A stretch of DNA of 64,000 bases from Pedobacter ghigonis (lineage in GTDB: Bacteria; Bacteroidota; Bacteroidia; Sphingobacteriales; Sphingobacteriaceae), in the NCBI RefSeq assembly GCF_903166585.1, contig NZ_CAESCM010000022.1:1-64000 (forward strand). The letters run 5' to 3'. Positions 1 to 64,000 of the stretch are shown here, in pieces (positions within the stretch are counted from its first letter, which is position 1; every line of letters begins with the position of its first letter). The notes under the pieces were generated by a model. The model was not told the origin of the DNA. It ran no database searches and worked only from the letters and a program-made list of their open reading frames with translations. A program made the translations under genes and the position numbers.

Positions 1-127
1 GGTAATTATTACTATTGGAAAACGACACACCAAACGAAGTTATTCTGACAAACCGCCGTATACCGAACGGTACGTACGGTGGTGTGAGGAGACAGCAGGG
101 AAACTAATCCCCTGCTTCTTACTCGAT
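1..127 (+). mobile_element. 3' end of a group II intron (domains V and VI)
   Basis: Domain V folds cleanly: bases 52-60 pair with 75-83 (nine pairs, one G-U), a two-base CG bulge lies at 73-74, and the distal stem TACC/GGTA (61-64, 69-72) closes a GAAC loop. The core GCCGTATAC...GTACGTACGGT is the classical group II catalytic core, here with a CGC-type triad. Domain VI follows: 94-100 pairs with 110-116, 89-92 with 117-120, and 86-88 with 122-124, leaving A121 bulged as the branch-point adenosine. A121 is seven bases from a 3' end in AT (127), as expected for the AY 3' splice site. A frame reaching its stop at 46-48 may be the tail of the intron-encoded reverse transcriptase/maturase, but only 15 residues are visible. 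The rest of the intron lies left of the window. Confidence 0.88.
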
Positions 128-759
128 TGCCCCTATTCATTTTGCCGGGTTGCATATTCGTTCTCTTTCCGCGATACCTTTTGGTTCTACAAGCAACATC
201 AGCAAAAAAAGAAATGCCTGATTAAGTGTTTTAAAAACTTTAGTCAGACTGTGCATCCCTGCCAAAAAAACAAAAGCTGTAATCGAAAAAATAGTATTTG
301 CTTTACAAATTTTCTATTTATTTCTTAATTTGCTTCAAATTAATCAACTCCATCAAAATGAAATTTCCCATCACAAAAAGGATCTTACTTCAGAAACTCC
401 CGATGTTTCTTCCTGCCGGTAAAATTTTACCCAACCGGTGCATTTAAACTACTTATATCGCCTTACCCTTTTATTTTAAAATTGAATCAATCAGCTGTGC
501 GCTTATCAGGAAAGGCTGTATAAACTTCTGAGTAATTGGCAGCAAATGAATTCTCCATAGAGCCACTGGTATATAGTACTGGCTGTATGCAGGCTGACGC
601 GTTAAATTTAAAAAAGAGGAAACAGCGAAATCAGGAGATCTGAAAAAGATAAATTTTTACGATTAAAAAAAAATGAATCCCATAAGTGGAGACCAGAGAC
701 CACTTCAAAAAACGGGGCCAAACCGAAAAGCCATACGAGTAGGGAAGTTAAATTAAATT
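128..759. other. gene-poor stretch between the intron and the YVTN gene
   Basis: No convincing gene is seen in these 632 bases. A 28-codon frame starts at ATG 358 and ends at 444, but it matches nothing recognised and could be a decayed gene fragment. AT-rich promoter-like text lies at 295-350. The DNA just after the intron 3' splice site (128 onward) should be the 3' exon of the insertion target; no interrupted protein or RNA gene could be recognised there. Confidence 0.4.
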
Positions 760-1884
760 ATGATGTCAGAAACTAATATTAACGCTACTGAAAATCAGCC
801 AAAAAACATTTTAAACAGTAAATTAATTGCCACCGTAAATGTAGGGGTGAATCCTACTGCAATGGCCATAACATCCGATTCCACTAAATTATATGTGGCA
901 AACGGAAATAACTACGGTATCGCCGGAAGTGATACGGTGAGCTTGATTGACCTAAAAACCTTTATGCCCATCTTAACCATATCAAGTGGAACATTTAACC
1001 AACCCTACACCGTAACATTATCCAAAGATGAAACCAAGGCTTACGTTACCAATTCAGATGCGTCGACAATTAGCATTATCGATACCGCGACCAATCAGGT
1101 TACCGGAACAATTGATGGATTTAACGGGCCATCGGGCATGGTAATTACCCCTGACGGGACTAAAGCCTATGTTAACAATTATGGTGCAAGTACAGCAATT
1201 CCATCAGGATCTGGTAATACGGTTAGTGTAGTAGACTTGATTGGCGGAAAAATTATTGAAGAAATTACTTTAAGTGAATATACACAAGCTGCCGCACCAG
1301 CTGCAATTGCCATTAGCCCGAAAGGTGATTTTGTTTACACCGCAAATTATACAAACGGAGAGCCATGGCAAGGTACAATTTCGAAGATTTCAACCAGTAC
1401 GAATACTGTAGTTGATACCATTGGAGGAGCTCCTTTTTTAGCCAGCAGCCCTTTTCTATTTGGTATGTTTGCGATAAAGATTGATGCTTCTGGTAAGTTC
1501 GCCTACCTTACCAATTTTGGAAGTAATAATTTTGCCCCTTACGGTACAACAGTTTGCGTAATAGATCTTGAACAAAAAACACAGTCTGCTTTGATTGAAC
1601 TGGGGATCCAGCCATCTGGATTTGATATTACGCCAGACGGACTTTACGGATTTGTTTCGAACTACAATACATTATATAGCTCAGGAGCGCCAAATTATAC
1701 CGGTTTAACTGCCGGGCAAGGAACCGTAAATATTATTGATTTAGCTACCAATTTGTTGGTTCCGACCACCATTAATGTCGGACAGTCTCCGGGAGCGATA
1801 TTAATGAGCCCTGATGGTAAATATGCTTTTGTATCAAACTATACCGCCAATACAGTTAGTGTTATCAGCGTATATGGAGAGTAA
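760..1884 (+). CDS. YVTN-family beta-propeller repeat protein
   Basis: This 374-residue protein is built from about seven repeats carrying the YVTN-like signature (LYVANGNN, AYVTNSDA, AYVNNYGA, VYTANYTN, AYLTNFGS, GFVSNYNT, AFVSNYTA), each followed by a VSxID-type strand. This is the pattern of a seven-bladed propeller of the YncE/surface-layer type. Such proteins mediate ligand or surface binding; a precise role cannot be given. No signal peptide or lipobox is visible at the N-terminus (MMSETNINATENQ), unusual for a family that is mostly exported, so an upstream start or a non-classical location is possible. Two adjacent ATG codons (760 and 763) could start it. It stands alone between the gene-poor left end and convergent genes. 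Confidence 0.8.
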   Translation: MMSETNINATENQPKNILNSKLIATVNVGVNPTAMAITSDSTKLYVANGNNYGIAGSDTVSLIDLKTFMPILTISSGTFNQPYTVTLSKDETKAYVTNSDASTISIIDTATNQVTGTIDGFNGPSGMVITPDGTKAYVNNYGASTAIPSGSGNTVSVVDLIGGKIIEEITLSEYTQAAAPAAIAISPKGDFVYTANYTNGEPWQGTISKISTSTNTVVDTIGGAPFLASSPFLFGMFAIKIDASGKFAYLTNFGSNNFAPYGTTVCVIDLEQKTQSALIELGIQPSGFDITPDGLYGFVSNYNTLYSSGAPNYTGLTAGQGTVNIIDLATNLLVPTTINVGQSPGAILMSPDGKYAFVSNYTANTVSVISVYGE

Positions 1885-1943
1885 ACATTTTGGTGTTTAA
1901 GATTTAAGTCGAATGCATTCATTCCCGGTCGGAGCGACCTTAG

Positions 1944-1976
1944 TATTCCCGAAGAGCGAATTAGTCTTCGGGAGTA
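1944..1976. terminator. candidate bidirectional terminator hairpin
   Basis: TCCCGAAG (1947-1954) and CTTCGGGA (1966-1973) form a perfect eight-base inverted repeat with an 11-base loop. Its position between the 3' ends of the convergent YVTN gene (ends 1884) and membrane protein gene (ends 2060) fits a shared terminator. The T-run after it is short (ATTTT). Confidence 0.55.
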
Positions 1977-2059
1977 ATTTTAAATGCTATTGGGCATTGG
2001 TGTTTTGATGATTGAGCAAGATTTGCATCAGTATTAGTTTTACCTTCTGCCTAATGGTC

Positions 2060-2536
2060 TTAATCCGTAATCCACTCGAGGTCTAAAACATCACGTAGTC
2101 TATTCAGGCTTTCTTTCGATAGGAAATTGAATGCTATTCCGATTAAAACAAATCTTAATATTAAAATCTGTACAACTGTTATCAATACCATTGCTAGCGA
2201 AAACTTATTCAAATCGCTAATCATGATTACGATAAATCCCACAATAGGGAAGACTAGTAAGATGCTGAGTAAAACCCTGAATATTTTGTTTATTTCAACT
2301 TCTACGTAACCCTTATCGATTTCTATCGCTCCGGTCATTACGCAAAATGAACCCTTTCCAATTGCAGATGAGACCAGTTTAAAATGATTACCATTTAAGG
2401 TTCCCCGAAAAGATTTCTCGGTATATTTAGAGATTAGATTTTCCGATTTCTCGGTTCTGCGGTCGAGCCGGTTCAATGTTTCATGATAACTATCAATCAA
2501 CCTGAATTCAACTCTTTTGCCTGGGAATATTTTCAT
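2060..2536 (-). CDS. small predicted membrane protein of unknown function
   Basis: The product is about 158 residues: a soluble N-terminal part of roughly 90 residues, two hydrophobic segments near residues 90-140 (LLSILLVFPIVGFIVIMI and a second after DLNKFS), then a polar tail ending LDLEWITD. The opening MKIFPGK-VEF and the layout resemble a loose group of uncharacterised Bacteroidota membrane proteins. I chose ATG 2536, which lies 13 bases after the stop of the upstream VOC gene. ATG 2566, overlapping that gene's end by 17 bases, is the alternative. A longer in-frame extension to 2668 would run deep into the VOC gene and is rejected. Likely co-transcribed with the VOC gene. Confidence 0.65.
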   Translation of the reverse strand: MKIFPGKRVEFRLIDSYHETLNRLDRRTEKSENLISKYTEKSFRGTLNGNHFKLVSSAIGKGSFCVMTGAIEIDKGYVEVEINKIFRVLLSILLVFPIVGFIVIMISDLNKFSLAMVLITVVQILILRFVLIGIAFNFLSKESLNRLRDVLDLEWITD

Positions 2537-2549
2537 TAAGTACTGATTA

Positions 2550-2996
2550 TTATCCTTTAATTTCATCCGCTTGCGGGCTATTATCAGCCGGTTCCCAAAG
2601 TTCAATCTTATTGCCTTCGGCATCCATAATGTGTACAAACTTTCCGAAATCGTAGGTTGCAATATCATCCAGTACTGTTACACCGTTTTCTTTCAGTTGC
2701 GCTACCAGTCCTTCGATGTTCTGAACCAGGTAATTGATCATGAAATCTTTTTTGGAAGGGGCAAAGTATTCATCTCCATTTTTGAACGGACTCCATTGCA
2801 ATGAGTTAATTTCTTCGGGCCTGTTCACATTTCTCGAATCAAAACTTACCGATCCCCATTCATTAACATCGAAGCCCAGGTTTTTGGCATACCAGGCTTT
2901 AGTATCTTTGGGATTATCTGAAAAAAAGAAAATGCCGCCAATGCCGGTTACTTTGGGTGTAAGTGGGTTTTCTGCTTGTTTTTGTTGCTCTTCCAT
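2550..2996 (-). CDS. VOC (glyoxalase/bleomycin-resistance superfamily) protein
   Basis: A 148-residue single-domain protein with the beta-alpha-beta-beta-beta fold pattern of the vicinal oxygen chelate superfamily: VTGIGGIFFFSDNPKDTKAWYAKNLGFDV at the first module and VHIMDAEGNKIELWEP at the last, the latter supplying the usual metal-ligand Glu. Members act as lyases, dioxygenases or antibiotic-binding proteins; the substrate here is unknown. No signal peptide, so cytoplasmic. First gene of a probable two-gene unit with the small membrane protein downstream. Confidence 0.8.
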   Translation of the reverse strand: MEEQQKQAENPLTPKVTGIGGIFFFSDNPKDTKAWYAKNLGFDVNEWGSVSFDSRNVNRPEEINSLQWSPFKNGDEYFAPSKKDFMINYLVQNIEGLVAQLKENGVTVLDDIATYDFGKFVHIMDAEGNKIELWEPADNSPQADEIKG

Positions 2997-3134
2997 GTGC
3001 TTTGTTTTTTTACTAAATATAGCAATTGAACTGAAATATCAGAAAGCAGGTAACATCTGTTTAAGATGGTTTATACTGCATCAAATCTTGTTTTAAAGTA
3101 TGAAGGTTTTGGCTTTTATTTATTTTGTTTTGCG

Positions 3135-4523
3135 TTAAATGGGCGCATAATCTTTGTTTAATGTAGTTACAGCTGGTGCCTGCACCTTTTGTGCCCAGGT
3201 TTTTAACAGGGCAAGCAATGCTTCCGTTATTTTGGGATTTTGTTTGGCCACATTGTTTTTTTCGCCGATATCGTTTTTCAGGTTGTAAAGCTGTACCGTG
3301 TCATCTTCAAAATAATGGTGCAGTTTCCAATCGCCTTTACGTATCGTTTCGCCCGGTCGGGTTCTGAATATATTATCGTTAGTTTCAGCATTTCCCCCCT
3401 CTAAATAAATGGGGAAATACCAGTATAACGGCCGATCGGTAAGTGTTTGTTCCGTTTTTTGCGTCAGCAGATAATTGTAAATGCTATTGCCATCTACTTT
3501 AGGGTATGCTTTTATACCGGCCACCTGCATCAGCGTTGGGTAAAAATCAAGGTTGGTTACCGGAATATCGCTGGTAGTACCGGCTTTAATTTTACCCTTC
3601 CATACAAACACCAGCGGAACACGCGTACCACCTTCAAAATAGCTGCCTTTACCAGCCCTTAAAGGATGCTGCCAGGTAACCTGGTTAAAACCGCCATTAT
3701 CTGAGGTGAAAATAATAAGTGTATTTTGCATCAGTCCCTGCGCTTCGAGCGTTTGGATTAACCGGCCAATATTACGGTCTTCGTTGTTCAGCATGGTGGC
3801 ATAGGCCTGGTTACGTTGGCCATCATCGGCTGGTTTGCCTTTAAATTTATGCATTAAACTATCTACCTTTTGAATGGGGCTATGCACACCATATGATGAA
3901 TAATACAAAAAGAAGGGCTTGCTTGTTTTTTGGCTTTTAATGTAATCGATGGCTTTATCGGTAATTAAATCGGTAAGGTATTGGTTATTTGGTCCCTCAA
4001 TTTTTACATTGCCGTAAGGCGGATAATAGCTTTTCGGACTTCCGGCATGCGATCCGCCAATGTTTACATCGAAACCGTAGCTTAGGGGATTGTCGCTCAT
4101 GTGCCATTTGCCGGCTATACAGGTGTTATATCCGTTTTCTTTTAACAGCTGCGGGAAAATTTTAAAACCGGCGTTAAGCACCTCTGTATTTTTTACAGGT
4201 ACCAGCTTACGGTTTTTGCTATCGCCACGTTCAGAAGTACCTACAGTATAAATGCCGTGGCGGGTTTGCCATAAACCGCTAAGCATGCTGGCTCTGCTGG
4301 GCGCACAATTAGATGCCGAAGCATAGCCATTGGTAAAAATCATTCCTTGTGCGGCCAATTTATCCATTACTGGGGGTTCGTAAAATTTCGAACCCATAAA
4401 GCCTGCATCCCGCCATCCCATATCATCCATATTAATAAATACAATGTTAGGTTTTTGCTGGGCTATTGTTAAGCAGGGGATAATTAAAAAAAAATAGAGT
4501 ATTGCAATTAAACGCTTTTTCAT
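3135..4523 (-). CDS. exported S1-type sulfatase (arylsulfatase-like)
   Basis: 462 residues with a signal peptide (MKKRLIAILYFFLIIPCL..AQQ). The sulfatase signature C73-A-P-S-R is present; its Cys should be converted to formylglycine by an anaerobic-type or aerobic sulfatase-maturating enzyme encoded elsewhere. Metal-binding NMDDMG (about residues 31-36) and FTSDNGG (about 270-276) are in place. The enzyme would remove sulfate esters from a carbohydrate in the periplasm or at the surface. It is divergently arranged with a GH27 alpha-galactosidase (start 4671), suggesting that both act on a sulfated or galactosylated glycan, but no SusC/SusD pair is adjacent. The exact subfamily cannot be fixed by eye. 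Confidence 0.9.
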   Translation of the reverse strand: MKKRLIAILYFFLIIPCLTIAQQKPNIVFINMDDMGWRDAGFMGSKFYEPPVMDKLAAQGMIFTNGYASASNCAPSRASMLSGLWQTRHGIYTVGTSERGDSKNRKLVPVKNTEVLNAGFKIFPQLLKENGYNTCIAGKWHMSDNPLSYGFDVNIGGSHAGSPKSYYPPYGNVKIEGPNNQYLTDLITDKAIDYIKSQKTSKPFFLYYSSYGVHSPIQKVDSLMHKFKGKPADDGQRNQAYATMLNNEDRNIGRLIQTLEAQGLMQNTLIIFTSDNGGFNQVTWQHPLRAGKGSYFEGGTRVPLVFVWKGKIKAGTTSDIPVTNLDFYPTLMQVAGIKAYPKVDGNSIYNYLLTQKTEQTLTDRPLYWYFPIYLEGGNAETNDNIFRTRPGETIRKGDWKLHHYFEDDTVQLYNLKNDIGEKNNVAKQNPKITEALLALLKTWAQKVQAPAVTTLNKDYAPI

Positions 4524-4616
4524 TTAGGATGTTTATAGATGGTTAAATTTTCCAACACCATTTTTTTGGCTGTTGGCAGATTGCAAATAAAGTAAATAAA
4601 ACAATAAGATGCAGGC

Positions 4617-4646
4617 TTGACGGATCATACAGTATTTATATCTTTG
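4617..4646 (+). promoter_or_regulatory. Bacteroidota-type promoter for the GH27 gene
   Basis: A TATCTTTG element (4639-4646) matches the -7 consensus TAnnTTTG. A TTG at 4617-4619 lies 19 bases upstream, the spacing expected for the -33 element of the Bacteroidota primary sigma factor. Transcription would start near 4653, about 18 bases before the start codon at 4671. Confidence 0.55.
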
Positions 4647-4670
4647 AGATGCTAACCTCAACATTTCAAT

Positions 4671-5846
4671 ATGAATTTTAATCCTGCACTTAAAAAGATA
4701 AGTTTTTTGCTAATTGCACTTTTATTGGGTTTTTATCCTGCTTTGCATGCGCAGGAAGCCAAAGCGCCAATTATGGGCTGGAGTAGCTGGAACAACTTTA
4801 GGGTTAAAATAGATGAAAAGATGATCAGGGAGCAGGCTGATGCGATGATATCATCGGGATTGTATGATGCCGGCTACCGTTTTATTAATATAGACGATGG
4901 CTTTTTTGGCGGGAGAGATGCCGCCGGAAAACTTTTTGTAGACCAGCAAAAATTTCCTTCCGGGATGAGATCGCTAACCGATTATATTCACAGTAAAAAA
5001 CTCAAAGCAGGTATTTATACCGATGCTGGTTTAAATACCTGCGGATCTATCTGGGATAACGATCAAAAAGGAATAGGAGTGGGTATTTATTCACATCTTG
5101 ATGAAGATTGCAACCTGTTTTTTAAAGAATGGAACTTCAATTTTTTAAAGGTAGACTGGTGCGGAGGCGAGAAAATGAAACTGGATGAGCAAACCGAGTA
5201 CACCAAAATTATCCGCGCCGTTAAAGCGATAGATAAAAATATCGTTTTTAATGTTTGCCGCTGGCAGTTCCCCGGAAAATGGGCCATTACCGAAGCCGAT
5301 TCGTGGCGTATATCGGGCGATATTAGTGCAAGTTTCGCTTCAATCCTTAAAATTATCGACCTCAATGCCGACTTATACAAATATGCCTCAGCTGGTCATT
5401 ACAACGATATGGATATGCTCCAGGTAGGCAGAGGCATGACTTACGAAGAAGATAAAACACATTTTTCGATGTGGTGTATGCTTAATTCGCCTTTACTGGC
5501 CGGAAACGATTTGCGCTCGATGTCAAAACAAACGATAGAGATACTAACTAATAAGGAGATAATAGCGCTAAATCAGGACAAAGGCTTTAAGCAGGCCACC
5601 AGGATTTTAAAAGATGGCGATATGGAGCTATGGCTAAAACCGTTGGCTACAGGAGATAAAGCCATTGCCATTATGAACCGCGGTACCAAAACCACAGCAT
5701 TTAACCTCGATGCCAAAAGTTTGGGTATCAAGAACAGCAGCCGGTTAAGAGATCTTTGGCTGCATGCCGATTTGGGGACGATAAAAAACAAAAAAACATT
5801 TGCTGTTCCCGGGCATGGCGTAGTGGTACTTAAAGTAAAGTCTTAA
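4671..5846 (+). CDS. GH27 alpha-galactosidase, exported
   Basis: 391 residues with signal peptide (cleavage near LHAQ-EA, residue 28). The clan GH-D barrel is complete: MGWSSWNNF at the start of the barrel, INIDDGFFGG, the nucleophile Asp162 in LKVDWCGG and the acid/base Asp217 in SWRISGDI. A C-terminal beta domain follows from about residue 310. It should hydrolyse terminal alpha-galactosides (or alpha-N-acetylgalactosaminides or beta-L-arabinopyranosides, which occur in the same family). The gene is divergent from the sulfatase and converges on the AraC-type gene, their 3' ends overlapping by a few bases at 5843-5846. Confidence 0.92.
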   Translation: MNFNPALKKISFLLIALLLGFYPALHAQEAKAPIMGWSSWNNFRVKIDEKMIREQADAMISSGLYDAGYRFINIDDGFFGGRDAAGKLFVDQQKFPSGMRSLTDYIHSKKLKAGIYTDAGLNTCGSIWDNDQKGIGVGIYSHLDEDCNLFFKEWNFNFLKVDWCGGEKMKLDEQTEYTKIIRAVKAIDKNIVFNVCRWQFPGKWAITEADSWRISGDISASFASILKIIDLNADLYKYASAGHYNDMDMLQVGRGMTYEEDKTHFSMWCMLNSPLLAGNDLRSMSKQTIEILTNKEIIALNQDKGFKQATRILKDGDMELWLKPLATGDKAIAIMNRGTKTTAFNLDAKSLGIKNSSRLRDLWLHADLGTIKNKKTFAVPGHGVVVLKVKS

Positions 5847-6823
5847 CTCAGTAAATCTTTATTGTACCTGTTTCTGTATTCCAATGGCGAAATGCCTGTT
5901 ATTTTTCTGAATACCTCGCGGAAAGCTTTTGCATCCGCGTAGCCTACCTCGTACATTACTTCGTTAATGGTTTTTCGGCTGGTTTCGAAGGCTCTTTTAG
6001 CCGATTCTATTTTAGCCCTTTGTAAGTATTCGATAGGTGTGTTGCCTGTGGCTTTGATAAATCTCCTGTCGAAATTTCTTCTGCCTACAGAAAAGCGGGC
6101 AGATAAATCTTCTACAGCGATTTTTTGATGCAGATGGTCCTCCAGGTAGTTTTGCGCTTCTTTTACCATTTCATCGCTATGTAGCTTTTGCCCCTTAAAA
6201 ATAATAAACGACGACTGGCTATGCCTGTCCATTTCAATCTGGAAAACTTTGGCACAATAGATAGCCGTTTGCCGGTCGAAATTCTTCTCAATAAGGTATA
6301 ACAACAGGTTTAGAAAAGAATAAGCCCCACCATTGGTATATATGCCGTTTTCATCAGTAATTAACTGGTCGGTTTTTAAATGTACTTTCGGAAATCTGTT
6401 CCTGAAATTATCGGCAACCACCCAATGGGTAGAGCAACTCTTGCCATCTAACAAACCGGTAGCAGCCAGTAGGAAAGCCCCTGTGCACATGCTGGCAATT
6501 TCTGCTCCCTGCTGGTATTGCCTGGCTATCCAATTGGTAAGCACCTGGTTTCCTTCAATGGCTTTTTCGTAATTGTGGTTTAATGAGGGAATAATCACCA
6601 GATTGGTGTGGCTAATGGCCGATATATGCCGGTGCGGTTTAACGCTAAACAAACCATCGTAATAGCTTACTTCATCCGAAATGCCAGCCAGTTCGATTTT
6701 AAACAACGCTTCATGGCCAGTCTCCTGCCAGTATGCATTAGCCCTGCTCAGTATTTTAAAAGAACCAACAATGCTGCTCAGGTTGTTAGGCCCATCGGGA
6801 ACCAATATGGTGATGTGTTTCAT
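5843..6823 (-). CDS. GlxA-type transcription regulator (DJ-1/PfpI domain plus AraC HTH)
   Basis: Residues 1-190 form a class I glutamine-amidotransferase-like (DJ-1/PfpI) domain, with the nucleophile-elbow Cys113 in ASMCTGAFLLAATGLLDG followed by STHW. Residues about 225-325 are an AraC/XylS double helix-turn-helix (INEVMYEVGYADAKAFREVFRKITGISPLEYR). The start at 6823 (MKHITILVPDG) is preferred because the DJ-1 fold begins there; an in-frame upstream ATG at 6883 would add 20 poorly ordered residues. Such regulators sense small metabolites; the ligand is unknown. The divergent SRPBCC gene is the likeliest target, and a near-palindrome lies between the two. Confidence 0.88.
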   Translation of the reverse strand: MKHITILVPDGPNNLSSIVGSFKILSRANAYWQETGHEALFKIELAGISDEVSYYDGLFSVKPHRHISAISHTNLVIIPSLNHNYEKAIEGNQVLTNWIARQYQQGAEIASMCTGAFLLAATGLLDGKSCSTHWVVADNFRNRFPKVHLKTDQLITDENGIYTNGGAYSFLNLLLYLIEKNFDRQTAIYCAKVFQIEMDRHSQSSFIIFKGQKLHSDEMVKEAQNYLEDHLHQKIAVEDLSARFSVGRRNFDRRFIKATGNTPIEYLQRAKIESAKRAFETSRKTINEVMYEVGYADAKAFREVFRKITGISPLEYRNRYNKDLLS

Positions 6824-6913
6824 TCTCGTATTGTGAGGTGTAGAGTCTGATATAAAGATAGGGTTTAAGCTTGTCCAAATCAACCCGTTACAATGTCTGT
6901 TTTACACCCTACA

Positions 6914-6940
6914 CCAAAGTGTTAATTGGGTTAACTTTGG
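6914..6940. promoter_or_regulatory. near-palindromic operator overlapping a promoter
   Basis: CCAAAG (6914-6919) and CTTTGG (6935-6940), with inner GTTAA/TTAAC arms, make an imperfect palindrome. Its right arm contains TAACTTTG (6932-6939), which matches the TAnnTTTG -7 element for the SRPBCC gene starting at 6983. An operator on the promoter in the divergent spacer of an AraC-type regulator is a natural arrangement; binding is inferred. Confidence 0.45.
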
Positions 6941-6982
6941 TATATACTAATCCATATTTAAAAATTAAACCACATCAATACC

Positions 6983-7477
6983 ATGGAAAAAGAAAATTTT
7001 ACGGCTACCATTGAGGTAGATCAAAGCCCAAATGAAGCATTTAATGCCATTACCAATATACGCGGATGGTGGTCGGAAGATGTAACGGGTAATACCAACG
7101 AACTTAATGCCGAGTTTATTTACCACTATCGCGATGTTCACTATTGCAAGGCAAAACTGGTAGAACTCGTTCCCGGTAAAAAAGTAGTATGGCTCGTACT
7201 CGATAACTATTTTAAGTTTACCGAAGATAAAAGTGAATGGATAGGCACGAAACTAACTTTCGATATTTCGGCGGCAGACAACAAAACCCTGGTAACTTTT
7301 ACGCATGAAGGTTTGGTACCGCAATACGAATGTTTCGAAATTTGCCGCGAAGCCTGGACCAATTATATTAAAGGAAGTTTATTTCAGCTCATTACAACCG
7401 GTAAAGGACAACCAAACCCTAAAGAAGAGGATGGTTATAATACCGAACTGGCTAAAAAATGGAAGCTCGAAGCCTGA
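6983..7477 (+). CDS. SRPBCC / AHSA1-like domain protein
   Basis: 164 residues forming one START-like (SRPBCC, Aha1 C-terminal homology) domain: FTATIEVDQSPNEAFNAITNIRGWW at the first strand and helix, VVWLVLDNYF in the mid-sheet and a long C-terminal helix with FEICREAWTNYIKGSL. These small cytoplasmic proteins bind hydrophobic ligands; members in this setting are usually annotated only as polyketide-cyclase- or ATPase-activator-like. It is transcribed away from the GlxA/AraC regulator, which suggests control by that protein. No catalytic function can be assigned. Confidence 0.82.
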   Translation: MEKENFTATIEVDQSPNEAFNAITNIRGWWSEDVTGNTNELNAEFIYHYRDVHYCKAKLVELVPGKKVVWLVLDNYFKFTEDKSEWIGTKLTFDISAADNKTLVTFTHEGLVPQYECFEICREAWTNYIKGSLFQLITTGKGQPNPKEEDGYNTELAKKWKLEA

Positions 7478-7519
7478 TTAAAAGATTTAGTTTAAACATC
7501 CCCATTTAACCAGAATTAT

Positions 7520-7560
7520 AACCTTGCGATTGCTCCTTATCACTAAGGTTTCGCAAGGTT
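7520..7560. terminator. nested inverted repeat, probable bidirectional terminator
   Basis: AACCTTGCG (7520-7528) pairs perfectly with CGCAAGGTT (7552-7560). The loop contains a second hairpin, CCTTA-TCAC-TAAGG (7535-7548). The 3' codons of the minus-strand XRE gene (stop at 7543-7545) lie inside the structure. It separates the convergent SRPBCC and XRE genes; a T-run (GGTTTTC) follows on the plus strand. Confidence 0.55.
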
Positions 7561-7908
7561 TTCTAACGAAGCAATAATTTTTTTCTGGCTTTTAATCGTT
7601 TCCTCGTAAAGCTCCAGCAGCCTATTCTTATCGCTGTTTAGGCGTTTCAAATCGGCAATTTCCTGGTTGTGCTTTGGGCCTGAGCCCATTTCTATCTTCG
7701 CCAGATCTTCGTCTTTGCGGAAGTACTCGAAAAAGTTAACATCAAGGGCTATTGAGATGCGGGTGAGTATATCCGTATCTATCGAAGTCGATTTCAGTAT
7801 TGTACCCACACGGTGCTTACTAAGCTGCACTTTTTCGGCAAGCTGCTCGCGGCTCATCGACTTAACTTTCATCTCTTTCCAGATTAGTAATCCAATATTA
7901 ATACCCAT
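7543..7908 (-). CDS. small XRE-type helix-turn-helix protein with coiled-coil tail
   Basis: 121 residues. Residues 5-65 form a Cro/C1-type HTH (MSREQLAEKVQLSKHRVGTIL...IDTDILTRISIALDVNFFEYF). The C-terminal 45 residues (LKRLNSDKNRLLELYEETIKSQKKIIASLENL) form a likely coiled coil for dimerisation. This architecture is common in Bacteroidota as short regulators without a known ligand. It lies 22 bases downstream of the LtaS-like gene on the same strand and so is probably co-transcribed from that gene's promoter. Its own targets are unknown. Confidence 0.82.
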   Translation of the reverse strand: MGINIGLLIWKEMKVKSMSREQLAEKVQLSKHRVGTILKSTSIDTDILTRISIALDVNFFEYFRKDEDLAKIEMGSGPKHNQEIADLKRLNSDKNRLLELYEETIKSQKKIIASLENLAKP

Positions 7909-7930
7909 GGTTTGTTTTTTTTGTTAACTG

Positions 7931-9886
7931 TTATTTCGCCGGCTTCCTTTTCACATCAAAACCGTATAATCCGTTTTGATACAGGTAAGAGGCCATTTGA
8001 TAGTTGGCAATAGCCTCATTAATCAGCTTTTGATCTGCAGGGATTTTTTCGGCATTTCCTGTCTTAAAATCGGGCTGATAAGTATTTGCTTTTTTGTTTG
8101 GATCGAGCACAACCAGCTTCTGGTTTTTAATGTAGCCCAAACTTTGATAGGTACTGATAAATGCGCGTTCATCTGTATCTTTCATTTTAAATACATCCTG
8201 ACCGAAAAATTTACTATCGTAGCTGAAATTTAAATAGCCTAAAATGGTTGGGCCAATATCGATCTGTGCAGTAAGTTTTTCGAATTTTCCTGGCGCAATG
8301 TGCCCCGGGCTATAAAAAATCATAGGAATGTGGTATTTATCGACCGGTAGTTCTACTTTACCGGCGCTTGAAGCGCAATGATCGGCTACAATAATAAATA
8401 AGGTATTTGCAAACCAGGGTTTTTGTTTGGCTTCGCGTATAAACTTACCAATGGCATAATCGGTATATTTTACCGCACCTTCTCTTCCTGTGTGCGATGG
8501 GATATCTATTCTACCTTCGGGATAAGTATAAGGGCGGTGATTAGAAACCGTCATGATTTGCGCAAAAAATGGCTTGTTGTTTTTATAATCTTTATCCAGT
8601 TCTCTTAATGATAAGGTAAAAAGATCCTCATCAGCCACACCCCAGATGTTCGAATAATGGATTTCCGAATCCTTTAAGGCACTTCTATCGGTTACCTCGT
8701 AGCCATTATTGGAAAAGAACTCATTCATGTTATCGAAGTAGCCATAACCGCCATAAATAAACCTGCTGTTGTAGCCTTTTGAGCGGAATACATTGCCCAA
8801 AGTGAAAAGGTTTTTGTTATCCGGGCGTTTTACAATCGATTGGCCCGGAGTGGGAGGGATACAAAGTGAAAGTGCTTCTAATCCACGTACGGTTCTGGTG
8901 CCCGATGCGTATAAATTATTGAAAAGCAGGCCTTCTTTGGCCAGCGAATCGAGTTGCGGTGTAATGTGCTGTGTATTGCCAAATGTGCCTAAAAATTCGG
9001 CACTTAAACTCTCTACACTAATCAGTACCACATTCATTCTGTTTTCAGTTCCGCTGTTATTTACTCCGCGCGAAGTACTGATATCGGTTCTTGCAGCTGC
9101 GCCTGGCTGGAGCAATTGCTGAATAATGTTGGTTGCACTTTTAACCGGAAGTGTTTTATAAAAGGTATCGTAATCGAGCTGATTATGCCAGAAAGCAAAA
9201 CCGAAATCATACATCCCATTACCCGAAAGTTCGTTTACATACTGGTTGCTGCTGTTGCTTTTCCACTTGTGGCTTACACAGAAATAGGTAAAAACAGGCA
9301 GGCAAAGTAAAAGGAGTGCCGTTTTGGTTCTTTTGCCAAAGCGTGTTTGCTGGTGGGTAGATACTGTAATGATGCGCCTTAACAGGTAAACAATAACCGC
9401 TGTTAAAATAACCAGTACGGTTAAAATGGTATTAATGGGGTACGACTGACGAATATTTCCAATCACCTCTGTGGTGTACACCAGATAATCGACCGCTATA
9501 AAATTATACCTTACCGAAAATTCTTCCCAAAAAAACCACTCAGAAATGGCATTGAAAATAAGCGTTAAAATAACAACGAAAAAATAAACAAACAGTAATA
9601 CTCTGCTGGTTTTGCCGGTATAACCTTTTGCCGGGAAAAGCCATAAATAAATAACCAAAGGTATAATGGCAAAAGATGCTGCAGCCAGATCGTAAAATAA
9701 ACCGATTACAAAAACTTTTAACAGGTTTAAGATAGACCACTCAAAAGATGTTGCGCTGTAAATTAACAGGCTAATGCGGGTTAATAACGAAATGCTGCAT
9801 AATAACAGGGTGGCCAATAAAACAGGGCCAAACCTGTTTTCCAGCAGTTTACTTGTTTTTTCTTTAATGCTCATAATAGGGGACAT
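7931..9886 (-). CDS. LtaS-like membrane enzyme of the alkaline phosphatase superfamily
   Basis: 651 residues. The first ~190 hold about five transmembrane helices (RFGPVLLATLLLCSISLL, LLKVFVIGLFYDLAAAS, VLLFVYFFVVILTLIFNA, INTILTVLVILTAVIVYLL, TALLLLCLPVFTYFC). The rest is a periplasmic LTA-synthase/sulfatase-type domain with VLISVESLS (metal Glu), GTRTVRGLEAL (position of the catalytic Thr) and FIIVADHCA (metal Asp/His). Relatives transfer phosphoglycerol or phosphoethanolamine to envelope glycans or lipids; Gram-negative bacteria make no LTA, so the acceptor here is unknown. The start may instead be M5 (9874). Its promoter carries the box shared with four other units around the two-component genes. 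Confidence 0.85.
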   Translation of the reverse strand: MSPIMSIKEKTSKLLENRFGPVLLATLLLCSISLLTRISLLIYSATSFEWSILNLLKVFVIGLFYDLAAASFAIIPLVIYLWLFPAKGYTGKTSRVLLFVYFFVVILTLIFNAISEWFFWEEFSVRYNFIAVDYLVYTTEVIGNIRQSYPINTILTVLVILTAVIVYLLRRIITVSTHQQTRFGKRTKTALLLLCLPVFTYFCVSHKWKSNSSNQYVNELSGNGMYDFGFAFWHNQLDYDTFYKTLPVKSATNIIQQLLQPGAAARTDISTSRGVNNSGTENRMNVVLISVESLSAEFLGTFGNTQHITPQLDSLAKEGLLFNNLYASGTRTVRGLEALSLCIPPTPGQSIVKRPDNKNLFTLGNVFRSKGYNSRFIYGGYGYFDNMNEFFSNNGYEVTDRSALKDSEIHYSNIWGVADEDLFTLSLRELDKDYKNNKPFFAQIMTVSNHRPYTYPEGRIDIPSHTGREGAVKYTDYAIGKFIREAKQKPWFANTLFIIVADHCASSAGKVELPVDKYHIPMIFYSPGHIAPGKFEKLTAQIDIGPTILGYLNFSYDSKFFGQDVFKMKDTDERAFISTYQSLGYIKNQKLVVLDPNKKANTYQPDFKTGNAEKIPADQKLINEAIANYQMASYLYQNGLYGFDVKRKPAK

Positions 9887-9931
9887 TCCAAAGTCTTGAG
9901 CTTACCTGCCCGACTTTGTTTTTGCAAAGGG

Positions 9932-9966
9932 CGAAAGTAAGTTTCAATTCTGAAGGAATTCTGAAT
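9932..9966 (-). promoter_or_regulatory. response-regulator box and -7 element upstream of the LtaS-like gene
   Basis: On the plus strand CTGAAG (9950-9955) and CTGAAT (9961-9966) stand 11 bp apart; in gene sense this is ATTCAG-N5-CTTCAG. The -7-like TACTTTCG occupies 9939-9932, 16 bases from the start of the proximal hexamer. The 11-mers AATTCTGAAGG and AATTCTGAATG are consecutive. Same layout as the boxes at 10798, 13319, 16041 and 17340. Confidence 0.7.
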
Positions 9967-10045
9967 GTTTGGTTAGCGTGGGCGAAAATAAGGTTATGGA
10001 TTTAATTTAACAATCCATTAATACTTAATTAACGCCCATGCTTTG

Positions 10046-10756
10046 CTACTGCTTCGAAAAATTAACACTCAGTGTCGAAGTAAAACGTGCAGTTAATTTC
10101 TCGTATAACGCTTTATTAATGGTATTCGAAATAATAATCATGTTATTGCTGCCAGTACGTGTGGTTTGTCCAAAATCACTTGCTGTTAAACCGGTTACCA
10201 GGGCATTAAGTTGTACGGTAACTCTGGCCAGGTAGGTTCCCGAAGTAACTTCTACTCTTTGGGCTTCGAGTTTAATTAGCTGCGACTGGTTCATTTCAAA
10301 CCTTACCGGGATTTTTGTTCCCGAAGCTTCTATATATGTTCCAGTTAGCAGCAGGGGCGGATTGGTTACCGAACTGGTTAAGGTTAGGCTAAATTGATTT
10401 TTTTCATAAACACCCGATGCGATAGCCACCTTGCCAGATAAAGAATCGGGTTTTAAAGCATTTACCAGATACAGGTTTTTAGTTTCGAGATTTATTGCCC
10501 CGCTACCTGATTTAGTTGCACTGAATTCGATTTTAGCTATATTAATACTTGCTGTTGCCCAGTTTATGCTTCCGTTGGTACCTGCGGCTACCACCGCACC
10601 GCTGGCACTCGCATTACTACTTAACGATGCATTTAAATTGCTGGCGCTAAAACTGTAGCTCAATTTAGTATCTGCCGCTACCTCTTTTTTGGTACAGCCC
10701 ATAAAAAGCACTACTACCAGCAGTGCGCTTGTAATGTGGTAAAGTTTTGTCATCAT
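10046..10756 (-). CDS. lipoprotein of unknown function
   Basis: 236 residues. The N-terminus (MMTKLYHITSALLVVVLFMGC) is a lipoprotein signal peptide with lipobox LFMGC at about residue 21. The mature part is beta-rich with many Ser, Thr and Ala residues, starts with a low-complexity stretch (NASLSSNASASGAVVAAG) and contains INIAKIEFSATKSG and GVYEKNQFSLTL. The pattern is loosely reminiscent of DUF4382-type lipoproteins, but this is not firm. It would sit in the outer or inner membrane facing the periplasm. It has its own promoter box and therefore belongs to the local two-component regulon, although it lies just downstream of the TonB receptor gene. Confidence 0.75.
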   Translation of the reverse strand: MMTKLYHITSALLVVVLFMGCTKKEVAADTKLSYSFSASNLNASLSSNASASGAVVAAGTNGSINWATASINIAKIEFSATKSGSGAINLETKNLYLVNALKPDSLSGKVAIASGVYEKNQFSLTLTSSVTNPPLLLTGTYIEASGTKIPVRFEMNQSQLIKLEAQRVEVTSGTYLARVTVQLNALVTGLTASDFGQTTRTGSNNMIIISNTINKALYEKLTARFTSTLSVNFSKQ

Positions 10757-10797
10757 AATTGATTTTAAGGATATCAGATTTGGTTAATCATTGGTCT

Positions 10798-10832
10798 TAA
10801 ATGTAAGTTTCAATTCTGTAGCAATTCTGAAG
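10798..10832 (-). promoter_or_regulatory. response-regulator box and -7 element upstream of the lipoprotein gene
   Basis: Plus-strand CTGTAG (10816-10821) and CTGAAG (10827-10832) are 11 bp apart; in gene sense CTTCAG-N5-CTACAG, the tandem units each followed by AATTG. The -7-like TACATTTA lies at 10805-10798, again 16 bases from the proximal hexamer. The start codon of the lipoprotein gene is about 42 bases downstream. Confidence 0.72.
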
Positions 10833-10874
10833 TTGGGGTAACGAAGTCCCTTTTTTATCCCTTAAACCCATTAT

Positions 10875-13298
10875 TTAGAACTTATAACTGTAGCCCATTC
10901 TAAAAACCTGCGTTTCATAAAAATCAGTGCTGCTAAAACTAAAACCATTACCAGTAATGTTTTTCTTGATTTTTAAAGTGTTGAAAATGTCGTTTCCGTT
11001 TAAAAAGAGTTCACCCTTTCCATTTTGAATCTGTTTTTTAATTCCCAGATCGGTTGAAAAGCGGCTCCCGATTTTTCCCTGTGGAATAATATCCGGAGCT
11101 AAATAAACCATAGAAAGCTGGATATCTGTTTTTTGGGCTAATTTAAACTGTCCGTTAAATTTAGCATTGCCTGATACGATAGACTGCTTCGGCATACTAT
11201 ATATGGTTGGCACCGGATACTGATTGGCGACGGTAAAGGCATCAATTTTATTTTGATATACTGTGGTGCTCAGATTAAATGAAAACCAGGGTACAAGTTC
11301 CTGCTGTAAAAGTAATTCGCCACCCGAATTAAAGCTTTTGCCGGCATTTTGGAAGATGTTGTAAATAATGGTATTGCCCGGAACAATGGTTGCAATACGG
11401 GTTATGGTTCCGTTAACAGTTTTATGAAAGGCTGAAGCATAAAAATAACCTTTATTCAAGGTGTTTTTATAGCCTAACTCTATGGCATGCGTAAATTGTG
11501 GGCGAAGGGTAGGGTTGCCCACTTTCAGCAGTTCGGGCTCATCATATTTCGGGAAGATCCGGATGTCGACCTCATTCGGACGGTCTACCCGTTGGTTATA
11601 AAAAGCACTTAATTTGTTTGTCTCGTTTATTTTATAAGCAAAACGTACGTTAGGGAAAGGCCTGAAATACTCATAGCCATCGCTCTTATAAGTATCGTGG
11701 TTTGGGTTTACTTTATAATTTACGCTTACATACTCCATTCTAAGGCCAGCCTCCAGTTCAATTTTATTGCTTTCGTAAACATAGTTGCCATATACTGCCG
11801 GTATGTTTTCGCTGTAATCGGCCCAGCCACCTGCATTGATATCGATTGGCGAATTTAGCCCTTGGAAAAACTGCATATTGGTCGGGATAAAACGGTTTCG
11901 GTATTTAACGCCGGCTTCTATTCGCCCATGTTTCAGCGGACGGATATAATCGAGATTAAAATCGGCAACATGCTCGTCAGAAAGCAGTTTAAAAGCATCC
12001 ATACCAGTAAAGGTGGGCATGATATTGGTGAAGAAATACTTTTCATCCTCCCGGTGCCAGGTATAGTTAAAGCCTGCGCTTAGCGTATGGCCGGGTTGTG
12101 CAAACTTATGCTGGTAAAGTGCAGCACCAGTAGCGGTATATTTCACTTCATCTTCTACAAATTGCCAAAGTCGGTTTCTAACCGTAAAATCACTGTTGAA
12201 ATAAGGGATATCGCCAAGATCACCAATTTTTTCGCGGTTAAAAAAGCCAGATAGGGTAAAGCTATTGCGTTCGTCGGGGTTATAATCGAAACCACTCTTT
12301 ACCGTGGTAAATGTTGTGGTACGGTTGCGTTTAACCTGTTGGTTAATTATTGTTCCATCATCATACACACGTTGAGAAAATTCATTCTTATTCAGGGTTT
12401 GGGTATACAGATAATCGGCCTGTAAAAAGGTATTGAATTTATTCTTGCGGTAATTTAATGATAAAGAAGGATTAAACTTCGGCGTGGCCTGATACGGAGC
12501 GCTTATTCCGGGCAGGTTATCTTTGCGCTGCCACAATGCGCCTAAACCGGTACTCACTCCCAGTTTACCGTTAAAGCCTTCCTGTTTATTCTTTTTGTAT
12601 ATAATATTGATGATTCCCGCATTACCATTGGCATCGTATTTTGAAGAAGGGTTGTTGATGATCTCAATACGTTCAATAGCCGAAGCCGGAATATTATCCA
12701 AACCGGTTTGACTGCCAAAACCCGTAATTGCATTTTGCTTACCATCAATCAGCACTGCAATTTTATCGTTTCCGCGCAATTGTACTTTTCCATCCTGAAT
12801 GGTAATGCCCGGAAGGTTTTGCATGGCCTGCAGTACCGAACCACCCAGCTGACTGGTGTTTTTAGCAAGATCGTAAGTTTTTTTATCCAGTTTATTACTC
12901 AAGCCTTCGTTTGATGTACCTTGAATATTAACGGTTTGAAGGGTTTGTGCATCTTCTGCCAGTTCAAAAATACCCAGATCGAGAAATGGACTAAGTGTAC
13001 CAATAGTAATTTCTTTTTTAATGGTTTGATAACCCATCATGCTAATGAGCAGATTGTAATTACCTGAAGGGATATCTTTTATTGCAAATCTCCCTTCATT
13101 ATCGCTAATGGTACCTAAAAGCGCTTTTTCATCGTTAGGTTTTTTTAAAACGATGTTGGCATAAGGAAGCCTGCTTTTATTTTTCGCCTCTTTAACCTGT
13201 CCTGAAACAGTTATGGATTTTTCCTGCGCGCAAATATCATCGGCCAGCAAGAATATAGAAAAGCAAAATAGCTTTAATATTCGTTTGTAGTTTTTCAT
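10875..13298 (-). CDS. TonB-dependent receptor-like outer membrane protein
   Basis: About 807 residues from ATG 13298 (MKNYKRILKLFCFSIFLLADDICAQ, a signal peptide); an in-frame ATG 36 bases upstream is less likely. Domains in order: a carboxypeptidase-regulatory-like (CarbopepD_reg) domain at about 28-110, a plug domain (LGGSVLQAMQNLPGITIQDGKV, IERIEIINNPSSKYDANGNAGIINII) at about 125-230, and an outer-membrane beta-barrel of the OMP_b-brl_3 type to the C-terminus, ending in an aromatic (MGYSYKF). There is no SusD partner, so it is not a glycan SusC; the cargo is unknown. It is divergent from the response regulator gene and has the regulon promoter. Confidence 0.88.
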   Translation of the reverse strand: MKNYKRILKLFCFSIFLLADDICAQEKSITVSGQVKEAKNKSRLPYANIVLKKPNDEKALLGTISDNEGRFAIKDIPSGNYNLLISMMGYQTIKKEITIGTLSPFLDLGIFELAEDAQTLQTVNIQGTSNEGLSNKLDKKTYDLAKNTSQLGGSVLQAMQNLPGITIQDGKVQLRGNDKIAVLIDGKQNAITGFGSQTGLDNIPASAIERIEIINNPSSKYDANGNAGIINIIYKKNKQEGFNGKLGVSTGLGALWQRKDNLPGISAPYQATPKFNPSLSLNYRKNKFNTFLQADYLYTQTLNKNEFSQRVYDDGTIINQQVKRNRTTTFTTVKSGFDYNPDERNSFTLSGFFNREKIGDLGDIPYFNSDFTVRNRLWQFVEDEVKYTATGAALYQHKFAQPGHTLSAGFNYTWHREDEKYFFTNIMPTFTGMDAFKLLSDEHVADFNLDYIRPLKHGRIEAGVKYRNRFIPTNMQFFQGLNSPIDINAGGWADYSENIPAVYGNYVYESNKIELEAGLRMEYVSVNYKVNPNHDTYKSDGYEYFRPFPNVRFAYKINETNKLSAFYNQRVDRPNEVDIRIFPKYDEPELLKVGNPTLRPQFTHAIELGYKNTLNKGYFYASAFHKTVNGTITRIATIVPGNTIIYNIFQNAGKSFNSGGELLLQQELVPWFSFNLSTTVYQNKIDAFTVANQYPVPTIYSMPKQSIVSGNAKFNGQFKLAQKTDIQLSMVYLAPDIIPQGKIGSRFSTDLGIKKQIQNGKGELFLNGNDIFNTLKIKKNITGNGFSFSSTDFYETQVFRMGYSYKF

Positions 13299-13318
13299 AA
13301 TTGATAAGTTTTCCGCCG

Positions 13319-13353
13319 GCAAATTAGAAAGCAATTCTGTAGAGAAACTGAAC
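13319..13353 (-). promoter_or_regulatory. response-regulator box and -7 element upstream of the TonB receptor
   Basis: Plus-strand CTGTAG (13337-13342) and CTGAAC (13348-13353) are 11 bp apart; in gene sense GTTCAG-N5-CTACAG followed by AATTG. The -7-like TAATTTG occupies 13326-13320, 16 bases from the proximal hexamer. It lies in the spacer between the receptor and the divergent response regulator gene (start 13507), about 150 bp from the latter. Confidence 0.7.
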
Positions 13354-13506
13354 CGCTGATTTTTTATTCATCTTCAAATTTCCGACAGATTTGAAGTGTA
13401 TCTATGCAAATTAATACAACGATTTACATAAGTTTAAAACGTATCGAACTTTCAAATCCCGGTTTTAATGGTTACTTTATGTCGGTTTAAATAATAAATT
13501 ATACCA

Positions 13507-14184
13507 ATGAAAATTTTAGTTATAGAAGATGAACAGGCTTTATTGGAAAGTATTTTGGCCTATTTTACTGGTGAAGGTAATATTTGTGAGCATGCTTCAG
13601 ATTTTGCTGCTGCCAATGAAAAAATATCGCTCTATAATTACGATTGCATACTTCTGGATTTAGGATTGCCGGATGGTGAAGGATTGGAGTTGTTAACCCG
13701 GCTTAAACAACTGAAAAAAAGAGATGGCGTACTGATTATCTCAGCCAGACATTCTCTGGATGATAAACTTGCCGGACTCGATCTGGGTGCCGATGATTAT
13801 CTGGTTAAACCATTTCATTTATCTGAACTGAAAGCCAGGGTAAGTGCCATTATCCGTCGAAAGAATTTCGATGGCAATAATGTGATTGTCTTTAATGAAA
13901 TAACTGTTGACGTTTCTGCCATGAAAGTAACCATCAACAATCATCCGGTTGTTTTAACTAAGAAGGAGTTCGATCTTTTGGTTTATTTTCTGTCTAACCG
14001 CAACAAAGTAGTCACAAAAAATGCAATGGCCGAGCACCTTTGGGGCGATGAAATGGACCTGTCGGATGATTTCGATTTTATTTACACGCATGTTAAAAAT
14101 CTCCGTAAAAAATTGCTCGAAGCCGGAGCATCCGATTATCTGCGTTCTGTTTATGGGATAGGCTATAAATTTGGTGATGTATGA
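13507..14184 (+). CDS. OmpR/PhoB-type response regulator
   Basis: 225 residues. Receiver domain at 1-115 with acidic pocket IEDEQ (residues 6-10), phospho-acceptor Asp51 in CILLDLGLPDG, the switch Ser/Thr in IISARHS and Lys in DYLVKPFHL. Winged-helix domain at about 128-224 (LTKKEFDLLVYFLSNRNKVVTKNAMAEHLWG ... YTHVKNLRKKLLEAG...YGIGYKFGD). OmpR-family proteins bind direct repeats spaced by about one helical turn, which matches the five 11-bp repeats found around this gene. The stop overlaps the kinase start (ATGA), so the two are translationally coupled. Confidence 0.94.
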   Translation: MKILVIEDEQALLESILAYFTGEGNICEHASDFAAANEKISLYNYDCILLDLGLPDGEGLELLTRLKQLKKRDGVLIISARHSLDDKLAGLDLGADDYLVKPFHLSELKARVSAIIRRKNFDGNNVIVFNEITVDVSAMKVTINNHPVVLTKKEFDLLVYFLSNRNKVVTKNAMAEHLWGDEMDLSDDFDFIYTHVKNLRKKLLEAGASDYLRSVYGIGYKFGDV

Positions 14185-15431
14185 AACTGGCAAACCGCTA
14201 CAACCAGGTAAATATTTTAACCTCCCTTGTGGTTTTAATCATTACCGGAATTATTTATTATGTAGTCATCCACTTTATCTTAACCGAAAAACTCGACCGG
14301 GATTTGGCGGTAGAAGAGAACGAAATTAACCAGTACGTAGATACTTTTCATAAACTTCCCTTACCTGCAAATTATATCGATCAGCAGATTGCTTATCAAA
14401 CTCCTAAAGGGCCTTTGCCAGAACGGGAATTTCTGTATACCACTTACTATAACCCGAAAGAGCAGGAAAATGAACCCGGAAGAAGTTTAATTACTGTTGT
14501 TCACCTGGATGGTAAAGCCATAGTGGTAAGAATAACGAAATCGCGGGTTGAATCGGAAGATCTGGTAAGGATTATTTTACTAATCACCGTAGGTATTACC
14601 GTTGTTTTGCTCATATCGCTCCTGCTAATTAACAGGTTTTTACTCAACAGACTTTGGCGACCCTTTTATTCTATTTTGAACCGGATGAAAGCATTCGAGG
14701 TTACCCGGATGGATAATATAGCGCACGAACCAACTAAAATTGATGAGTTTAATGAGTTAAATAAGTCTGTAAATGCCATGGCCGAAAGGGTGCGGCAGGA
14801 TTATAAAGAACTTAAAAGTTTTACCGATAATGCTTCGCATGAAATGATGACCCCTCTGGCCGTAATTAATTCTAAATTAGATTCTTTACTGCAAACAGAA
14901 TCATTTACTGCACAGCAGGGCGCTTTGCTGGAAGATATTTACCACGCAACCGGCAGACTTTCGAGGTTACACCAGTCTTTATTGCTGCTTGCTAAAATTG
15001 AAAATAACCTGATACCCGATTATCAAAATATCGATCTCAAAGAAATGGTAGAAGCAAAGGGCCGCCAGTTTCAGGAATTGTTAGAAAAAGATGGTCTGGT
15101 ACTCACTGAAAACCTGATGCCTGTAGAAATTAAAATGAGCCGCTACCTGGCCGATATTCTGCTCAACAATCTTTTTAGCAATGCAGTGCGGCACAATGTT
15201 ACTGGCGGCTACATCAATATTCAACTGGATCAGCAAGCATTAACCATTTCCAATTCGGGGAAAGCCCGTCACCTGCAAACCAAAATCTTCGATCGTTTTT
15301 CCAAATCAGTAGACTCTGAAGGCATGGGATTGGGTTTAGCTATAACTAAGCAGATCTGCAATCTTTATGGGTTTCGAATCGATTATGAGGAAGAAAACGG
15401 AGAGCATGTTTTTGTTGTTTATTTTGTTTAA
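14181..15431 (+). CDS. sensor histidine kinase, partner of the upstream response regulator
   Basis: 416 residues. Membrane helices at about 11-34 (NILTSLVVLIITGIIYYVV) and 130-151 (IILLITVGITVVLLISLLLI) flank a periplasmic sensor of about 95 residues without a recognised fold. A HAMP-like linker is followed by the dimerisation/phosphoacceptor helix with His220 in NASHEMMTPLAV, then an ATPase domain with N box (LLNNLFSNAVRHN), F box (FDRFSK) and G2 box (GMGLGLAI). The periplasmic segment is Glu-, Lys- and Pro-rich, as expected for a cation, peptide or envelope-stress sensor, but the stimulus cannot be told. Four tandem repeats begin right after the gene. Confidence 0.92.
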   Translation: MKLANRYNQVNILTSLVVLIITGIIYYVVIHFILTEKLDRDLAVEENEINQYVDTFHKLPLPANYIDQQIAYQTPKGPLPEREFLYTTYYNPKEQENEPGRSLITVVHLDGKAIVVRITKSRVESEDLVRIILLITVGITVVLLISLLLINRFLLNRLWRPFYSILNRMKAFEVTRMDNIAHEPTKIDEFNELNKSVNAMAERVRQDYKELKSFTDNASHEMMTPLAVINSKLDSLLQTESFTAQQGALLEDIYHATGRLSRLHQSLLLLAKIENNLIPDYQNIDLKEMVEAKGRQFQELLEKDGLVLTENLMPVEIKMSRYLADILLNNLFSNAVRHNVTGGYINIQLDQQALTISNSGKARHLQTKIFDRFSKSVDSEGMGLGLAITKQICNLYGFRIDYEEENGEHVFVVYFV

Positions 15432-15456
15432 TCAGTGTTTAAGCATGCCGTCGTGT

Positions 15457-15955
15457 TTCTTCTGCGTAAATCTGCGCTATCAGCGGAGATTTTGGATATA
15501 ATATTTTCCCGCAGATTTAAGAAGATTTCCGCGAATTTTGATGTACAGTTTTTAGCCAAGCATATGCATAAAACATTATTAATAAAATAAAAGTTCCTTC
15601 TGCGTAAATCTGCTATCAGCGGGAGATTTTAGACATAATATTTGCCCGCAGATTTAAGAAGACTTCCGCGAATTTTGATGTACAGTTTTTAGTCAAGCAG
15701 ATGCATAAAACATTATTAATAAAATAAAAGTTCCTTCTGCGTAAATCTGCTCTATCAGCGGGAGATTTTGGATATAATATTTCCTGCAGATTTAAGAAGA
15801 CTTCCGCGAATTTTGATATACAATTTTAGCCAAGCAGATGCATAAAACATTATTAATAAAATAAAAGTTCCTTCTGCGTAAATCTGCGCTATCAGCGGGA
15901 GATTTTGGATATAATATTTTCCCGCAGATTTAAGAAGACTTCCGCGAATTTTCAG
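15457..15955. repeat. four imperfect ~137-bp tandem repeats
   Basis: The phrase CTTCTGCGTAAATCTGC starts at 15459, 15597, 15734 and 15871, spacings of 138, 137 and 137 bp. The last copy is incomplete and stops near CCGCGAATTTT. Each unit carries an inverted repeat AAATCTGCG ... CGCAGATTT, so its RNA or single strand can fold, and then an AT-rich spacer (CATAAAACATTATTAATAAAATAAAAG). No frame is open through the array. It fills most of the spacer between the kinase and the PepSY gene. Confidence 0.92.
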
Positions 15956-16040
15956 GTATCCTCCTCAAATATTAAAATACTTTTTCTTTTTAAATCAGGG
16001 GCATTAGTCAAAAAAAAATGAATGTGCTGGAAGCAGCTAA

Positions 16041-16075
16041 CTACAGAATTTCTACATAATTGAAATATAGTTTTG
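16041..16075 (+). promoter_or_regulatory. response-regulator box and -7 element upstream of the PepSY/PAP2 operon
   Basis: CTACAG (16041-16046) and CTACAT (16052-16057) stand 11 bp apart, each followed by AATT. TAGTTTTG (16068-16075) is an exact TAnnTTTG -7 element, 16 bases from the start of the proximal hexamer. The predicted transcript starts about 10 bases before the PepSY-like gene (16092). Confidence 0.75.
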
Positions 16076-16091
16076 ATTAAAATTTAAAACT

Positions 16092-16496
16092 ATGAAAACA
16101 TTTTTTGGAATTTTATTGCTCGCCACAGGCACGGTTAGCATGGCTCAGGCACAAAAACTTAATGCAGCTAAAGTACCTGCTGAGGTTAAAGCTGCGTTTA
16201 CAAAACTTCATGCCGGAACGAAAGTTTCGTGGGAAATGGAAAAACAAAATTATGAAGCTGGCTTTACCTGGAATGGTAAAGAAACTTCGGAGGTTTATTC
16301 GGCTAAGGGATTGCTTTTAGAAACAGAAGTAGAAATTAAATCTACCGAATTGCCTGCTGCTGTTCTGGCTAAATTAAAGGGCGTAAAAATTGCCGAAGCT
16401 GCTAAAATTACCAAAGCAGACGGAAGCATATATTATGAAGCAGAAGTGAAAGGGAAAGATCTTTTATTCGATTCGAACGGAAATCCTGTAAAATAG
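16092..16496 (+). CDS. exported PepSY-like (DUF2874) protein
   Basis: 134 residues with signal peptide (MKTFFGILLLATGTVSMAQA-Q). The mature protein has the PepSY-like repeat pattern: VPAEVKAAFTKLHAGTKVSWEME...YEAGFTWNGKETSEVYSAKGLLLETEVEI, then a second half LPAAVLAKLKGVKIAEAAKI..ADGSIYYEAEVKGKDLLFDSNGNPVK. Small periplasmic proteins of this family are often induced by envelope two-component systems in Bacteroidota, but their biochemical role is unknown. It is the first gene of a unit with the PAP2 phosphatase, five bases downstream, and its promoter carries the shared box. Confidence 0.85.
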   Translation: MKTFFGILLLATGTVSMAQAQKLNAAKVPAEVKAAFTKLHAGTKVSWEMEKQNYEAGFTWNGKETSEVYSAKGLLLETEVEIKSTELPAAVLAKLKGVKIAEAAKITKADGSIYYEAEVKGKDLLFDSNGNPVK

Positions 16497-16501
16497 TAAT
16501 C

Positions 16502-17293
16502 ATGCGTAATTTCTTTCATTGCACAATCCTTTTCGTTTCCGTTGGCTTTTCGTGTAGCGCTCAAAGTATCGATTCAGTTAAAAATATTGCTGCCGATTCA
16601 TTAGGAAGATGGTATACCGGCAATCCGGTTCCAAAAAGAAGATTTAAGGCTGCCACTTTTATTGCTCCTGTGGTATTGGCAGGTTATGGTTTTGCTGCGG
16701 TTTATGATCATGGCGCATTAAAACAGCTTGATTTGAGTACCAAGGCAGAATTACAGGAAGACCATCCTTTATTTGCTGCGCATGTTGATGATTATCTCCA
16801 GTTTGCGCCTGCCGCTGCGGTTTATGCGCTTAATCTCTCTGGCGTAAAAGGTAAACATAACCTGTTCGATGCTTCCATGTTGTATGTAACTTCGGCAGCT
16901 ATTATGGGTGTTTCTACTCACTTTGTAAAACAGGGTATGGGCAGGGAACGGCCAAATGGCAATGGCGAAAACTCTTTTCCATCCGGACATACGGCTTCGG
17001 CATTTATGGCGGCAGAGTTTTTACACCAGGAGTATAAGGATGTTAATCCATGGATCGGTTATGCCGGTTATTTTGTAGCCACTGCTACCGGAACATTACG
17101 CATGTACAACAATAAACATTGGTTTAGTGATGTGGTTGCAGGTGCAGGATTCGGAATTGCTTCTACAAAAATATCTTATCTGGTGTATCCATACATTAAA
17201 AGTCTTTTTACCACAAAGAAAGACGGGAATTTTACTTTAATGCCTTTTCACCAGGAGGGAAGTACAGGCTTAATGCTTTCGGGCAGGTTTTAA
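16502..17293 (+). CDS. PAP2-superfamily phosphatase
   Basis: 263 residues, signal peptide at the N-terminus (CSA-QS near residue 20). The three acid-phosphatase motifs are intact: K143-x6-R150-P151 (KQGMGRERP), P160-S-G-H163 (FPSGHTAS) and R200-x5-H206-x3-D210 (RMYNNKHWFSD). Enzymes of this type dephosphorylate undecaprenyl pyrophosphate, phosphatidylglycerol phosphate or lipid A in the periplasm. Its place in a two-component regulon with an LtaS-like enzyme argues for a lipid or lipid A remodelling role, but the substrate is not shown by sequence. Co-transcribed with the PepSY-like gene. Confidence 0.88.
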   Translation: MRNFFHCTILFVSVGFSCSAQSIDSVKNIAADSLGRWYTGNPVPKRRFKAATFIAPVVLAGYGFAAVYDHGALKQLDLSTKAELQEDHPLFAAHVDDYLQFAPAAAVYALNLSGVKGKHNLFDASMLYVTSAAIMGVSTHFVKQGMGRERPNGNGENSFPSGHTASAFMAAEFLHQEYKDVNPWIGYAGYFVATATGTLRMYNNKHWFSDVVAGAGFGIASTKISYLVYPYIKSLFTTKKDGNFTLMPFHQEGSTGLMLSGRF

Positions 17294-17339
17294 TCTTAAA
17301 ATGCGTGTGCAATTACTTTGTTAGTGGGCAAAATGTCAG

Positions 17340-17374
17340 CTACAGACTTTCTTCATAATTCATTAGTAATTTGG
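17340..17374 (+). promoter_or_regulatory. response-regulator box and -7 element upstream of the efflux operon
   Basis: CTACAG (17340-17345) and CTTCAT (17351-17356) are 11 bp apart. TAATTTGG (17367-17374) begins 16 bases from the start of the proximal hexamer. The leader to the TolC-like gene (17436) would be about 55 bases. A further CTGTAG-like pair in opposite orientation lies near 17395. Confidence 0.65.
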
Positions 17375-17435
17375 AGTCTCTTAACTGTAGAATGCTGTGA
17401 GAAAATGAAATAATTGAGGTGAATTAATTTGTAAA

Positions 17436-18683
17436 ATGAAGCTAAAATTAACCTGCCTGGTGCTTTGTCTGTTTACCTTTTCAGCAAGAAGGGTATTGGC
17501 TCAGGTACCATCAAAAAATCTCGGTTATTATTTAAAAGAAGCCGAAGCAAACAGTCCCTTACTTAAAGATTTTAAGAACCAGCAACGTGCTACAGGGGTA
17601 GATAGCTTAATTATTCGTGCTACCGGAGGGCCACAGGTTACGGCAAGCGCTGCCGGGATTTATGCCCCCGTAATACAGGGTTATGGCTACGATGAGGTAC
17701 TTACCAACGGACAAGCTTTAGAAGCCCTGCTTAATGTAAACTACGATCTCCTGAACAAAAAGCGGATCAATAATCAGCTAGAGGGGATTAAGATTCAAAG
17801 CGATTCTATTCAATATGCAGGCCAGCTGTCGCTGTTTGATTTGCAAAGATCTATTGCCGATCAATACATTGTGGCTTATGCCAGTCAGCAGCAGGTTGAT
17901 TTTAACCGTGAGGTAATTATGTTACTGCAGCAGGAAGAAGCAATATTAAAGAAATTAACCAGAAGTAATATTTACAAACAATCGGAGTATTTAACCTTTC
18001 TGGTAACACTGCAACAGCAGCAATTGCTGGTAAAACAGGCAGAGTTACAGTTTAGAAACGATTATGCCTCCTTAAATTATCTGGCAGGCATAACCGATAC
18101 TACACAGGTTATGCTGGCCGATCCAAAATTACAAACGGGTACCACTACTATTGACCAAAGTTTTTTTGGTAAACGTTTTGATATCGACAGCTTAAAAAAC
18201 AACAATCAAAAAAGCGCAATTGATCTTAGCTATAAACCCAAACTTGGGGTGTATGCCAATGGAGGATATAATTCTTCATTTATTTTACAGCCTTATAAGA
18301 ACCTGGGAACAAGTGTTGGTTTTACCTTTTCTGTACCAATTTATGATGGCCATCAAAAGAAGATGCAGTACCAGAAGCTTAGCCTTTCTGCTAAAACAAT
18401 AGCCGGTTACCGTAATTTTTTTATCCGTCAGCAACAGCAGCAGTTAAACCTGATCAGGCAACAGCTGAATCAAACCGATGCGCTTTTCCCTAAAATTAAC
18501 GAACAGATCCGTTTCAGCAAAGGTTTAATTGATGTAGACCGTAAACTGATGCATACCGGCGATTTAAAGGTAGCCGATTTTGTAATTGCCATTAACAATT
18601 ACCTGGCCGCCCAAAACCTCTTGCGCCAAACCAATATTAACCGTTTAAAACTGATTAATCAATTTAATTACTGGAACCGATAA
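17436..18683 (+). CDS. TolC-family outer membrane efflux protein
   Basis: 415 residues, signal peptide to about residue 22 (FSARRVLAQ). The long helical repeats typical of TolC/CusC are seen twice (about 25-230 and 250-415), rich in Gln, Leu and Asn, with the family's amphipathic periplasmic helices (LFDLQRSIADQYIVAYASQQQVDFNREVIMLLQQEE). It forms the outer-membrane exit duct of the tripartite pump encoded by the next two genes; the adaptor gene starts two bases after its stop. Transcribed from the regulon promoter at 17340. Confidence 0.88.
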   Translation: MKLKLTCLVLCLFTFSARRVLAQVPSKNLGYYLKEAEANSPLLKDFKNQQRATGVDSLIIRATGGPQVTASAAGIYAPVIQGYGYDEVLTNGQALEALLNVNYDLLNKKRINNQLEGIKIQSDSIQYAGQLSLFDLQRSIADQYIVAYASQQQVDFNREVIMLLQQEEAILKKLTRSNIYKQSEYLTFLVTLQQQQLLVKQAELQFRNDYASLNYLAGITDTTQVMLADPKLQTGTTTIDQSFFGKRFDIDSLKNNNQKSAIDLSYKPKLGVYANGGYNSSFILQPYKNLGTSVGFTFSVPIYDGHQKKMQYQKLSLSAKTIAGYRNFFIRQQQQQLNLIRQQLNQTDALFPKINEQIRFSKGLIDVDRKLMHTGDLKVADFVIAINNYLAAQNLLRQTNINRLKLINQFNYWNR

Positions 18684-18685
18684 CC

Positions 18686-19612
18686 ATGAGTAGCGATCTA
18701 AAATTTATATGCGGCTGCATTGCCGTACTGTTTATCTTTTCGGGCTGTAGGCATTCAGAATCGGCAGATACGGTTGATGAACCTTCACCAGTTACGCCTG
18801 TTCAGGTTACTACGGTAAAAGATAGTTCGCTGGCCGAATTTGTTGAGCTTTCGGCAGTTTCGGCCTATCTCGAAAAGAGTTTTGTAAAAGCCAATATCAA
18901 TGGTTACATCGAAAATGCACAAGCCGTAACGGGTATGCAGGTAAGTAGTCATCAGCTGTTATTTAGTTTAATCACTAAAGAGGCAAGATCCATTGGCAAT
19001 AGTGTAAATAAACTTGATGCAGGTTTTAAATTTTCGGGTATTTCCAACATCAGGGCCGATCAGGCGGGCACCCTGGTTGCGGTAAATCACCAGAAAGGAG
19101 ACTATGTGCAGGATGGAGAAGCTTTGGCAACCATCAGCAACCGCAATAGCCTTGTTTTTTTGCTCGATTTGCCTTACGAGTATAACCAATTGATAAACCA
19201 GAATAAAACATTAGCGGTTCTGTTACCCGATGGAACAAAAATGACCGGAACAGTTTCGGGTACTATGCCTTCGGTTGATTCGGCTGCGCAAACCCAGCGT
19301 TATATCCTTAAAGTTGCAGCAGGCAAAAATATTCCCGAAGGGTTGATTGCCAAAGTACGGTTAACCAAAGTGAGTCATGCGGGGGCGCAGGTATTGCCCA
19401 AACCGGCAGTATTGGCTAACGAAACAGAAGATGAGTTTTGGGTAATGAAACTCATTAACGATTCGACCGCAGTAAAGGTAAAGGTGAAAAGGGGAATCGA
19501 AAATGAGCATAGCATTGAAGTACTTGAGCCCAGGTTTTCTAAAAAAGACCGCATCATTACTTCAGGGAATTATGGGATAGCCGATACGGCCAAAGTTAAA
19601 ATTCAGCAATAG
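18686..19612 (+). CDS. efflux RND periplasmic adaptor (membrane fusion protein), lipoprotein
   Basis: 308 residues. The signal peptide ends in a lipobox (LFIFSGC, about residue 22), so the adaptor is lipid-anchored. It has a barrel-sandwich/lipoyl half-motif (VKANINGYIENAQAVTGMQVSSHQLLFSLITKEA ... IRADQAGTLVAVNHQKGDYVQDGEALATI) and a beta-barrel C-terminal part. It is shorter than typical adaptors (350-400) because the helical hairpin between the lipoyl halves is short. It links the TolC-like duct to the RND permease, whose gene starts two bases after its stop. Confidence 0.87.
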   Translation: MSSDLKFICGCIAVLFIFSGCRHSESADTVDEPSPVTPVQVTTVKDSSLAEFVELSAVSAYLEKSFVKANINGYIENAQAVTGMQVSSHQLLFSLITKEARSIGNSVNKLDAGFKFSGISNIRADQAGTLVAVNHQKGDYVQDGEALATISNRNSLVFLLDLPYEYNQLINQNKTLAVLLPDGTKMTGTVSGTMPSVDSAAQTQRYILKVAAGKNIPEGLIAKVRLTKVSHAGAQVLPKPAVLANETEDEFWVMKLINDSTAVKVKVKRGIENEHSIEVLEPRFSKKDRIITSGNYGIADTAKVKIQQ

Positions 19613-19614
19613 CC

Positions 19615-22600
19615 ATGAACAAGTTTTTCGTTTCCCATAAAAACCCAATTCTGGCAGTACTGCTCATCATTATAGTGGGAGGGGTTTATTCTTTTAGTCA
19701 GCTAAAAACCGGTCTTTTCCCCGAAATTACCTTTCCAAAGATTAAGATTATTGCCGATGCTGAATTGCAGCCGGTTGATAAAATGGTAGTTACGGTAACG
19801 CGGCCCTTAGAAAATGCAGTAAAACAAGTGCCCGATCTTCAGTTGGTGAGGAGTACCACCAGCCGTGGTAGTTGCGAACTTTCGGCATTTTTGAATCCGG
19901 GTGCTGATATCGATCTGAGTCAGCAGCGGATAGAATCGCAGATTGCCAAAATAAGTGCTTCATTGCCGGCTGGAGTTAATATTTCGGTCGAGAAGATGAA
20001 TCCATCTATCCTTCCGGTAAGCGGATATAGCTTAGAAAGTCACAATTATTCGCCCGCCGAACTGAAAAAAATTGCAACCTATACGGTAAAGCCATTTCTT
20101 TCGCAGGTAGACGGGGTTTCAGAGATTCGTGTTATTGGTGGTAAAAGCAAAGAATATTGGCTTGAACTTGATGTACAGAAAATGCAGGCGCTGGGCATCA
20201 CTCCCGATCAGATCAGCAATGTACTCAGTCAAACCAATTTTATAAAATCTAACGGTTACCTGGCTGATCACAATTATTTATATCTGTCGGTAACCGATGC
20301 TACAGTTAAAAATAAAAGCGATTTAGAAAATCTGGTACTGAGCAGAAAAGGCAACCGGATTATTAAGATGATGGATATTGCGCGGGTAAACATTCAGCAA
20401 AGTGTAGAATATACCAGGATCAATGCCAATGGGAAAGATGGAATCCTGATTGCGGTAATTAAACAGCCCAACGCCAACCTGATCGATCTCTCTAACGAGA
20501 TGCATAGCAAGGTAGCCCAATTGAAGCGTATTTTACCAGCAGGGGTAAGCATTAAACCTTATTATGTACAGGCCGATTTCGTAAACGAATCGGTAAAAAG
20601 TGTACGCGATAGTTTGCTAATTGGTTTGGTGCTGGCTATTGTGGTAGCCATTATCTTTCTACGCTCATTAAAAGCGAGTGCTACTATATTAATTACCATC
20701 CCGGTTACACTTTGTTTAACGGTAATTGTACTTTATTTTATCGGTTATTCGCTCAATATCATGACACTTGGTGCCATTGCTGCGGCCATTGGTTTAATTA
20801 TAGATGATGCCATTGTAGTGGTAGAACAAATTCACCGTACACACGAAGAACATCCCGAAGAGCTTACCATGCGATTACTGAGCAAAGCTGTTGGCTATCT
20901 TTTTCCGGCTATGCTGGGTTCTTCTATTAGTACCATCGTAATTTTTGTACCCTTTGTATTGATGACCGGTGTTGCAGGCGCTTATTTTCAGGTAATGACC
21001 AATACCATGATTATTACGCTGGTTTGTTCTTTCTTTGTTACCTGGATTGGCTTACCCGTAATTTATCTTTTGCTTACCCGCAAAGGTGGCAGCCATGCCG
21101 CTTCAGGTAAAAAGGTGGTTGTACATGAGGTTAAACCGCAAAACTGGGTGCGTTATTTTATTACGCGTCCTGCTATTTCCATTCTATTTTTGCTGGTACT
21201 GCTTGCATCGATAGCACTTGTTTTTCCGCGTTTAGAAACCGGCTTTCTGCCCGAAATGGATGAAGGCAGTATTGTTTTGGATTATGCTTCGCCTCCGGGT
21301 ACATCGCTCGAAGAAACCGACAGGATGCTTAAGGAAGTAGAAAAAAAGGAAATTGTTAAAATCCCCGATGTGCAGGCATACTCGCGTAGAACAGGAACAC
21401 AAATGGGTTTCTTTATCACCGAACCCAATACCGGCGATTATCTGATCCAGCTTAAACCAAACAGAACAAAAACCACTGATGAGGTAATTTCTGAAATCCG
21501 TACACATATAGAAAATACCCAGCCTGCACTGGTTATCGATTTTGGGCAGGTAATTGGTGATATGCTGGGCGATTTAATGAGTTCTACGCAGCCGATAGAA
21601 GTAAAGATTTTTGGTAACGATCAGGAGAAACTGCAAGGTCTATCTAAAAAGGTTGCAGGTATTGTTGCACATGTAAGTGGTACAGCCGACGTTTTTGATG
21701 GTATTGTACGCTCGGGTCCAACGGCAAACATTGAGCCCAACTTTGCTGTGCTGGCGCAATATGGAGTAAGTCCGGCCGCTTTTCAATCGCAGCTTCAAAC
21801 GGCGATGCAAGGTACTTTAATCGGCGATTTGTATGATAAACAACAGCTGTCGCCTATTCGTATGGTGTACCCTGGCAGCAGGACTTTTAGTGTGGCTGAT
21901 ATAATTAAACTTAAAATTTTTCTGCCTGATGGAACTGCTGTTCCTATTCGGCAAATGGCTGTGGTAACGTTAAAATCCGGAAATGCAGAAGTAGAAAGAG
22001 AAAATCTGCAAAGCATTGGGGTAGTTACCGCACGACTGGATAACCGGGATCTGGGCAGCGTAATGAAAGATTTGCAGAAAGCTGTAAATAAAAATATAAA
22101 CCTGCCTTCGGGTTATCACATCGAATACGGTGGTGCCTATAAAGAGCAGCAACAATCCTTCACCGAATTGTTAATCATTCTTATTGCTTCGAGCTTACTG
22201 GTGTTTAGCGTAATCCTGTTCCTGTTTAAAGATTTTAAAACTGCCTTTCTTATTCTGGTTATCTCAGTACTGGGGATTTCGGGCAGTTATCTGGCTTTGT
22301 TTTTAACACATACCCCTTTAAATGTGGGCAGTTATACAGGCTTGATTATGATTGTGGGTATTATTGGCGAGAATGCCATATTCACCTTTCTGCAGTTTAA
22401 AGAATCGCTGGAAAAACTAAGTGTTGATGATGCCATTACCTTTGCTATTTCTACCCGTTTACGACCAAAATTAATGACTGCCCTGGGGGCAATTATTGCA
22501 TTAATGCCTTTGGCTTTAGGTATCGGGGCAGGAGCACAACTTCATCAGCCGCTGGCCATAGCTGTAATTGGTGGTTTTATTGTAGCCTTGCCTTTACTGC

Positions 22601-22644
22601 TCGTGGCTTTGCCAAGCCTGATTAGAAAGTTATACCACGAGTAG
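19615..22644 (+). CDS. efflux RND transporter permease
   Basis: 1009 residues, the normal length for AcrB/CusA-type RND pumps. An N-terminal membrane helix (NPILAVLLIIIVGGVYSF) is followed by a porter domain, helices 2-6 with the proton-relay Asp pair in GLIIDDAIVVVE, a second porter half, and helices 7-12 with GLIMIVGIIGENAIFTF. No methionine or His cluster marks it as a heavy-metal pump, so a hydrophobic or amphipathic drug/lipid substrate is more likely. It is the last gene of the pump operon; a 21-bp repeat follows. Confidence 0.92.
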   Translation: MNKFFVSHKNPILAVLLIIIVGGVYSFSQLKTGLFPEITFPKIKIIADAELQPVDKMVVTVTRPLENAVKQVPDLQLVRSTTSRGSCELSAFLNPGADIDLSQQRIESQIAKISASLPAGVNISVEKMNPSILPVSGYSLESHNYSPAELKKIATYTVKPFLSQVDGVSEIRVIGGKSKEYWLELDVQKMQALGITPDQISNVLSQTNFIKSNGYLADHNYLYLSVTDATVKNKSDLENLVLSRKGNRIIKMMDIARVNIQQSVEYTRINANGKDGILIAVIKQPNANLIDLSNEMHSKVAQLKRILPAGVSIKPYYVQADFVNESVKSVRDSLLIGLVLAIVVAIIFLRSLKASATILITIPVTLCLTVIVLYFIGYSLNIMTLGAIAAAIGLIIDDAIVVVEQIHRTHEEHPEELTMRLLSKAVGYLFPAMLGSSISTIVIFVPFVLMTGVAGAYFQVMTNTMIITLVCSFFVTWIGLPVIYLLLTRKGGSHAASGKKVVVHEVKPQNWVRYFITRPAISILFLLVLLASIALVFPRLETGFLPEMDEGSIVLDYASPPGTSLEETDRMLKEVEKKEIVKIPDVQAYSRRTGTQMGFFITEPNTGDYLIQLKPNRTKTTDEVISEIRTHIENTQPALVIDFGQVIGDMLGDLMSSTQPIEVKIFGNDQEKLQGLSKKVAGIVAHVSGTADVFDGIVRSGPTANIEPNFAVLAQYGVSPAAFQSQLQTAMQGTLIGDLYDKQQLSPIRMVYPGSRTFSVADIIKLKIFLPDGTAVPIRQMAVVTLKSGNAEVERENLQSIGVVTARLDNRDLGSVMKDLQKAVNKNINLPSGYHIEYGGAYKEQQQSFTELLIILIASSLLVFSVILFLFKDFKTAFLILVISVLGISGSYLALFLTHTPLNVGSYTGLIMIVGIIGENAIFTFLQFKESLEKLSVDDAITFAISTRLRPKLMTALGAIIALMPLALGIGAGAQLHQPLAIAVIGGFIVALPLLLVALPSLIRKLYHE

Positions 22645-22702
22645 CATATTTAAACAATATGATAAAGTATAGATGAATGATTTTCTGGTATTAATAAACA
22701 GA

Positions 22703-22806
22703 GATGCGTTATTAGAGAATTGGGATGCGGTATTTGAGAATTGGAACAGGTTATTGGGAAATCGGAATGCAATATTGTTAAATTGGGATACCATATTGTA
22801 GAATGG
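22703..22806. repeat. 21-bp tandem repeat, five units
   Basis: Units begin at 22703, 22724, 22745, 22766 and 22787; the first four are 21 bp, the last 20 bp. The consensus resembles GATGCGNTATTNGAGAATTGG. On the minus strand a short open frame reads a seven-residue repeat (FRFPNNL, FQFSNTA, SQFSNNA, SLFINTR). It sits in the spacer after the efflux operon; the frame has no start context or family match, so I do not call it a gene. Confidence 0.8.
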
Positions 22807-22948
22807 ACTCACAATTATTTAAATGGATTGTCCTATATATTTAACAATAGGTTATGCAGCGTAAAATAAATGAAAAGATCGTCTGGAGATTGTTGTACAT
22901 CGTTTGTAAAAAAGTCATGCGGGGATGACCACCCGCATGACGATTAAT

Positions 22949-23650
22949 TTATTTGCTAAATGTTAAAGCTAAAATGTGTTTAAGTTGCGGGTGATCGCTT
23001 TTTAGAGAGGCCTTTATATAGTTTTTAACCCCTTTTACTATTATAACTAAGCCGCTTTGTTTATCGTAAAATGCATTAAACCGATTTCTACGGGCATCAT
23101 CAACCGGTGTTTTGGCAATTGCAACCGCAGTAATATTGCTTTCCATACTGATCAGTAGCGTTTGTAAGGCTTCAATACTGATATCGGCTTCGGCAGGTGA
23201 ATATATTTTGCTAATAATGAGCACATCAATGTATTGTTTAAGGTTTTCCACTTTAGTATCGTAAGATACGCGCACATGGGGCTGGGTACTGGTACCATCA
23301 GCCTTTGTTGTTTTTGATGATATGCCCCTTAGGTTATCGGCCAGTGTTTTAGCTGTTTGCAGTTCGGCAGGATTATCTATAGCTGCTTTCAGGTAATTAT
23401 AACTCCTGGTAATTAAATTGCTTAAAGCCTTAAAAATAAGTTCCTGCTCATCTACAGCTTTACTGTATATCGGAAGTACCTGGCTGAGTATCCGGGTAGA
23501 CTCGTCAGCATTTTTTGAGAGGAGTTCTAAAGCCTCTATCTGAAAGGCTTGCTTAGGAGGCTGATATGCCGCACCCAGGGTTTTTAAACGAATAATTAAA
23601 TCTTTTAGGTTGGCTGCATTTTTTGTGAAGCCGCTTTCGGTTGTTGACAT
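22949..23650 (-). CDS. helical protein of unknown function
   Basis: 233 residues, almost entirely predicted alpha-helix, no signal peptide and no membrane segment. It contains two loosely similar halves (ILSQVLPIYSKAVDEQELIFKALSNLITRSYNYL and IDVLIISKIYSPAEADISIEALQTLLISME...). The C-terminal half (NRFNAFYDKQSGLVIIVKGVKNYIKA..HPQLKHILALTFSK) is a pattern found in conserved uncharacterised proteins of Flavobacteria and Sphingobacteria. No catalytic motif is visible. It is monocistronic with a 350-base upstream spacer. Confidence 0.78.
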   Translation of the reverse strand: MSTTESGFTKNAANLKDLIIRLKTLGAAYQPPKQAFQIEALELLSKNADESTRILSQVLPIYSKAVDEQELIFKALSNLITRSYNYLKAAIDNPAELQTAKTLADNLRGISSKTTKADGTSTQPHVRVSYDTKVENLKQYIDVLIISKIYSPAEADISIEALQTLLISMESNITAVAIAKTPVDDARRNRFNAFYDKQSGLVIIVKGVKNYIKASLKSDHPQLKHILALTFSK

Positions 23651-24000
23651 CGATTTGTTTGGTTAGGTAAATAAAACATAAAGCATAATGAACTGATCAT
23701 TTGATGCTGTTATAAATGCCTAAGACAAAAGCTAAACCAATTTTTTCTTTTAAGGTACAGGTATGGGAATTTTGGCTAATGGGTTATTTGTGATATGCGG
23801 TTTTTGCATCATTAATGCCTTATTTAAGCTGATTTGCTTGTTACGTAAAAAAATAAAGGCATGATGAGGAACCTAAAATAAAGCAGCATTAAATGGGGTT
23901 GTTTTTCCACGCTATGTGGAATTGGGAAAATATTTCTACACTATCCGTCGGGATAAGTATTTGACTGTGCCCATTAACATCATAAATTTTAGCGGCTTAG
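23651..24000. other. spacer upstream of the helical protein gene
   Basis: AT-rich, no open frame. It holds the presumed promoter of the minus-strand helical protein gene, but no clear TAnnTTTG element was found. A small hairpin TATCC-GTCG-GGATA lies near 23945-23960, downstream of the outer-membrane protein gene ending at 24001. Confidence 0.4.
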
Positions 24001-24534
24001 CTAAAAAGCTACCCCAACCTGTACACCTGTGGTTAAAGAAGCGGGTTGATCATTACCAAATCTAACTGGTAGTGGCAAAGCCATATACAGACTGGTATTT
24101 TTCCCTTTCTTAATAACCTGATTAAAAACGGGTGTAAAACCATAACGGCCATTGGTTTCGAACGCTGCACGACCAATAAAGGTAAAACCATGTTTAAAAC
24201 GAAACATGGCACCCGGATGAAAGAGTACCGAACTCACTTTTGAAATGTTATGCTCGGTGCGGATCGCTGGTGCAATTTCGAAGCTGATACCAAATTTGTC
24301 GCTTTTTAGGAGGTTGATTCCGAAGGGGAACACCAAAGTATAAACATTTGAAAAGTTGTTGTGAAAACCGTCTTTATTAAACGTACCGATAGGATGGAAT
24401 AAACTGAAATAGCCGGTTATTTTTGGATAAACATTAACAGTTGGGCTGCTTTGTGCTTTTACTTTAAAAGATAAAGTACATATAAAGGCAATGGCTGTAA
24501 AACGGATAAATGGTCTGGTAAAAGATGTAAGCAT
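24001..24534 (-). CDS. small outer-membrane beta-barrel-like protein
   Basis: 177 residues from ATG 24534, which begins a signal peptide (MLTSFTRPFIRFTAIAFICTLSFKVKA-Q). A longer in-frame extension would overlap the chromate transporter gene and is rejected. The mature chain alternates hydrophobic and polar residues (KFGISFEIAPAIRTEHN, FRFKHGFTFIGRAAFET, TSLYMALPLPVRF) and ends in a terminal Phe, as small outer-membrane barrels do. The start codon follows the ChrA stop by seven bases, so it is in the chromate operon. Its role there is unknown. Confidence 0.72.
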   Translation of the reverse strand: MLTSFTRPFIRFTAIAFICTLSFKVKAQSSPTVNVYPKITGYFSLFHPIGTFNKDGFHNNFSNVYTLVFPFGINLLKSDKFGISFEIAPAIRTEHNISKVSSVLFHPGAMFRFKHGFTFIGRAAFETNGRYGFTPVFNQVIKKGKNTSLYMALPLPVRFGNDQPASLTTGVQVGVAF

Positions 24535-24541
24535 AATTTTA

Positions 24542-25723
24542 TTAAACAAATTTGATGAGTAAGCCAATAATTGCAGCAATGCCAATTAGATAGGGCTCCT
24601 GCAATTTCTTAATGTAAATGAGTGCCAGTACTGCCGCTACGGCTATTAGTGTGGTAGGAATATCTTTAATGGAGCGCATGCCGATTACAATTACCGAGCC
24701 CACCAGGGCACCAATAACAGCGGCTGTAATGCCATCAACAAATGCTTTGATACTGGTGTTTTTTGCAATTTTTTTAAAGAATGGTGCAAGTGCAACGGTA
24801 AAGAGGTAGCATGGCAAAAAGGTTGCCAAAGCTGCAATACAGGCACCCGGAAAGCCCGCAACCAAATAACCAATAAAGCCTACTGTAATTACTACAGGGC
24901 CGGGGGTAATCATGGCAACCGCTACCGAATCTACAAACTGTGCTTCGGTAAGCCAGCCAAATTCTTTTACCACACCACCATGTAAAAAAGGTACAATAGC
25001 AAGTCCGCTGCCAAATACAAATGCACCGGCTTTGGCAAAGAACCAGCCAATTTGTTGCAGGGTTTTTCCTTCATAAGTCCAGAACCCTGTATTTATCAAC
25101 AACACAGCAGGGAGTGTAGCCGGTTTTTTTGCCCATTTGGGCGGGGCTTTTATCAGCATATATAAGATGCCGCAACCCAGAAAAAGTAAAATTTCTTCTC
25201 TTTCGGTAATCACCGTAATTACGATACCGGCAATATAAAACAGCCACAACAGCCATTTAGCTTTCATGGCGGCAAGTTCAAACCTGCTGATGGATTTAAT
25301 GGTTAGTTTGTAAGCACTCATTACAATAATGCCAATAACAGCAGCGCCAACCCCATAAAATACGGCTTGCATCCAGGCTAAACCACCATACTGCTGGTAA
25401 GCCATACCCAATAATACCACCATGATAAATGATGGAAGGACAAAAGCCAGGCCTGTAAGCGTAGCGCCCAGCAAACCATAATGTACAAAACCAATGTATA
25501 TGCCAAGTTGTGCTGCCAGCGGGCCGGGTGCCAGTTGTGCCAGTGCGAGCCCTTCTTTATATTCTTCTTCGCTTAGCCATCCTTTCTGTTCTACCAAATC
25601 GCGTTGCATATAGCCCACAAGCGCAACAGGGCCGCCAAAACCCCAGGTGCCCAGTTTTAAAAAATAGGTTGTGATTGCGGCAAGCGAGTAGCGTGGTTTA
25701 GGGTGATCAGGCTGTTTATCCAT
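24542..25723 (-). CDS. chrA: chromate transporter ChrA (two-domain form)
   Basis: 393 residues with two CHR domains, the usual length for the long form. N-terminal half: FGGPVALVGYMQRDLVEQKGWLSEEEY and LAQLAPGPLAAQLGIYIGF. C-terminal half: FGSGLAIVPFLHGGVVKEFGWLTEAQF and MITPGPVVITVGFIGY. About ten membrane helices are visible. ChrA exports chromate by proton-coupled antiport across the inner membrane, lowering oxidant stress. The gene follows the ChrB-AraC fusion on the same strand (60 bases apart) and is followed by the small barrel protein. Confidence 0.92.
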   Translation of the reverse strand: MDKQPDHPKPRYSLAAITTYFLKLGTWGFGGPVALVGYMQRDLVEQKGWLSEEEYKEGLALAQLAPGPLAAQLGIYIGFVHYGLLGATLTGLAFVLPSFIMVVLLGMAYQQYGGLAWMQAVFYGVGAAVIGIIVMSAYKLTIKSISRFELAAMKAKWLLWLFYIAGIVITVITEREEILLFLGCGILYMLIKAPPKWAKKPATLPAVLLINTGFWTYEGKTLQQIGWFFAKAGAFVFGSGLAIVPFLHGGVVKEFGWLTEAQFVDSVAVAMITPGPVVITVGFIGYLVAGFPGACIAALATFLPCYLFTVALAPFFKKIAKNTSIKAFVDGITAAVIGALVGSVIVIGMRSIKDIPTTLIAVAAVLALIYIKKLQEPYLIGIAAIIGLLIKFV

Positions 25724-25783
25724 CAGGCAAATTGTATTTCACTACAATATTGCGCATTAGGTAAATGCTATAATTGTACGGAT

Positions 25784-26644
25784 TTAACTATTTGTATCCT
25801 TTTTACCTTTTTGTATCCTTTTTCTATAGAAAGAAGGATTTTCGCCGGTTTGTTTTTTAAAAATCCGGTTAAAATGGCTTTGGTCAGAAAACCCGGTGAG
25901 GTAAGCAATCTCTGTTAATGAATAGGCTGTTGTTTCAATCAGTACTACTGCTTTTTCAATGCGCATTTTCCGGATATAATCTCCAAAAGACAAGTTGTCG
26001 AAATATTTGGAAAATTCTCTTGAAAGGTAAGTTGGATTAATCTCCAGCTCATCTGATACCTGCTGCAGACTTAAATTCATGTTGGTGTCCATTTGGTCCT
26101 GTATCATTTCTTTAAGTGCTTTAGCCCAAACCGGTGCTTTTTTCCCTTTGGTTTGTTGCAGGTATTGGGTAAAGATATTCAGCAGCATTTGTTCAACAGG
26201 ACCTGCCTGTGTGTGTTTTTTGTTATAAAGATGTTTTGCCCAGCTATAGAGGCCATCGTATATCCGCATACCAAAAGCCAGTAATTCATGGTCGTTTGTA
26301 CTGTGGTAGGCCAGGCCCGAGAATATGGCTTCGAGGCCTGCAGCTTGCGGCGCAAAGTCGTGGCGGTCGGTATCTGCCCCGCGCACAATGGCAGCTAACC
26401 TGTCAAGCGCGGCATCTTTTAACTGATGTTTTTTAATGAAATAATCGAAAGTGCATTGATCGTCGTAATGTGTATATTCTACATCGGGCATATCAAAAGG
26501 AGTAGCACCCAGTTCTGCAGCCTTATCCAGTACCTCACCGGCCGGAACATAGATAATTTCTGCATCGGCATCAATAAAGCGCTTAATTAACCATGGACAA
26601 GCAATTCGGTCTATTTTGGGGTGTTCACGCGTAATCCATTTCAT
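25784..26644 (-). CDS. ChrB-like chromate resistance domain fused to an AraC DNA-binding domain
   Basis: 286 residues. Residues 1-135 match the ChrB C-terminal-type domain (MKWITREHPKIDRIACPWLIKRFIDADAEIIYVP, TPFDMPDVEYTHYDDQCTFDYFI, AAIVRGADTDRHDFAPQAAGLEAI). Residues about 180-280 are an AraC HTH pair (LSLQQVSDELEINPTYLSREFSKYF, YSLTEIAYLTGFSDQSHFNRIFKKQTGENPSFYR). Classical ChrB is a chromate-responsive regulator with its own DNA-binding head; here the sensing part is tied to a different HTH family. It is the natural regulator of the adjacent chrA. No signal peptide, so a cytoplasmic role. Confidence 0.85.
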   Translation of the reverse strand: MKWITREHPKIDRIACPWLIKRFIDADAEIIYVPAGEVLDKAAELGATPFDMPDVEYTHYDDQCTFDYFIKKHQLKDAALDRLAAIVRGADTDRHDFAPQAAGLEAIFSGLAYHSTNDHELLAFGMRIYDGLYSWAKHLYNKKHTQAGPVEQMLLNIFTQYLQQTKGKKAPVWAKALKEMIQDQMDTNMNLSLQQVSDELEINPTYLSREFSKYFDNLSFGDYIRKMRIEKAVVLIETTAYSLTEIAYLTGFSDQSHFNRIFKKQTGENPSFYRKRIQKGKKDTNS

Positions 26645-26777
26645 TATTCAAGTATAAGGTTATAAAGATATACATTGGATACGGATTAATATATTGAGGC
26701 TCGTTTAATTCAGCTTGATGCTATATAAGGTATGGTTTAGTTTACATCGGTTAAAACAGGTAATGCAAAAATTAGAC

Positions 26778-26792
26778 AATCGTTTGCGCTGA
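26778..26792 (+). promoter_or_regulatory. CGTTTG-type motif upstream of the GH35 gene (first copy)
   Basis: AATCGTTTGCGCTGA here shares CGTTTGnGCTG with the sites at 31920 and 31966, and CGTTTG with the one at 29270. It lies 78-92 bases before the GH35 start (26870). It may be an operator for the cluster, but the DNA-binding protein is not identified. Confidence 0.35.
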
Positions 26793-26869
26793 CATTTATG
26801 TTGTTTTGCTCGCTTGCTTGTTCTATTTTTAAAAATACAAATCAACAAAACCGAACAGAACCTTAACGA

Positions 26870-29197
26870 ATGCACGTCTCCTTGCTTAAAAAAATATTTA
26901 CGTTAGCACTGTTAATCAGCATATCAGCTGGTAGCCGGGCTCAAAAAGCAGAAACCTTTACTATAGGTGCCGAATCTTTTGAGCTTAATGGTAAACCTTA
27001 TGTGATCCGTTGTGGCGAAATGCATTTTGCGCGTATTCCGAAAGCAGAGTGGAAACAGCGTTTGCAAATGGCGAAAGCTATGGGTTTAAATACCGTTTGT
27101 GCTTACCTTTTTTGGAACATGCACGAAAAACAACCCGATCAGTTTACCTGGACAGCGCAAAGTGATGCTGCCGAATTTTGTAAACTGGCAAAAGAGGTTG
27201 GTTTATACGTAATATTAAGACCCGGACCATATTCTTGTGCCGAATGGGAGTTTGGTGGCTTCCCCTGGTGGCTGCTTAAAGATAAAAACATCCGTTTGCG
27301 CACACAAAATCCATATTATTTAGCCCGGTCGAAAAAATACCTCCTCGAAGTAGGTAAACAGCTTGCTCCGCTACAAATAACAAAAGGTGGCAACATTATC
27401 ATGGTGCAGGTAGAGAACGAATACGGCAGCTATGGTAATGATAAAGATTATATGAACATCATTAAAGCCAATCTACAGGAAGCTGGCTTTAATGTTCCTT
27501 TATTCCATTGCGACGGACCTTCACAGTTAAAGAACGACCACCCTGAAGGATTGTTTGCCGTTGTAAATTTTGGGAGCAACCCCGAAGCCAATTTTAAAGC
27601 TTTAAGGGCTATACAACCTACAGGGCCATTAATGTGTGGCGAATATTACCCGGGCTGGTTCGATAGCTGGGGCAGGCCACACCATAAAGGCGATACCCAG
27701 AGAATTATTACTGAGCTGAAGTACATGCTCGATCATAAAGCCTCTTTCAGTATTTATATGGCCCATGGTGGCACAAGCTTTGGTACCTACAGTGGAGCCA
27801 ATGCACCTCCATACCTGCCTCAAACCAGCAGTTACGATTACGATGCACCTATTGATGAAGCAGGAAACACCACTGAGAAGTTTTATGCTATCCGTAATCT
27901 ATTTGCCAATTATCTGCAGGAAGGAGAGGTTTTGCCTGATGTTCCACCAGCAAATAAGATTCAAAAATTGCAACCTGTTACCTTTTCAGCTATAGCAGTG
28001 TTAAATAAAAACATGCCCAAAGCAACTTTGGCTGATACTGCACTGTTAATGGAAGATTTGAACCAGGATTTTGGTTGTGTGCTGTACGAAACCAGTTTAA
28101 GTGCAGGTAAAAAAGCTAACCTTATTTTTAAAGATATACACGATTATGCTTTGGTATATATTGATGGTAAAAAGATTGGGGAGCTGGATAGAAGAAAAGG
28201 GAAATTTAGCATAGAAATACCGGCCAGATTAAGCAAAAGCGTATTAAAAGTATTGGTAGAGGCAACCGGTAGGGTAAACTATGGTTACCAGATGCACGAT
28301 TGGAAAGGAATACATGGTGCAGTTTACCTTAGCGAAAACGGAAAACAGCGGGAGTTAAAAGGCTGGAAAAATTATCCGATCAGACTGGGAGATGTAAATA
28401 TCCCGCTCCGTTACGAAAAACTTAACCACCAGCCGGCAAGTGCTGCTTTTTATAAAGGGAGTTTCACTGCCGATAAATTAGAAGATACCTACCTCGATAT
28501 CGGGAAATGGAATAAAGGATTAGTTTGGTTAAATGGAATGTGCTTGGGCAGATACTGGAATATCGGCCCAACGCAAACCATGCTCGTGCCAGGCAGCTGG
28601 TTAAAAAAGGGAAGCAACGAAGTGGTGGTTTTCGATTTATTTGGTACCCTAAACCCGGCATTAAGCTTTTTGGATAAACCAATTTTGGATGTTGTAAACG
28701 AAAAGCAACCTCAGCTGCACCGTAAAGCCGGCCAGAAATGGCTTGCAGATGCACAGCAACCTTATGCAGAGGGCACTTTTGCAAACGATAACAAATGGCA
28801 GACAGTGAATTTTAAACCTGTTAATGCCAGATATTTTTGTCTTGAAGCATTATCAGAACAAAAAGGACAACCTTATACCTCGGTAGCAGAAATTGTGCTG
28901 CTTGATGATAAAGGCAATGAAATACCGCGTAGCGACTGGAAAGTTGTTTATGCAGATAGCGAGGAACTAGGCAGTGATGATGGAAATGCAGCAAACGTTT
29001 TTGATTTGCAGTTTACCAGTATCTGGCATACGGAATGGGAAAACAAATCGCCAAAGCCACCGCACCAGATTGTAATAGACCTGGGCAAAAATTACAGCAT
29101 TAAGGCATTGAAACTGTTGCCAAGACAAGATAATGCCAATGGCAGAATTAAAGATTACAGATTATATTTTAACCAGAAACCATTTAAAAATTTATAA
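26870..29197 (+). CDS. GH35 beta-galactosidase with C-terminal accessory domain
   Basis: 775 residues, signal peptide to about residue 24 (AGSRA-QKA). GH35 barrel with acid/base Glu184 (QVENEYGSYG) and nucleophile Glu258 (GPLMCGEYYPGWF); GGTSFGTYSGANAPPYLPQTSSYDYDAPIDEAG is the family signature before the beta domains. Jelly-roll domains lie between residues 390 and 620. From about 640 a discoidin/F5-8C-like module follows (ARYFCLEALSEQKGQPYTSVAEIVLLDDKGNEI ... IKALKLLPRQDNANGRIKDYRLYF), giving carbohydrate binding. Exo-acting beta-galactosidase in the periplasm. It is followed by GH109 and NahK-like genes, suggesting a Gal/GalNAc glycan. Confidence 0.92.
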   Translation: MHVSLLKKIFTLALLISISAGSRAQKAETFTIGAESFELNGKPYVIRCGEMHFARIPKAEWKQRLQMAKAMGLNTVCAYLFWNMHEKQPDQFTWTAQSDAAEFCKLAKEVGLYVILRPGPYSCAEWEFGGFPWWLLKDKNIRLRTQNPYYLARSKKYLLEVGKQLAPLQITKGGNIIMVQVENEYGSYGNDKDYMNIIKANLQEAGFNVPLFHCDGPSQLKNDHPEGLFAVVNFGSNPEANFKALRAIQPTGPLMCGEYYPGWFDSWGRPHHKGDTQRIITELKYMLDHKASFSIYMAHGGTSFGTYSGANAPPYLPQTSSYDYDAPIDEAGNTTEKFYAIRNLFANYLQEGEVLPDVPPANKIQKLQPVTFSAIAVLNKNMPKATLADTALLMEDLNQDFGCVLYETSLSAGKKANLIFKDIHDYALVYIDGKKIGELDRRKGKFSIEIPARLSKSVLKVLVEATGRVNYGYQMHDWKGIHGAVYLSENGKQRELKGWKNYPIRLGDVNIPLRYEKLNHQPASAAFYKGSFTADKLEDTYLDIGKWNKGLVWLNGMCLGRYWNIGPTQTMLVPGSWLKKGSNEVVVFDLFGTLNPALSFLDKPILDVVNEKQPQLHRKAGQKWLADAQQPYAEGTFANDNKWQTVNFKPVNARYFCLEALSEQKGQPYTSVAEIVLLDDKGNEIPRSDWKVVYADSEELGSDDGNAANVFDLQFTSIWHTEWENKSPKPPHQIVIDLGKNYSIKALKLLPRQDNANGRIKDYRLYFNQKPFKNL

Positions 29198-29269
29198 GTA
29201 GATGCATAGGGATGAACTACTGAAAGTTAAGCAGATGTGAATTTAAAAACAGCTAAATAACAGCAAGTA

Positions 29270-29284
29270 AAACGTTTGTTCAGT
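29270..29284 (+). promoter_or_regulatory. CGTTTG-type motif upstream of the GH109 gene (second copy)
   Basis: AAACGTTTGTTCAGT at 29270-29284 contains the palindromic core AAACGTTT, half of the CGTTTGnGCTG element seen at 26778. It lies 48-62 bases before the GH109 start (29332) in an otherwise gene-free 134-base spacer. Confidence 0.3.
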
Positions 29285-29331
29285 AGCAATTACGATCAAT
29301 TAAACTTAAATAATAAACATAAAAAACACAA

Positions 29332-30681
29332 ATGGAACGTAGAGATTTTATCAAAAGTGGTGCAGTCACAGCGGCGGGTTTAACCATCCTGCCAACAGGA
29401 AGTTTATTCGCATCATCAGACAGTGCCAAAGTAAGAGTAGGTTATATTGGTGTAGGTGCACGTGGCATGAGCCATATTTCTGAAGGTGCATTAAGAGACG
29501 ATGTTGAAATTGTAGCTATTTGCGATACTCAGGAAAGCTCGCTTAAAGTTTGCCGTAATTTCATCGCTAAAAAAGGAAGACCTGCAGCTACCGAATATAC
29601 CGGTGGGGTAGATGCTTATAAAAAACTTATCGAGCGTAAAGATATCGATGCCGTAATTATTTCTACACCATGGCAGTTTCACCGCGATCAGGCAGTTGAT
29701 GCCATGAAAGCTGGTAAATATGTAGGTTGTGAAGTTATTGCAGGATTAACTGTTCAGGATCACTGGGATATTGTAAATACTTCTGAGAAAACCGGAATGC
29801 CTTACATGACTTTAGAGAACGTTTGTTACCGTAGAGACGTAATGGCAGCCTTAAACATGGTGCGCCAGGGTTTATTTGGTGAGTTGGTTCACTTAGAAGG
29901 TGGTTACCAGCACAATTTAAGAAACGTATTATTTAATAACGGTAAAGATTATTATGGAGGTGGTGTAGAATACGGACCAAAAGCTTTAAGCGAGGCACAA
30001 TGGCGTACGCAGTTCAACATCGATCAGGATGGTGATTTATATCCAACCCACGGTGTAGGCCCGATCATGCAATATGCCAATATCAACAGAGGTAACAGCT
30101 TTACCAATCTGGTATCTTTCAGTTCGAAAGCAAGAGGATTGGCTGCTTATGTAGAAGAACTTTCTCCAGGTCACCCAAATGCAAAAATCAACTATAAAAA
30201 TGGTGATGTAACCACTACCTTAATTAACTGTGCAAACGGCGAAACGGTAATGTTAAGTCACGATACACACTTGCCTCGTCCTTACTCTATCGGTTTCAGG
30301 GTTCAGGGTACAAACGGACTTTGGATGGATGTAAACAAATCGGTACACATCGAGCATAAATCGAAAGATCATGCCTGGGATAAAGCTGACGAATGGTTTG
30401 CTAAATACGATCACCCGCTTTGGAAAAAATACGAAGCAGAAGCTGTAGGCGCTGGTCACGGTGGTATGGACTGGTTTGTGTTTAATGGATTTATCCAGGC
30501 GGTAAAACAGAAAAAACAAACCCCAATTGATGTTTATGACTCGGTAACCATGAGTGTTATTACACCACTTTCTACCAAATCGTTAAAAGAAGGAAATATG
30601 CCACAAAAATTCCCTGATTTTACCAAAGGTAAATGGAAAGACCGTAAAAATACTTTCGCTTTAGACGATAGCGGATTTTAG
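29332..30681 (+). CDS. GH109-type alpha-N-acetylgalactosaminidase (Gfo/Idh/MocA fold)
   Basis: 449 residues. The N-terminus MERRDFIKSGAVTAAG is a Tat-like signal (RRDF) for export of a folded, cofactor-loaded enzyme. The Rossmann motif is GYIGVGARGMSHI (NAD(H) site). The GH109 signature Y237-P-T-H240 in LYPTHGVGP matches the Tyr/His pair used in the NAD-dependent mechanism of the Elizabethkingia enzyme. The family releases terminal alpha-GalNAc from glycoproteins or glycolipids; GH109 members also include other Gfo/Idh oxidoreductases, so the specificity is probable, not proven. It is followed by a kinase gene of the NahK type, which would phosphorylate freed GalNAc. Confidence 0.87.
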   Translation: MERRDFIKSGAVTAAGLTILPTGSLFASSDSAKVRVGYIGVGARGMSHISEGALRDDVEIVAICDTQESSLKVCRNFIAKKGRPAATEYTGGVDAYKKLIERKDIDAVIISTPWQFHRDQAVDAMKAGKYVGCEVIAGLTVQDHWDIVNTSEKTGMPYMTLENVCYRRDVMAALNMVRQGLFGELVHLEGGYQHNLRNVLFNNGKDYYGGGVEYGPKALSEAQWRTQFNIDQDGDLYPTHGVGPIMQYANINRGNSFTNLVSFSSKARGLAAYVEELSPGHPNAKINYKNGDVTTTLINCANGETVMLSHDTHLPRPYSIGFRVQGTNGLWMDVNKSVHIEHKSKDHAWDKADEWFAKYDHPLWKKYEAEAVGAGHGGMDWFVFNGFIQAVKQKKQTPIDVYDSVTMSVITPLSTKSLKEGNMPQKFPDFTKGKWKDRKNTFALDDSGF

Positions 30682-30690
30682 TCCTTTTTT

Positions 30691-30719
30691 ATGGGTAGTA
30701 CTGCAAGGTATTACCCACA
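30691..30719 (+). terminator. hairpin after the GH109 gene
   Basis: TGGGTA (30692-30697) pairs with TACCCA (30712-30717) around a loop of about 14 bases. A short T-run (ATTTTT) follows in the next bases. It lies about ten bases after the GH109 stop and may end or attenuate the GH35-GH109 transcript before the kinase gene. Confidence 0.45.
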
Positions 30720-30795
30720 TATTTTTAACCAGAACTTTATTCGGGATGGGCTTTAATAACCTGCCCGACACATTTATATATATTATTACCATCTT

Positions 30796-31884
30796 ATGTT
30801 TCAAGAAGTCTTAGGTGCTTATGGACTTAACGTAGAAAAATTAAAAACAGAACCTTTCGGCTCTGGCCTGATTAACCATACCTGGAAAGTGTATGGCGAT
30901 GGTGTTGCCTATATTTTGCAAGAGGTAAATACCGAAGTTTTTAGGGAGCCCCTAAACATAGCCCGGAATATTGAGGCGATAAAAAAATATCTGGATCAAA
31001 CCGCTCCCAAATATTTGTTTGTTGCACCAATTACCGCCACAAGTGGCGATGATTTTGTAGTGATCGACGATCATTTTTACCGTATTTTCCCTTTTGTAGA
31101 AAACTCTTGCTCAGTTGATTTTGTGCAGGAACCAGAGCAGGCTTATCATGCTGCCAAGCAGTTTGGTAAATTTACCAGAATGCTGGGCGCTTTCAATGTA
31201 AATAAGTTAAAGTCTACAATCGAAGATTTTCACAATCTGCCCCTTCGGGTTGAGCAGTTTAAAGTGGCTTTAGAAAATGCAAGCGATGTAAGGATTGCGG
31301 AAGCAAAACTGCCTATAGAAGAAATTATCAGGCTTTTCGAAATTGAAGAACAATATGTACACATGGTAGATAGCGGTGCGCTTAACCTCCGTGTGATACA
31401 CCACGATACTAAAATAAGTAATGTGTTGTTGCAGGTAGAAACAGGTGTAGGGCTTTGCGTAATTGATTTGGATACGGTGATGCCAGGCTATTTCATTAGC
31501 GATGTTGGCGATATGATGCGTACCTATCTTTCTGAAGCGAACGAAGAGGAACGCGATTTTAATAAAATAGCAATCAGGGAAGATGTTTTTGCTGCTATAC
31601 ACAAAGGCTATATGGAAGAAATGGATTCGGTTTTAAGCTTTGCCGAAAAACAATTCTTTATTTATGCCGGTAAGTTTATGATTTATATGCAGGCCGTTAG
31701 GTTCATTACCGACTTTTTAAATGGCGATGTTTATTATAAAACGAATTACCCTGAACACAACCTCGTTAGGGGATTAAATCAACTCGATTTATTAAATAAA
31801 TACATGGCTAAAGAAGCCAAATTTGAAGAAATTGTTAAGCAGATTAATGCTGATAGGGTGAATGAACCCAGGATATTAAACTAA
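30796..31884 (+). CDS. N-acetylhexosamine 1-kinase-like phosphotransferase (APH fold)
   Basis: 362 residues in the aminoglycoside-phosphotransferase/choline-kinase fold. FGSGLINHTWKV is the nucleotide loop; the catalytic HHDTKISNVLL motif (Brenner Asp) and the metal-binding VIDLDTVMPG follow, then GDMMRTYL. This combination is typical of NahK, which makes GlcNAc/GalNAc 1-phosphate from free sugar and ATP. The upstream exported GH109 enzyme would supply GalNAc. Homoserine- and choline-kinase relatives remain alternatives. No signal peptide, so cytoplasmic. The gene stands 115 bases downstream of GH109, with a hairpin between them. Confidence 0.8.
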   Translation: MFQEVLGAYGLNVEKLKTEPFGSGLINHTWKVYGDGVAYILQEVNTEVFREPLNIARNIEAIKKYLDQTAPKYLFVAPITATSGDDFVVIDDHFYRIFPFVENSCSVDFVQEPEQAYHAAKQFGKFTRMLGAFNVNKLKSTIEDFHNLPLRVEQFKVALENASDVRIAEAKLPIEEIIRLFEIEEQYVHMVDSGALNLRVIHHDTKISNVLLQVETGVGLCVIDLDTVMPGYFISDVGDMMRTYLSEANEEERDFNKIAIREDVFAAIHKGYMEEMDSVLSFAEKQFFIYAGKFMIYMQAVRFITDFLNGDVYYKTNYPEHNLVRGLNQLDLLNKYMAKEAKFEEIVKQINADRVNEPRILN

Positions 31885-31919
31885 TAAGGTAAAGGTAAGG
31901 TGTTCAGTTTTTTATGCTT

Positions 31920-31980
31920 CATCGTTTGAGCTGGACATCACTTTTTACCTTTATTGTTGCAATTTCAGCGCAAACGTTTG
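31920..31980. promoter_or_regulatory. two CGTTTG-type motifs downstream of the kinase gene
   Basis: The plus-strand ATCGTTTGAGCTGGACAT starts at 31921, almost the text at 26779 (ATCGTTTGCGCTGACAT). The minus strand of 31966-31980 reads CAAACGTTTGCGCTG. The two face each other in the spacer after the NahK-like gene (ends 31884). A sequence-specific DNA-binding role is inferred only from recurrence. Confidence 0.35.
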
Positions 31981-32062
31981 TTATTTACGGTAAATAAGTA
32001 GTTTTTTAAGCTGTTTATTGGTTTTAAACCCTTAATAATCAATTTATACAGGCATTTTTCTG

Positions 32063-32506
32063 TTAAGTGAGCGTTTTCCGTTCTTCAACAAGCTGACAGT
32101 TGAGGTTGTTTGCCTTAAACACCCAGTATTTCATTAACGGATAGTTAAATCCATAAGATACTACACTGTCAATCAATAACCGGCCAATTTTATAATCTAT
32201 ATTTAAACTGCTGTGGAGCAGATATGTTCCCGCTGATTTTAAAGAAATACTGCCCAACACCACCATAAAAAAACAGATAAACTGGCTATTAGCCGAACTA
32301 TGGTAGCCACCGCTACTTTTAAAGGCCCAGAAACGGTTAATACAAAAGTTTACAATTCCACCTACTGTACCCGAAATGATAATGGATATGGTAAAATGAA
32401 TGTGCAGTAATTCGGTTAATAGGATCATTAGGCCATAATCGGTAAGCCCGCCCGAAAATGCTGATACCTGCGCTTTTAAGAATAGTTTAATCGATTCCCA
32501 GGTCAT
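32063..32506 (-). CDS. GtrA-family membrane protein
   Basis: 147 residues with four predicted membrane helices (YGLMILLTELLHIHFTISIIISGTVGGIVNFCINRFWAF, QFICFFMVVLGSISLKSAGTYLL...). The motif GTVGGIVNFCINRFWAFK is typical of GtrA, a family of putative lipid-linked sugar flippases or accessory proteins in cell-surface glycosylation. Its start overlaps the stop of the CDP-alcohol phosphotransferase gene (ATGA at 32503-32506), a sign of translational coupling. Probably both work on a membrane lipid or lipid-linked sugar. Confidence 0.82.
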   Translation of the reverse strand: MTWESIKLFLKAQVSAFSGGLTDYGLMILLTELLHIHFTISIIISGTVGGIVNFCINRFWAFKSSGGYHSSANSQFICFFMVVLGSISLKSAGTYLLHSSLNIDYKIGRLLIDSVVSYGFNYPLMKYWVFKANNLNCQLVEERKTLT

Positions 32507-33198
32507 CGGCTTCCTTTATCTGCTTTGTCTCTGGCATCGCCGTCTTTAAGCAGTTTTAGTGTATCAGTAATATTGATAATCAAAAGCAATGCACAAATGG
32601 CCATACCGAAATAGCCAATAGTACCGGTAATAACGGTTTCGGAGAGGAGAATTAGCGCTATGATTACCCGGAGTTCGGTTGGCCCTAAGCGACCCGTATC
32701 GATCTGGTAAGCACCGGTAATTTTATACCTCAGCAAGGCAATAATCATCGACCAGCCATAGAGCACCACAAACAAAAAGGCCAGTATTTGTTTTACGTTA
32801 TCGGCATAAAAATAATAACCCAGGCCGATTAAAACGATACTTAACCAATCCATAACAATATCGAGGGTAAAGCCATACCACTTTCGCGGAATGTTACGGT
32901 AATAGGCGAGCCTGCCGTCAAGCGAATCGCCAAGCCAGTTAATCAGCAGGCCCAAAATTCCAATCAGTAACCAAATACTGCCATAAAAGTGCGCCAATAT
33001 AAATGCTGCAAAAACAAGTATCGAACCGAACATGCCAACACCTGTCATGAAATTAGGTGATACCCATCCGGGGAGTTTTTTAAGTAGAAAAAGTATGAGT
33101 TGTTGCTCGCCGCCACGTAAAATGTTCGTTCTTTCTCTGTCGGCAAATAATTTGGGGTTTGCAACAGCCACTTTTTCTCTTTTTATATTACACTCCAT
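32503..33198 (-). CDS. CDP-alcohol phosphatidyltransferase-family protein
   Basis: 231 residues with about six membrane helices. The CDP-AP motif is recognisable: DSLDGRLAYYR followed by GFTLDIVMD. Compared with the consensus D-x2-DG-x2-AR-x8-9-G-x3-D-x3-D, the four Asp and the Gly residues are present, but the position right after the Ala holds Tyr and the Arg is shifted by two residues. This could mean an unusual substrate or altered CDP binding. The family makes phosphatidylglycerol, cardiolipin, phosphatidylinositol and related lipids. Coupled to the GtrA gene downstream. Confidence 0.83.
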   Translation of the reverse strand: MECNIKREKVAVANPKLFADRERTNILRGGEQQLILFLLKKLPGWVSPNFMTGVGMFGSILVFAAFILAHFYGSIWLLIGILGLLINWLGDSLDGRLAYYRNIPRKWYGFTLDIVMDWLSIVLIGLGYYFYADNVKQILAFLFVVLYGWSMIIALLRYKITGAYQIDTGRLGPTELRVIIALILLSETVITGTIGYFGMAICALLLIINITDTLKLLKDGDARDKADKGSR

Positions 33199-33354
33199 TT
33201 AAGCTCCAGCTACAATAAACCCGAATATGATGGCCGTTTCGGGACGATAAAATTTTAAACCAATTTTTTTGGGCGCAGCCTTAACAAAAGTACCCGCGCG
33301 CTTTAGCTTCCCTGATCTGACCAGGTAACTGAAAAGTAAAACAAACAGCATAAT

Positions 33355-34161
33355 TTATTTTACGATTCCGGCAAAGCGTTGATAAAATACCGTAGGACTA
33401 TTTTCGTGCTTAGGCGCATATTTTCCGGCAATAATAGGCACATAAATAACACGGCGTCTGCTTTCTTCACCTCTAATGGCCGATTCAGCTACGCGGTGCC
33501 AAAGTCTGCCATCGTGAATGGTTAAATCGCCTGCCTGTGGCAAAATGGATACCTCTTGCGCATCGGGCTTGTTATCTAAAAAGTATTTTTTGCGGAAAAG
33601 CATTTGATAGATATTCTGCTTATGCGTGCCTGGAATGATCTTTAAACCACCATTTTCTGGTTTTAAAGTACTTAAATGTATGCCTACATTAAGCATAGGG
33701 TTTAGTTTGGTACCGTAAAAAATATCCCTCAAACCATCTGTATGCCAGCCCATTTTGCTAAACTTACTTTCAGGTCCGTTAATGTAATGGTTAAATACCA
33801 TGCCGTCTTTTTCTTCAGTTCCTAAACGTGCACCTTCGCCTGCCAGTTGAAGCAATGCATTAAAGCGTGGATCAAGGAGCAAGCCACTTAAAGTTTGGTG
33901 GTGCTGGTTAATAAAGGCAAAGCGCTGTACAATGGCTGAACCATCAAGGTCTTTCCCGTATTTAATAGGCACCCCGTTAATTTTCTTAATATCTTGCTGA
34001 AGCCATTTTTGTTCTACCTGTTTAGAAGCCTCAACAATGGCTGAAACTGTTTCAGGTTTAATGAAGTTTTTAAAATGGATAAATCCGTGTGTATTAAAAA
34101 AATCGAGCTGTTGTGCAGTTAATTGATCAGATAAGGTAAAGGTTGGATACGATGTTGCCAT
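33355..34161 (-). CDS. phytanoyl-CoA dioxygenase (PhyH) family protein
   Basis: 268 residues with the double-stranded beta-helix of Fe(II)/2-oxoglutarate oxygenases. The iron triad is visible: HTD in MGWHTDGLRDIF (HxD) and the distal His in HDGRLWHRVAES; an Arg in the following REESRRRVIYVP region may bind 2-oxoglutarate. N-terminal LTAQQLDFFNTHGFIHFKNFI is the typical PhyH opening. Such enzymes hydroxylate small molecules or lipids; the substrate cannot be told. Monocistronic, with a 600-base upstream spacer containing low-complexity repeats. Confidence 0.88.
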   Translation of the reverse strand: MATSYPTFTLSDQLTAQQLDFFNTHGFIHFKNFIKPETVSAIVEASKQVEQKWLQQDIKKINGVPIKYGKDLDGSAIVQRFAFINQHHQTLSGLLLDPRFNALLQLAGEGARLGTEEKDGMVFNHYINGPESKFSKMGWHTDGLRDIFYGTKLNPMLNVGIHLSTLKPENGGLKIIPGTHKQNIYQMLFRKKYFLDNKPDAQEVSILPQAGDLTIHDGRLWHRVAESAIRGEESRRRVIYVPIIAGKYAPKHENSPTVFYQRFAGIVK

Positions 34162-34454
34162 GTGTCAAAAAAAATTAAAAGTTTAAGAAAAAGATAAATT
34201 GGATTTAGTATTATGCGCAACAACAGCACATTCGCATGGGCGAGTGGTTCGGTACTGGTAGAAAATAAAACAAAAATGTTTTATCCGACATAATCTATAG
34301 ATTTAGTAGTATTTAATACAAACGTAATATATTTTTAACATTCCAAAGAATTTTATTTCATTTTTTTATTTTTTTTGTGCTGATTCAGAATCTAATACGG
34401 TTCGGCCGGAAGAAAGGGCCTGGTACAGTTGATTAAAAAAGACTCGTCGTAGGG
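34162..34454. other. spacer upstream of the PhyH gene
   Basis: About 290 AT-rich bases without an open frame of note. The A- and T-rich stretches at 34170-34190 and 34320-34380 may hold promoter elements for the minus-strand PhyH gene. No terminator or RNA gene was recognised. Confidence 0.35.
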
Positions 34455-34756
34455 GAGGATTACTAACTGCTAACTGAAAATTGGTTCATTAGTCATTGGT
34501 TCATTGGTCATTAGTTCATCAGTACTGCAAACTGCCAACTGCAAACTGGTTATTGTTCATTAGTACTGCAAACCACCAACTGCCAACTGCAAACTGATTA
34601 TTGGTTCATCGGTCATTGGTTCATTAATACTGCAAACTGCTAACTGTAAACTGGTTCATTGGTCATTAGTACTGCAAACCACCAACTGCTAACTGCAAAC
34701 TGATTATTGGTTCATTAGTACTACAAACTGCTAACTGAAAACCGCTACCTGAAAAC
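34455..34756. repeat. low-complexity repeat array (CAAACTGCYAACTG / GGTTCATTAGTCATT)
   Basis: About 300 bases made of two short phrases in alternation. ACTGCAAACTGCYAACTG-type blocks recur at least four times, and GGTTCATTRGTCATT-type blocks recur between them. There is no fixed period and no spacer, so this is not CRISPR. It ends ten bases before the SDR gene 3' end (34766). Such arrays occur in intergenic DNA of many Sphingobacteria. Confidence 0.85.
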
Positions 34757-34765
34757 ACTCAAATA

Positions 34766-35557
34766 CTAGGTTTTATAAATCCCGGCTGCCATTTTCTCGA
34801 TAAAAGCTTTAGGTAAAATCCTGTTGGCATAAACGCTGATGATATTGGTAAAACCCGGAATGATTTCAGATTTTTTGGCAAACATGCCTTTAATGGCAAT
34901 TTCAGCTACATCATCGGGTTTCATGTTAAATTTTTCGGCCATTTTGCTAAAGGCATCTAAACCGGCGCGTTCGGCAAAGCCCGTATCAACAGGCCCGGGA
35001 CTTAAACAGGTAACCGAAACAGGTCCCGATTTAAGTTCGAACCTTAAAGCCCTTGTAAACGACAACACAAAAGCTTTGGTAGCCGAATAAATCGCAAGGG
35101 TAGGCACGGCCTGATATGCTGCGGTGCTGCAAACATTCAGGATATAAGCCTGCTTTTCTTTTTGTAGCATCGGTAGGAAATAATGGCAAAGTGAGGTAAC
35201 CATGTTCATGTTTAACTGGCACATTTCCAATTGTTCGGGCAGGCTAAGCGCTCCGAAATTGCCCCACAGGCCATAACCTGCATTGTTAATGAGTATCGAA
35301 ATATTTACCTCTTTCTTTAAAACCCATTGATAGAGATCGGGAGCTGCATTGGGTTCAGTCAAATCGATCGCTAAACTATGCACCTTTACGGCATAGCTGG
35401 CCTGAATCTCCCGTTGCAATTCATCAAGTGCAGTAACAGAACGGGCAACAAGCAACAGGTTAATTTTTCTTTTGGCCAGGGCAATGGCCATTGCTTTTCC
35501 TATTCCTTTACTTGCTCCGGTAATGAGGGCATAAGTTGGGTTTGTTTCAGACATCAT
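34766..35557 (-). CDS. short-chain dehydrogenase/reductase
   Basis: 263 residues, classical SDR. Cofactor loop TGASKGIGKAM (residues ~14-24; the Arg in VARSV suggests NADP), NNAGYG at about 90, catalytic Ser in NVCSTAAYQ and Y-x3-K in AIYSATKAF (about 155-160), then PGPVDTGF. A C-terminal extension of about 50 residues (MKPDDVAEIAIKGMFAKKSEIIPGFTN...KMAAGIYK) resembles DltE/YqjQ-like short-chain enzymes acting on lipids or carbonyls. The second of the two starting Met codons (35554) is equally possible. Confidence 0.88.
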   Translation of the reverse strand: MMSETNPTYALITGASKGIGKAMAIALAKRKINLLLVARSVTALDELQREIQASYAVKVHSLAIDLTEPNAAPDLYQWVLKKEVNISILINNAGYGLWGNFGALSLPEQLEMCQLNMNMVTSLCHYFLPMLQKEKQAYILNVCSTAAYQAVPTLAIYSATKAFVLSFTRALRFELKSGPVSVTCLSPGPVDTGFAERAGLDAFSKMAEKFNMKPDDVAEIAIKGMFAKKSEIIPGFTNIISVYANRILPKAFIEKMAAGIYKT

Positions 35558-35664
35558 TTACAGCTGGTAGTTTTTTGGCTAATATCAATAATACTCGCGA
35601 ACAAAGGAAATTTGGGAATAGTATCTTTTTTTATTTTATTATTTTTAACAAGTCTAAATAATGT

Positions 35665-35672
35665 TAGCTTTG
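35665..35672 (+). promoter_or_regulatory. -7 promoter element before the TonB receptor gene
   Basis: TAGCTTTG matches TAnnTTTG. Transcription would start near 35680, ten bases before ATG 35689. No good -33 TTTG was found at the usual distance, and no firm Fur-type operator was recognised by eye. Confidence 0.4.
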
Positions 35673-35688
35673 CCGAAATTTAATTTTA

Positions 35689-38040
35689 ATGAAACACACT
35701 TACCTCCGATTAATCGCGCTAACACTCTCTATTTTATCAGCATTGCCACTTTTTGCACAAACCGATAAGGGTGCAATCAGGGGTAAGGTAGTTGATTCGT
35801 TAGGCAACAATATTCCATTTGCCAACATTGTGGTTAAAAAACAAAACCTTAAAACTACTTCCGATAAACTTGGTACATTTAAATTAATAGCTGTGCCTGC
35901 AGGGAATCAGCAAATCAGGGTTTCGATTACCGGTTATAATCAATTAGAACAAAGTGTACTGGTTAAGGCAAATGATACCACTACGGTTACCTTTACCTTA
36001 AAAGAGCAGCAATCAGATTTAAATGATGTGATTGTTTCGGCCAGCAGAAGACCCGAGTCTTTATCACAAACACCATCGTCGGTAACCGTGCTTGCTGCCA
36101 AAGAACTGGCTACACAATCAACCATTAGTCCCAATTTAGCCAATATACTTTCTTATAGTGTACCAGGTTTAGGTTTTTCTACTAACCAGACTGGAAACTC
36201 CGGACAAACCTTACGTGGCCGTAACGTGCTGGTATTAATTGATGGGATACCACAATCTACGCCACTAAGGGCAGGTGGAAGGGATATCCGCAGTATCGAT
36301 CCTTCTGTTGTAGAGCGTGTAGAAGTTATTAAAGGTGCAACAGCCATTTATGGTAATGGTGCCGAAGGTGGTTTAATCAATTACATTACTAAAAATGGTG
36401 ATAAAGGAAAAGCTTTTGGTGGTTATACACAAGCCGGCTTAACCGGAAACCTGAAAGGCGACAGTACCATAGGCTATCGTTTTTCGCAGCAGTTTTATGG
36501 TAAGGTAGCTAAATTCGATTATCTGGTAAGCGGGATGTACGAAAAAACGGGTGTTTACCGCGATGCGGAAGGCCTGGTTATCTCACCCGAATATGGTCTT
36601 GGCGAAACCAAATCTTACAATGGTTTTGTAAAATTGGGTTATAATTTCACCGCAAAACAACGCCTGCAATTGATGTACAATTATTTCAGCTCGCGCCAGC
36701 ATTCGCTTTATACCACAAAAGAAGGTGTATTTGGGCAATCTCCAGCCATTGGGGTTTATGGTACGCGCTTAGGTGTTGATGAAGGTACACGCTTTAACCA
36801 CAATGCCAATTTGCAGTATACCAGTCAGCAGATTTTTGGTAAAACCGATTTAACAGCCAATTTATATTATCAGGATTTCTATACCATTTATTCTAACTCT
36901 GCTTCGTTTTTCGGTGGAGGTCAATCGGCCATTACTTCTACTAAAAAAGGAGCAAGGGTAAATTTAAACACACCTTTCAACCTTACAGCAAATGTGCCGG
37001 TAACCTTAAACTACGGTTTAGATTTAATGAACGATAAAACAGCCCAGAGCTTAACTGATGGGCGTTTATGGGTGCCTAACATGAACATGGTTAACTTTGC
37101 TCCATACTTGCAGGCATCAACCACGCTCTTTAACGATTTAACCATTAAAGGTGGTTTAAGGGCCGAAAATATCAATATAGATGTTGATGATTTTAACACC
37201 CTGGCTACTGGTGCAAACGGTGCAGGTAGTATTGCCGTACAAGGCGGGAAATTAAACTATAATGCATTTGTTTTTAATGCAGGTGCAAGGTATTCTAAAT
37301 TCAAATTTTTTAATCCTTTTATCAGTTACGCACAATCGTTTTCGGTTTTCGAACTGGGTAGGGTGTTAAGAGCAGCTAAAAGCAATACTTTATCGCAATT
37401 AGAAACCAAACCCATCATTGTAAACAATTACGAAGCTGGTTTTAGCAGTACTGTAGGTAAATTAAACTTCAGTGCAGCTTATTATTACAGCACCTCTAAA
37501 CTTGGTGCCAACCTGTTAGAAGTAAACGGTACTTATATTTCGCAACGCATTCCGGAACGTGTTTACGGTTTCGAGCTACAGGCTGATTATCAGATTCTGC
37601 GCGATTTGAGCATTGGCGGTAACTATGCACAGGTAGAAGGAAAAGGCGATGTAGATAACGACGGTAATTTTAATGGTGATAAAGATGTGTACCTGAACAC
37701 CACCCGGATCCCACCTTCTAAAACTACAGTCTACCTAAAATACTCGGGGGTTAAAAACCTGACATTAGATGTAAACTGGATGCGTGTGGGTAACAGGGAT
37801 CGCTTTAAAACCAATGCTGCAGGCAAATATTTAATCGGCGAAGGCCCGGTAAAAGCGTTTAACTTATTTAACTTAGCAGCAGCTTATCAGGTTAGCCAAC
37901 CATTAAGACTATCGCTTGGTGTAGAAAACCTGTTAAACAAAGTATATTACCCCGCTATATCTCAGTTTTATGGAAGTAACATAAATTATGTGAGGGGAAA
38001 TGGACGCAGGTTTAACCTGTCAGCTGGTTATGCATTTTAA
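35689..38040 (+). CDS. TonB-dependent siderophore-type receptor
   Basis: 783 residues, signal peptide to about residue 24 (LPLFAQ). CarbopepD_reg-like domain at 28-110 (GAIRGKVVDSLGNNIPFANIVV), TonB-box region (SDLNDVIVSASRRPESL) at 115-130, plug (TLRGRNVLVLIDGIPQSTPLRAGGRDIRSIDPSVVERVEVIKGATAIYGNGAEGGLINYIT) and a 22-strand barrel ending NGRRFNLSAGYAF. The plug text and length are those of ferric siderophore receptors. The next gene, three bases after its stop codon, is a PepSY-membrane protein, the usual companion of siderophore receptors, which supports iron uptake. The siderophore is not known. Confidence 0.9.
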   Translation: MKHTYLRLIALTLSILSALPLFAQTDKGAIRGKVVDSLGNNIPFANIVVKKQNLKTTSDKLGTFKLIAVPAGNQQIRVSITGYNQLEQSVLVKANDTTTVTFTLKEQQSDLNDVIVSASRRPESLSQTPSSVTVLAAKELATQSTISPNLANILSYSVPGLGFSTNQTGNSGQTLRGRNVLVLIDGIPQSTPLRAGGRDIRSIDPSVVERVEVIKGATAIYGNGAEGGLINYITKNGDKGKAFGGYTQAGLTGNLKGDSTIGYRFSQQFYGKVAKFDYLVSGMYEKTGVYRDAEGLVISPEYGLGETKSYNGFVKLGYNFTAKQRLQLMYNYFSSRQHSLYTTKEGVFGQSPAIGVYGTRLGVDEGTRFNHNANLQYTSQQIFGKTDLTANLYYQDFYTIYSNSASFFGGGQSAITSTKKGARVNLNTPFNLTANVPVTLNYGLDLMNDKTAQSLTDGRLWVPNMNMVNFAPYLQASTTLFNDLTIKGGLRAENINIDVDDFNTLATGANGAGSIAVQGGKLNYNAFVFNAGARYSKFKFFNPFISYAQSFSVFELGRVLRAAKSNTLSQLETKPIIVNNYEAGFSSTVGKLNFSAAYYYSTSKLGANLLEVNGTYISQRIPERVYGFELQADYQILRDLSIGGNYAQVEGKGDVDNDGNFNGDKDVYLNTTRIPPSKTTVYLKYSGVKNLTLDVNWMRVGNRDRFKTNAAGKYLIGEGPVKAFNLFNLAAAYQVSQPLRLSLGVENLLNKVYYPAISQFYGSNINYVRGNGRRFNLSAGYAF

Positions 38041-38043
38041 TTG

Positions 38044-39147
38044 ATGAGAAAAAAGAATTTCAAAAATACCATCAGGAACATACACTTATGGCTTGGCCTG
38101 GTAACTGGCCTGGTGGTATTTATAATCAGTATTACCGGATCTATTTACGTATTTGAGGAAGAGATCAGGGAATTTACGCAGAAAGATTTTCGCTACGTAG
38201 GGCTTCAACAGAAGCCCTTTGTGGGTTTAGACAGTGTAATTACTGCTTTTGAAAAACTGTCGCCTAAAGATCCCCTGAGGCTCATCCGTATGGAAGAAGC
38301 TTTCCCGAATGCAACAGTCGAAATTACAACCAAAAAAGGAGCCGCTTATTACTTTAATCCTTACAATGCAGCTTTGGTAAAGAAAGGAAAAGAAGATTGG
38401 TTGGCAGTGGTAGAGCATATTCATACATCGCTGCTGTTGGGTAAAACCGGCGAATTTATCATGCAATGGTCGGTAGTGATCTTCGTAATCATGCTCATTA
38501 CAGGCTTAGTGCTTTGGTTTCCGGGACAAATGCGCTTATTAAAGCAATCGCTTACCATTAAGCGGAAAGCTTCTTTTAAGCGCTTAAATTACGATTTGCA
38601 CAATGTTTTGGGTTTTTATGCATCGCTTGTACTGCTGGTAACGGCGTTAAGTGGTTTGTATTTTGCTTTTAAGGGCGTTAAAAATGCTGCCAGTTTCTTT
38701 ACCGGAAGCAAACTAACCCAGGGCAAAGCAGTGGTGGCAGCAAAGTCTACCCTTGTCGATCCTTTAGCTGTGCGTTATAATAAAATATATACTGCAGCGA
38801 AAACACAATATCCGGGAGCTGTTTCAAGCAGTTTATCGGTGCGTGGCAAAGGCGAACTGCGCCTGCGGATGATTTATCCTTATCGCTGGGCTCGCAATCA
38901 GAATACCTTTTTCTATGATGAAGCTACAGGGGCGATGCTAAGGTCGAAACTATACGCAGATTTTAACGGTGCTGATTTGATTGAAGCTACGAACTACGAT
39001 CTGCATACGGGCAGACTGTTTGGTTTACCGCATAAGATTGTGTCGTTTTTGGCCAGTTTAATTGCGGCAAGTTTGCCAGTTACGGGTTGTATTATCTGGT
39101 GGAAAAAGAGGAAGAAAAAGCCTAAACAGATAGTGCGTGTTGCTTAG
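38044..39147 (+). CDS. PepSY-associated membrane protein (iron uptake, reductase-like)
   Basis: 367 residues with four membrane helices (IHLWLGLVTGLVVFIISITGSIYVF near the N-terminus, VVIFVIMLITGLVLWF, VLGFYASLVLLVTALSGLYFAF, IVSFLASLIAASLPVTGCIIWW). Conserved His residues in NIHLWLG, VEHIHTSLL and YDLHNVLG could bind heme. Relatives accompany siderophore receptors and are thought to reduce or transfer Fe(III). The ATG at 38044 is used; a TTG three bases earlier is the alternative. It ends before a large repeat array. Confidence 0.85.
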   Translation: MRKKNFKNTIRNIHLWLGLVTGLVVFIISITGSIYVFEEEIREFTQKDFRYVGLQQKPFVGLDSVITAFEKLSPKDPLRLIRMEEAFPNATVEITTKKGAAYYFNPYNAALVKKGKEDWLAVVEHIHTSLLLGKTGEFIMQWSVVIFVIMLITGLVLWFPGQMRLLKQSLTIKRKASFKRLNYDLHNVLGFYASLVLLVTALSGLYFAFKGVKNAASFFTGSKLTQGKAVVAAKSTLVDPLAVRYNKIYTAAKTQYPGAVSSSLSVRGKGELRLRMIYPYRWARNQNTFFYDEATGAMLRSKLYADFNGADLIEATNYDLHTGRLFGLPHKIVSFLASLIAASLPVTGCIIWWKKRKKKPKQIVRVA

Positions 39148-39201
39148 GCTCGAATCGGTGTAGGGTATCGTTGTTCTGAACTTGCTTCGGAATCTCTTCT
39201 T

Positions 39202-39890
39202 TTAACCGCAGAGCACGCAGAGGAATACGCAAAGGGCACAGAGCAGGACGCAATTTGTTTCCCGCGGATTACACAGATAACCGCAGAACTAGTTTGTTCG
39301 TATTTGCTTCGGACACCTCGACTATTTTAACCGCAGAGCACGCAGAGAAAAAGCACGAAGGGCACAGAGCAGGGCGCAACTTGTTTCCCGCGGATTACCC
39401 TGATGACGCAGAAAAGCTTTGTTCGTATTGGCTTCCGACCTCGGACACCGGACTCCCGACTTTTAACCGCAGAGAAAAGGCACGAAGGGCACAGAGCAAG
39501 GCGCAGGTTTTACGCTAATCTTCGCCGAAAGGTTTTGTTCAAATTATCATCGGACACCGGACTTCCGACTTTTAACCGCAGAGAACGCAGAGAAAAGGCA
39601 CGAAGGGCACAGAGCAGGGCGCAGGTTTTACGCTAATCTTCGCCGAAAGGTTTTGTTCAAATTATCATCGGACACCTGACTTCCGACTTTTAACCGCAGA
39701 GCGTGCAGAGAAATGCGCAAAGGGCACAAAGCAGGGCGCAACTTGTTTCCCGCGAATTACGCTGATGACCGCAGAAAAGCTTTGTTCGTATTGGCTTCCG
39801 ACCTCGGACCCCGGACTTCTGACTATTTTAACCGCAAAACGCGTTAGTTCATATAATCATCAGACACCGGACTTCTGACTAACCAGTCTT
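39202..39890. repeat. six-unit tandem repeat, TTAACCGCAGAG type
   Basis: Units start with TTAACCGCAGAG-like text at 39202, 39327, 39463, 39572, 39690 and 39828 (spacings 125, 136, 109, 118, 138; the last copy is partial). Each contains GCACGAAGGGCACAGAGC, then TTTCCCGCGGATTAC or TTTTACGCTAATCTTCGCCG, and ends CGGACACCGGACTTCCGACT-like. Short frames across it (for example 39255-39636) are products of the repeat, not genes. The same vocabulary reappears, mostly inverted, at 63156-63370. Confidence 0.9.
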
Positions 39891-40139
39891 TTTAAGTGAT
39901 TTTCTTGTATGATAATCAAGACTTCGCAAACAAAAAGCGTTTCAATATTGTAATACTAATTCCTCTAACACGGGAGTAATTGGAAAGGGATAGCTATGGA
40001 TGTAGTTATCCTTTTCTTATTTAATGAACGTAATGAGAGATTGATTTGTTTAGTTCATTTTGTTCAGTATCAACTTCTCATAGTTGCACAGGTTGTAGTT
40101 TTTTAAACAACTATTTGGTGTGCATGCTGTTGTTTAGGC
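39891..40139. other. spacer with one strong hairpin
   Basis: No gene was found up to the small membrane frame at 40140. A 13-bp hairpin (39984-39996 with 40003-40015, two G-U pairs, loop TGGATG) ends in a T-rich run (CCTTTTCTTATTTA), like an intrinsic terminator, although no gene upstream obviously needs it. An unannotated short RNA ending there is possible. Confidence 0.4.
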
Positions 40140-40241
40140 ATGGATGATCGGTTGAACTTTATTTTAGGCGTTGTATTTTTGTTGGCAGGTGTGGTAGTTT
40201 TTTATTTTATTTTTAAACCAGATCGTGAAAAGAAAAGGTAG
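40140..40241 (+). CDS. possible 33-residue single-span membrane peptide
   Basis: ATG 40140 opens a 33-codon frame. The product has a short polar head (MDDRLN), one hydrophobic helix (FILGVVFLLAGVVVFYFIF) and a positively charged tail (KPDREKKR). The head-helix-basic tail layout fits a small inner membrane protein with the basic end in the cytoplasm. There is no homolog known to me. The coding region is too short for codon-bias support, so it is a candidate only. Confidence 0.4.
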   Translation: MDDRLNFILGVVFLLAGVVVFYFIFKPDREKKR

Positions 40242-40521
40242 TTAATTTTGGTCGGTGACTGGGTTAATTAAGCAGCTAAACCAGTTTTATCTTCAGCGGA
40301 GCGTATATTTTCTTAATTTTCTTTCTTTAAAACTCAAAATTTTTGCAGGAATAAGTAGTGTATTCAAAGCATGCTTTAAAGTGATGCTAAATACTTTTAG
40401 TATCTATTTTCCTGAATCTTTTTACAAGCTGGTAGCTAAGCTTTTTTGCAGATTTAAGCAGTTTCCAGTCCGTTATCCTTTTTCCATTTTCCATATTTTT
40501 TGTACCCTTGTAGAAAAAACA

Positions 40522-40803
40522 ATGGATAAACCACTGATAAGCATAACTTATTGCCCTAAATGCGGATGGATGTTACGCTCGGCTTATATGGCACAGGAAA
40601 TTTTAACCACTTTTGTCGACGAAGTTAAAGGAGTAGCATTAATGCCTGCCGAAACATCAGGCGTTTTCACCGTATATATAGGCGAAAAACTAATCTTTGA
40701 TAGAAAGCAGATGCAGCGTTTCCCAGAAATTAAAGAGCTGAAACAGCTGATCCGCGATGAAGTAAGCCCGGATAAAAACCTTGGCCATTCTGATATTAAG
40801 TAG
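40522..40803 (+). CDS. Rdx/selenoprotein-W-like thioredoxin-fold protein
   Basis: 93 residues from ATG 40522 (MDKPLISITYCPKCGWMLR). The CxxC at Cys11-Cys14 replaces the CxxU of mammalian SelW/SelT/SelV/SelH relatives (Rdx family), and the beta-strand FTVYIGEKLIFDRK is typical. These thioredoxin-like proteins are thought to act in redox control; the exact partner is unknown. A longer open frame upstream (from 40255) has no domain and is not used. No signal peptide, so cytoplasmic. Confidence 0.82.
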   Translation: MDKPLISITYCPKCGWMLRSAYMAQEILTTFVDEVKGVALMPAETSGVFTVYIGEKLIFDRKQMQRFPEIKELKQLIRDEVSPDKNLGHSDIK

Positions 40804-40914
40804 TTTAGATTAAATTAATAGCCAGAGCATACAGTTGTTTTTTCAGTTGAACATTAAATAGCATTCAAAATATGCTTATACTTATTTTAAATTAAACGCT
40901 CACTTCACTCAGGT

Positions 40915-42768
40915 ATGATAAAGAAAGGCTCGATATTTTTCTTTTTACTGCTGCTTTTAGGCTTTTCTGGCTTTGCTCAATCTTCAGAAACCGAAAAGTT
41001 AAAAGAATCAATCAAGGGCATTACCGATAGCTTTAAATATGTAGATGCATTAAACAGGCTCGCTTTTCTAATGTATGAAAAAAATGCCGATAGCACTTTT
41101 TATTATACCCGCATAGCCCGTGAAACCGCTAATCGCCTTAATTATGCAAAAGGTAAAGCAGATGCTTTAAATAATCTGGGTACATTTTTCGATATCAAAG
41201 GAAATCTGCAGCTCGCATTACGGTATTATAACGAAGCAAACACCGGTTACAGCAAGGTAAAAGATTCTGTTAACATTGTTCAAACCATCATGAACATTGC
41301 CATGGTTTACAAAGAACTGGATAAGGATCAGCGTGCTATTCAGTGGTTTAACAGGGCCGTTAAAAAAGGCAATGAGTTGAAGAAGGATTCTATCTTGTCG
41401 CTGGTGATTTATAATTATCTTTTAATTTATCCGGATAAATATAAAGCAGGGGATAAGAAAAGATACATTTCGAAAGCTAGAGATATCGCTTTAAAGTATA
41501 AGGATGAACGTACCTTGCTTGCCATTGATCAGTTGATCGCTGATGAACTGATTGCAAACGGAAAATTAAAAGAGGGGCTGCAACTTCTCCATCGTACCAT
41601 TAACCGAGCGATTAACAGAAAACTGTTCTATGTATCAATGGATATGATGGTTGATATGGGCGATCAGCTCATGGCCAGCGATACGGCAATGGCCTCGGAC
41701 TATTACAAAAAAGGACTTGCGTTGGCCGATAAAAATGGTTTTCTGATCTACAGTAAAATCTTTTCGAGAAAACTGTTCGATTATTATTTGCTAAATGGTA
41801 GTGCCGGATCTGCTTCAGTGTATAGTCGAAAAATGATTTTACTTCAGGAAGAGCAGGATAAAATAAACAATTCATCCAGTGTTGATTACCTCGATTATGG
41901 GCTTAAGGAACAGCAGGTAGTTACTTTGCAGGAGCGATCAAGATATCAGGTTGTTTTGCTGGTAGCCATTACGGTTGCTTGTTTATTGGCAATTGCTATG
42001 CTGAATGTAATCAGGCGGAGTTTAAAACAAACTAAAAAATTAAACCTGAAAGTAATTAATAAAAATAAACAGATGGGAGAGACGCTTAGGGCATTAGAAC
42101 AAAGTCAAGCCGATAACACCAATCTGTTAAAAATTGTTGCACATGATCTTCGTAGCCCTATAGCAGCTATTTATACTGCTTCAGATTTGATGACTAGTGA
42201 TATAGAACGCTCGCAGGATGACCTGGACATGCTTTCGCTGATTAAAAATTTGAGTAAGAATTCGCTTGAACTCGTGAAAGATTTGTTGCAAGCACAAGTC
42301 ACAACTGGTTCGCTTCATAAAACACCAATTGAGCTCGACGAAATGCTCCGCTACTGTGTTGCTATATTGAAGGATAGTGCCGCTGCAAAAGAACAGCGTA
42401 TTGAGCTGGATGCAAAGCCGCTTATCATTTCTGCCAGTGGAGAGAAGCTTTGGCGGGTAATAAGTAACCTCATTGCCAACGCCATAAAATTTAGTCCGAA
42501 TGGTGCTACAATCGGAGTGAAAATGGAAGAAGGCAAGGGGCTGGTTAAAATTGAGGTTGACGACGAAGGCATAGGTATCCCAGCGGAAATTGAAGATAAA
42601 ATTTTCGAGATGTTTACCGATGCAAAACGTCATGGAACAGCCGGAGAACAACCTTTTGGCCTCGGACTGGCCATCTCAAAACAAATTGTAGAGGCCCATG
42701 GTGGAAAAATCTGGTTCGAAAGGAAAGCAGTTAAAGGAACTGTTTTTATTGTCGAATTACCACTTTAA
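40915..42768 (+). CDS. TPR sensor histidine kinase, membrane-bound
   Basis: 617 residues. A signal peptide (LLGFSGFAQ) is followed by tetratricopeptide-like repeats to about 310 (NRLAFLMYEKNADSTFYYTRIARETAN, ADALNNLGTFFDIKGNLQLALRYYNEA...). A membrane helix near 343-362 (VVLLVAITVACLLAIAMLNVI) leads to a short coiled coil, then the phosphoacceptor His410 in IVAHDLRSPIAAI and a full ATPase domain (VISNLIANAIKFSPNG, DDEGIGIP, PFGLGLAISKQIVEAHGGKI). No receiver or DNA-binding domain is attached and no response regulator lies beside it, so its partner is elsewhere. Typical of Bacteroidota orphan kinases. Confidence 0.88.
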   Translation: MIKKGSIFFFLLLLLGFSGFAQSSETEKLKESIKGITDSFKYVDALNRLAFLMYEKNADSTFYYTRIARETANRLNYAKGKADALNNLGTFFDIKGNLQLALRYYNEANTGYSKVKDSVNIVQTIMNIAMVYKELDKDQRAIQWFNRAVKKGNELKKDSILSLVIYNYLLIYPDKYKAGDKKRYISKARDIALKYKDERTLLAIDQLIADELIANGKLKEGLQLLHRTINRAINRKLFYVSMDMMVDMGDQLMASDTAMASDYYKKGLALADKNGFLIYSKIFSRKLFDYYLLNGSAGSASVYSRKMILLQEEQDKINNSSSVDYLDYGLKEQQVVTLQERSRYQVVLLVAITVACLLAIAMLNVIRRSLKQTKKLNLKVINKNKQMGETLRALEQSQADNTNLLKIVAHDLRSPIAAIYTASDLMTSDIERSQDDLDMLSLIKNLSKNSLELVKDLLQAQVTTGSLHKTPIELDEMLRYCVAILKDSAAAKEQRIELDAKPLIISASGEKLWRVISNLIANAIKFSPNGATIGVKMEEGKGLVKIEVDDEGIGIPAEIEDKIFEMFTDAKRHGTAGEQPFGLGLAISKQIVEAHGGKIWFERKAVKGTVFIVELPL

Positions 42769-42868
42769 CGTCCTTCAAAATACCAATAAAATTTCCCCTT
42801 TTCGATACATCAATTCAGGTAAATAAAAAAAAATCCGATAAAAGTATATTAATTCTATGGATTTTATA

Positions 42869-42876
42869 TACATTTG
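42869..42876 (+). promoter_or_regulatory. -7 element upstream of tRNA-Cys
   Basis: TACATTTG matches TAnnTTTG exactly. It lies 38 bases before the tRNA 5' end, leaving a leader of about 30 bases that RNase P would remove. No clear -33 TTTG was seen. Confidence 0.4.
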
Positions 42877-42913
42877 TGTTGTTGTTATTATTTTACTGAT
42901 TTCAACCATAAAT

Positions 42914-42984
42914 AGTCATGTGGCCGAGTGGTTAGGCAGAGGTCTGCAAAACCTTTTACAGCGGTTCGAACCCGTTCATGACGT
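42914..42984 (+). tRNA. tRNA-Cys (GCA)
   Basis: A 71-base cloverleaf: D-arm GCC/GGC with loop GAGTGGTTA, anticodon stem GAGGT/ACCTT closing the loop CTGCAAA (anticodon GCA at 42946-42948), a four-base variable loop and T-arm AGCGG-TTCGAAC-CCGTT. The acceptor stem has six good pairs; the outermost would be A42914 with G42983, a mismatch. CCA is not encoded. An intrinsic terminator follows at 43003, so the gene is transcribed on its own. Confidence 0.85.
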
Positions 42985-43002
42985 CAGTTTATTTAAACTT
43001 AC

Positions 43003-43032
43003 AAAAGCTCAATGTATTATTGGGCTTTTTGT
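43003..43032 (+). terminator. intrinsic terminator after tRNA-Cys
   Basis: AAAAGCTCAAT (43003-43013) pairs with ATTGGGCTTTT (43019-43029; one G-U) around the loop GTATT, followed by more T residues. It lies 19 bases after the tRNA. Confidence 0.75.
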
Positions 43033-43154
43033 TTTCTAGTGTTTCAGTAACAAGAGTTTTATGAATTGCTAAAAAATAAATCCTCAAATTTAGGTTCAAA
43101 ACAATTGCCCGAGCCAGAAGAAATACTTTTTCGGCTAAATTCTAACCTTTGATT

Positions 43155-44807
43155 ATGAATAAGTTGATTCCCGTTTTTAGCTGCTTTGCCTTCCTGCTCT
43201 TTTTTAGTGGAACAAACCCTCAATTCCCGCTGCCAGTAAAGGCACCTAATATTTTGCTAATCATGGCCGATGATATGGGCTTTGCAGATATTGGATGTTA
43301 CGGCAGTGAGGTGGCTACACCTAATTTAGACCGGCTTGCTGCCAATGGTATCCGTTTCAGGCAGTTTTACAATAATGCCCGGTGTTGTCCCACTCGGGCA
43401 TCTTTGCTTACGGGTGTTTATCCGCATCAGGCAGGCATCGGGCACATGTCTAACGATCCGGAAGATAGTACCAGCTTCAATTACAACCTGCCGGGCTATC
43501 AGGGCAGTTTAAACAATAAATGTGTAACCATTGCGGAGGTGCTGAAAACAAAAGGTTATCAAACTTTAATGAGTGGTAAATGGCATGTAGGTTATCATGG
43601 CGAACAGAAATGGCCCATGCAAAGAGGGTTCGACAAATATTATGGCTTATTAGCCGGTGCAACCAACTATTTTAATCCTGCTGGCGGCCGCGGATTAATG
43701 TTGATGAATGAAAAAATACAACCCGAAGGTGAGCATTTTTACCTTACTGATGCCATTACAGATTATGCCGTTAAATTTCTGGACGAAAATAAAAAGGAAA
43801 GTAAGGCACCTTTCTTTATGTACCTGGCTTACACCAGTCCGCATTGGCCTTTAAACGCGTTAGCAGACGATGTAAAGAAATACCGTGGTCAATACAAAAA
43901 GGGATGGAAAGTACTTCGTAAGGCCCGCTACGAAAGGATGAAAGCATTAGGTGTAATCGATCAAAGTGCTGGCCTTAGCGACGCTGATGGTGCAAATTGG
44001 GACGAATTATCGCCGGCTAAACAAGACGAAATGGATCACCGTATGGCACTTTATGCCGCTCAGATCGATCGGATGGACCAGAACATTGGCCGGGTAATTA
44101 AACAACTTGAAGCTTCGGGCGAACTGGATAATACGCTTATCTTTTTCCTGTCTGATAACGGAGCCTGTGCTGAAGGCGGCTTACTTGGTGGCGGTTTGCC
44201 GCAAAATCTGGGTACAAAATTAGGTTATTTGCTCAGTTACGGTCAATCATGGGCCAATGTATCCAATACACCTTTTAAAAAATTCAAGCACTGGGTTAAC
44301 GAAGGTGGAATCAGCACCCCATTGATTATACACTGGCCTAAGGGCATACCTCAGGCCCGTTTGGGTAAATTTACAGATCAGTACGGCTTTTTGCCCGATA
44401 TTATGGCTACGATTGTTGAGGTAAGCAAAGCAAAATACCCTGCCAGGTATAAAGGTAATATCATTACACCTTTACAGGGAAAAAGCTTGTTGCCGTTGAT
44501 TTATGGAAAAGAAACTCCCGTTCATACAGGGCCTGTTTTTTGGGAACACGAAGGCAATGCCGCTGTAAGGTTGGGTAACCTGAAACTTGTAAGTGAGTAC
44601 CACACAGGTAAGCCAACCCAATGGGAGTTGTATGATATCAGTAAAGACCGCTCAGAACTGAAAAATCTGGCCGCTGCTATGCCGCAAAAAGTTGCAGAAC
44701 TCACTGAAGCTTATCAAAACTGGGCCAAATACGCCGGGGTTGTTCCATACAACGAAATTATTAAAATCAGGGAGGGGAAGAAGAAGGCTCCGAAGGAGGG
44801 AATTTAA
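43155..44807 (+). CDS. exported arylsulfatase
   Basis: 550 residues from ATG 43155 (an upstream in-frame TTG at 43149 is not needed). The N-terminal hydrophobic segment (LIPVFSCFAFLLFFSG) serves as a signal peptide. Active site: C77-C-P-T-R in NARCCPTRASLLTG, the Cys77 becoming formylglycine. Metal-site motifs MADDMGFADIG and FFLSDNGACAEGG are present, as is SGKWHVGYH. Length and the two late insertions (residues ~240-300 and ~345-370) resemble Bacteroidota arylsulfatases of the S1_4 type. It lies just before the hybrid regulator of the polysaccharide locus; it may cleave sulfate from the same substrate, or be independent. Confidence 0.92.
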   Translation: MNKLIPVFSCFAFLLFFSGTNPQFPLPVKAPNILLIMADDMGFADIGCYGSEVATPNLDRLAANGIRFRQFYNNARCCPTRASLLTGVYPHQAGIGHMSNDPEDSTSFNYNLPGYQGSLNNKCVTIAEVLKTKGYQTLMSGKWHVGYHGEQKWPMQRGFDKYYGLLAGATNYFNPAGGRGLMLMNEKIQPEGEHFYLTDAITDYAVKFLDENKKESKAPFFMYLAYTSPHWPLNALADDVKKYRGQYKKGWKVLRKARYERMKALGVIDQSAGLSDADGANWDELSPAKQDEMDHRMALYAAQIDRMDQNIGRVIKQLEASGELDNTLIFFLSDNGACAEGGLLGGGLPQNLGTKLGYLLSYGQSWANVSNTPFKKFKHWVNEGGISTPLIIHWPKGIPQARLGKFTDQYGFLPDIMATIVEVSKAKYPARYKGNIITPLQGKSLLPLIYGKETPVHTGPVFWEHEGNAAVRLGNLKLVSEYHTGKPTQWELYDISKDRSELKNLAAAMPQKVAELTEAYQNWAKYAGVVPYNEIIKIREGKKKAPKEGI

Positions 44808-44937
44808 TGATAAAGCCTATTTATAAGTAACTGGTGTATGGATTAACATACAGCTTAAAACGGCGACAGACACCGGGCTTTTTGGGAAAATATGTATATT
44901 CGTTTCCTGTCAAGTATATCCAGGTACTGATTTTTCT

Positions 44938-47900
44938 ATGTTCCCAATTCATAAAACTACTGTTTGCACCATATTTTGCTTATGGCTGAGTATCAGTGTT
45001 TGCTTTTCACAAACACCTGCCTTTACCATTAAATATTTAGGGGTAGAAAACGGATTGTCGAATAATGTTGTAAACTCTTTATACCTTGATGGTTTTGGTT
45101 TTATGTGGATGGGCACCTATGACGGCCTAAACCGTTATGATGGCTACCATTTTAAGGTATTCAGAAATGGCTGGGGCGATGAAAATTCGCTGGTTAATAA
45201 CCACATTACCGTACTTAACGGCGACCAGAAAAATCGTGTTTGGGTGGGTACGCAAAAAGGGATCTCCTATTACGACTATGCCGACTCAAAATTTCATCAG
45301 TTATTTTATCAGGATCGGGGCAAAAGAAATGAGGTAGGTTTCTCTATTAATGCCATTGCGGTAAGTAAGGCCACCGCTGTTTATGTGGCTACTGATGAAA
45401 AAGGACTTTTTTTACTTAAAAAGGATAGCCCTCTGGCAGAACAAATCCCCTTTGGTAAGAACTTGAACTATACCGTAAAAGCTTTATATGTTGATGATAA
45501 AGAAACCCTGTGGCTTTTTATTAAAGATGTTGGTTTATGCCGGTACGATGCAGGGAAAAATACCATCCGCTTAGTTACCCCAGTATTACGCTCAGTAACC
45601 AGCATTACCGCGGGCACTAATCAAACTTTGTGGGTGGGAACAGAACGAGGTCTTTTTCAATTTAATCCTATCAGCAATGGTTTAACACGGTTTAGCCAGC
45701 ATTTGCCCAACGAGAATATTATGGGATTGGTGCTAGATAAACAGCAGAAGCTCTGGATATCGACAGATGGGGGAGGAATAGCGATTTACGATACACGGAG
45801 CCAGAAAATAAGCTACCTGGCAGCCGGAAAAGAAAAAGATGTATTGAGCAGTAATTCGGTTGCACAGGTTTACGAAGACCACGAATCGAGAAAATGGATA
45901 GCTACACTGCGTGGCGGGGTAAATATTATCGACCAGGAAAACGAACAGTTTAAAACCATAAAACACGATCCCTTAAAAAGCAATTCGCTCATTAACAATT
46001 TCGTACTTTCTTTTAGTGAAGATGAAAATAAGAACATTTGGATTGGGACCGATGGGGGGGGGTTAAGCGTTTGGAACCAAAAACAGAATACCTTTACCAA
46101 TTATGCTAAAACTGCCGATCCGGGATCGTTAATCAGTAATTTTGTAACCAGTATTTTAAACGATGCCAGCCACAATACCTGGGTAGCCACTTTTAGCGGC
46201 GGAATTGATCGCTATGACCGAGCAAAAGGGAAATTCATTCACTACAACTGTTACAATACCGTTAAGGGTGTAGATGAGGTTAACCTTTGGAAATTGTACC
46301 AGGATAAACAGCAAAATCTGTGGGCTGGTACTACCAAGGGCGGGGCATTGTATCGTTACAATAAAGCGCTCGATAAATTTGACCTTTTCGATAACCGTCT
46401 TAAAGACATTCATACGCTTTTTCAGGATTCGAAGGGAAGGCTCTGGGGGGGCAACTATGCCGAGCTGATTAAGATCGATCCGGTAAATAAAAAACACGAG
46501 TACTTTAAGGTTAATTTCGCTATAAGGGCCATTCACGAAGATGCCAGCCACCGGCTGTGGGTTGGTACCGAAGGAGGTGGATTGTTGCTTTTCGATCCGG
46601 AGAGCAAAAAAATAAAGCGCTATATCCAAAGCGATGGCCTTCCCGGTAATTCGGTCTTAAATATACTTGAAGATAAGCAAGGCAATTTATGGTGCAGTAC
46701 CTATAATGGTTTATCTAAATTTGATGTTAAAAACAACAGCTTTAAAAACTATTATGCTACCGATGGGCTGCAAAGCAATCAATTTAACTATAACGCGGCC
46801 TTAAAATTATCGAACGGAAACCTTTTGTTTGGTGGTATTGGTGGTTTCAATTTATTTTCGCCCGATAGCATTAAAAAGAACAAACGGATCCCGAAAATTG
46901 TGCTTACCGATTTCAGGATCAATAATGTGCCGCTCGATCAGGATTCCAATTACCGGGATGTTTCGGTAGTTAATCTCGAGCGTATTTCCATCCCTTTCAA
47001 CTCGGCCGTAATTTCGGTTGATTATGCTGCGGTAGAGTTTTCTTTTCAGGATCAGATTTCGTACGCGTATTACCTGGAGGGCTGGGACAGAGACTGGAAT
47101 TACGTAAATAAATTGAGTACAGCCTATTATTCGCGGTTAAACGAAGGTAAATACAAGCTGCATATCAAAAGCACCGATACAGAAGGTGCCTGGAGCAACA
47201 ACGAAAAAGTTGTAATCATTACCATTTTGCCACCCTGGTACCGTACCTGGTGGGCGTACACCATTTATTTAGTTATTGGTTCGTCTTTATTTTACCTGTT
47301 CCAAACTTACCGTAACCGCCAAAGAAGGCTAAAACACGAGGTAGAAATTACCAACCTGAAAATGGAGCGTGAAAAAGACCTCAACGAAAAGAAACTTAAC
47401 TTCTTTACCAATATTTCGCACGAGCTTAGAACACCTTTAACCTTGATTGTTAACCCAATTAAGGATATTCTGCATAAAAAAGAAGCCGGACAGGAAAAGA
47501 ACGACCTCAATGTGGTTTACCGCAATTCGCGACGTTTGCTGAGTTTGGTAGATCAGTTGTTGCTTTTCAGGAAAACCGAGAGTGAAAATGATATCCTTAA
47601 AATCGTTAGGATTAACCTGTTTAAGTTTACCAACGAAATTTTTCTCTGCTTTAATTACCTGGCCAAGAACAACCACATCAATTATATTTTTGAGTGCGAA
47701 GAGGAAGAGCAGGATATTTACGCCGATAAAGATAAACTTGAAATCGTGTTGTTTAACCTGCTTTCTAATGCTTTGAAATTTACCCCTAAGGGCGGTTACG
47801 TGAAATTTAGTGTTAAAACCGATGGCGCACGTGTGCAAATTGAGGTGCGCGATAGCGGTCCGGGTATTCCTGCTGATGTAGGCGAAAAGCTTTTTGATAA

Positions 47901-48984
47901 GTTTTACAAGGTAATGTCTAACGAATCGTTAAAAATGGGCTTTGGTATCGGACTTTATTTAGCTAAAAACTTTGTAGAGCTGCACAAAGGTAAAATCTCT
48001 TTCAGTGCAAATCCGGGCATGGGGACAACCTTTTTAGTCGATATTCCAGTGGGTGAACCCCATTTGCCGCAACATAGCAGTGCTTTGCAGAATGAGCTTA
48101 CCTATGTAAACGAACTGATTGCACAAGAGGAAGAAATAGAAAACAACGAAGCCGAAAATGTGGGTAACCTCGAATTATTGATTTCCGACCTGCATTCTAT
48201 CCTCATTATAGACGATAATCCCGAGATTATAGATTATATCAAACATATTTTTCAGGATAGCTTTAAAGTGTACAAGGCCGAAAATGGTACCGATGGATTG
48301 CGTTTGTGCAAAGAATACCTGCCCGATATTGTGATTTCGGATGTAAACATGGATGGACTTAATGGTATTGAGCTTTGCAAGGCCATAAAAGATGATTCGG
48401 CATTGAGCCACATCCCGGTAATCTTGTTAACCGGCGATCCAAGCCCTGAAATTAAGCTGAAGGGTATAGAGGTTGGAGCTTATGATTTTATCAGTAAACC
48501 TTTTGATAAGGAGTTGTTTACGGCAAAAATTAACGGTATCATTAAGAACCACACCAATTTGCAATCGTATTTTTATAACGAGATCACCCTGAAATCAGAT
48601 ACCCACAAAGTATCGCAGGAGGATAAAGGCTTTTTACAGAAATGCATTACCATTATTGAAGAAAATTTAATGGAAGACAGTTTCAATGTAAAAACACTGG
48701 CTTCTGATTTGGGGATGAGTCATTCTAACCTCTACAAAAAGATTAAAACTACTTCGGGGCAAAGTATCAATGGCTTTATTCGCTTTATCCGTTTACGTAA
48801 GGCAGCAGAGTTGCTTATTAATACCAATTTGAATATTAACGAAGCCGCATTCAGGGTGGGCATAAACGATAGCAAATACTTTAGAGAACAGTTTCAGAAA
48901 CTCTTTAAATTAACTCCTTCGGAGTTTATTAAAAAGCACCGCAAAAGTTTTCACAAATATTATAATATCAATGCTACCACATAA
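44938..48984 (+). CDS. hybrid two-component system sensor/regulator (HTCS)
   Basis: 1348 residues in one chain. Signal peptide 1-24; two-bladed periplasmic sensor of Reg_prop beta-propeller repeats from 30 to about 640 (NGLSNNVVNSLYLDGFGFMWMGTYDGLNRYDG...); Y_Y_Y domain 690-760; membrane helix near 770-790 (WWAYTIYLVIGSSLFYLF); phosphoacceptor His828 (ISHELRTPLTL); ATPase domain about 935-1045; receiver about 1085-1200 with Asp1135 (VISDVNMDG); AraC HTH about 1250-1340. Such proteins sense an oligosaccharide in the periplasm and switch on the neighbouring utilisation genes. The downstream order of exported enzymes and SusC/SusD fits this. Its DNA site is probably the ACCCCT repeat upstream of susC. 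Confidence 0.95.
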   Translation: MFPIHKTTVCTIFCLWLSISVCFSQTPAFTIKYLGVENGLSNNVVNSLYLDGFGFMWMGTYDGLNRYDGYHFKVFRNGWGDENSLVNNHITVLNGDQKNRVWVGTQKGISYYDYADSKFHQLFYQDRGKRNEVGFSINAIAVSKATAVYVATDEKGLFLLKKDSPLAEQIPFGKNLNYTVKALYVDDKETLWLFIKDVGLCRYDAGKNTIRLVTPVLRSVTSITAGTNQTLWVGTERGLFQFNPISNGLTRFSQHLPNENIMGLVLDKQQKLWISTDGGGIAIYDTRSQKISYLAAGKEKDVLSSNSVAQVYEDHESRKWIATLRGGVNIIDQENEQFKTIKHDPLKSNSLINNFVLSFSEDENKNIWIGTDGGGLSVWNQKQNTFTNYAKTADPGSLISNFVTSILNDASHNTWVATFSGGIDRYDRAKGKFIHYNCYNTVKGVDEVNLWKLYQDKQQNLWAGTTKGGALYRYNKALDKFDLFDNRLKDIHTLFQDSKGRLWGGNYAELIKIDPVNKKHEYFKVNFAIRAIHEDASHRLWVGTEGGGLLLFDPESKKIKRYIQSDGLPGNSVLNILEDKQGNLWCSTYNGLSKFDVKNNSFKNYYATDGLQSNQFNYNAALKLSNGNLLFGGIGGFNLFSPDSIKKNKRIPKIVLTDFRINNVPLDQDSNYRDVSVVNLERISIPFNSAVISVDYAAVEFSFQDQISYAYYLEGWDRDWNYVNKLSTAYYSRLNEGKYKLHIKSTDTEGAWSNNEKVVIITILPPWYRTWWAYTIYLVIGSSLFYLFQTYRNRQRRLKHEVEITNLKMEREKDLNEKKLNFFTNISHELRTPLTLIVNPIKDILHKKEAGQEKNDLNVVYRNSRRLLSLVDQLLLFRKTESENDILKIVRINLFKFTNEIFLCFNYLAKNNHINYIFECEEEEQDIYADKDKLEIVLFNLLSNALKFTPKGGYVKFSVKTDGARVQIEVRDSGPGIPADVGEKLFDKFYKVMSNESLKMGFGIGLYLAKNFVELHKGKISFSANPGMGTTFLVDIPVGEPHLPQHSSALQNELTYVNELIAQEEEIENNEAENVGNLELLISDLHSILIIDDNPEIIDYIKHIFQDSFKVYKAENGTDGLRLCKEYLPDIVISDVNMDGLNGIELCKAIKDDSALSHIPVILLTGDPSPEIKLKGIEVGAYDFISKPFDKELFTAKINGIIKNHTNLQSYFYNEITLKSDTHKVSQEDKGFLQKCITIIEENLMEDSFNVKTLASDLGMSHSNLYKKIKTTSGQSINGFIRFIRLRKAAELLINTNLNINEAAFRVGINDSKYFREQFQKLFKLTPSEFIKKHRKSFHKYYNINATT

Positions 48985-49009
48985 AAGTTACGCTAATTTG
49001 AGGTTTAAA

Positions 49010-49031
49010 GGGTGTTTTTCTTAAAACGCCC
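49010..49031 (+). terminator. hairpin after the HTCS gene
   Basis: GGGTGTTTT (49010-49018) pairs with AAAACGCCC (49023-49031; one T-G pair) around the loop TCTT. There is no long T-run afterwards, so it could be a weak terminator or an RNA stabilising end. It separates the regulator from the BNR gene. Confidence 0.45.
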
Positions 49032-49044
49032 CCTTCAAAGTATG

Positions 49045-49062
49045 ATTTAGCCCCCTGTTTAT
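49045..49062 (+). promoter_or_regulatory. possible HTCS half-site before the BNR gene
   Basis: ATTTAGCCCCCTGTTTAT resembles the first half-site upstream of susC (ATTTAACCCCTATTTAT at 58248-58264) and of the next gene (63761). The second half-site is not present. It lies about 60 bases before the BNR gene. Confidence 0.4.
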
Positions 49063-49122
49063 AGCGTAAAAAAAGCGGTACTTCGGCATTACCAAATAAA
49101 ACTGAGCAGCCTAAATTCTGAT

Positions 49123-50448
49123 ATGTACCAAGCGCCTTTTAAAAGTATAATTTTTACCTGTTTTTGCTTCCTTGTAAGTTTTACCTGTTTTGCACAAGAA
49201 ACACAATTGAGCACCATTGCTGCTAATGGCTGGGCCAATAATTCGGTCAATACGGTTATTTTTCGCAAAAACGCACTCGTTACTTTTAAAAATACGCAGT
49301 ATGCATCTTATTACGATCACGAACAATATGTAGTACTTGCCAGCCGTAAATCAGGTGCCCAAAAATGGGAAGTACAGAGAACGGTTTACAAAGGAGATGC
49401 TACCGATGCCCATAAATCCATTAGTATTATGGTTGATGGGGATGGTTTCCTGCACCTGGCCTGGGGGCAGCACAACAACAATTTAAACTATGCCAAATCT
49501 GTAGCAGCAGGTTCGTTAGCTATGGGTGATAAAATGCCTATGGTTTCGGCAAAAGAGAATAAGGTGAGTTATCCTGAATTTTATAAGCTTGCCAATGGCG
49601 ACCTGTTGTTTTTTTACCGCGATGGGGGCTCGGGCAATGGAAACCTGATGATTAACCGCTACAGTTTGAAGACTCAAAAATGGACACGTGTACAAGATGG
49701 AATGATTGATGGCGAAGGGCAGCGTAATGCCTACTGGCAGGTTGCGGTAGACAAGGCTGGTACCATCCATTTATCGTGGGTGTGGCGCGAAAGTCCGGAT
49801 GTGGCCAGTAACCACGATTTAGCTTACGCCAAATCTACCGATGGCGGCCTTACCTGGTTCAAATCTACCCATGAAAAATATACTCTCCCCATTACGGCCA
49901 CCAATGCAGAATATGCACTTAAAATTCCGCAGAAAAGTGAGCTGATTAACCAGACCTCGATGTTTGCAGATGCACAGGGAAAAGTGTTTATTGCCGGTTA
50001 CTGGCGCGAAGCGAATGAAAGCATTCCACAATACCATCTCGTTTTTAAAACAGCAGGAAACTGGCAGGTGAGCAACCTCAACTTCCGGAAAACGCCCTTT
50101 AGTTTAAGTGGGGGCGGAACCAAAAAGATTCCCATTTCGCGACCACAGATTATCGTTTGGCCTAATGGTAAAAATTATGCAGCAGGTTTATTGTTTAGAG
50201 ATGCAGAACGTGGAAATAAAGCTTCAATTGCCTTAAACAACAATTTGGGCGCAGGCAACTGGACAATTAAAGACCTCACCGAAACCAGTGTGGGCGATTG
50301 GGAACCCACTTACGATACGGAGCTTTGGAAAAGCAAAGGCACTTTGAGCCTGTTTTTACAGCAGGTAACCCAGGTTGATGGCGAGGGCCGTGCCAACCAG
50401 GCACCAACCGCCGTACAGGTATTAGATTGGAAACCCAAAAACAAATAG
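49123..50448 (+). CDS. BNR_4 beta-propeller protein (lyase/GH145-like candidate)
   Basis: 441 residues with signal peptide (FLVSFTCFA-QE). The Asp-box repeats of a BNR-type propeller are spread along it: DGDGFLHLAWGQHNNNLNYAKS, SYPEFYKLANGDLLFFYRDGG, DGEGQRNAYWQVAVDKAGTIHLSWVWRESPDVASNHDLAYAKSTDGGLTW. The His-rich text is typical of family PF15892, whose characterised relatives include PL24/PL25 ulvan lyases and GH145/PL27 enzymes that remove rhamnose from Rha-GlcA caps of arabinogalactan. With a GH105 two genes away, a lyase making unsaturated uronate ends is attractive, but reaction and substrate are inferred. First enzyme gene after the HTCS. Confidence 0.75.
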   Translation: MYQAPFKSIIFTCFCFLVSFTCFAQETQLSTIAANGWANNSVNTVIFRKNALVTFKNTQYASYYDHEQYVVLASRKSGAQKWEVQRTVYKGDATDAHKSISIMVDGDGFLHLAWGQHNNNLNYAKSVAAGSLAMGDKMPMVSAKENKVSYPEFYKLANGDLLFFYRDGGSGNGNLMINRYSLKTQKWTRVQDGMIDGEGQRNAYWQVAVDKAGTIHLSWVWRESPDVASNHDLAYAKSTDGGLTWFKSTHEKYTLPITATNAEYALKIPQKSELINQTSMFADAQGKVFIAGYWREANESIPQYHLVFKTAGNWQVSNLNFRKTPFSLSGGGTKKIPISRPQIIVWPNGKNYAAGLLFRDAERGNKASIALNNNLGAGNWTIKDLTETSVGDWEPTYDTELWKSKGTLSLFLQQVTQVDGEGRANQAPTAVQVLDWKPKNK

Positions 50449-50464
50449 CGAATTCAACACATAT

Positions 50465-52633
50465 ATGATACATCCCCTCTTAAAATATCTTTCCCTGGCC
50501 GGTATAGCGCTGTTGGTTTCGGCCAATGGGGTACATGCACAAGCTAAAAATGGTGCTGCCACAGCGGCCGGAAACAGCGCCTATCTGTTTACTTATTTCA
50601 CAGGCAATTCAAAAGCAGAAGAAGCCATTCGTTTTGCCATTAGCAGCGATGGCTATCATTACAGGGCTTTGAACCATAACAATCCTGTAATTTCTTCCGA
50701 GAAAATCAGCAGCACAGGTGGCGTGCGCGATCCGCATATTTTGCGCGGGGCCGATAACAAAACCTTTTATATGGTGGCTACCGATATGGTTTCGGCGAAA
50801 GGATGGAATTCCAACCGGGCGATGGTGCTGTTAAAATCAACTGATCTGATCCACTGGACTTTCAGTATTGTGAATATTCAGCAACGTTTTCCCAACAACG
50901 AAAACCTGTTGCGCGTATGGGCACCACAAACCATTTACGATACCAAAGCGAAAAAATACATGGTATACTGGTCGATGAAGCATGGTAACGACCCGGATAA
51001 AATTTATTATGCCTATGCCAATGCAGCTTTTACGGATTTGGAAACCGAGCCTAAACAGCTTTTTTTCAGTCCAACAAATGGCTCTTGCATTGATGGTGAC
51101 ATTATTTACGATAAAGGCAAGTACAATCTTTTCTTTAAAACCGAAGGAAATGGTAATGGTATTAAAAAGGCAGTTTCCGATCAGTTAACCGAAGGTTATA
51201 AGCTTCAGGATAACTATTTACAGCAAACTACCGATGCGGTTGAGGGTGCCGGAGTGTTTAAACTCAATCAGGGCGATGCATATATTTTGATGTATGATGT
51301 GTATATGAAAGGCCGCTATCAGTTTACCAAAAGTACTGATCTGGAGCATTTTAAGGTGGTTGATCAGGATATCAGCATGGACTTTCATCCCCGCCATGGT
51401 ACGGTTTTGCCCATTACACAATCAGAAGCCAATCGCCTGCTAACGCAATGGTACAATGCTTCGGCCGTATTACAGCATGCCGGAAACAAAGCTGTTAAAC
51501 AAAATAACATCGTGGTTGATTCGGTTGCCAAAACCGTTTATTTACCTGTTCAGCCAGGTACTGGTTTAAAGGCTTTCAATCCACAGTTTTCAAATGCTTT
51601 TGGGGTTACAATTTCGCCTGCGGGTAGTCCTGATTTTAGCAAAGGGGCTGTGAAATACACGGTTAAAGTAGGAAATAAGGCTCCTGAAACCTATGCGGTT
51701 AGTGTATCAGCAGATCACAACCCGGTTTTGAACGGGTATTATGCCGATCCGGAAATCATCTATTCCAATAAAAACAAAAAATACTATTTATACCCTACCA
51801 GTGATGGTTTTACCGGCTGGAGTGGCACTTATTTTAAAACTTTTTCATCAGCCGATTTAGTGAACTGGAAAGATGAAGGAGTGATACTCGATCTGGAAAA
51901 AGATGTTTCATGGGCCAAAAAGAATGCCTGGGCACCCACCATTACCGAGAAAAAGATAAATGGAAGCTATAAATACTTCTATTATTTTACGGCGGCACAA
52001 AAAATAGGGGTAGCGGTAGCCGATGATCCCGCCGGACCATTTAAAGACAGTGGAAAGGCTTTAATTTCGAAAAGACCTGCAGGTACACGTGGCGGACAAG
52101 AGATTGATCCTGATGTTTTTACCGACCCAAAGACCGGAAAAAGTTATTTGTTTTGGGGTAACGGCCACATGGCTGTAGCACCACTAAACGACGATATGGT
52201 TTCTGTAGATACCACTTCCATCAGGGTAATTACGCCAAACAGCAGTTTTCGAGAAGGAACCGAGATATTTTACCGCAAGGGGAAATATTATTTTCTGTGG
52301 TCGGAAGATGATACCCGAAGCGAAAATTACCGTGTGCGTTACGGCTATGCCGATTCTTTAACAGGCAAAATGATTATCCCAACCGATAACCTGATCCTAT
52401 CCAAAAGGCCCGAAAAAGGAATTTACGGCACCGGGCACAACAGCGTAATCAAGGTGCCGGGTAAAGATGAGTGGTACATGGTTTACCACCGTTTTAACAG
52501 GCCAAAAGGAATTACCATGGGCGATGCCGCCGGTTACAACCGCGAGGTTTGCATCGATAAAATGGAATTCAATACCGACGGAACAATTAAAGCCGTAGAA
52601 CCAACTTTAAAAGGAATAAAACCAGTAAAATAA
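50465..52633 (+). CDS. bimodular GH43 glycoside hydrolase
   Basis: 722 residues, signal peptide to about residue 26 (NGVHA-QA). There are two five-bladed propeller domains. The first (about 35-350) opens with GGVRDPHILRGADNKTFYMVATDM, the GH43 base Asp near residue 92. The second (about 420-720) opens with LNGYYADPEIIYSNKNKKYYLYPTS, base Asp near 428, and contains the acid Glu in FREGTEIFYRKGKYYF. A fold linker (residues 350-415) joins them. Arabinofuranosidase, xylosidase or galactosidase activity is possible; the pairing suggests removal of side-chain sugars. Its TAA stop and the next ATG overlap by one base (TAATG), so the GH105 gene is coupled. Confidence 0.88.
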   Translation: MIHPLLKYLSLAGIALLVSANGVHAQAKNGAATAAGNSAYLFTYFTGNSKAEEAIRFAISSDGYHYRALNHNNPVISSEKISSTGGVRDPHILRGADNKTFYMVATDMVSAKGWNSNRAMVLLKSTDLIHWTFSIVNIQQRFPNNENLLRVWAPQTIYDTKAKKYMVYWSMKHGNDPDKIYYAYANAAFTDLETEPKQLFFSPTNGSCIDGDIIYDKGKYNLFFKTEGNGNGIKKAVSDQLTEGYKLQDNYLQQTTDAVEGAGVFKLNQGDAYILMYDVYMKGRYQFTKSTDLEHFKVVDQDISMDFHPRHGTVLPITQSEANRLLTQWYNASAVLQHAGNKAVKQNNIVVDSVAKTVYLPVQPGTGLKAFNPQFSNAFGVTISPAGSPDFSKGAVKYTVKVGNKAPETYAVSVSADHNPVLNGYYADPEIIYSNKNKKYYLYPTSDGFTGWSGTYFKTFSSADLVNWKDEGVILDLEKDVSWAKKNAWAPTITEKKINGSYKYFYYFTAAQKIGVAVADDPAGPFKDSGKALISKRPAGTRGGQEIDPDVFTDPKTGKSYLFWGNGHMAVAPLNDDMVSVDTTSIRVITPNSSFREGTEIFYRKGKYYFLWSEDDTRSENYRVRYGYADSLTGKMIIPTDNLILSKRPEKGIYGTGHNSVIKVPGKDEWYMVYHRFNRPKGITMGDAAGYNREVCIDKMEFNTDGTIKAVEPTLKGIKPVK

Positions 52634-53766
52634 TGAACCCGTTTAAATTATACAGATCAATTTTTGTTGCCCTTTGCCTCGTCTTATTTTCGATAAGTGC
52701 TTATGCACAAACCAAAGCAGATGTGCTGGCTAAAATTAACCTCGCCAACCAGTACTGGCAAACCAACAATAAACCACAGGTACGCGCTTTTTGGGATCAT
52801 GCAGCCTACCATACCGGCAACATGGAACTTTATGCACTTACTCAGGATAATAATTATTTGAAATATTCGGAAGATTGGGCAGAATACAACCAATGGATGG
52901 GCGCAAAATCGACTGATAAAACCAAATGGAAATATAAGTACGGCGAAACAGATGAATATGTGCTTTTTGGCGATTGGCAGATTTGTTTCCAAACCTACAT
53001 TGATTTGTACCACATTAAACCCGAAGCCCATAAAGTAGCCCGTGCCAAAGAAGTAATGGACTACGAAATGAGCACGCCCAATAACGACTACTGGTGGTGG
53101 GCCGACGGACTTTACATGGTTATGCCGGTAATGACCAAGTTATACAAGCTTACGGGCAACAAGCAATATTCGGATAAGCTTTACGAGTATTTTATGTACG
53201 CCAACAACATTATGTACGATAAAGAGGAGAAACTCTACTACCGCGATGCCAAATATGTTTATCCGCAACATAAAAGTGTAAACGGTAAAAAAGATTTCTG
53301 GGCCAGGGGCGATGGGTGGGTGTTTGCCGGTTTGGCCAAGGTGTTGAAAGACCTGCCTGCTAACGATCCGCACCGTGCCGAATATCTAACGAAATACACA
53401 AACATGGCCAAAGCCATTATCAAAAGCCAGCAGGCTGACGGTTATTGGACCCGCAGTATTCTCGATGCAAGCCATGCACCGGGGCCTGAAACCAGTGGAA
53501 CCGCATTTTTTACCTATGGTTTGCTTTGGGGAATTAACAATGGATATTTAAAAGAGAAGACCTATATGCCGGCTGTGAAAAAAGGCTGGGATTATCTTAC
53601 TAAAACAGCTTTACAACAAGACGGCAAGCTGGGCTATGTACAGCCCATTGGCGAAAAGGCCATTCCGGGGCAGGTAGTGGGTGTCAATTCTACAGCCAAC
53701 TTTGGAGTAGGGGCATTTTTATTGGCCGGTTGCGAAATGTACCGTTATTTATCAAACCACAAATAA
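52633..53766 (+). CDS. GH105-type unsaturated rhamnogalacturonyl/glucuronyl hydrolase
   Basis: 377 residues, signal peptide to about residue 25 (SISAYAQ). The (alpha/alpha)6 barrel of GH88/GH105 is clear: WWWADGLYMVMPVMTKL with the catalytic Asp, KDFWARGDGWVFAGLAKVL, and HAPGPETSGTAFFTYGLLWGINNGYL. These enzymes hydrate and release the 4,5-unsaturated uronic acid left by a polysaccharide lyase. The neighbouring BNR_4 protein could be that lyase. The export signal means it would act in the periplasm on imported oligosaccharides. Confidence 0.9.
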   Translation: MNPFKLYRSIFVALCLVLFSISAYAQTKADVLAKINLANQYWQTNNKPQVRAFWDHAAYHTGNMELYALTQDNNYLKYSEDWAEYNQWMGAKSTDKTKWKYKYGETDEYVLFGDWQICFQTYIDLYHIKPEAHKVARAKEVMDYEMSTPNNDYWWWADGLYMVMPVMTKLYKLTGNKQYSDKLYEYFMYANNIMYDKEEKLYYRDAKYVYPQHKSVNGKKDFWARGDGWVFAGLAKVLKDLPANDPHRAEYLTKYTNMAKAIIKSQQADGYWTRSILDASHAPGPETSGTAFFTYGLLWGINNGYLKEKTYMPAVKKGWDYLTKTALQQDGKLGYVQPIGEKAIPGQVVGVNSTANFGVGAFLLAGCEMYRYLSNHK

Positions 53767-53778
53767 GTTTTATTAGCA

Positions 53779-55026
53779 ATGAAATTCAGAAATATAGCAT
53801 TAACCTTTACATTTCTTATCGTACTTGCTGCCCCGGTTATGGCACAAAAGAAAGCCAAAAATACGAAAGCCGAAGTATTAACCGATAGGCAGTTCTGGTT
53901 GCAGCAAATGGACAAAATGGTGCGTCCGGTGCTGTACAATCTGGCTAAAGATAGCCTGCGTATTGCCATGCCTAAAGTTACATCGGTACACATTGACAAC
54001 AAAGAGCATCGCATTAAAGTACAATACGTAGAGGTTTTAGGTCGAGCTTTGAGTGGTATTGCTCCCTGGTTACAATTGGAAGGAGGTTCGGCTGCAGAAG
54101 TGGCTCTCCGTAAACAATACCGCGAATGGGCTATCCAGGGTTTAAAAAACGCTTTAGATTCGAACGCTAAAGATTTCATGAATTTCGATATTGGCGGCCA
54201 GCAACTGGTTGATGCTTCTTATGTAGCTTTTGCACTGGTACGTGCGCCATGGTTATGGGAAAACTTGGATAAGAAAAACCAGGAGCTAATGATGAAATCC
54301 ATCGTCACTACCAGACGTTTTAAACCTGTTTTTTCTAACTGGTTGCTGTTTTCGGCTATGAACGAAGCCTTTTTAGCTAAATTTGGCTACAGTTGGGATC
54401 CCATGCGTGTAGATTATGCCCTGCAACAAATGGAGCAATGGTACACCGGCGATGGCATGTACACAGATGGTACCTCTTTTGCCTTCGATTATTACAACAG
54501 CTATGTAATTCATCCATATTTAGCCGCTCTGGTTGATATTATTGGTGCAAAAACGAATGCTTACAAAGAAATGTTCGAAAAAATTAAAAAGCGCAACGAA
54601 CGTTACGCCATTATTCAGGAGCGTTTAATTAATGCAGATGGTACTTATCCTGCTACCGGGCGCTCTATCGTTTACCGTGGTGCAGCATTTCACCATTTGG
54701 CCGATATGGCCTGGAGAAAGGTATTGCCTAAACAATTAAGTCCGGCGCAGGTACGTTGCGCTTTAACCGCGGTAATCAAAAAAACTTTAGAAAGTCCTAC
54801 AACCTATAAAAATGGCTGGTTAACCATTGGTCTTTATGGCGATCAGCCTAACCTGGGCGATTTTTACAACAACCAGGGGAGCCCTTATATCGCATCCAAT
54901 ATCTTTTTGCCCCTGGGATTGCCCGAAACCGACCCGTTTTGGTCGGGACCTGCCGTCAAATGGAGTGCGCAAAAAATATGGAGTGGCGAGGACTTCGAAA
55001 ACGACCATAGCGCAAGTTTAAAATAA
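53779..55026 (+). CDS. exported DUF2264-family protein
   Basis: 415 residues with signal peptide (LIVLAAPVMA-QK). An alpha-helical barrel-like protein of the DUF2264 type: FWLQQMDKMVRPVLYNLAKDSLRIAMPK, EVLGRALSGIAPWLQLEGGS, YTDGTSFAFDYYNSYVIHPYLAALV, YPATGRSIVYRGAAFHHLADM, NNQGSPYIASNIFLPLGLP. DUF2264 proteins are repeatedly found in pectin and arabinogalactan loci beside GH105 and are suspected glycan-active enzymes; no activity is firmly established to my knowledge. It is 12 bases after the GH105 stop, in the same operon. Confidence 0.85.
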   Translation: MKFRNIALTFTFLIVLAAPVMAQKKAKNTKAEVLTDRQFWLQQMDKMVRPVLYNLAKDSLRIAMPKVTSVHIDNKEHRIKVQYVEVLGRALSGIAPWLQLEGGSAAEVALRKQYREWAIQGLKNALDSNAKDFMNFDIGGQQLVDASYVAFALVRAPWLWENLDKKNQELMMKSIVTTRRFKPVFSNWLLFSAMNEAFLAKFGYSWDPMRVDYALQQMEQWYTGDGMYTDGTSFAFDYYNSYVIHPYLAALVDIIGAKTNAYKEMFEKIKKRNERYAIIQERLINADGTYPATGRSIVYRGAAFHHLADMAWRKVLPKQLSPAQVRCALTAVIKKTLESPTTYKNGWLTIGLYGDQPNLGDFYNNQGSPYIASNIFLPLGLPETDPFWSGPAVKWSAQKIWSGEDFENDHSASLK

Positions 55027-55120
55027 GTGAATAAATTATTTGGTAGATACCTATTGAAGTCAAACAGATGTTAAGTAAATTACCGTCTTTATAACGTTAA
55101 AAAAAATATTGGTGAAAATT

Positions 55121-56239
55121 ATGAGTAAGAAAATCAATTTTATAGCCGGATTTATGGCTTTCGGCTTAATGCTGAACAGTTATGTTTGGGCACAGCAAAC
55201 CAACACTTCCTTTACTCCGGGTAAAATCTGGAAAGACGATAAAGGCGTGCACATTAACGCACACGGTGGCGGTATTGTAGAACATAAAGGTGTTTATTAC
55301 TGGTTTGGAGAACATAAAATTGAAGGAGAAAAAGGGAATACCGCGCAGGTAGGTGTGCACTGTTATTCTTCAAAAGATTTATACAACTGGAAAGACGAAG
55401 GTATTGCGCTACCGGTTTCCGACGATTTAACCAGTGATATTGCCAAAGGTTGTATTTTGGAGAGACCAAAAGTAGTGTACAATAAGAAAACCAAAAAGTT
55501 TGTGATGTGGTTTCACCTCGAGCTTTTGGGTAAAGGTTACGCAGCGGCCAGATCAGGAGTAGCTGTGGCCGATCGTCCTACAGGTCCATATACTTTTATC
55601 AAAAGCTATCGCCCAAATCCGGGCAAGATGCCTTTCTATGCCGAAGGAACTGCAGATAAAGATAAGGTAAACTGCGAAACACCTGCCAATAAAAGCGATG
55701 GTTTTTTCTGCAGGGATTTACCAGGTGGACAAATGGCCCGCGATATGACTGTTTTTGTAGATGATGATGGAAAAGCTTATCACATCTTCTCATCTGAAGA
55801 AAACTTTACGCTGCATTTAGCCGAATTAACCCCCGATTATTTAGGCCATACCGGCAAGTTTATCCGTATTTACGTAGGTCAGCAAACCGAAGCGCCTGCT
55901 TTGTTTAAGAAAAATGGCGTGTACTACATGGTTGGGTCGGGCTGTACCGGCTGGGCACCAAACCCGGCAAGGTGGTTTAAAGCCAGTTCAATCTGGGGGC
56001 CGTGGACCTACATGGGTAATCCATGCCAGGGCGAGGGTGCTAAACTTACCTATGGAGGTCAAAGCACACATGTGTTGCCTGTACCGGGTAAAAAAGGCGA
56101 ATTCATATTTATGGCCGATAAATGGGAACCTAAAAATGCGATAGATGGCCGTTATTTATGGTTACCAATTCGATTTGAAAACGATAAAATCACAATAAAC
56201 TGGCTCGATCAGTGGGATTTGAGCGTGTTTAAAAAGTAG
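55121..56239 (+). CDS. GH43 (subfamily 24-like) exo-beta-1,3-galactanase candidate
   Basis: 372 residues from ATG 55121; an upstream in-frame TTG at 55109 is less likely. Signal peptide to VWAQQ. The text HINAHGGGIVEHKGVYYWFGEHKI and the acid Glu114 in LERPKVVYNKKTKKFVMWFH are the signature of GH43 enzymes of the Ct1,3Gal43A type, which cleave beta-1,3-galactan from the non-reducing end and can bypass beta-1,6 side chains. GGQSTHVLPVPGKKGEFIFMADKWEPKN is also typical. The activity is inferred. It would attack the backbone of type II arabinogalactan. The 82-base spacer before it suggests a continuing operon. Confidence 0.87.
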   Translation: MSKKINFIAGFMAFGLMLNSYVWAQQTNTSFTPGKIWKDDKGVHINAHGGGIVEHKGVYYWFGEHKIEGEKGNTAQVGVHCYSSKDLYNWKDEGIALPVSDDLTSDIAKGCILERPKVVYNKKTKKFVMWFHLELLGKGYAAARSGVAVADRPTGPYTFIKSYRPNPGKMPFYAEGTADKDKVNCETPANKSDGFFCRDLPGGQMARDMTVFVDDDGKAYHIFSSEENFTLHLAELTPDYLGHTGKFIRIYVGQQTEAPALFKKNGVYYMVGSGCTGWAPNPARWFKASSIWGPWTYMGNPCQGEGAKLTYGGQSTHVLPVPGKKGEFIFMADKWEPKNAIDGRYLWLPIRFENDKITINWLDQWDLSVFKK

Positions 56240-56278
56240 CAAAAAACCGATTTTTTAATATAGAATCCAGATGATGAA

Positions 56279-56323
56279 TTGCGCGAAAATGCGCAAAAGG
56301 GGATTTTTATGCCCAAAAAATCC
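56279..56323. other. two hairpins between the GH43 and GH35 genes
   Basis: TTGCGC-GAAAAT-GCGCAA (56279-56296) is followed by GGATTTTT-ATGCCC-AAAAAATCC (about 56300-56323). They lie in the 101-base spacer before GH35 and could separate or stabilise two parts of the operon transcript. Neither has a T-run of its own. Confidence 0.4.
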
Positions 56324-56340
56324 GATTACTTAAAAACAAA

Positions 56341-58191
56341 ATGTACAAGATGAAAAAGAAATTACTATGGCTGGTGGCGATATGTTTTTCCCTCTCTGCT
56401 TCGGCGCAGCAGGCAAAACATACCTTTAAACTAGGCGAATCAGACTTTTTGCTGGATGGAAAACCCTTTCAGATTATATCAGGCGAACTCCATTATCCCC
56501 GCGTACCCAAAGAAGCCTGGCGCGAACGGATGAAAATGGCTAAAGCCATGGGCTTAAATACCATCGGAACCTATGTATTCTGGAACCTGCACGAGCCGCA
56601 GAAAGATAAATTCGATTTTAGCGGTAACAACAACATCGCCGAATTTGTAAAAATTGCGCAGCAGGAGGGACTTTGGGTAATTTTAAGGCCAAGCCCTTAC
56701 GTATGTGCCGAATGGGAATTTGGCGGCTATCCATACTGGTTGCAGAACGAAAAAGGCCTGGTGGTAAGAAGTACCGAAAAACAATACCTGGAAGAGTATC
56801 GGAAATATATCCAGCAAGTAGGAAAGCAGTTGGCTCCATTGCAGATTAACCATGGAGGTAATATCATTATGGTTCAGGTAGAAAACGAATACGGTTCGTA
56901 CGCAGCCGATAAAAATTACCTGGATATCAACCGTAAAATGTTTATAGATGCTGGGTTTGATGGTCTGCTCTACACCTGCGATCCTGCACCAGATGTAAAA
57001 GACGGACATTTAGCTGGTTTATTGCCTGCAGTAAACGGTATCGACAATCCCGAAAAAATTAGAAAGCTGGTAAATGAAAACCACGATGGAAAAGGGCCTT
57101 ATTTTATTGCAGAATGGTATCCGGCATGGTTCGATTGGTGGGGAACAGCACACCACACGGTACCGGCAGCACAATATACCAAAAAGCTCGATTCGGTTTT
57201 GGCGGCAGGCATATCCATTAACATGTACATGTTTCATGGTGGCACCACACGTGACTTCATGAACGGAGCCAATTATAAAGACATTTCGCCTTACGAACCT
57301 CAAACCAGCAGCTACGATTACGATGCTCCTTTAAACGAAGCAGGAAACGCTACGGAGAAGTTTATGCAGTTTAGAAGCGTAATCGAGAAACATTTGCCAA
57401 AAGGCCAGACTTTACCCGCAGTGCCAGCAGCAAAACCCGCTATGGCCATTGCACCATTTAAATTAAGCGGAACAGTAGCTTTATTTGATGCCTTACCAGC
57501 TGCGGTTAAAAATGTTAATCCCTTAACTTTCGAAGACCTGAAACAAGATTACGGTTATGTGCTTTATCGTACTACCATTCAGGGTGGACGCAAAGGAGCA
57601 CTGGAGATGAAACAATTACGCGATTATGCCATTGTGTTTGTTAACCAGAAAAGGGCAGGGGTTTTAGATCGACGGTTAAACCAAAATACCCTGGAAATCA
57701 GCCTTCCTGCAGGAGAAGTACAACTCGATATTTTTGTAGAAAACATGGGACGTGTAAACTTTGGCAAGTACCTGTTAGAAAACAAAAAAGGAATTACCGA
57801 ACAAGTAAATTTTGCAGGTGCCGAAGTTAAAAACTGGTCGATGTATGGTTTTCCTTTTAGTAGCATCAATAATTTCGCGGCTAAAGCCACTGCTACCGGG
57901 AAGAGTGGTAATGGGCCAACAGTACAAAAAGGATCCTTTACCATTAATACTGTTGCCGATACTTATCTGGATATGACCGATTGGGGAAAAGGTGTGGTTT
58001 GGATAAACGGACATAACCTGGGCAAGTACTGGGCAATTGGTCCGCAACAAACATTGTACGTACCCAAAGAATGGTTAAAGAAAGGTAAGAATGAGGTAGC
58101 CGTTTTAGAATTGCTTAAAACCGATCAGCAAATTTTAAAAACGATAGACCAGCCGATCTTAAACACGCTTAAAAAATTAAACGTTGATTAA
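56341..58191 (+). CDS. GH35 beta-galactosidase (second)
   Basis: 616 residues, signal peptide (MKKKLLWLVAICFSLSASAQ; ATG 56350 is an alternative start). Acid/base Glu183 in QVENEYGSYA and nucleophile Glu258 in FIAEWYPAWFDWWG; the signature PQTSSYDYDAPLNEAG is intact. The C-terminal half is the usual jelly-roll pair, ending without the discoidin module present in the enzyme at 26870. It should remove terminal beta-galactose in the periplasm, working with the GH43 enzymes of this locus. Last enzyme before SusC. Confidence 0.92.
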   Translation: MYKMKKKLLWLVAICFSLSASAQQAKHTFKLGESDFLLDGKPFQIISGELHYPRVPKEAWRERMKMAKAMGLNTIGTYVFWNLHEPQKDKFDFSGNNNIAEFVKIAQQEGLWVILRPSPYVCAEWEFGGYPYWLQNEKGLVVRSTEKQYLEEYRKYIQQVGKQLAPLQINHGGNIIMVQVENEYGSYAADKNYLDINRKMFIDAGFDGLLYTCDPAPDVKDGHLAGLLPAVNGIDNPEKIRKLVNENHDGKGPYFIAEWYPAWFDWWGTAHHTVPAAQYTKKLDSVLAAGISINMYMFHGGTTRDFMNGANYKDISPYEPQTSSYDYDAPLNEAGNATEKFMQFRSVIEKHLPKGQTLPAVPAAKPAMAIAPFKLSGTVALFDALPAAVKNVNPLTFEDLKQDYGYVLYRTTIQGGRKGALEMKQLRDYAIVFVNQKRAGVLDRRLNQNTLEISLPAGEVQLDIFVENMGRVNFGKYLLENKKGITEQVNFAGAEVKNWSMYGFPFSSINNFAAKATATGKSGNGPTVQKGSFTINTVADTYLDMTDWGKGVVWINGHNLGKYWAIGPQQTLYVPKEWLKKGKNEVAVLELLKTDQQILKTIDQPILNTLKKLNVD

Positions 58192-58208
58192 ACGTTTAAA
58201 AAATCGTA

Positions 58209-58262
58209 AAATAGGGGTTAAAGGCCAAAATTTAACAAAAAGTAACAATTTAACCCCTATTT
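58209..58262. terminator. 14-bp inverted repeat after the GH35 gene
   Basis: AAATAGGGGTTAAA (58209-58222) and TTTAACCCCTATTT (58249-58262) are perfect reverse complements around a 26-base loop. It begins 17 bases after the GH35 stop, so it may be a terminator; its right arm is also the first regulator half-site described at 58224-58312, so it could instead be part of an operator or an RNA switch. The left arm is absent in the second copy at 63736. Confidence 0.5.
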
Positions 58263-58312
58263 ATTACCGTATTACCCCTCACTCCGGCGCGGTTTTAAAT
58301 GGTTAATTTGTT
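58224..58312 (+). promoter_or_regulatory. conserved upstream element of susC, with two ACCCCT half-sites
   Basis: ACCCCT occurs at 58253-58258 and 58274-58279, exactly 21 bp (two helical turns) apart. ATGGTTAATTTGTT follows at 58299-58312, 25 bp after the start of the second. The same order and spacings recur at 63736-63825 before the next gene. TTTG in AATTTG may be a -33 element. A site for the HTCS is the natural reading. Confidence 0.65.
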
Positions 58313-58433
58313 GTAATTAATCCATCCCATTCATGCATAATTTATACATCCAGTCAGGCTAGTGCTTTGCCAGTAAGCCAGCATTGAATCTTTCAAATGA
58401 TTCAATTATTAACTAACCAAATAATCTTTAAAA

Positions 58434-61433
58434 ATGAAAAGAAAACTACTAGCCACATCTAAGTGTGCAGTAATATTTTTGTTTGCTTTAATCTTATCAT
58501 TAGGTAAATCAAACGATGCCATTGCGCAAACAAACGCTCAAACCTCAATTTCCGGAAAAGTAAAAGATAACCAGGGCAACCCGATACCAGGAGCTTCCAT
58601 TAGTGTTAAAGGAACAAATCAGGTTGTAGCCAGCGATCCGAATGGGAATTTCAAAATAGCTGTTAAAAAAGGTGAAACTTTAGTGATTACTTTTGTGGGA
58701 TATGTAACCAATACCATATTAATAGCCGATCAGACCCAACTCAGCATTACCCTTGCCGAAGATAAAGACAAGAACCTGGAAGAAGTAGTAGTGGTGGGTT
58801 ATGGTACACAAAAGCGTTCGGATATTACCGGTGCAGTGGCCTCACTTTCGAAAGAACGTTTATCGCAACTACCTGTTACCAATGTTTTGCAGGCTGTACA
58901 AGGAGCAGTGGCTGGTGTAAATATTACCAGTGGCTCTTCAGTACCAGGAAGCCAGCCAAGCGCCTCTATACGCGGCCAAAATTCAATTACTGCAGGTACG
59001 GGGCCATTTGTTGTAGTAGATGGAGTACCATTAAGCAAAACGGGTGGTTCGTTAAATGACATTAATCCAAACGATATTGCCTCTGTAGAAATATTAAAAG
59101 ATGCATCATCTACCGCTATTTATGGTACCAATGGTTCTAATGGTGTTATCCTGGTTACCACTAAAAGAGGAAATACGGGTAAACCTACAATCAGATACAA
59201 TGCTTATGCAGGTGTAGAAAATATCGCACACATTTTAACGCCAAGAACTGGTGAAGAATATGTTCAAAAATATGCCGATTTCTTAAAACAGATTAATCAG
59301 CCACAAAACAGCCCGGTTCCAAACTTCGGCGAACTGGCCAATTATAATGCAGGTATTACAACCGATTGGGTAAAGGAAGTAACCCAAACAGGTGTGATGC
59401 AAGACCATAATTTAAGCATCTCGGGAGGAAGCCAGGATGTGAAATATTTTATCTCAGGAGGTTACCTGGATCAAAGGGGGCCGATTAAAGGGTATCAATA
59501 TAACAGAACCAGCTTACGTTCTAATTTAGATGTTAACATTACCGATTATTTAACGGTTGGTACATCATTGTTTTTTGCAGGCAATAACTACGATGGTGGC
59601 AGGGCTAACTTGCTTTTTGCTACAGCCATGAGTCCTTATGCTCCTGTGTATAATGACAAGGGAGAATATAAAATTTTTCCAATGGAGCCTGAGCAGTTAT
59701 ACACCAACCCATTACTTGGTTTAAAAACCGACAGGATTAGCAGAAGCACCAATTTAAATGGAAATGGTTATGCAGAAATTAAGTTTCCCGGAGCACTAAA
59801 AGGATTAAAATATCGCTTAAACGGTGGTTATACTTTCTTTCCCGAAAATTCTGCCAGTTATACCGGAAGAAAGGCAAATGATATGCTGGGTACTGCCCGG
59901 ACTTTTTACGCGCAAACCAACAGTTATACACTCGAAAATTTGCTGACATACACCAAAGATATTCAGAAACACCATTTCGATTTTACAGGTTTATACAGTG
60001 CGCAGCAAAGAAAATATACCAATACAACTGCTGGTGCCGTAGGTTTTGTGAACGACGAGCTTTCGTATAATAAGTTAAGCGCAGGTGCTACGCAAACCAG
60101 CGATTCGTATGCCGATCAATACCGTTTAAATTCGCAAATGGTAAGGGTTAATTATGCATACGATAGCCGTTATTTATTTACCGCAACGGCCCGACGTGAT
60201 GGTTCTTCTGTATTCGGTGCCAATACTACCAAATACGGTATTTTCCCTTCAGTAGCTGCCGGATGGAATATCAGCAGGGAAAATTTTATGAAAAATGTTT
60301 CATTCGTAAATAACCTTAAGCTAAGAGGTTCTTATGGTAAAACAGGTAATGAAGCTGTTAGTGTTTATCAAACCATAACTACTGAAGGCGCATTGCGTTT
60401 TCCGTTTAACGGACTTAGCACCATTGGTGTTACGCCAAGCAATTTAGGTAATGCTAACCTGCACTGGGAAAGTACAACTACAGCAAACCTGGGATTGGAT
60501 TTCTCTTTGTTTAGCGACCGCATAAATGGTACCATTGATGTTTATAGCGGCAAAACAAAAGATTTACTGCTAAACAGAAGTTTACCAATCATCACCGGGT
60601 ATTCAAGAATTTTAGATAATCTGGGTAAAGTCCAAAATAAAGGTATTGAGATAACCATTAATACAAAAAATATTGCTCAGGGCGATTTTAAATGGGAAAC
60701 TTCGGCCAATTTCAGCTCCAATAAGAATAAGATCGTAGAACTGTACGGAGATGGAAAGGATGATTTAGGTAACCGGTGGTTTATTGGCAAACCAATTAGT
60801 GTGATTTATGATTACCGTATGACTGGTGTTTGGCAAACCGGAGAAGATGCTTCAAAACAGGATCCGGGTGCAAAGCCAGGCGATCTGAAATTTGCTGATC
60901 TCAATGGTGATGGCGTAATTACTGCAGATAAAGATCGCGAAATTATTGGTCAGCGTGCTCCAAAATGGACAGGTGGTTTAACCAATACTTTCCATTACAA
61001 AAACTGGAATTTAAGCGTATTTATTCAAACTGCACAAGGCATTACCAGAAACAATACCGATTTAAATTATGGCGATGAAACAGGTAGAAGAAATACACCT
61101 GCAGAAATTGGTTATTGGACTGTAAGTAACGCAAGTAACACACGTCCGGCATTATCTTACAATAACACCAGAGGCTATGGATATGCATCAGATGCGAGTT
61201 ATACCCGTATAAAAGATGTAACAGTTAGCTATGTTTTTTCTCCGAAAATTATGGAGAAACTGCATTTGGGCAGCCTAACCCTATATGCAAGCGGCAGAAA
61301 CCTATACACTTTTACCAATTGGATAGGATGGGATCCTGAAAACGATTATTCTGGCCGTGGTTCGGGAGATTGGACCAATAACTATCCTTTAACACGCTCT
61401 TTTGTGTTTGGAGCAAATATTTCTTTAAAATAA
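58434..61433 (+). CDS. SusC/RagA-family TonB-linked outer membrane protein
   Basis: 999 residues, signal peptide to about residue 32 (SNDAIAQ). CarbopepD_reg-like domain at about 38-115 (SGKVKDNQGNPIPGASISVKGTN), TonB-box-like EEVVVVGYGTQKRSDITGAV, plug (VLQAVQGAVAGVNITSGSSVPGSQPSASIRGQNSI...SVEILKDASSTAIYGTNGSNGVILVTT) and the SusC barrel ending LTRSFVFGANISLK. It imports oligosaccharides across the outer membrane with SusD (61455). Regulated by the element at 58224. Substrate inferred from the neighbouring enzymes. Confidence 0.95.
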   Translation: MKRKLLATSKCAVIFLFALILSLGKSNDAIAQTNAQTSISGKVKDNQGNPIPGASISVKGTNQVVASDPNGNFKIAVKKGETLVITFVGYVTNTILIADQTQLSITLAEDKDKNLEEVVVVGYGTQKRSDITGAVASLSKERLSQLPVTNVLQAVQGAVAGVNITSGSSVPGSQPSASIRGQNSITAGTGPFVVVDGVPLSKTGGSLNDINPNDIASVEILKDASSTAIYGTNGSNGVILVTTKRGNTGKPTIRYNAYAGVENIAHILTPRTGEEYVQKYADFLKQINQPQNSPVPNFGELANYNAGITTDWVKEVTQTGVMQDHNLSISGGSQDVKYFISGGYLDQRGPIKGYQYNRTSLRSNLDVNITDYLTVGTSLFFAGNNYDGGRANLLFATAMSPYAPVYNDKGEYKIFPMEPEQLYTNPLLGLKTDRISRSTNLNGNGYAEIKFPGALKGLKYRLNGGYTFFPENSASYTGRKANDMLGTARTFYAQTNSYTLENLLTYTKDIQKHHFDFTGLYSAQQRKYTNTTAGAVGFVNDELSYNKLSAGATQTSDSYADQYRLNSQMVRVNYAYDSRYLFTATARRDGSSVFGANTTKYGIFPSVAAGWNISRENFMKNVSFVNNLKLRGSYGKTGNEAVSVYQTITTEGALRFPFNGLSTIGVTPSNLGNANLHWESTTTANLGLDFSLFSDRINGTIDVYSGKTKDLLLNRSLPIITGYSRILDNLGKVQNKGIEITINTKNIAQGDFKWETSANFSSNKNKIVELYGDGKDDLGNRWFIGKPISVIYDYRMTGVWQTGEDASKQDPGAKPGDLKFADLNGDGVITADKDREIIGQRAPKWTGGLTNTFHYKNWNLSVFIQTAQGITRNNTDLNYGDETGRRNTPAEIGYWTVSNASNTRPALSYNNTRGYGYASDASYTRIKDVTVSYVFSPKIMEKLHLGSLTLYASGRNLYTFTNWIGWDPENDYSGRGSGDWTNNYPLTRSFVFGANISLK

Positions 61434-61454
61434 TTTATCGCTAAAAAGAAGATC

Positions 61455-63089
61455 ATGAAAAAATTAAAATATATACTGTTCTCTTCTCTTGCAGTGTCGC
61501 TGATGTTTTATTCTTCGTGCAAGAAAGCGTTTTTGGATGAAAAACCATATTCGAGTTATACGCCCATTACCTTAAACGATTCGCTTGGTTTTGAGGCCTC
61601 TTTAATTGGCTTGTACAACCACGTAAGTACCATCTATTCTTATGCCGATCAGCAGGGCTGGCCGAGTGTTTGGCAGGTGGGTACCGATGTAGCTAACGCT
61701 ACAACCAACCAGCAGGGGGTCGAAGTACCCTATTACGATTATACCCAGTTAACGCCAACTGATGGGGCTGCTGCGTACATGTGGAACCGGAATTATATTA
61801 TGATTAACCTTTCAAATGTAATTATCGATGGAATAGAAAATCCGTCGGTTACGGCAATCAGTAGCAAAGGAAAAGCAGCAATTAACGCCGAAGCCAAATT
61901 TTTCAGGGCTTTTGCTTATAATACTTTGGCAACCTTGTACGGCAAAGTACCACTAATTAAAAATGCACTTACCGCCCCTAAAACCGATTTTGTACGGGCT
62001 CCGCTTAATGAGGTAAACGATTTTATTGTGAACGATCTGCTTTTTGCAGTGGCAAACTTACCCGATATTGAAGCCGTTAAATCGAATACAAAAGGTAAAA
62101 TGTATGGCAGGGCTAATAAATTTATGGCTATGCAGTTACTGGCAGAAGTATACCTCAGAATGGGTAAAAATGATTTAGCCGAGCAACAGGCCCTGGGCAT
62201 CATCAACAGCGGTAAATTTAGCTTAAATAAAGCGCGTTTTGGTGTTAAAGCCAGTTTACCTGGTGATTACTATTCAGATCTGTTTGTGTATGGCAACCAA
62301 CGCCGTTCTCAAAATAACAAAGAGGTAATTTGGACCTTAGAACAAGAAAACCCATCAAGTGTGGTAGGCGGTATTACCAATAACCCGCAACAAAGAAGGG
62401 TATGGGGTACAGGATATTACGCTATACAGGGGATGGTTTTAGCCGATTCTTTAGGCGGTAGAGGATTATCGAGGTTAAGACTAAGCAACTGGTTTTTATA
62501 TAGCCTGTACAAGCCTGGCGATATCAGAAACTCGCAATACAATGTGAAAAGAAGATTTTATTATAACGACCCTACAAATGCCAAATACGGACAGATTATT
62601 CCTTATACTGGTCCGGATACTTTATTTAAGATTAACCCTTCTATTACCAAATGGAATCAATTTGACCCTAACGATACCTTCGGTTTCGCAATGATTAAAG
62701 ATTTCATTCTGATGCGCCTCGGAGAAACTTACTTATTACTGGCAGAAGCACAGTTTAAACAAGGTAAGCTAATCGATGCGGCAGCTTCCATTAATGAGTT
62801 GAGGAAAAGGGCATTTGTTGATTATCCTACCCGTGGGCAGGTACAGGCTTCAGACATTAATCTCAATTTTATATTGGATGAACGTGCACGCGAACTAATT
62901 GGCGAAGAAAACAGAAGAATGACTTTAATGCGTACAGGTACCTTGGTTGACCGTGCTATTAACTTAAACAGTAACGATGCTGCAAAACCTTTAAAAGGCT
63001 TGACTTCAAAAAACTTATTGTTACCTATTCCGTTAACTGAAATCCAATTGAACAAGGATGCGCTCTTAGAACAAAACCCAGGATATTAA
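61455..63089 (+). CDS. SusD/RagB-family glycan-binding lipoprotein
   Basis: 544 residues with a lipoprotein signal (SLAVSLMFYSSC, lipobox YSSC near residue 22). The TPR-rich fold shows FFRAFAYNTLATLYGKVPLI, MQLLAEVYLRMGKNDLAEQQALGIINSG and the conserved C-terminal LDERARELIGEENRRMTLMRTG near 480. It captures glycan at the cell surface and hands it to SusC. Starts 21 bases after susC and ends at an intrinsic terminator, closing the operon. Confidence 0.95.
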   Translation: MKKLKYILFSSLAVSLMFYSSCKKAFLDEKPYSSYTPITLNDSLGFEASLIGLYNHVSTIYSYADQQGWPSVWQVGTDVANATTNQQGVEVPYYDYTQLTPTDGAAAYMWNRNYIMINLSNVIIDGIENPSVTAISSKGKAAINAEAKFFRAFAYNTLATLYGKVPLIKNALTAPKTDFVRAPLNEVNDFIVNDLLFAVANLPDIEAVKSNTKGKMYGRANKFMAMQLLAEVYLRMGKNDLAEQQALGIINSGKFSLNKARFGVKASLPGDYYSDLFVYGNQRRSQNNKEVIWTLEQENPSSVVGGITNNPQQRRVWGTGYYAIQGMVLADSLGGRGLSRLRLSNWFLYSLYKPGDIRNSQYNVKRRFYYNDPTNAKYGQIIPYTGPDTLFKINPSITKWNQFDPNDTFGFAMIKDFILMRLGETYLLLAEAQFKQGKLIDAAASINELRKRAFVDYPTRGQVQASDINLNFILDERARELIGEENRRMTLMRTGTLVDRAINLNSNDAAKPLKGLTSKNLLLPIPLTEIQLNKDALLEQNPGY

Positions 63090-63112
63090 TCCCGTCCTTT
63101 TATATTTATTCT

Positions 63113-63150
63113 AGCTCCTTAACTGCTTTGTGCAGTTGGGGAGCTTTTTT
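63113..63150 (+). terminator. intrinsic terminator after the susD gene
   Basis: AGCTCCTTAACTGC (63113-63126) pairs with GCAGTTGGGGAGCT (63132-63145), 14 bp including two G-U pairs, loop TTTGT, and is followed by a T-run (63145-63150). Confidence 0.85.
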
Positions 63151-63155
63151 GTTTC

Positions 63156-63370
63156 TAACCGCAAAGTGCGCTGAGGTTGTTAGTCTTAAAATTTATAAAC
63201 CACCAAGCCGCGAAGTACACTAAGTTTCATGTAATTAAAATATCGCTACCAATTTTGCTTTGTGTGCTCAGTGATTTCTCTCTGTTTACTCTGTGGTTAA
63301 ATGTGAATGCTATGCCTTCTCTTTACGTCCTTTGCGGTTAAAATCTTTCTTTCTCTGCGGTTAAATTATG
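63156..63370. repeat. scattered AACCGCAAAG / TGCGGTTA repeats, both orientations
   Basis: TAACCGCAAAGTGCGCTGAG starts at about 63156. Inverted forms follow (CTCTGTGGTTAAATG near 63290, CCTTTGCGGTTAAAATC near 63330, CTCTGCGGTTAAATTATGCG near 63353), and CCGCGAAGTACACTAAG lies at about 63210. They use the same vocabulary as the array at 39202-39890, mainly in the opposite sense. No gene is seen in this stretch. Confidence 0.75.
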
Positions 63371-63735
63371 CGTTGTACCTAAAAATAAACCAATTTAAAT
63401 GAAAGCTTCCTGCAGTATGCAGCGTTAAATCATGAGGGTTATGAAACTTTCCTGCCATCGGAAGCACAAAATCATGATTTTTTGAAAAAAGCTTAGAAAA
63501 GCATTTTGTATCTAGTTTATACCGGCTGATTCAGTTGCCTGAGAAAGACAATGGATACCAGATTAAAACATATCAAAACATTAGATCGTTTAGCGCAGTA
63601 GATTTTTGTTTTGCGCAGAATCAAACGCTCAAAATCCTGGTTTATTTAGCGGTAAAATTACCACCTTAAGTTTTGAATTATAAACGTATAATTGACGTTT
63701 ATAAAAATGAATTTTTATTCGAAAAACGCTAAAAA
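63371..63735. other. spacer with no recognised gene
   Basis: AT-rich, about 360 bases. It contains an ATCATGA / TCATGAT inverted pair near 63430-63480, but I see no open frame with family features, no tRNA and no clear promoter. Confidence 0.4.
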
Positions 63736-63825
63736 GCCCAAAAAATGGTAAAAAATAACAATTTGACCCCTTTTTATTACTGGATTACCCCTCACTACCA
63801 GGCTCTTTTTTATGGTTAATTTGTT
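63736..63825 (+). promoter_or_regulatory. second copy of the susC upstream element
   Basis: ACCCCT at 63766-63771 and 63787-63792 (21 bp apart), then ATGGTTAATTTGTT at 63812-63825, 25 bp after the second. Spacings match 58224-58312 exactly, and flanking text (ATAACAATTT, TTTATTAC, ATTACCCCTCACT) is also shared. It stands about 137 bases before the truncated gene at 63962, as the first copy stands about 122 before susC. Confidence 0.65.
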
Positions 63826-63961
63826 AAAACCAAGTATAAGATATAAGCCGATCCAAATTATTCGAAGATTAACTACCTGGAATAATTGATGGTTGTAGCC
63901 ATTTTAAAAATGAATGTTGCAGCCAGTTTTTTCCCGGGTAAAACCAAACTTAAAACTAATC

Positions 63962-64000
63962 ATGAAAAGACAAAAAAGAGCGAATTCGGTATCTCCAGAT
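63962..64000 (+). CDS. start of a truncated gene, probably a second SusC-type receptor
   Basis: Thirteen codons (MKRQKRANSVSPD) are visible before the window ends. The sequence is too short to identify a family. The upstream copy of the susC regulatory element and a similar leader length suggest another locus gene under the same regulator, for example a second SusC. Confidence 0.5.
   Translation, partial: MKRQKRANSVSPD

Follow-up and report, generated by a model that had tools for sequence, protein, structure and literature searches.

What reads a promoter element that one bacterial locus carries twice, and which genes answer to it? The question is raised by the 64,000-nt window of Pedobacter ghigonis DNA analysed here (positions 1–64,000 of contig NZ_CAESCM010000022.1), where an element of about 90 bp stands upstream of a susC gene and recurs shortly before the window's end. 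The genes concerned form a PUL whose order within the window is sulfatase, HTCS, BNR_4, GH43, GH88, DUF2264, GH43, GH35, SusC1 and SusD1, followed past the window by SusC2 (1084 aa), SusD2, DUF4959/DUF5000 and DUF4998 proteins, GH16, an NrtR-like regulator, galT and galK. Judged by this gene content, the substrate would fit a galactose-rich polysaccharide such as arabinogalactan.

The regulator encoded within the PUL, at 44938–48984, combines in one chain the propeller sensor, histidine kinase, receiver and AraC-type DNA-binding domain of an HTCS (Pfam); the best PDB match of a fragment of it is the solved HTCS fragment 12aw (E 4.5e-43), and its orthologues in the close relatives P. soli and P. 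kyungheensis are 94% identical. As argued below from comparative sequence analysis, the element is very probably the operator, together with the core promoter, by which this HTCS activates its own PUL. We refer to the putative operators before susC genes as class A and to the one before the hydrolase operon as class B; the features of the locus are as follows.

44938–48984, plus strand: HTCS regulator with Reg_prop propeller, Y_Y_Y, HisKA, HATPase_c, Response_reg and HTH_18/AraC domains (Pfam, orthologues)
about 48535–48981: DNA-binding region of the HTCS
49029–49056, plus strand: putative operator B, with CCCCCT at 49029–49034, a 16-bp gap and CCCCCT at 49051–49056 (22-bp period)
49079–49086, plus strand: probable -7 box of the class B promoter, TACTTCGG
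49123–58191, plus strand: BNR_4, GH43, GH88, DUF2264, GH43 and GH35 genes, tightly spaced and co-oriented, after operator B
58248–58282, plus strand: putative class A operator A1; its 35-nt core has ACCCCT at 58253 and 58274 (21-bp period)
58303–58310, plus strand: -7 box TTAATTTG of the SusC1 promoter
58434–63089, plus strand: SusC1 (58434–61433) and SusD1 (61455–63089), predicted target of A1 (Pfam)
63761–63795, plus strand: putative class A operator A2; its 35-nt core has ACCCCT at 63766 and 63787 (21-bp period)
63816–63823, plus strand: -7 box TTAATTTG of the SusC2 promoter

The duplicated element

In a pairwise alignment, the two copies (58220–58312 and 63733–63825) match without gaps over 93 nt at 80% identity, which extends to the DNA outside the core. 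Exact matches to the 30-nt core pattern TTNACCCCTNNTTATTACNGNATTACCCCT lie at 58250 and 63763; the rest of the window has none, even with up to three mismatches allowed, and dinucleotide shuffles put the chance expectation at 0.00; the duplication reported in an earlier note on this DNA is therefore real. Equally sound is its statement that the spacings are identical in both copies, since the repeat is ungapped and the -7 box lies at the same distance from either core. The note's formula of two ACCCCT boxes with 21 bp between them holds as a start-to-start period; as a gap it does not, for the boxes are separated by 15 bp and a literal N21 matches neither pair. In the whole 5.92-Mb genome, perfect ACCCCT-N15-ACCCCT is found at two places only, namely the two copies; six further places with one mismatch were set aside as chance, their count being no higher than in the backward control.

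The distance to the start codon, by contrast, proved not to be similar, as had been supposed: SusC1 begins at 58434, 151 nt downstream of the 35-nt core of A1, whereas SusC2 begins beyond the window at contig position 64318 (L009:1318), 522 nt downstream of the core of A2. An ATG near 63963 does not begin any long frame.

A third site before the hydrolase operon

The box at 49045, previously described as a weaker half-site, is present, but it turned out to be the right half of the complete tandem site that we list as operator B. Its probable -7 box begins 22 nt after the right CCCCCT box, and in most class B orthologues TACTTCG is found at this same distance. Of the 45 genomes with an HTCS orthologue, 41 have kept the arrangement (a count for which G090 and G121 fell outside the DNA covered), with a period of 21–22 bp in most, and it persists where the operon has a different first gene (DUF2264 or GH43).

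The class A matrix gives the BNR site a score of about -44, far below class A sites, and site B was found through alignment and a relaxed tandem pattern, since the matrix misses it. The class B alignment comprises close orthologues only, as aligning the complete set of 39 BNR upstream regions with MAFFT gave no informative result. CCCCT-N15..18-CCCCT occurs 86 times in the loci fetched from the genomes (3.2 Mb with both strands; some loci overlap), and nearly all of these occurrences are class A or class B sites of the PUL. Because of its architecture, position and conservation, rather than its matrix score, site B is likely to belong to the same HTCS regulon.

Footprint across Pedobacter

A matrix scan of orthologous loci yielded 57 class A sites in 43 Pedobacter genomes, with scores of 24–64 bits against a best score of -11 in the reversed-sequence control. 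The regulon signature, TAACAATTTAACCCCTAYTTATTACCGTATTACCCCTCAC, is a 21-bp direct repeat, and the -7 box (TTAnTTTG; compare the published consensus TAnnTTTG, PMC9723704) ends 26–28 nt after the core. Core and -7 box are conserved, and the bases between them have diverged. No -33 box is visible in class A promoters, as expected of promoters that depend on an activator.

Wherever the downstream gene could be resolved, the first locus-gene homologue after a class A site is a susC, at a distance of 49–535 nt with the sole exception of G112 (1667 nt). The same core stands before three non-orthologous types of susC: those like SusC1, those like SusC2, and a third type with about 30% identity.

In some class A sites (G009, G118, G020, G135 and G149; L047, L206, L041, L184 and L180), the right box is extended to the palindrome CCCCTCAATTGAGGGG, or nearly so, which adds an inverted third box beside the promoter.

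Co-occurrence of the sites with the HTCS

The strict motif (up to three mismatches) is present in 38 of the 145 Pedobacter genomes sampled, with zero control matches. Across 400 genomes of the family it is confined to this one genus among 25, and it was found in no sampled genome of the other genera. Orthologues of the HTCS, at 67–100% identity, occur in 45 of the 145 genomes: in 37 of the 38 with the motif and in 8 of the 107 without it. Counted the other way, 37 of 45 HTCS genomes carry the motif, compared with 1 of 100 lacking the HTCS (Fisher P = 2e-25, a statistic that takes genomes as independent and is inflated by their shared ancestry).

Most of the eight HTCS genomes without the strict motif are exceptions in appearance only, given that five of them (G035, G079, G099, G112 and G156) have weaker class A sites. 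G031 and G161 keep the HTCS and site B, with no class A site and no SusCD homologue in the fetched region, and the eighth, G124, is on an 8.3-kb contig. The G031 locus (C32:25000–40000, L043) is decayed, with its GH43 gene split and its GH88 gene truncated, and retains both the HTCS and site B.

In three draft assemblies (G097, G103 and G111), the class A site and the HTCS, whose DNA-binding region is 93–95% identical, lie on different contigs; physical linkage is therefore not the whole reason for their co-occurrence. G003 (C2:654000–670000, L172) has class A and class B sites and the PUL genes and no orthologous HTCS, its closest DNA-binding regions being 54% identical; this is either an orphan regulon with relic sites or a case in which the sites are read by a paralogue.

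Which regulator reads the element?

That the HTCS at 44938 is the reader, as the earlier note had proposed, is supported by the footprint and the co-occurrence just described, by the separate contigs, by the lack of class A sites in G031 and G161, which kept the HTCS and lost the susCD pairs, and by the published 21-bp design of HTCS operators discussed below; its binding to the element is a prediction. Another regulator might instead be responsible, above all the NrtR/AraR-like protein encoded beside galT–galK (L009:10775–11473, contig 73775–74473), whose gene has been kept beside the PUL in close relatives; BtAraR, a Bacteroides regulator of the NrtR family, controls L-arabinose utilization (PMC4666351). 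However, homologues of the NrtR-like protein occur in 113 of the 145 genomes, many of them motif-free. Even at 85% identity or more, 18 genomes have the protein without the strict motif and nine have the motif without such a homologue, so that the HTCS (37 of 45 versus 1 of 100) separates motif genomes far better. Given also that the element is a direct repeat at an activator's position, we consider an NrtR-like reader very unlikely.

Still less probable is that a recent duplication of a susCD promoter segment left the repeat behind as a mere by-product, without any specific regulator being involved. Two copies in one genome that are 80% identical, DNA outside the core included, agree with such an origin, but orthologous promoters have kept the core while the DNA in between diverged, the core precedes susCs with about 30% mutual protein identity, and the differences between the A1 and A2 flanks are retained in orthologues. 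Many susC genes in Bacteroidetes are under ECF sigma/anti-sigma control, so the sites could also belong to a susC system of that (FecR) type. Occurrence of the element at such susCs, which the earlier note had named as evidence against its own proposal, was not seen: neither SusC1 nor SusC2 has an STN domain, and a Pfam scan of neighbouring genes turned up none for a sigma factor or FecR. As the promoters, moreover, carry a sigma-A-like -7 box, we regard this as the least probable of the three alternatives.

If the HTCS is the reader, its periplasmic sensor would presumably bind its oligosaccharide, upon which the receiver domain would be phosphorylated. The AraC-type DNA-binding domains of an HTCS dimer could then bind head-to-tail at two half-sites around ATTTA(A/G)CCCC, placed on one face of the helix and two turns (21–22 bp) apart. 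The bound dimer would sit just upstream of the -7 box, whose sequence is TTAnTTTG in class A promoters and TACTTCGG at site B. There it would occupy the position of the -33 region, which is poorly conserved, and would recruit sigma-A RNA polymerase. Three promoters are the predicted targets: B, serving the hydrolase operon; A1, serving SusC1D1; and A2, serving SusC2D2 and further genes past the window's end. What the sequences show directly is the sites, their spacing, the -7 boxes, their conservation and their co-occurrence with the HTCS; we infer that the HTCS binds and activates, how its dimer is oriented and what induces it.

Comparison with known systems

The 16 HTCS motifs predicted for Bacteroides thetaiotaomicron and its relatives are all direct repeats, with an average distance of 21 bp between tandem sites, which was interpreted as HTCS dimers binding on one DNA face, two turns apart (Ravcheev et al. 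2013; PMC3878776). The Pedobacter sites resemble these operators in being direct repeats of about 21 bp upstream of susC or hydrolase operons, near an AraC-type HTCS of the same PUL with whose orthologues they are conserved – a likeness to the described repeat design rather than to the motif logos (PMC3878776). They differ in their genus, in the CCCC core and the largely invariant spacer, and in the 22-bp version at the hydrolase operon. The switch type is thus already known, and is here traced through the soil-bacterium genus Pedobacter.

Response-regulator fragments of two other HTCSs, BT4124-RR and BT4663-RR, bind susCD promoters in gel shifts (PMC11253607); these HTCSs share the architecture of the one at 44938, whereas regulators and sites differ, and binding is predicted in our case. 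SusR, too, has tandem sites upstream of susC, but its motifs are 67 or 77 bp apart (PMC3878776), a spacing unlike the 21–22 bp found here.

Related HTCSs and the choice of sites

In Bacteroides, similar DNA-binding domains have been reported to go with similar motifs (PMC3878776). Among the motif genomes checked, the DNA-binding region of the HTCS is 88–95% identical, compared with 54% or less in the nearest paralogues. HTCS homologues with a 52–54% identical DNA-binding region have tandem boxes nearby that read TTTACCCC(T/G)CTAATATTAGCTGTTTACCCCC and are 23 bp apart, and the HTCS of G012 (48% identity over its full length) adjoins ACCCCT boxes 22 bp apart. Beside the other HTCSs examined in the P. 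ghigonis genome itself (G000), no tandem CCCC site was seen, one unclear case apart, nor was there any in the Flavobacterium loci L132 and L139, whose HTCSs are 40% identical. At an HTCS of 32% identity, G000 has ACCCCTAAAAGGAAAAAAATACCCCCT with 21-bp spacing about 90 bp upstream of a susC (C5:114803–114829), which may be due to chance. A candidate in G014 (HTCS 56%) was rejected as probably fortuitous, having no susC behind it.

These observations provide a well-supported definition of an operator–promoter unit for an HTCS outside gut Bacteroides, a predicted target set within one PUL and some 40 orthologous regulons for comparison. As the identity of the DNA-binding region drops from 88–95% to 54% or less and the boxes of paralogues differ in both sequence and spacing, this is a good system in which to study how HTCSs choose their sites. 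What goes beyond the routine is the constancy of the operator in front of changing, unrelated susCs, and the series of 21-, 22- and 23-bp spacings. Tentatively, spacing on the shared CCCC core (21 bp at susC, 21–22 at the hydrolase operon and 23 at the HTCS relatives) might tune promoter strength within a regulon and prevent cross-talk between related HTCSs, the operator–promoter unit remaining fixed while unrelated susCD pairs are swapped behind it; we think this possible rather than probable.

The SusC2 leader and the interval before operator A2

The leader of SusC2 (contig 63824–64317, L009:824–1317) is unusually long, running for about 495 nt past the -7 box, and the distance from core to start is about 410–535 nt in most close relatives. 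It contains conserved blocks, for example AGATTAACTACC..AATAATTGATGG near the 5' end and ATGAAGAAAG..AAATCTACTC further on. A search of the leader gave no credible Rfam match; the blocks could be a short leader ORF.

About 670 bp (63090–63760) with no long ORF separate SusD1 from operator A2. Short imperfect direct repeats occur there at 63399–63477, and the interval is perhaps the remnant of a gene.
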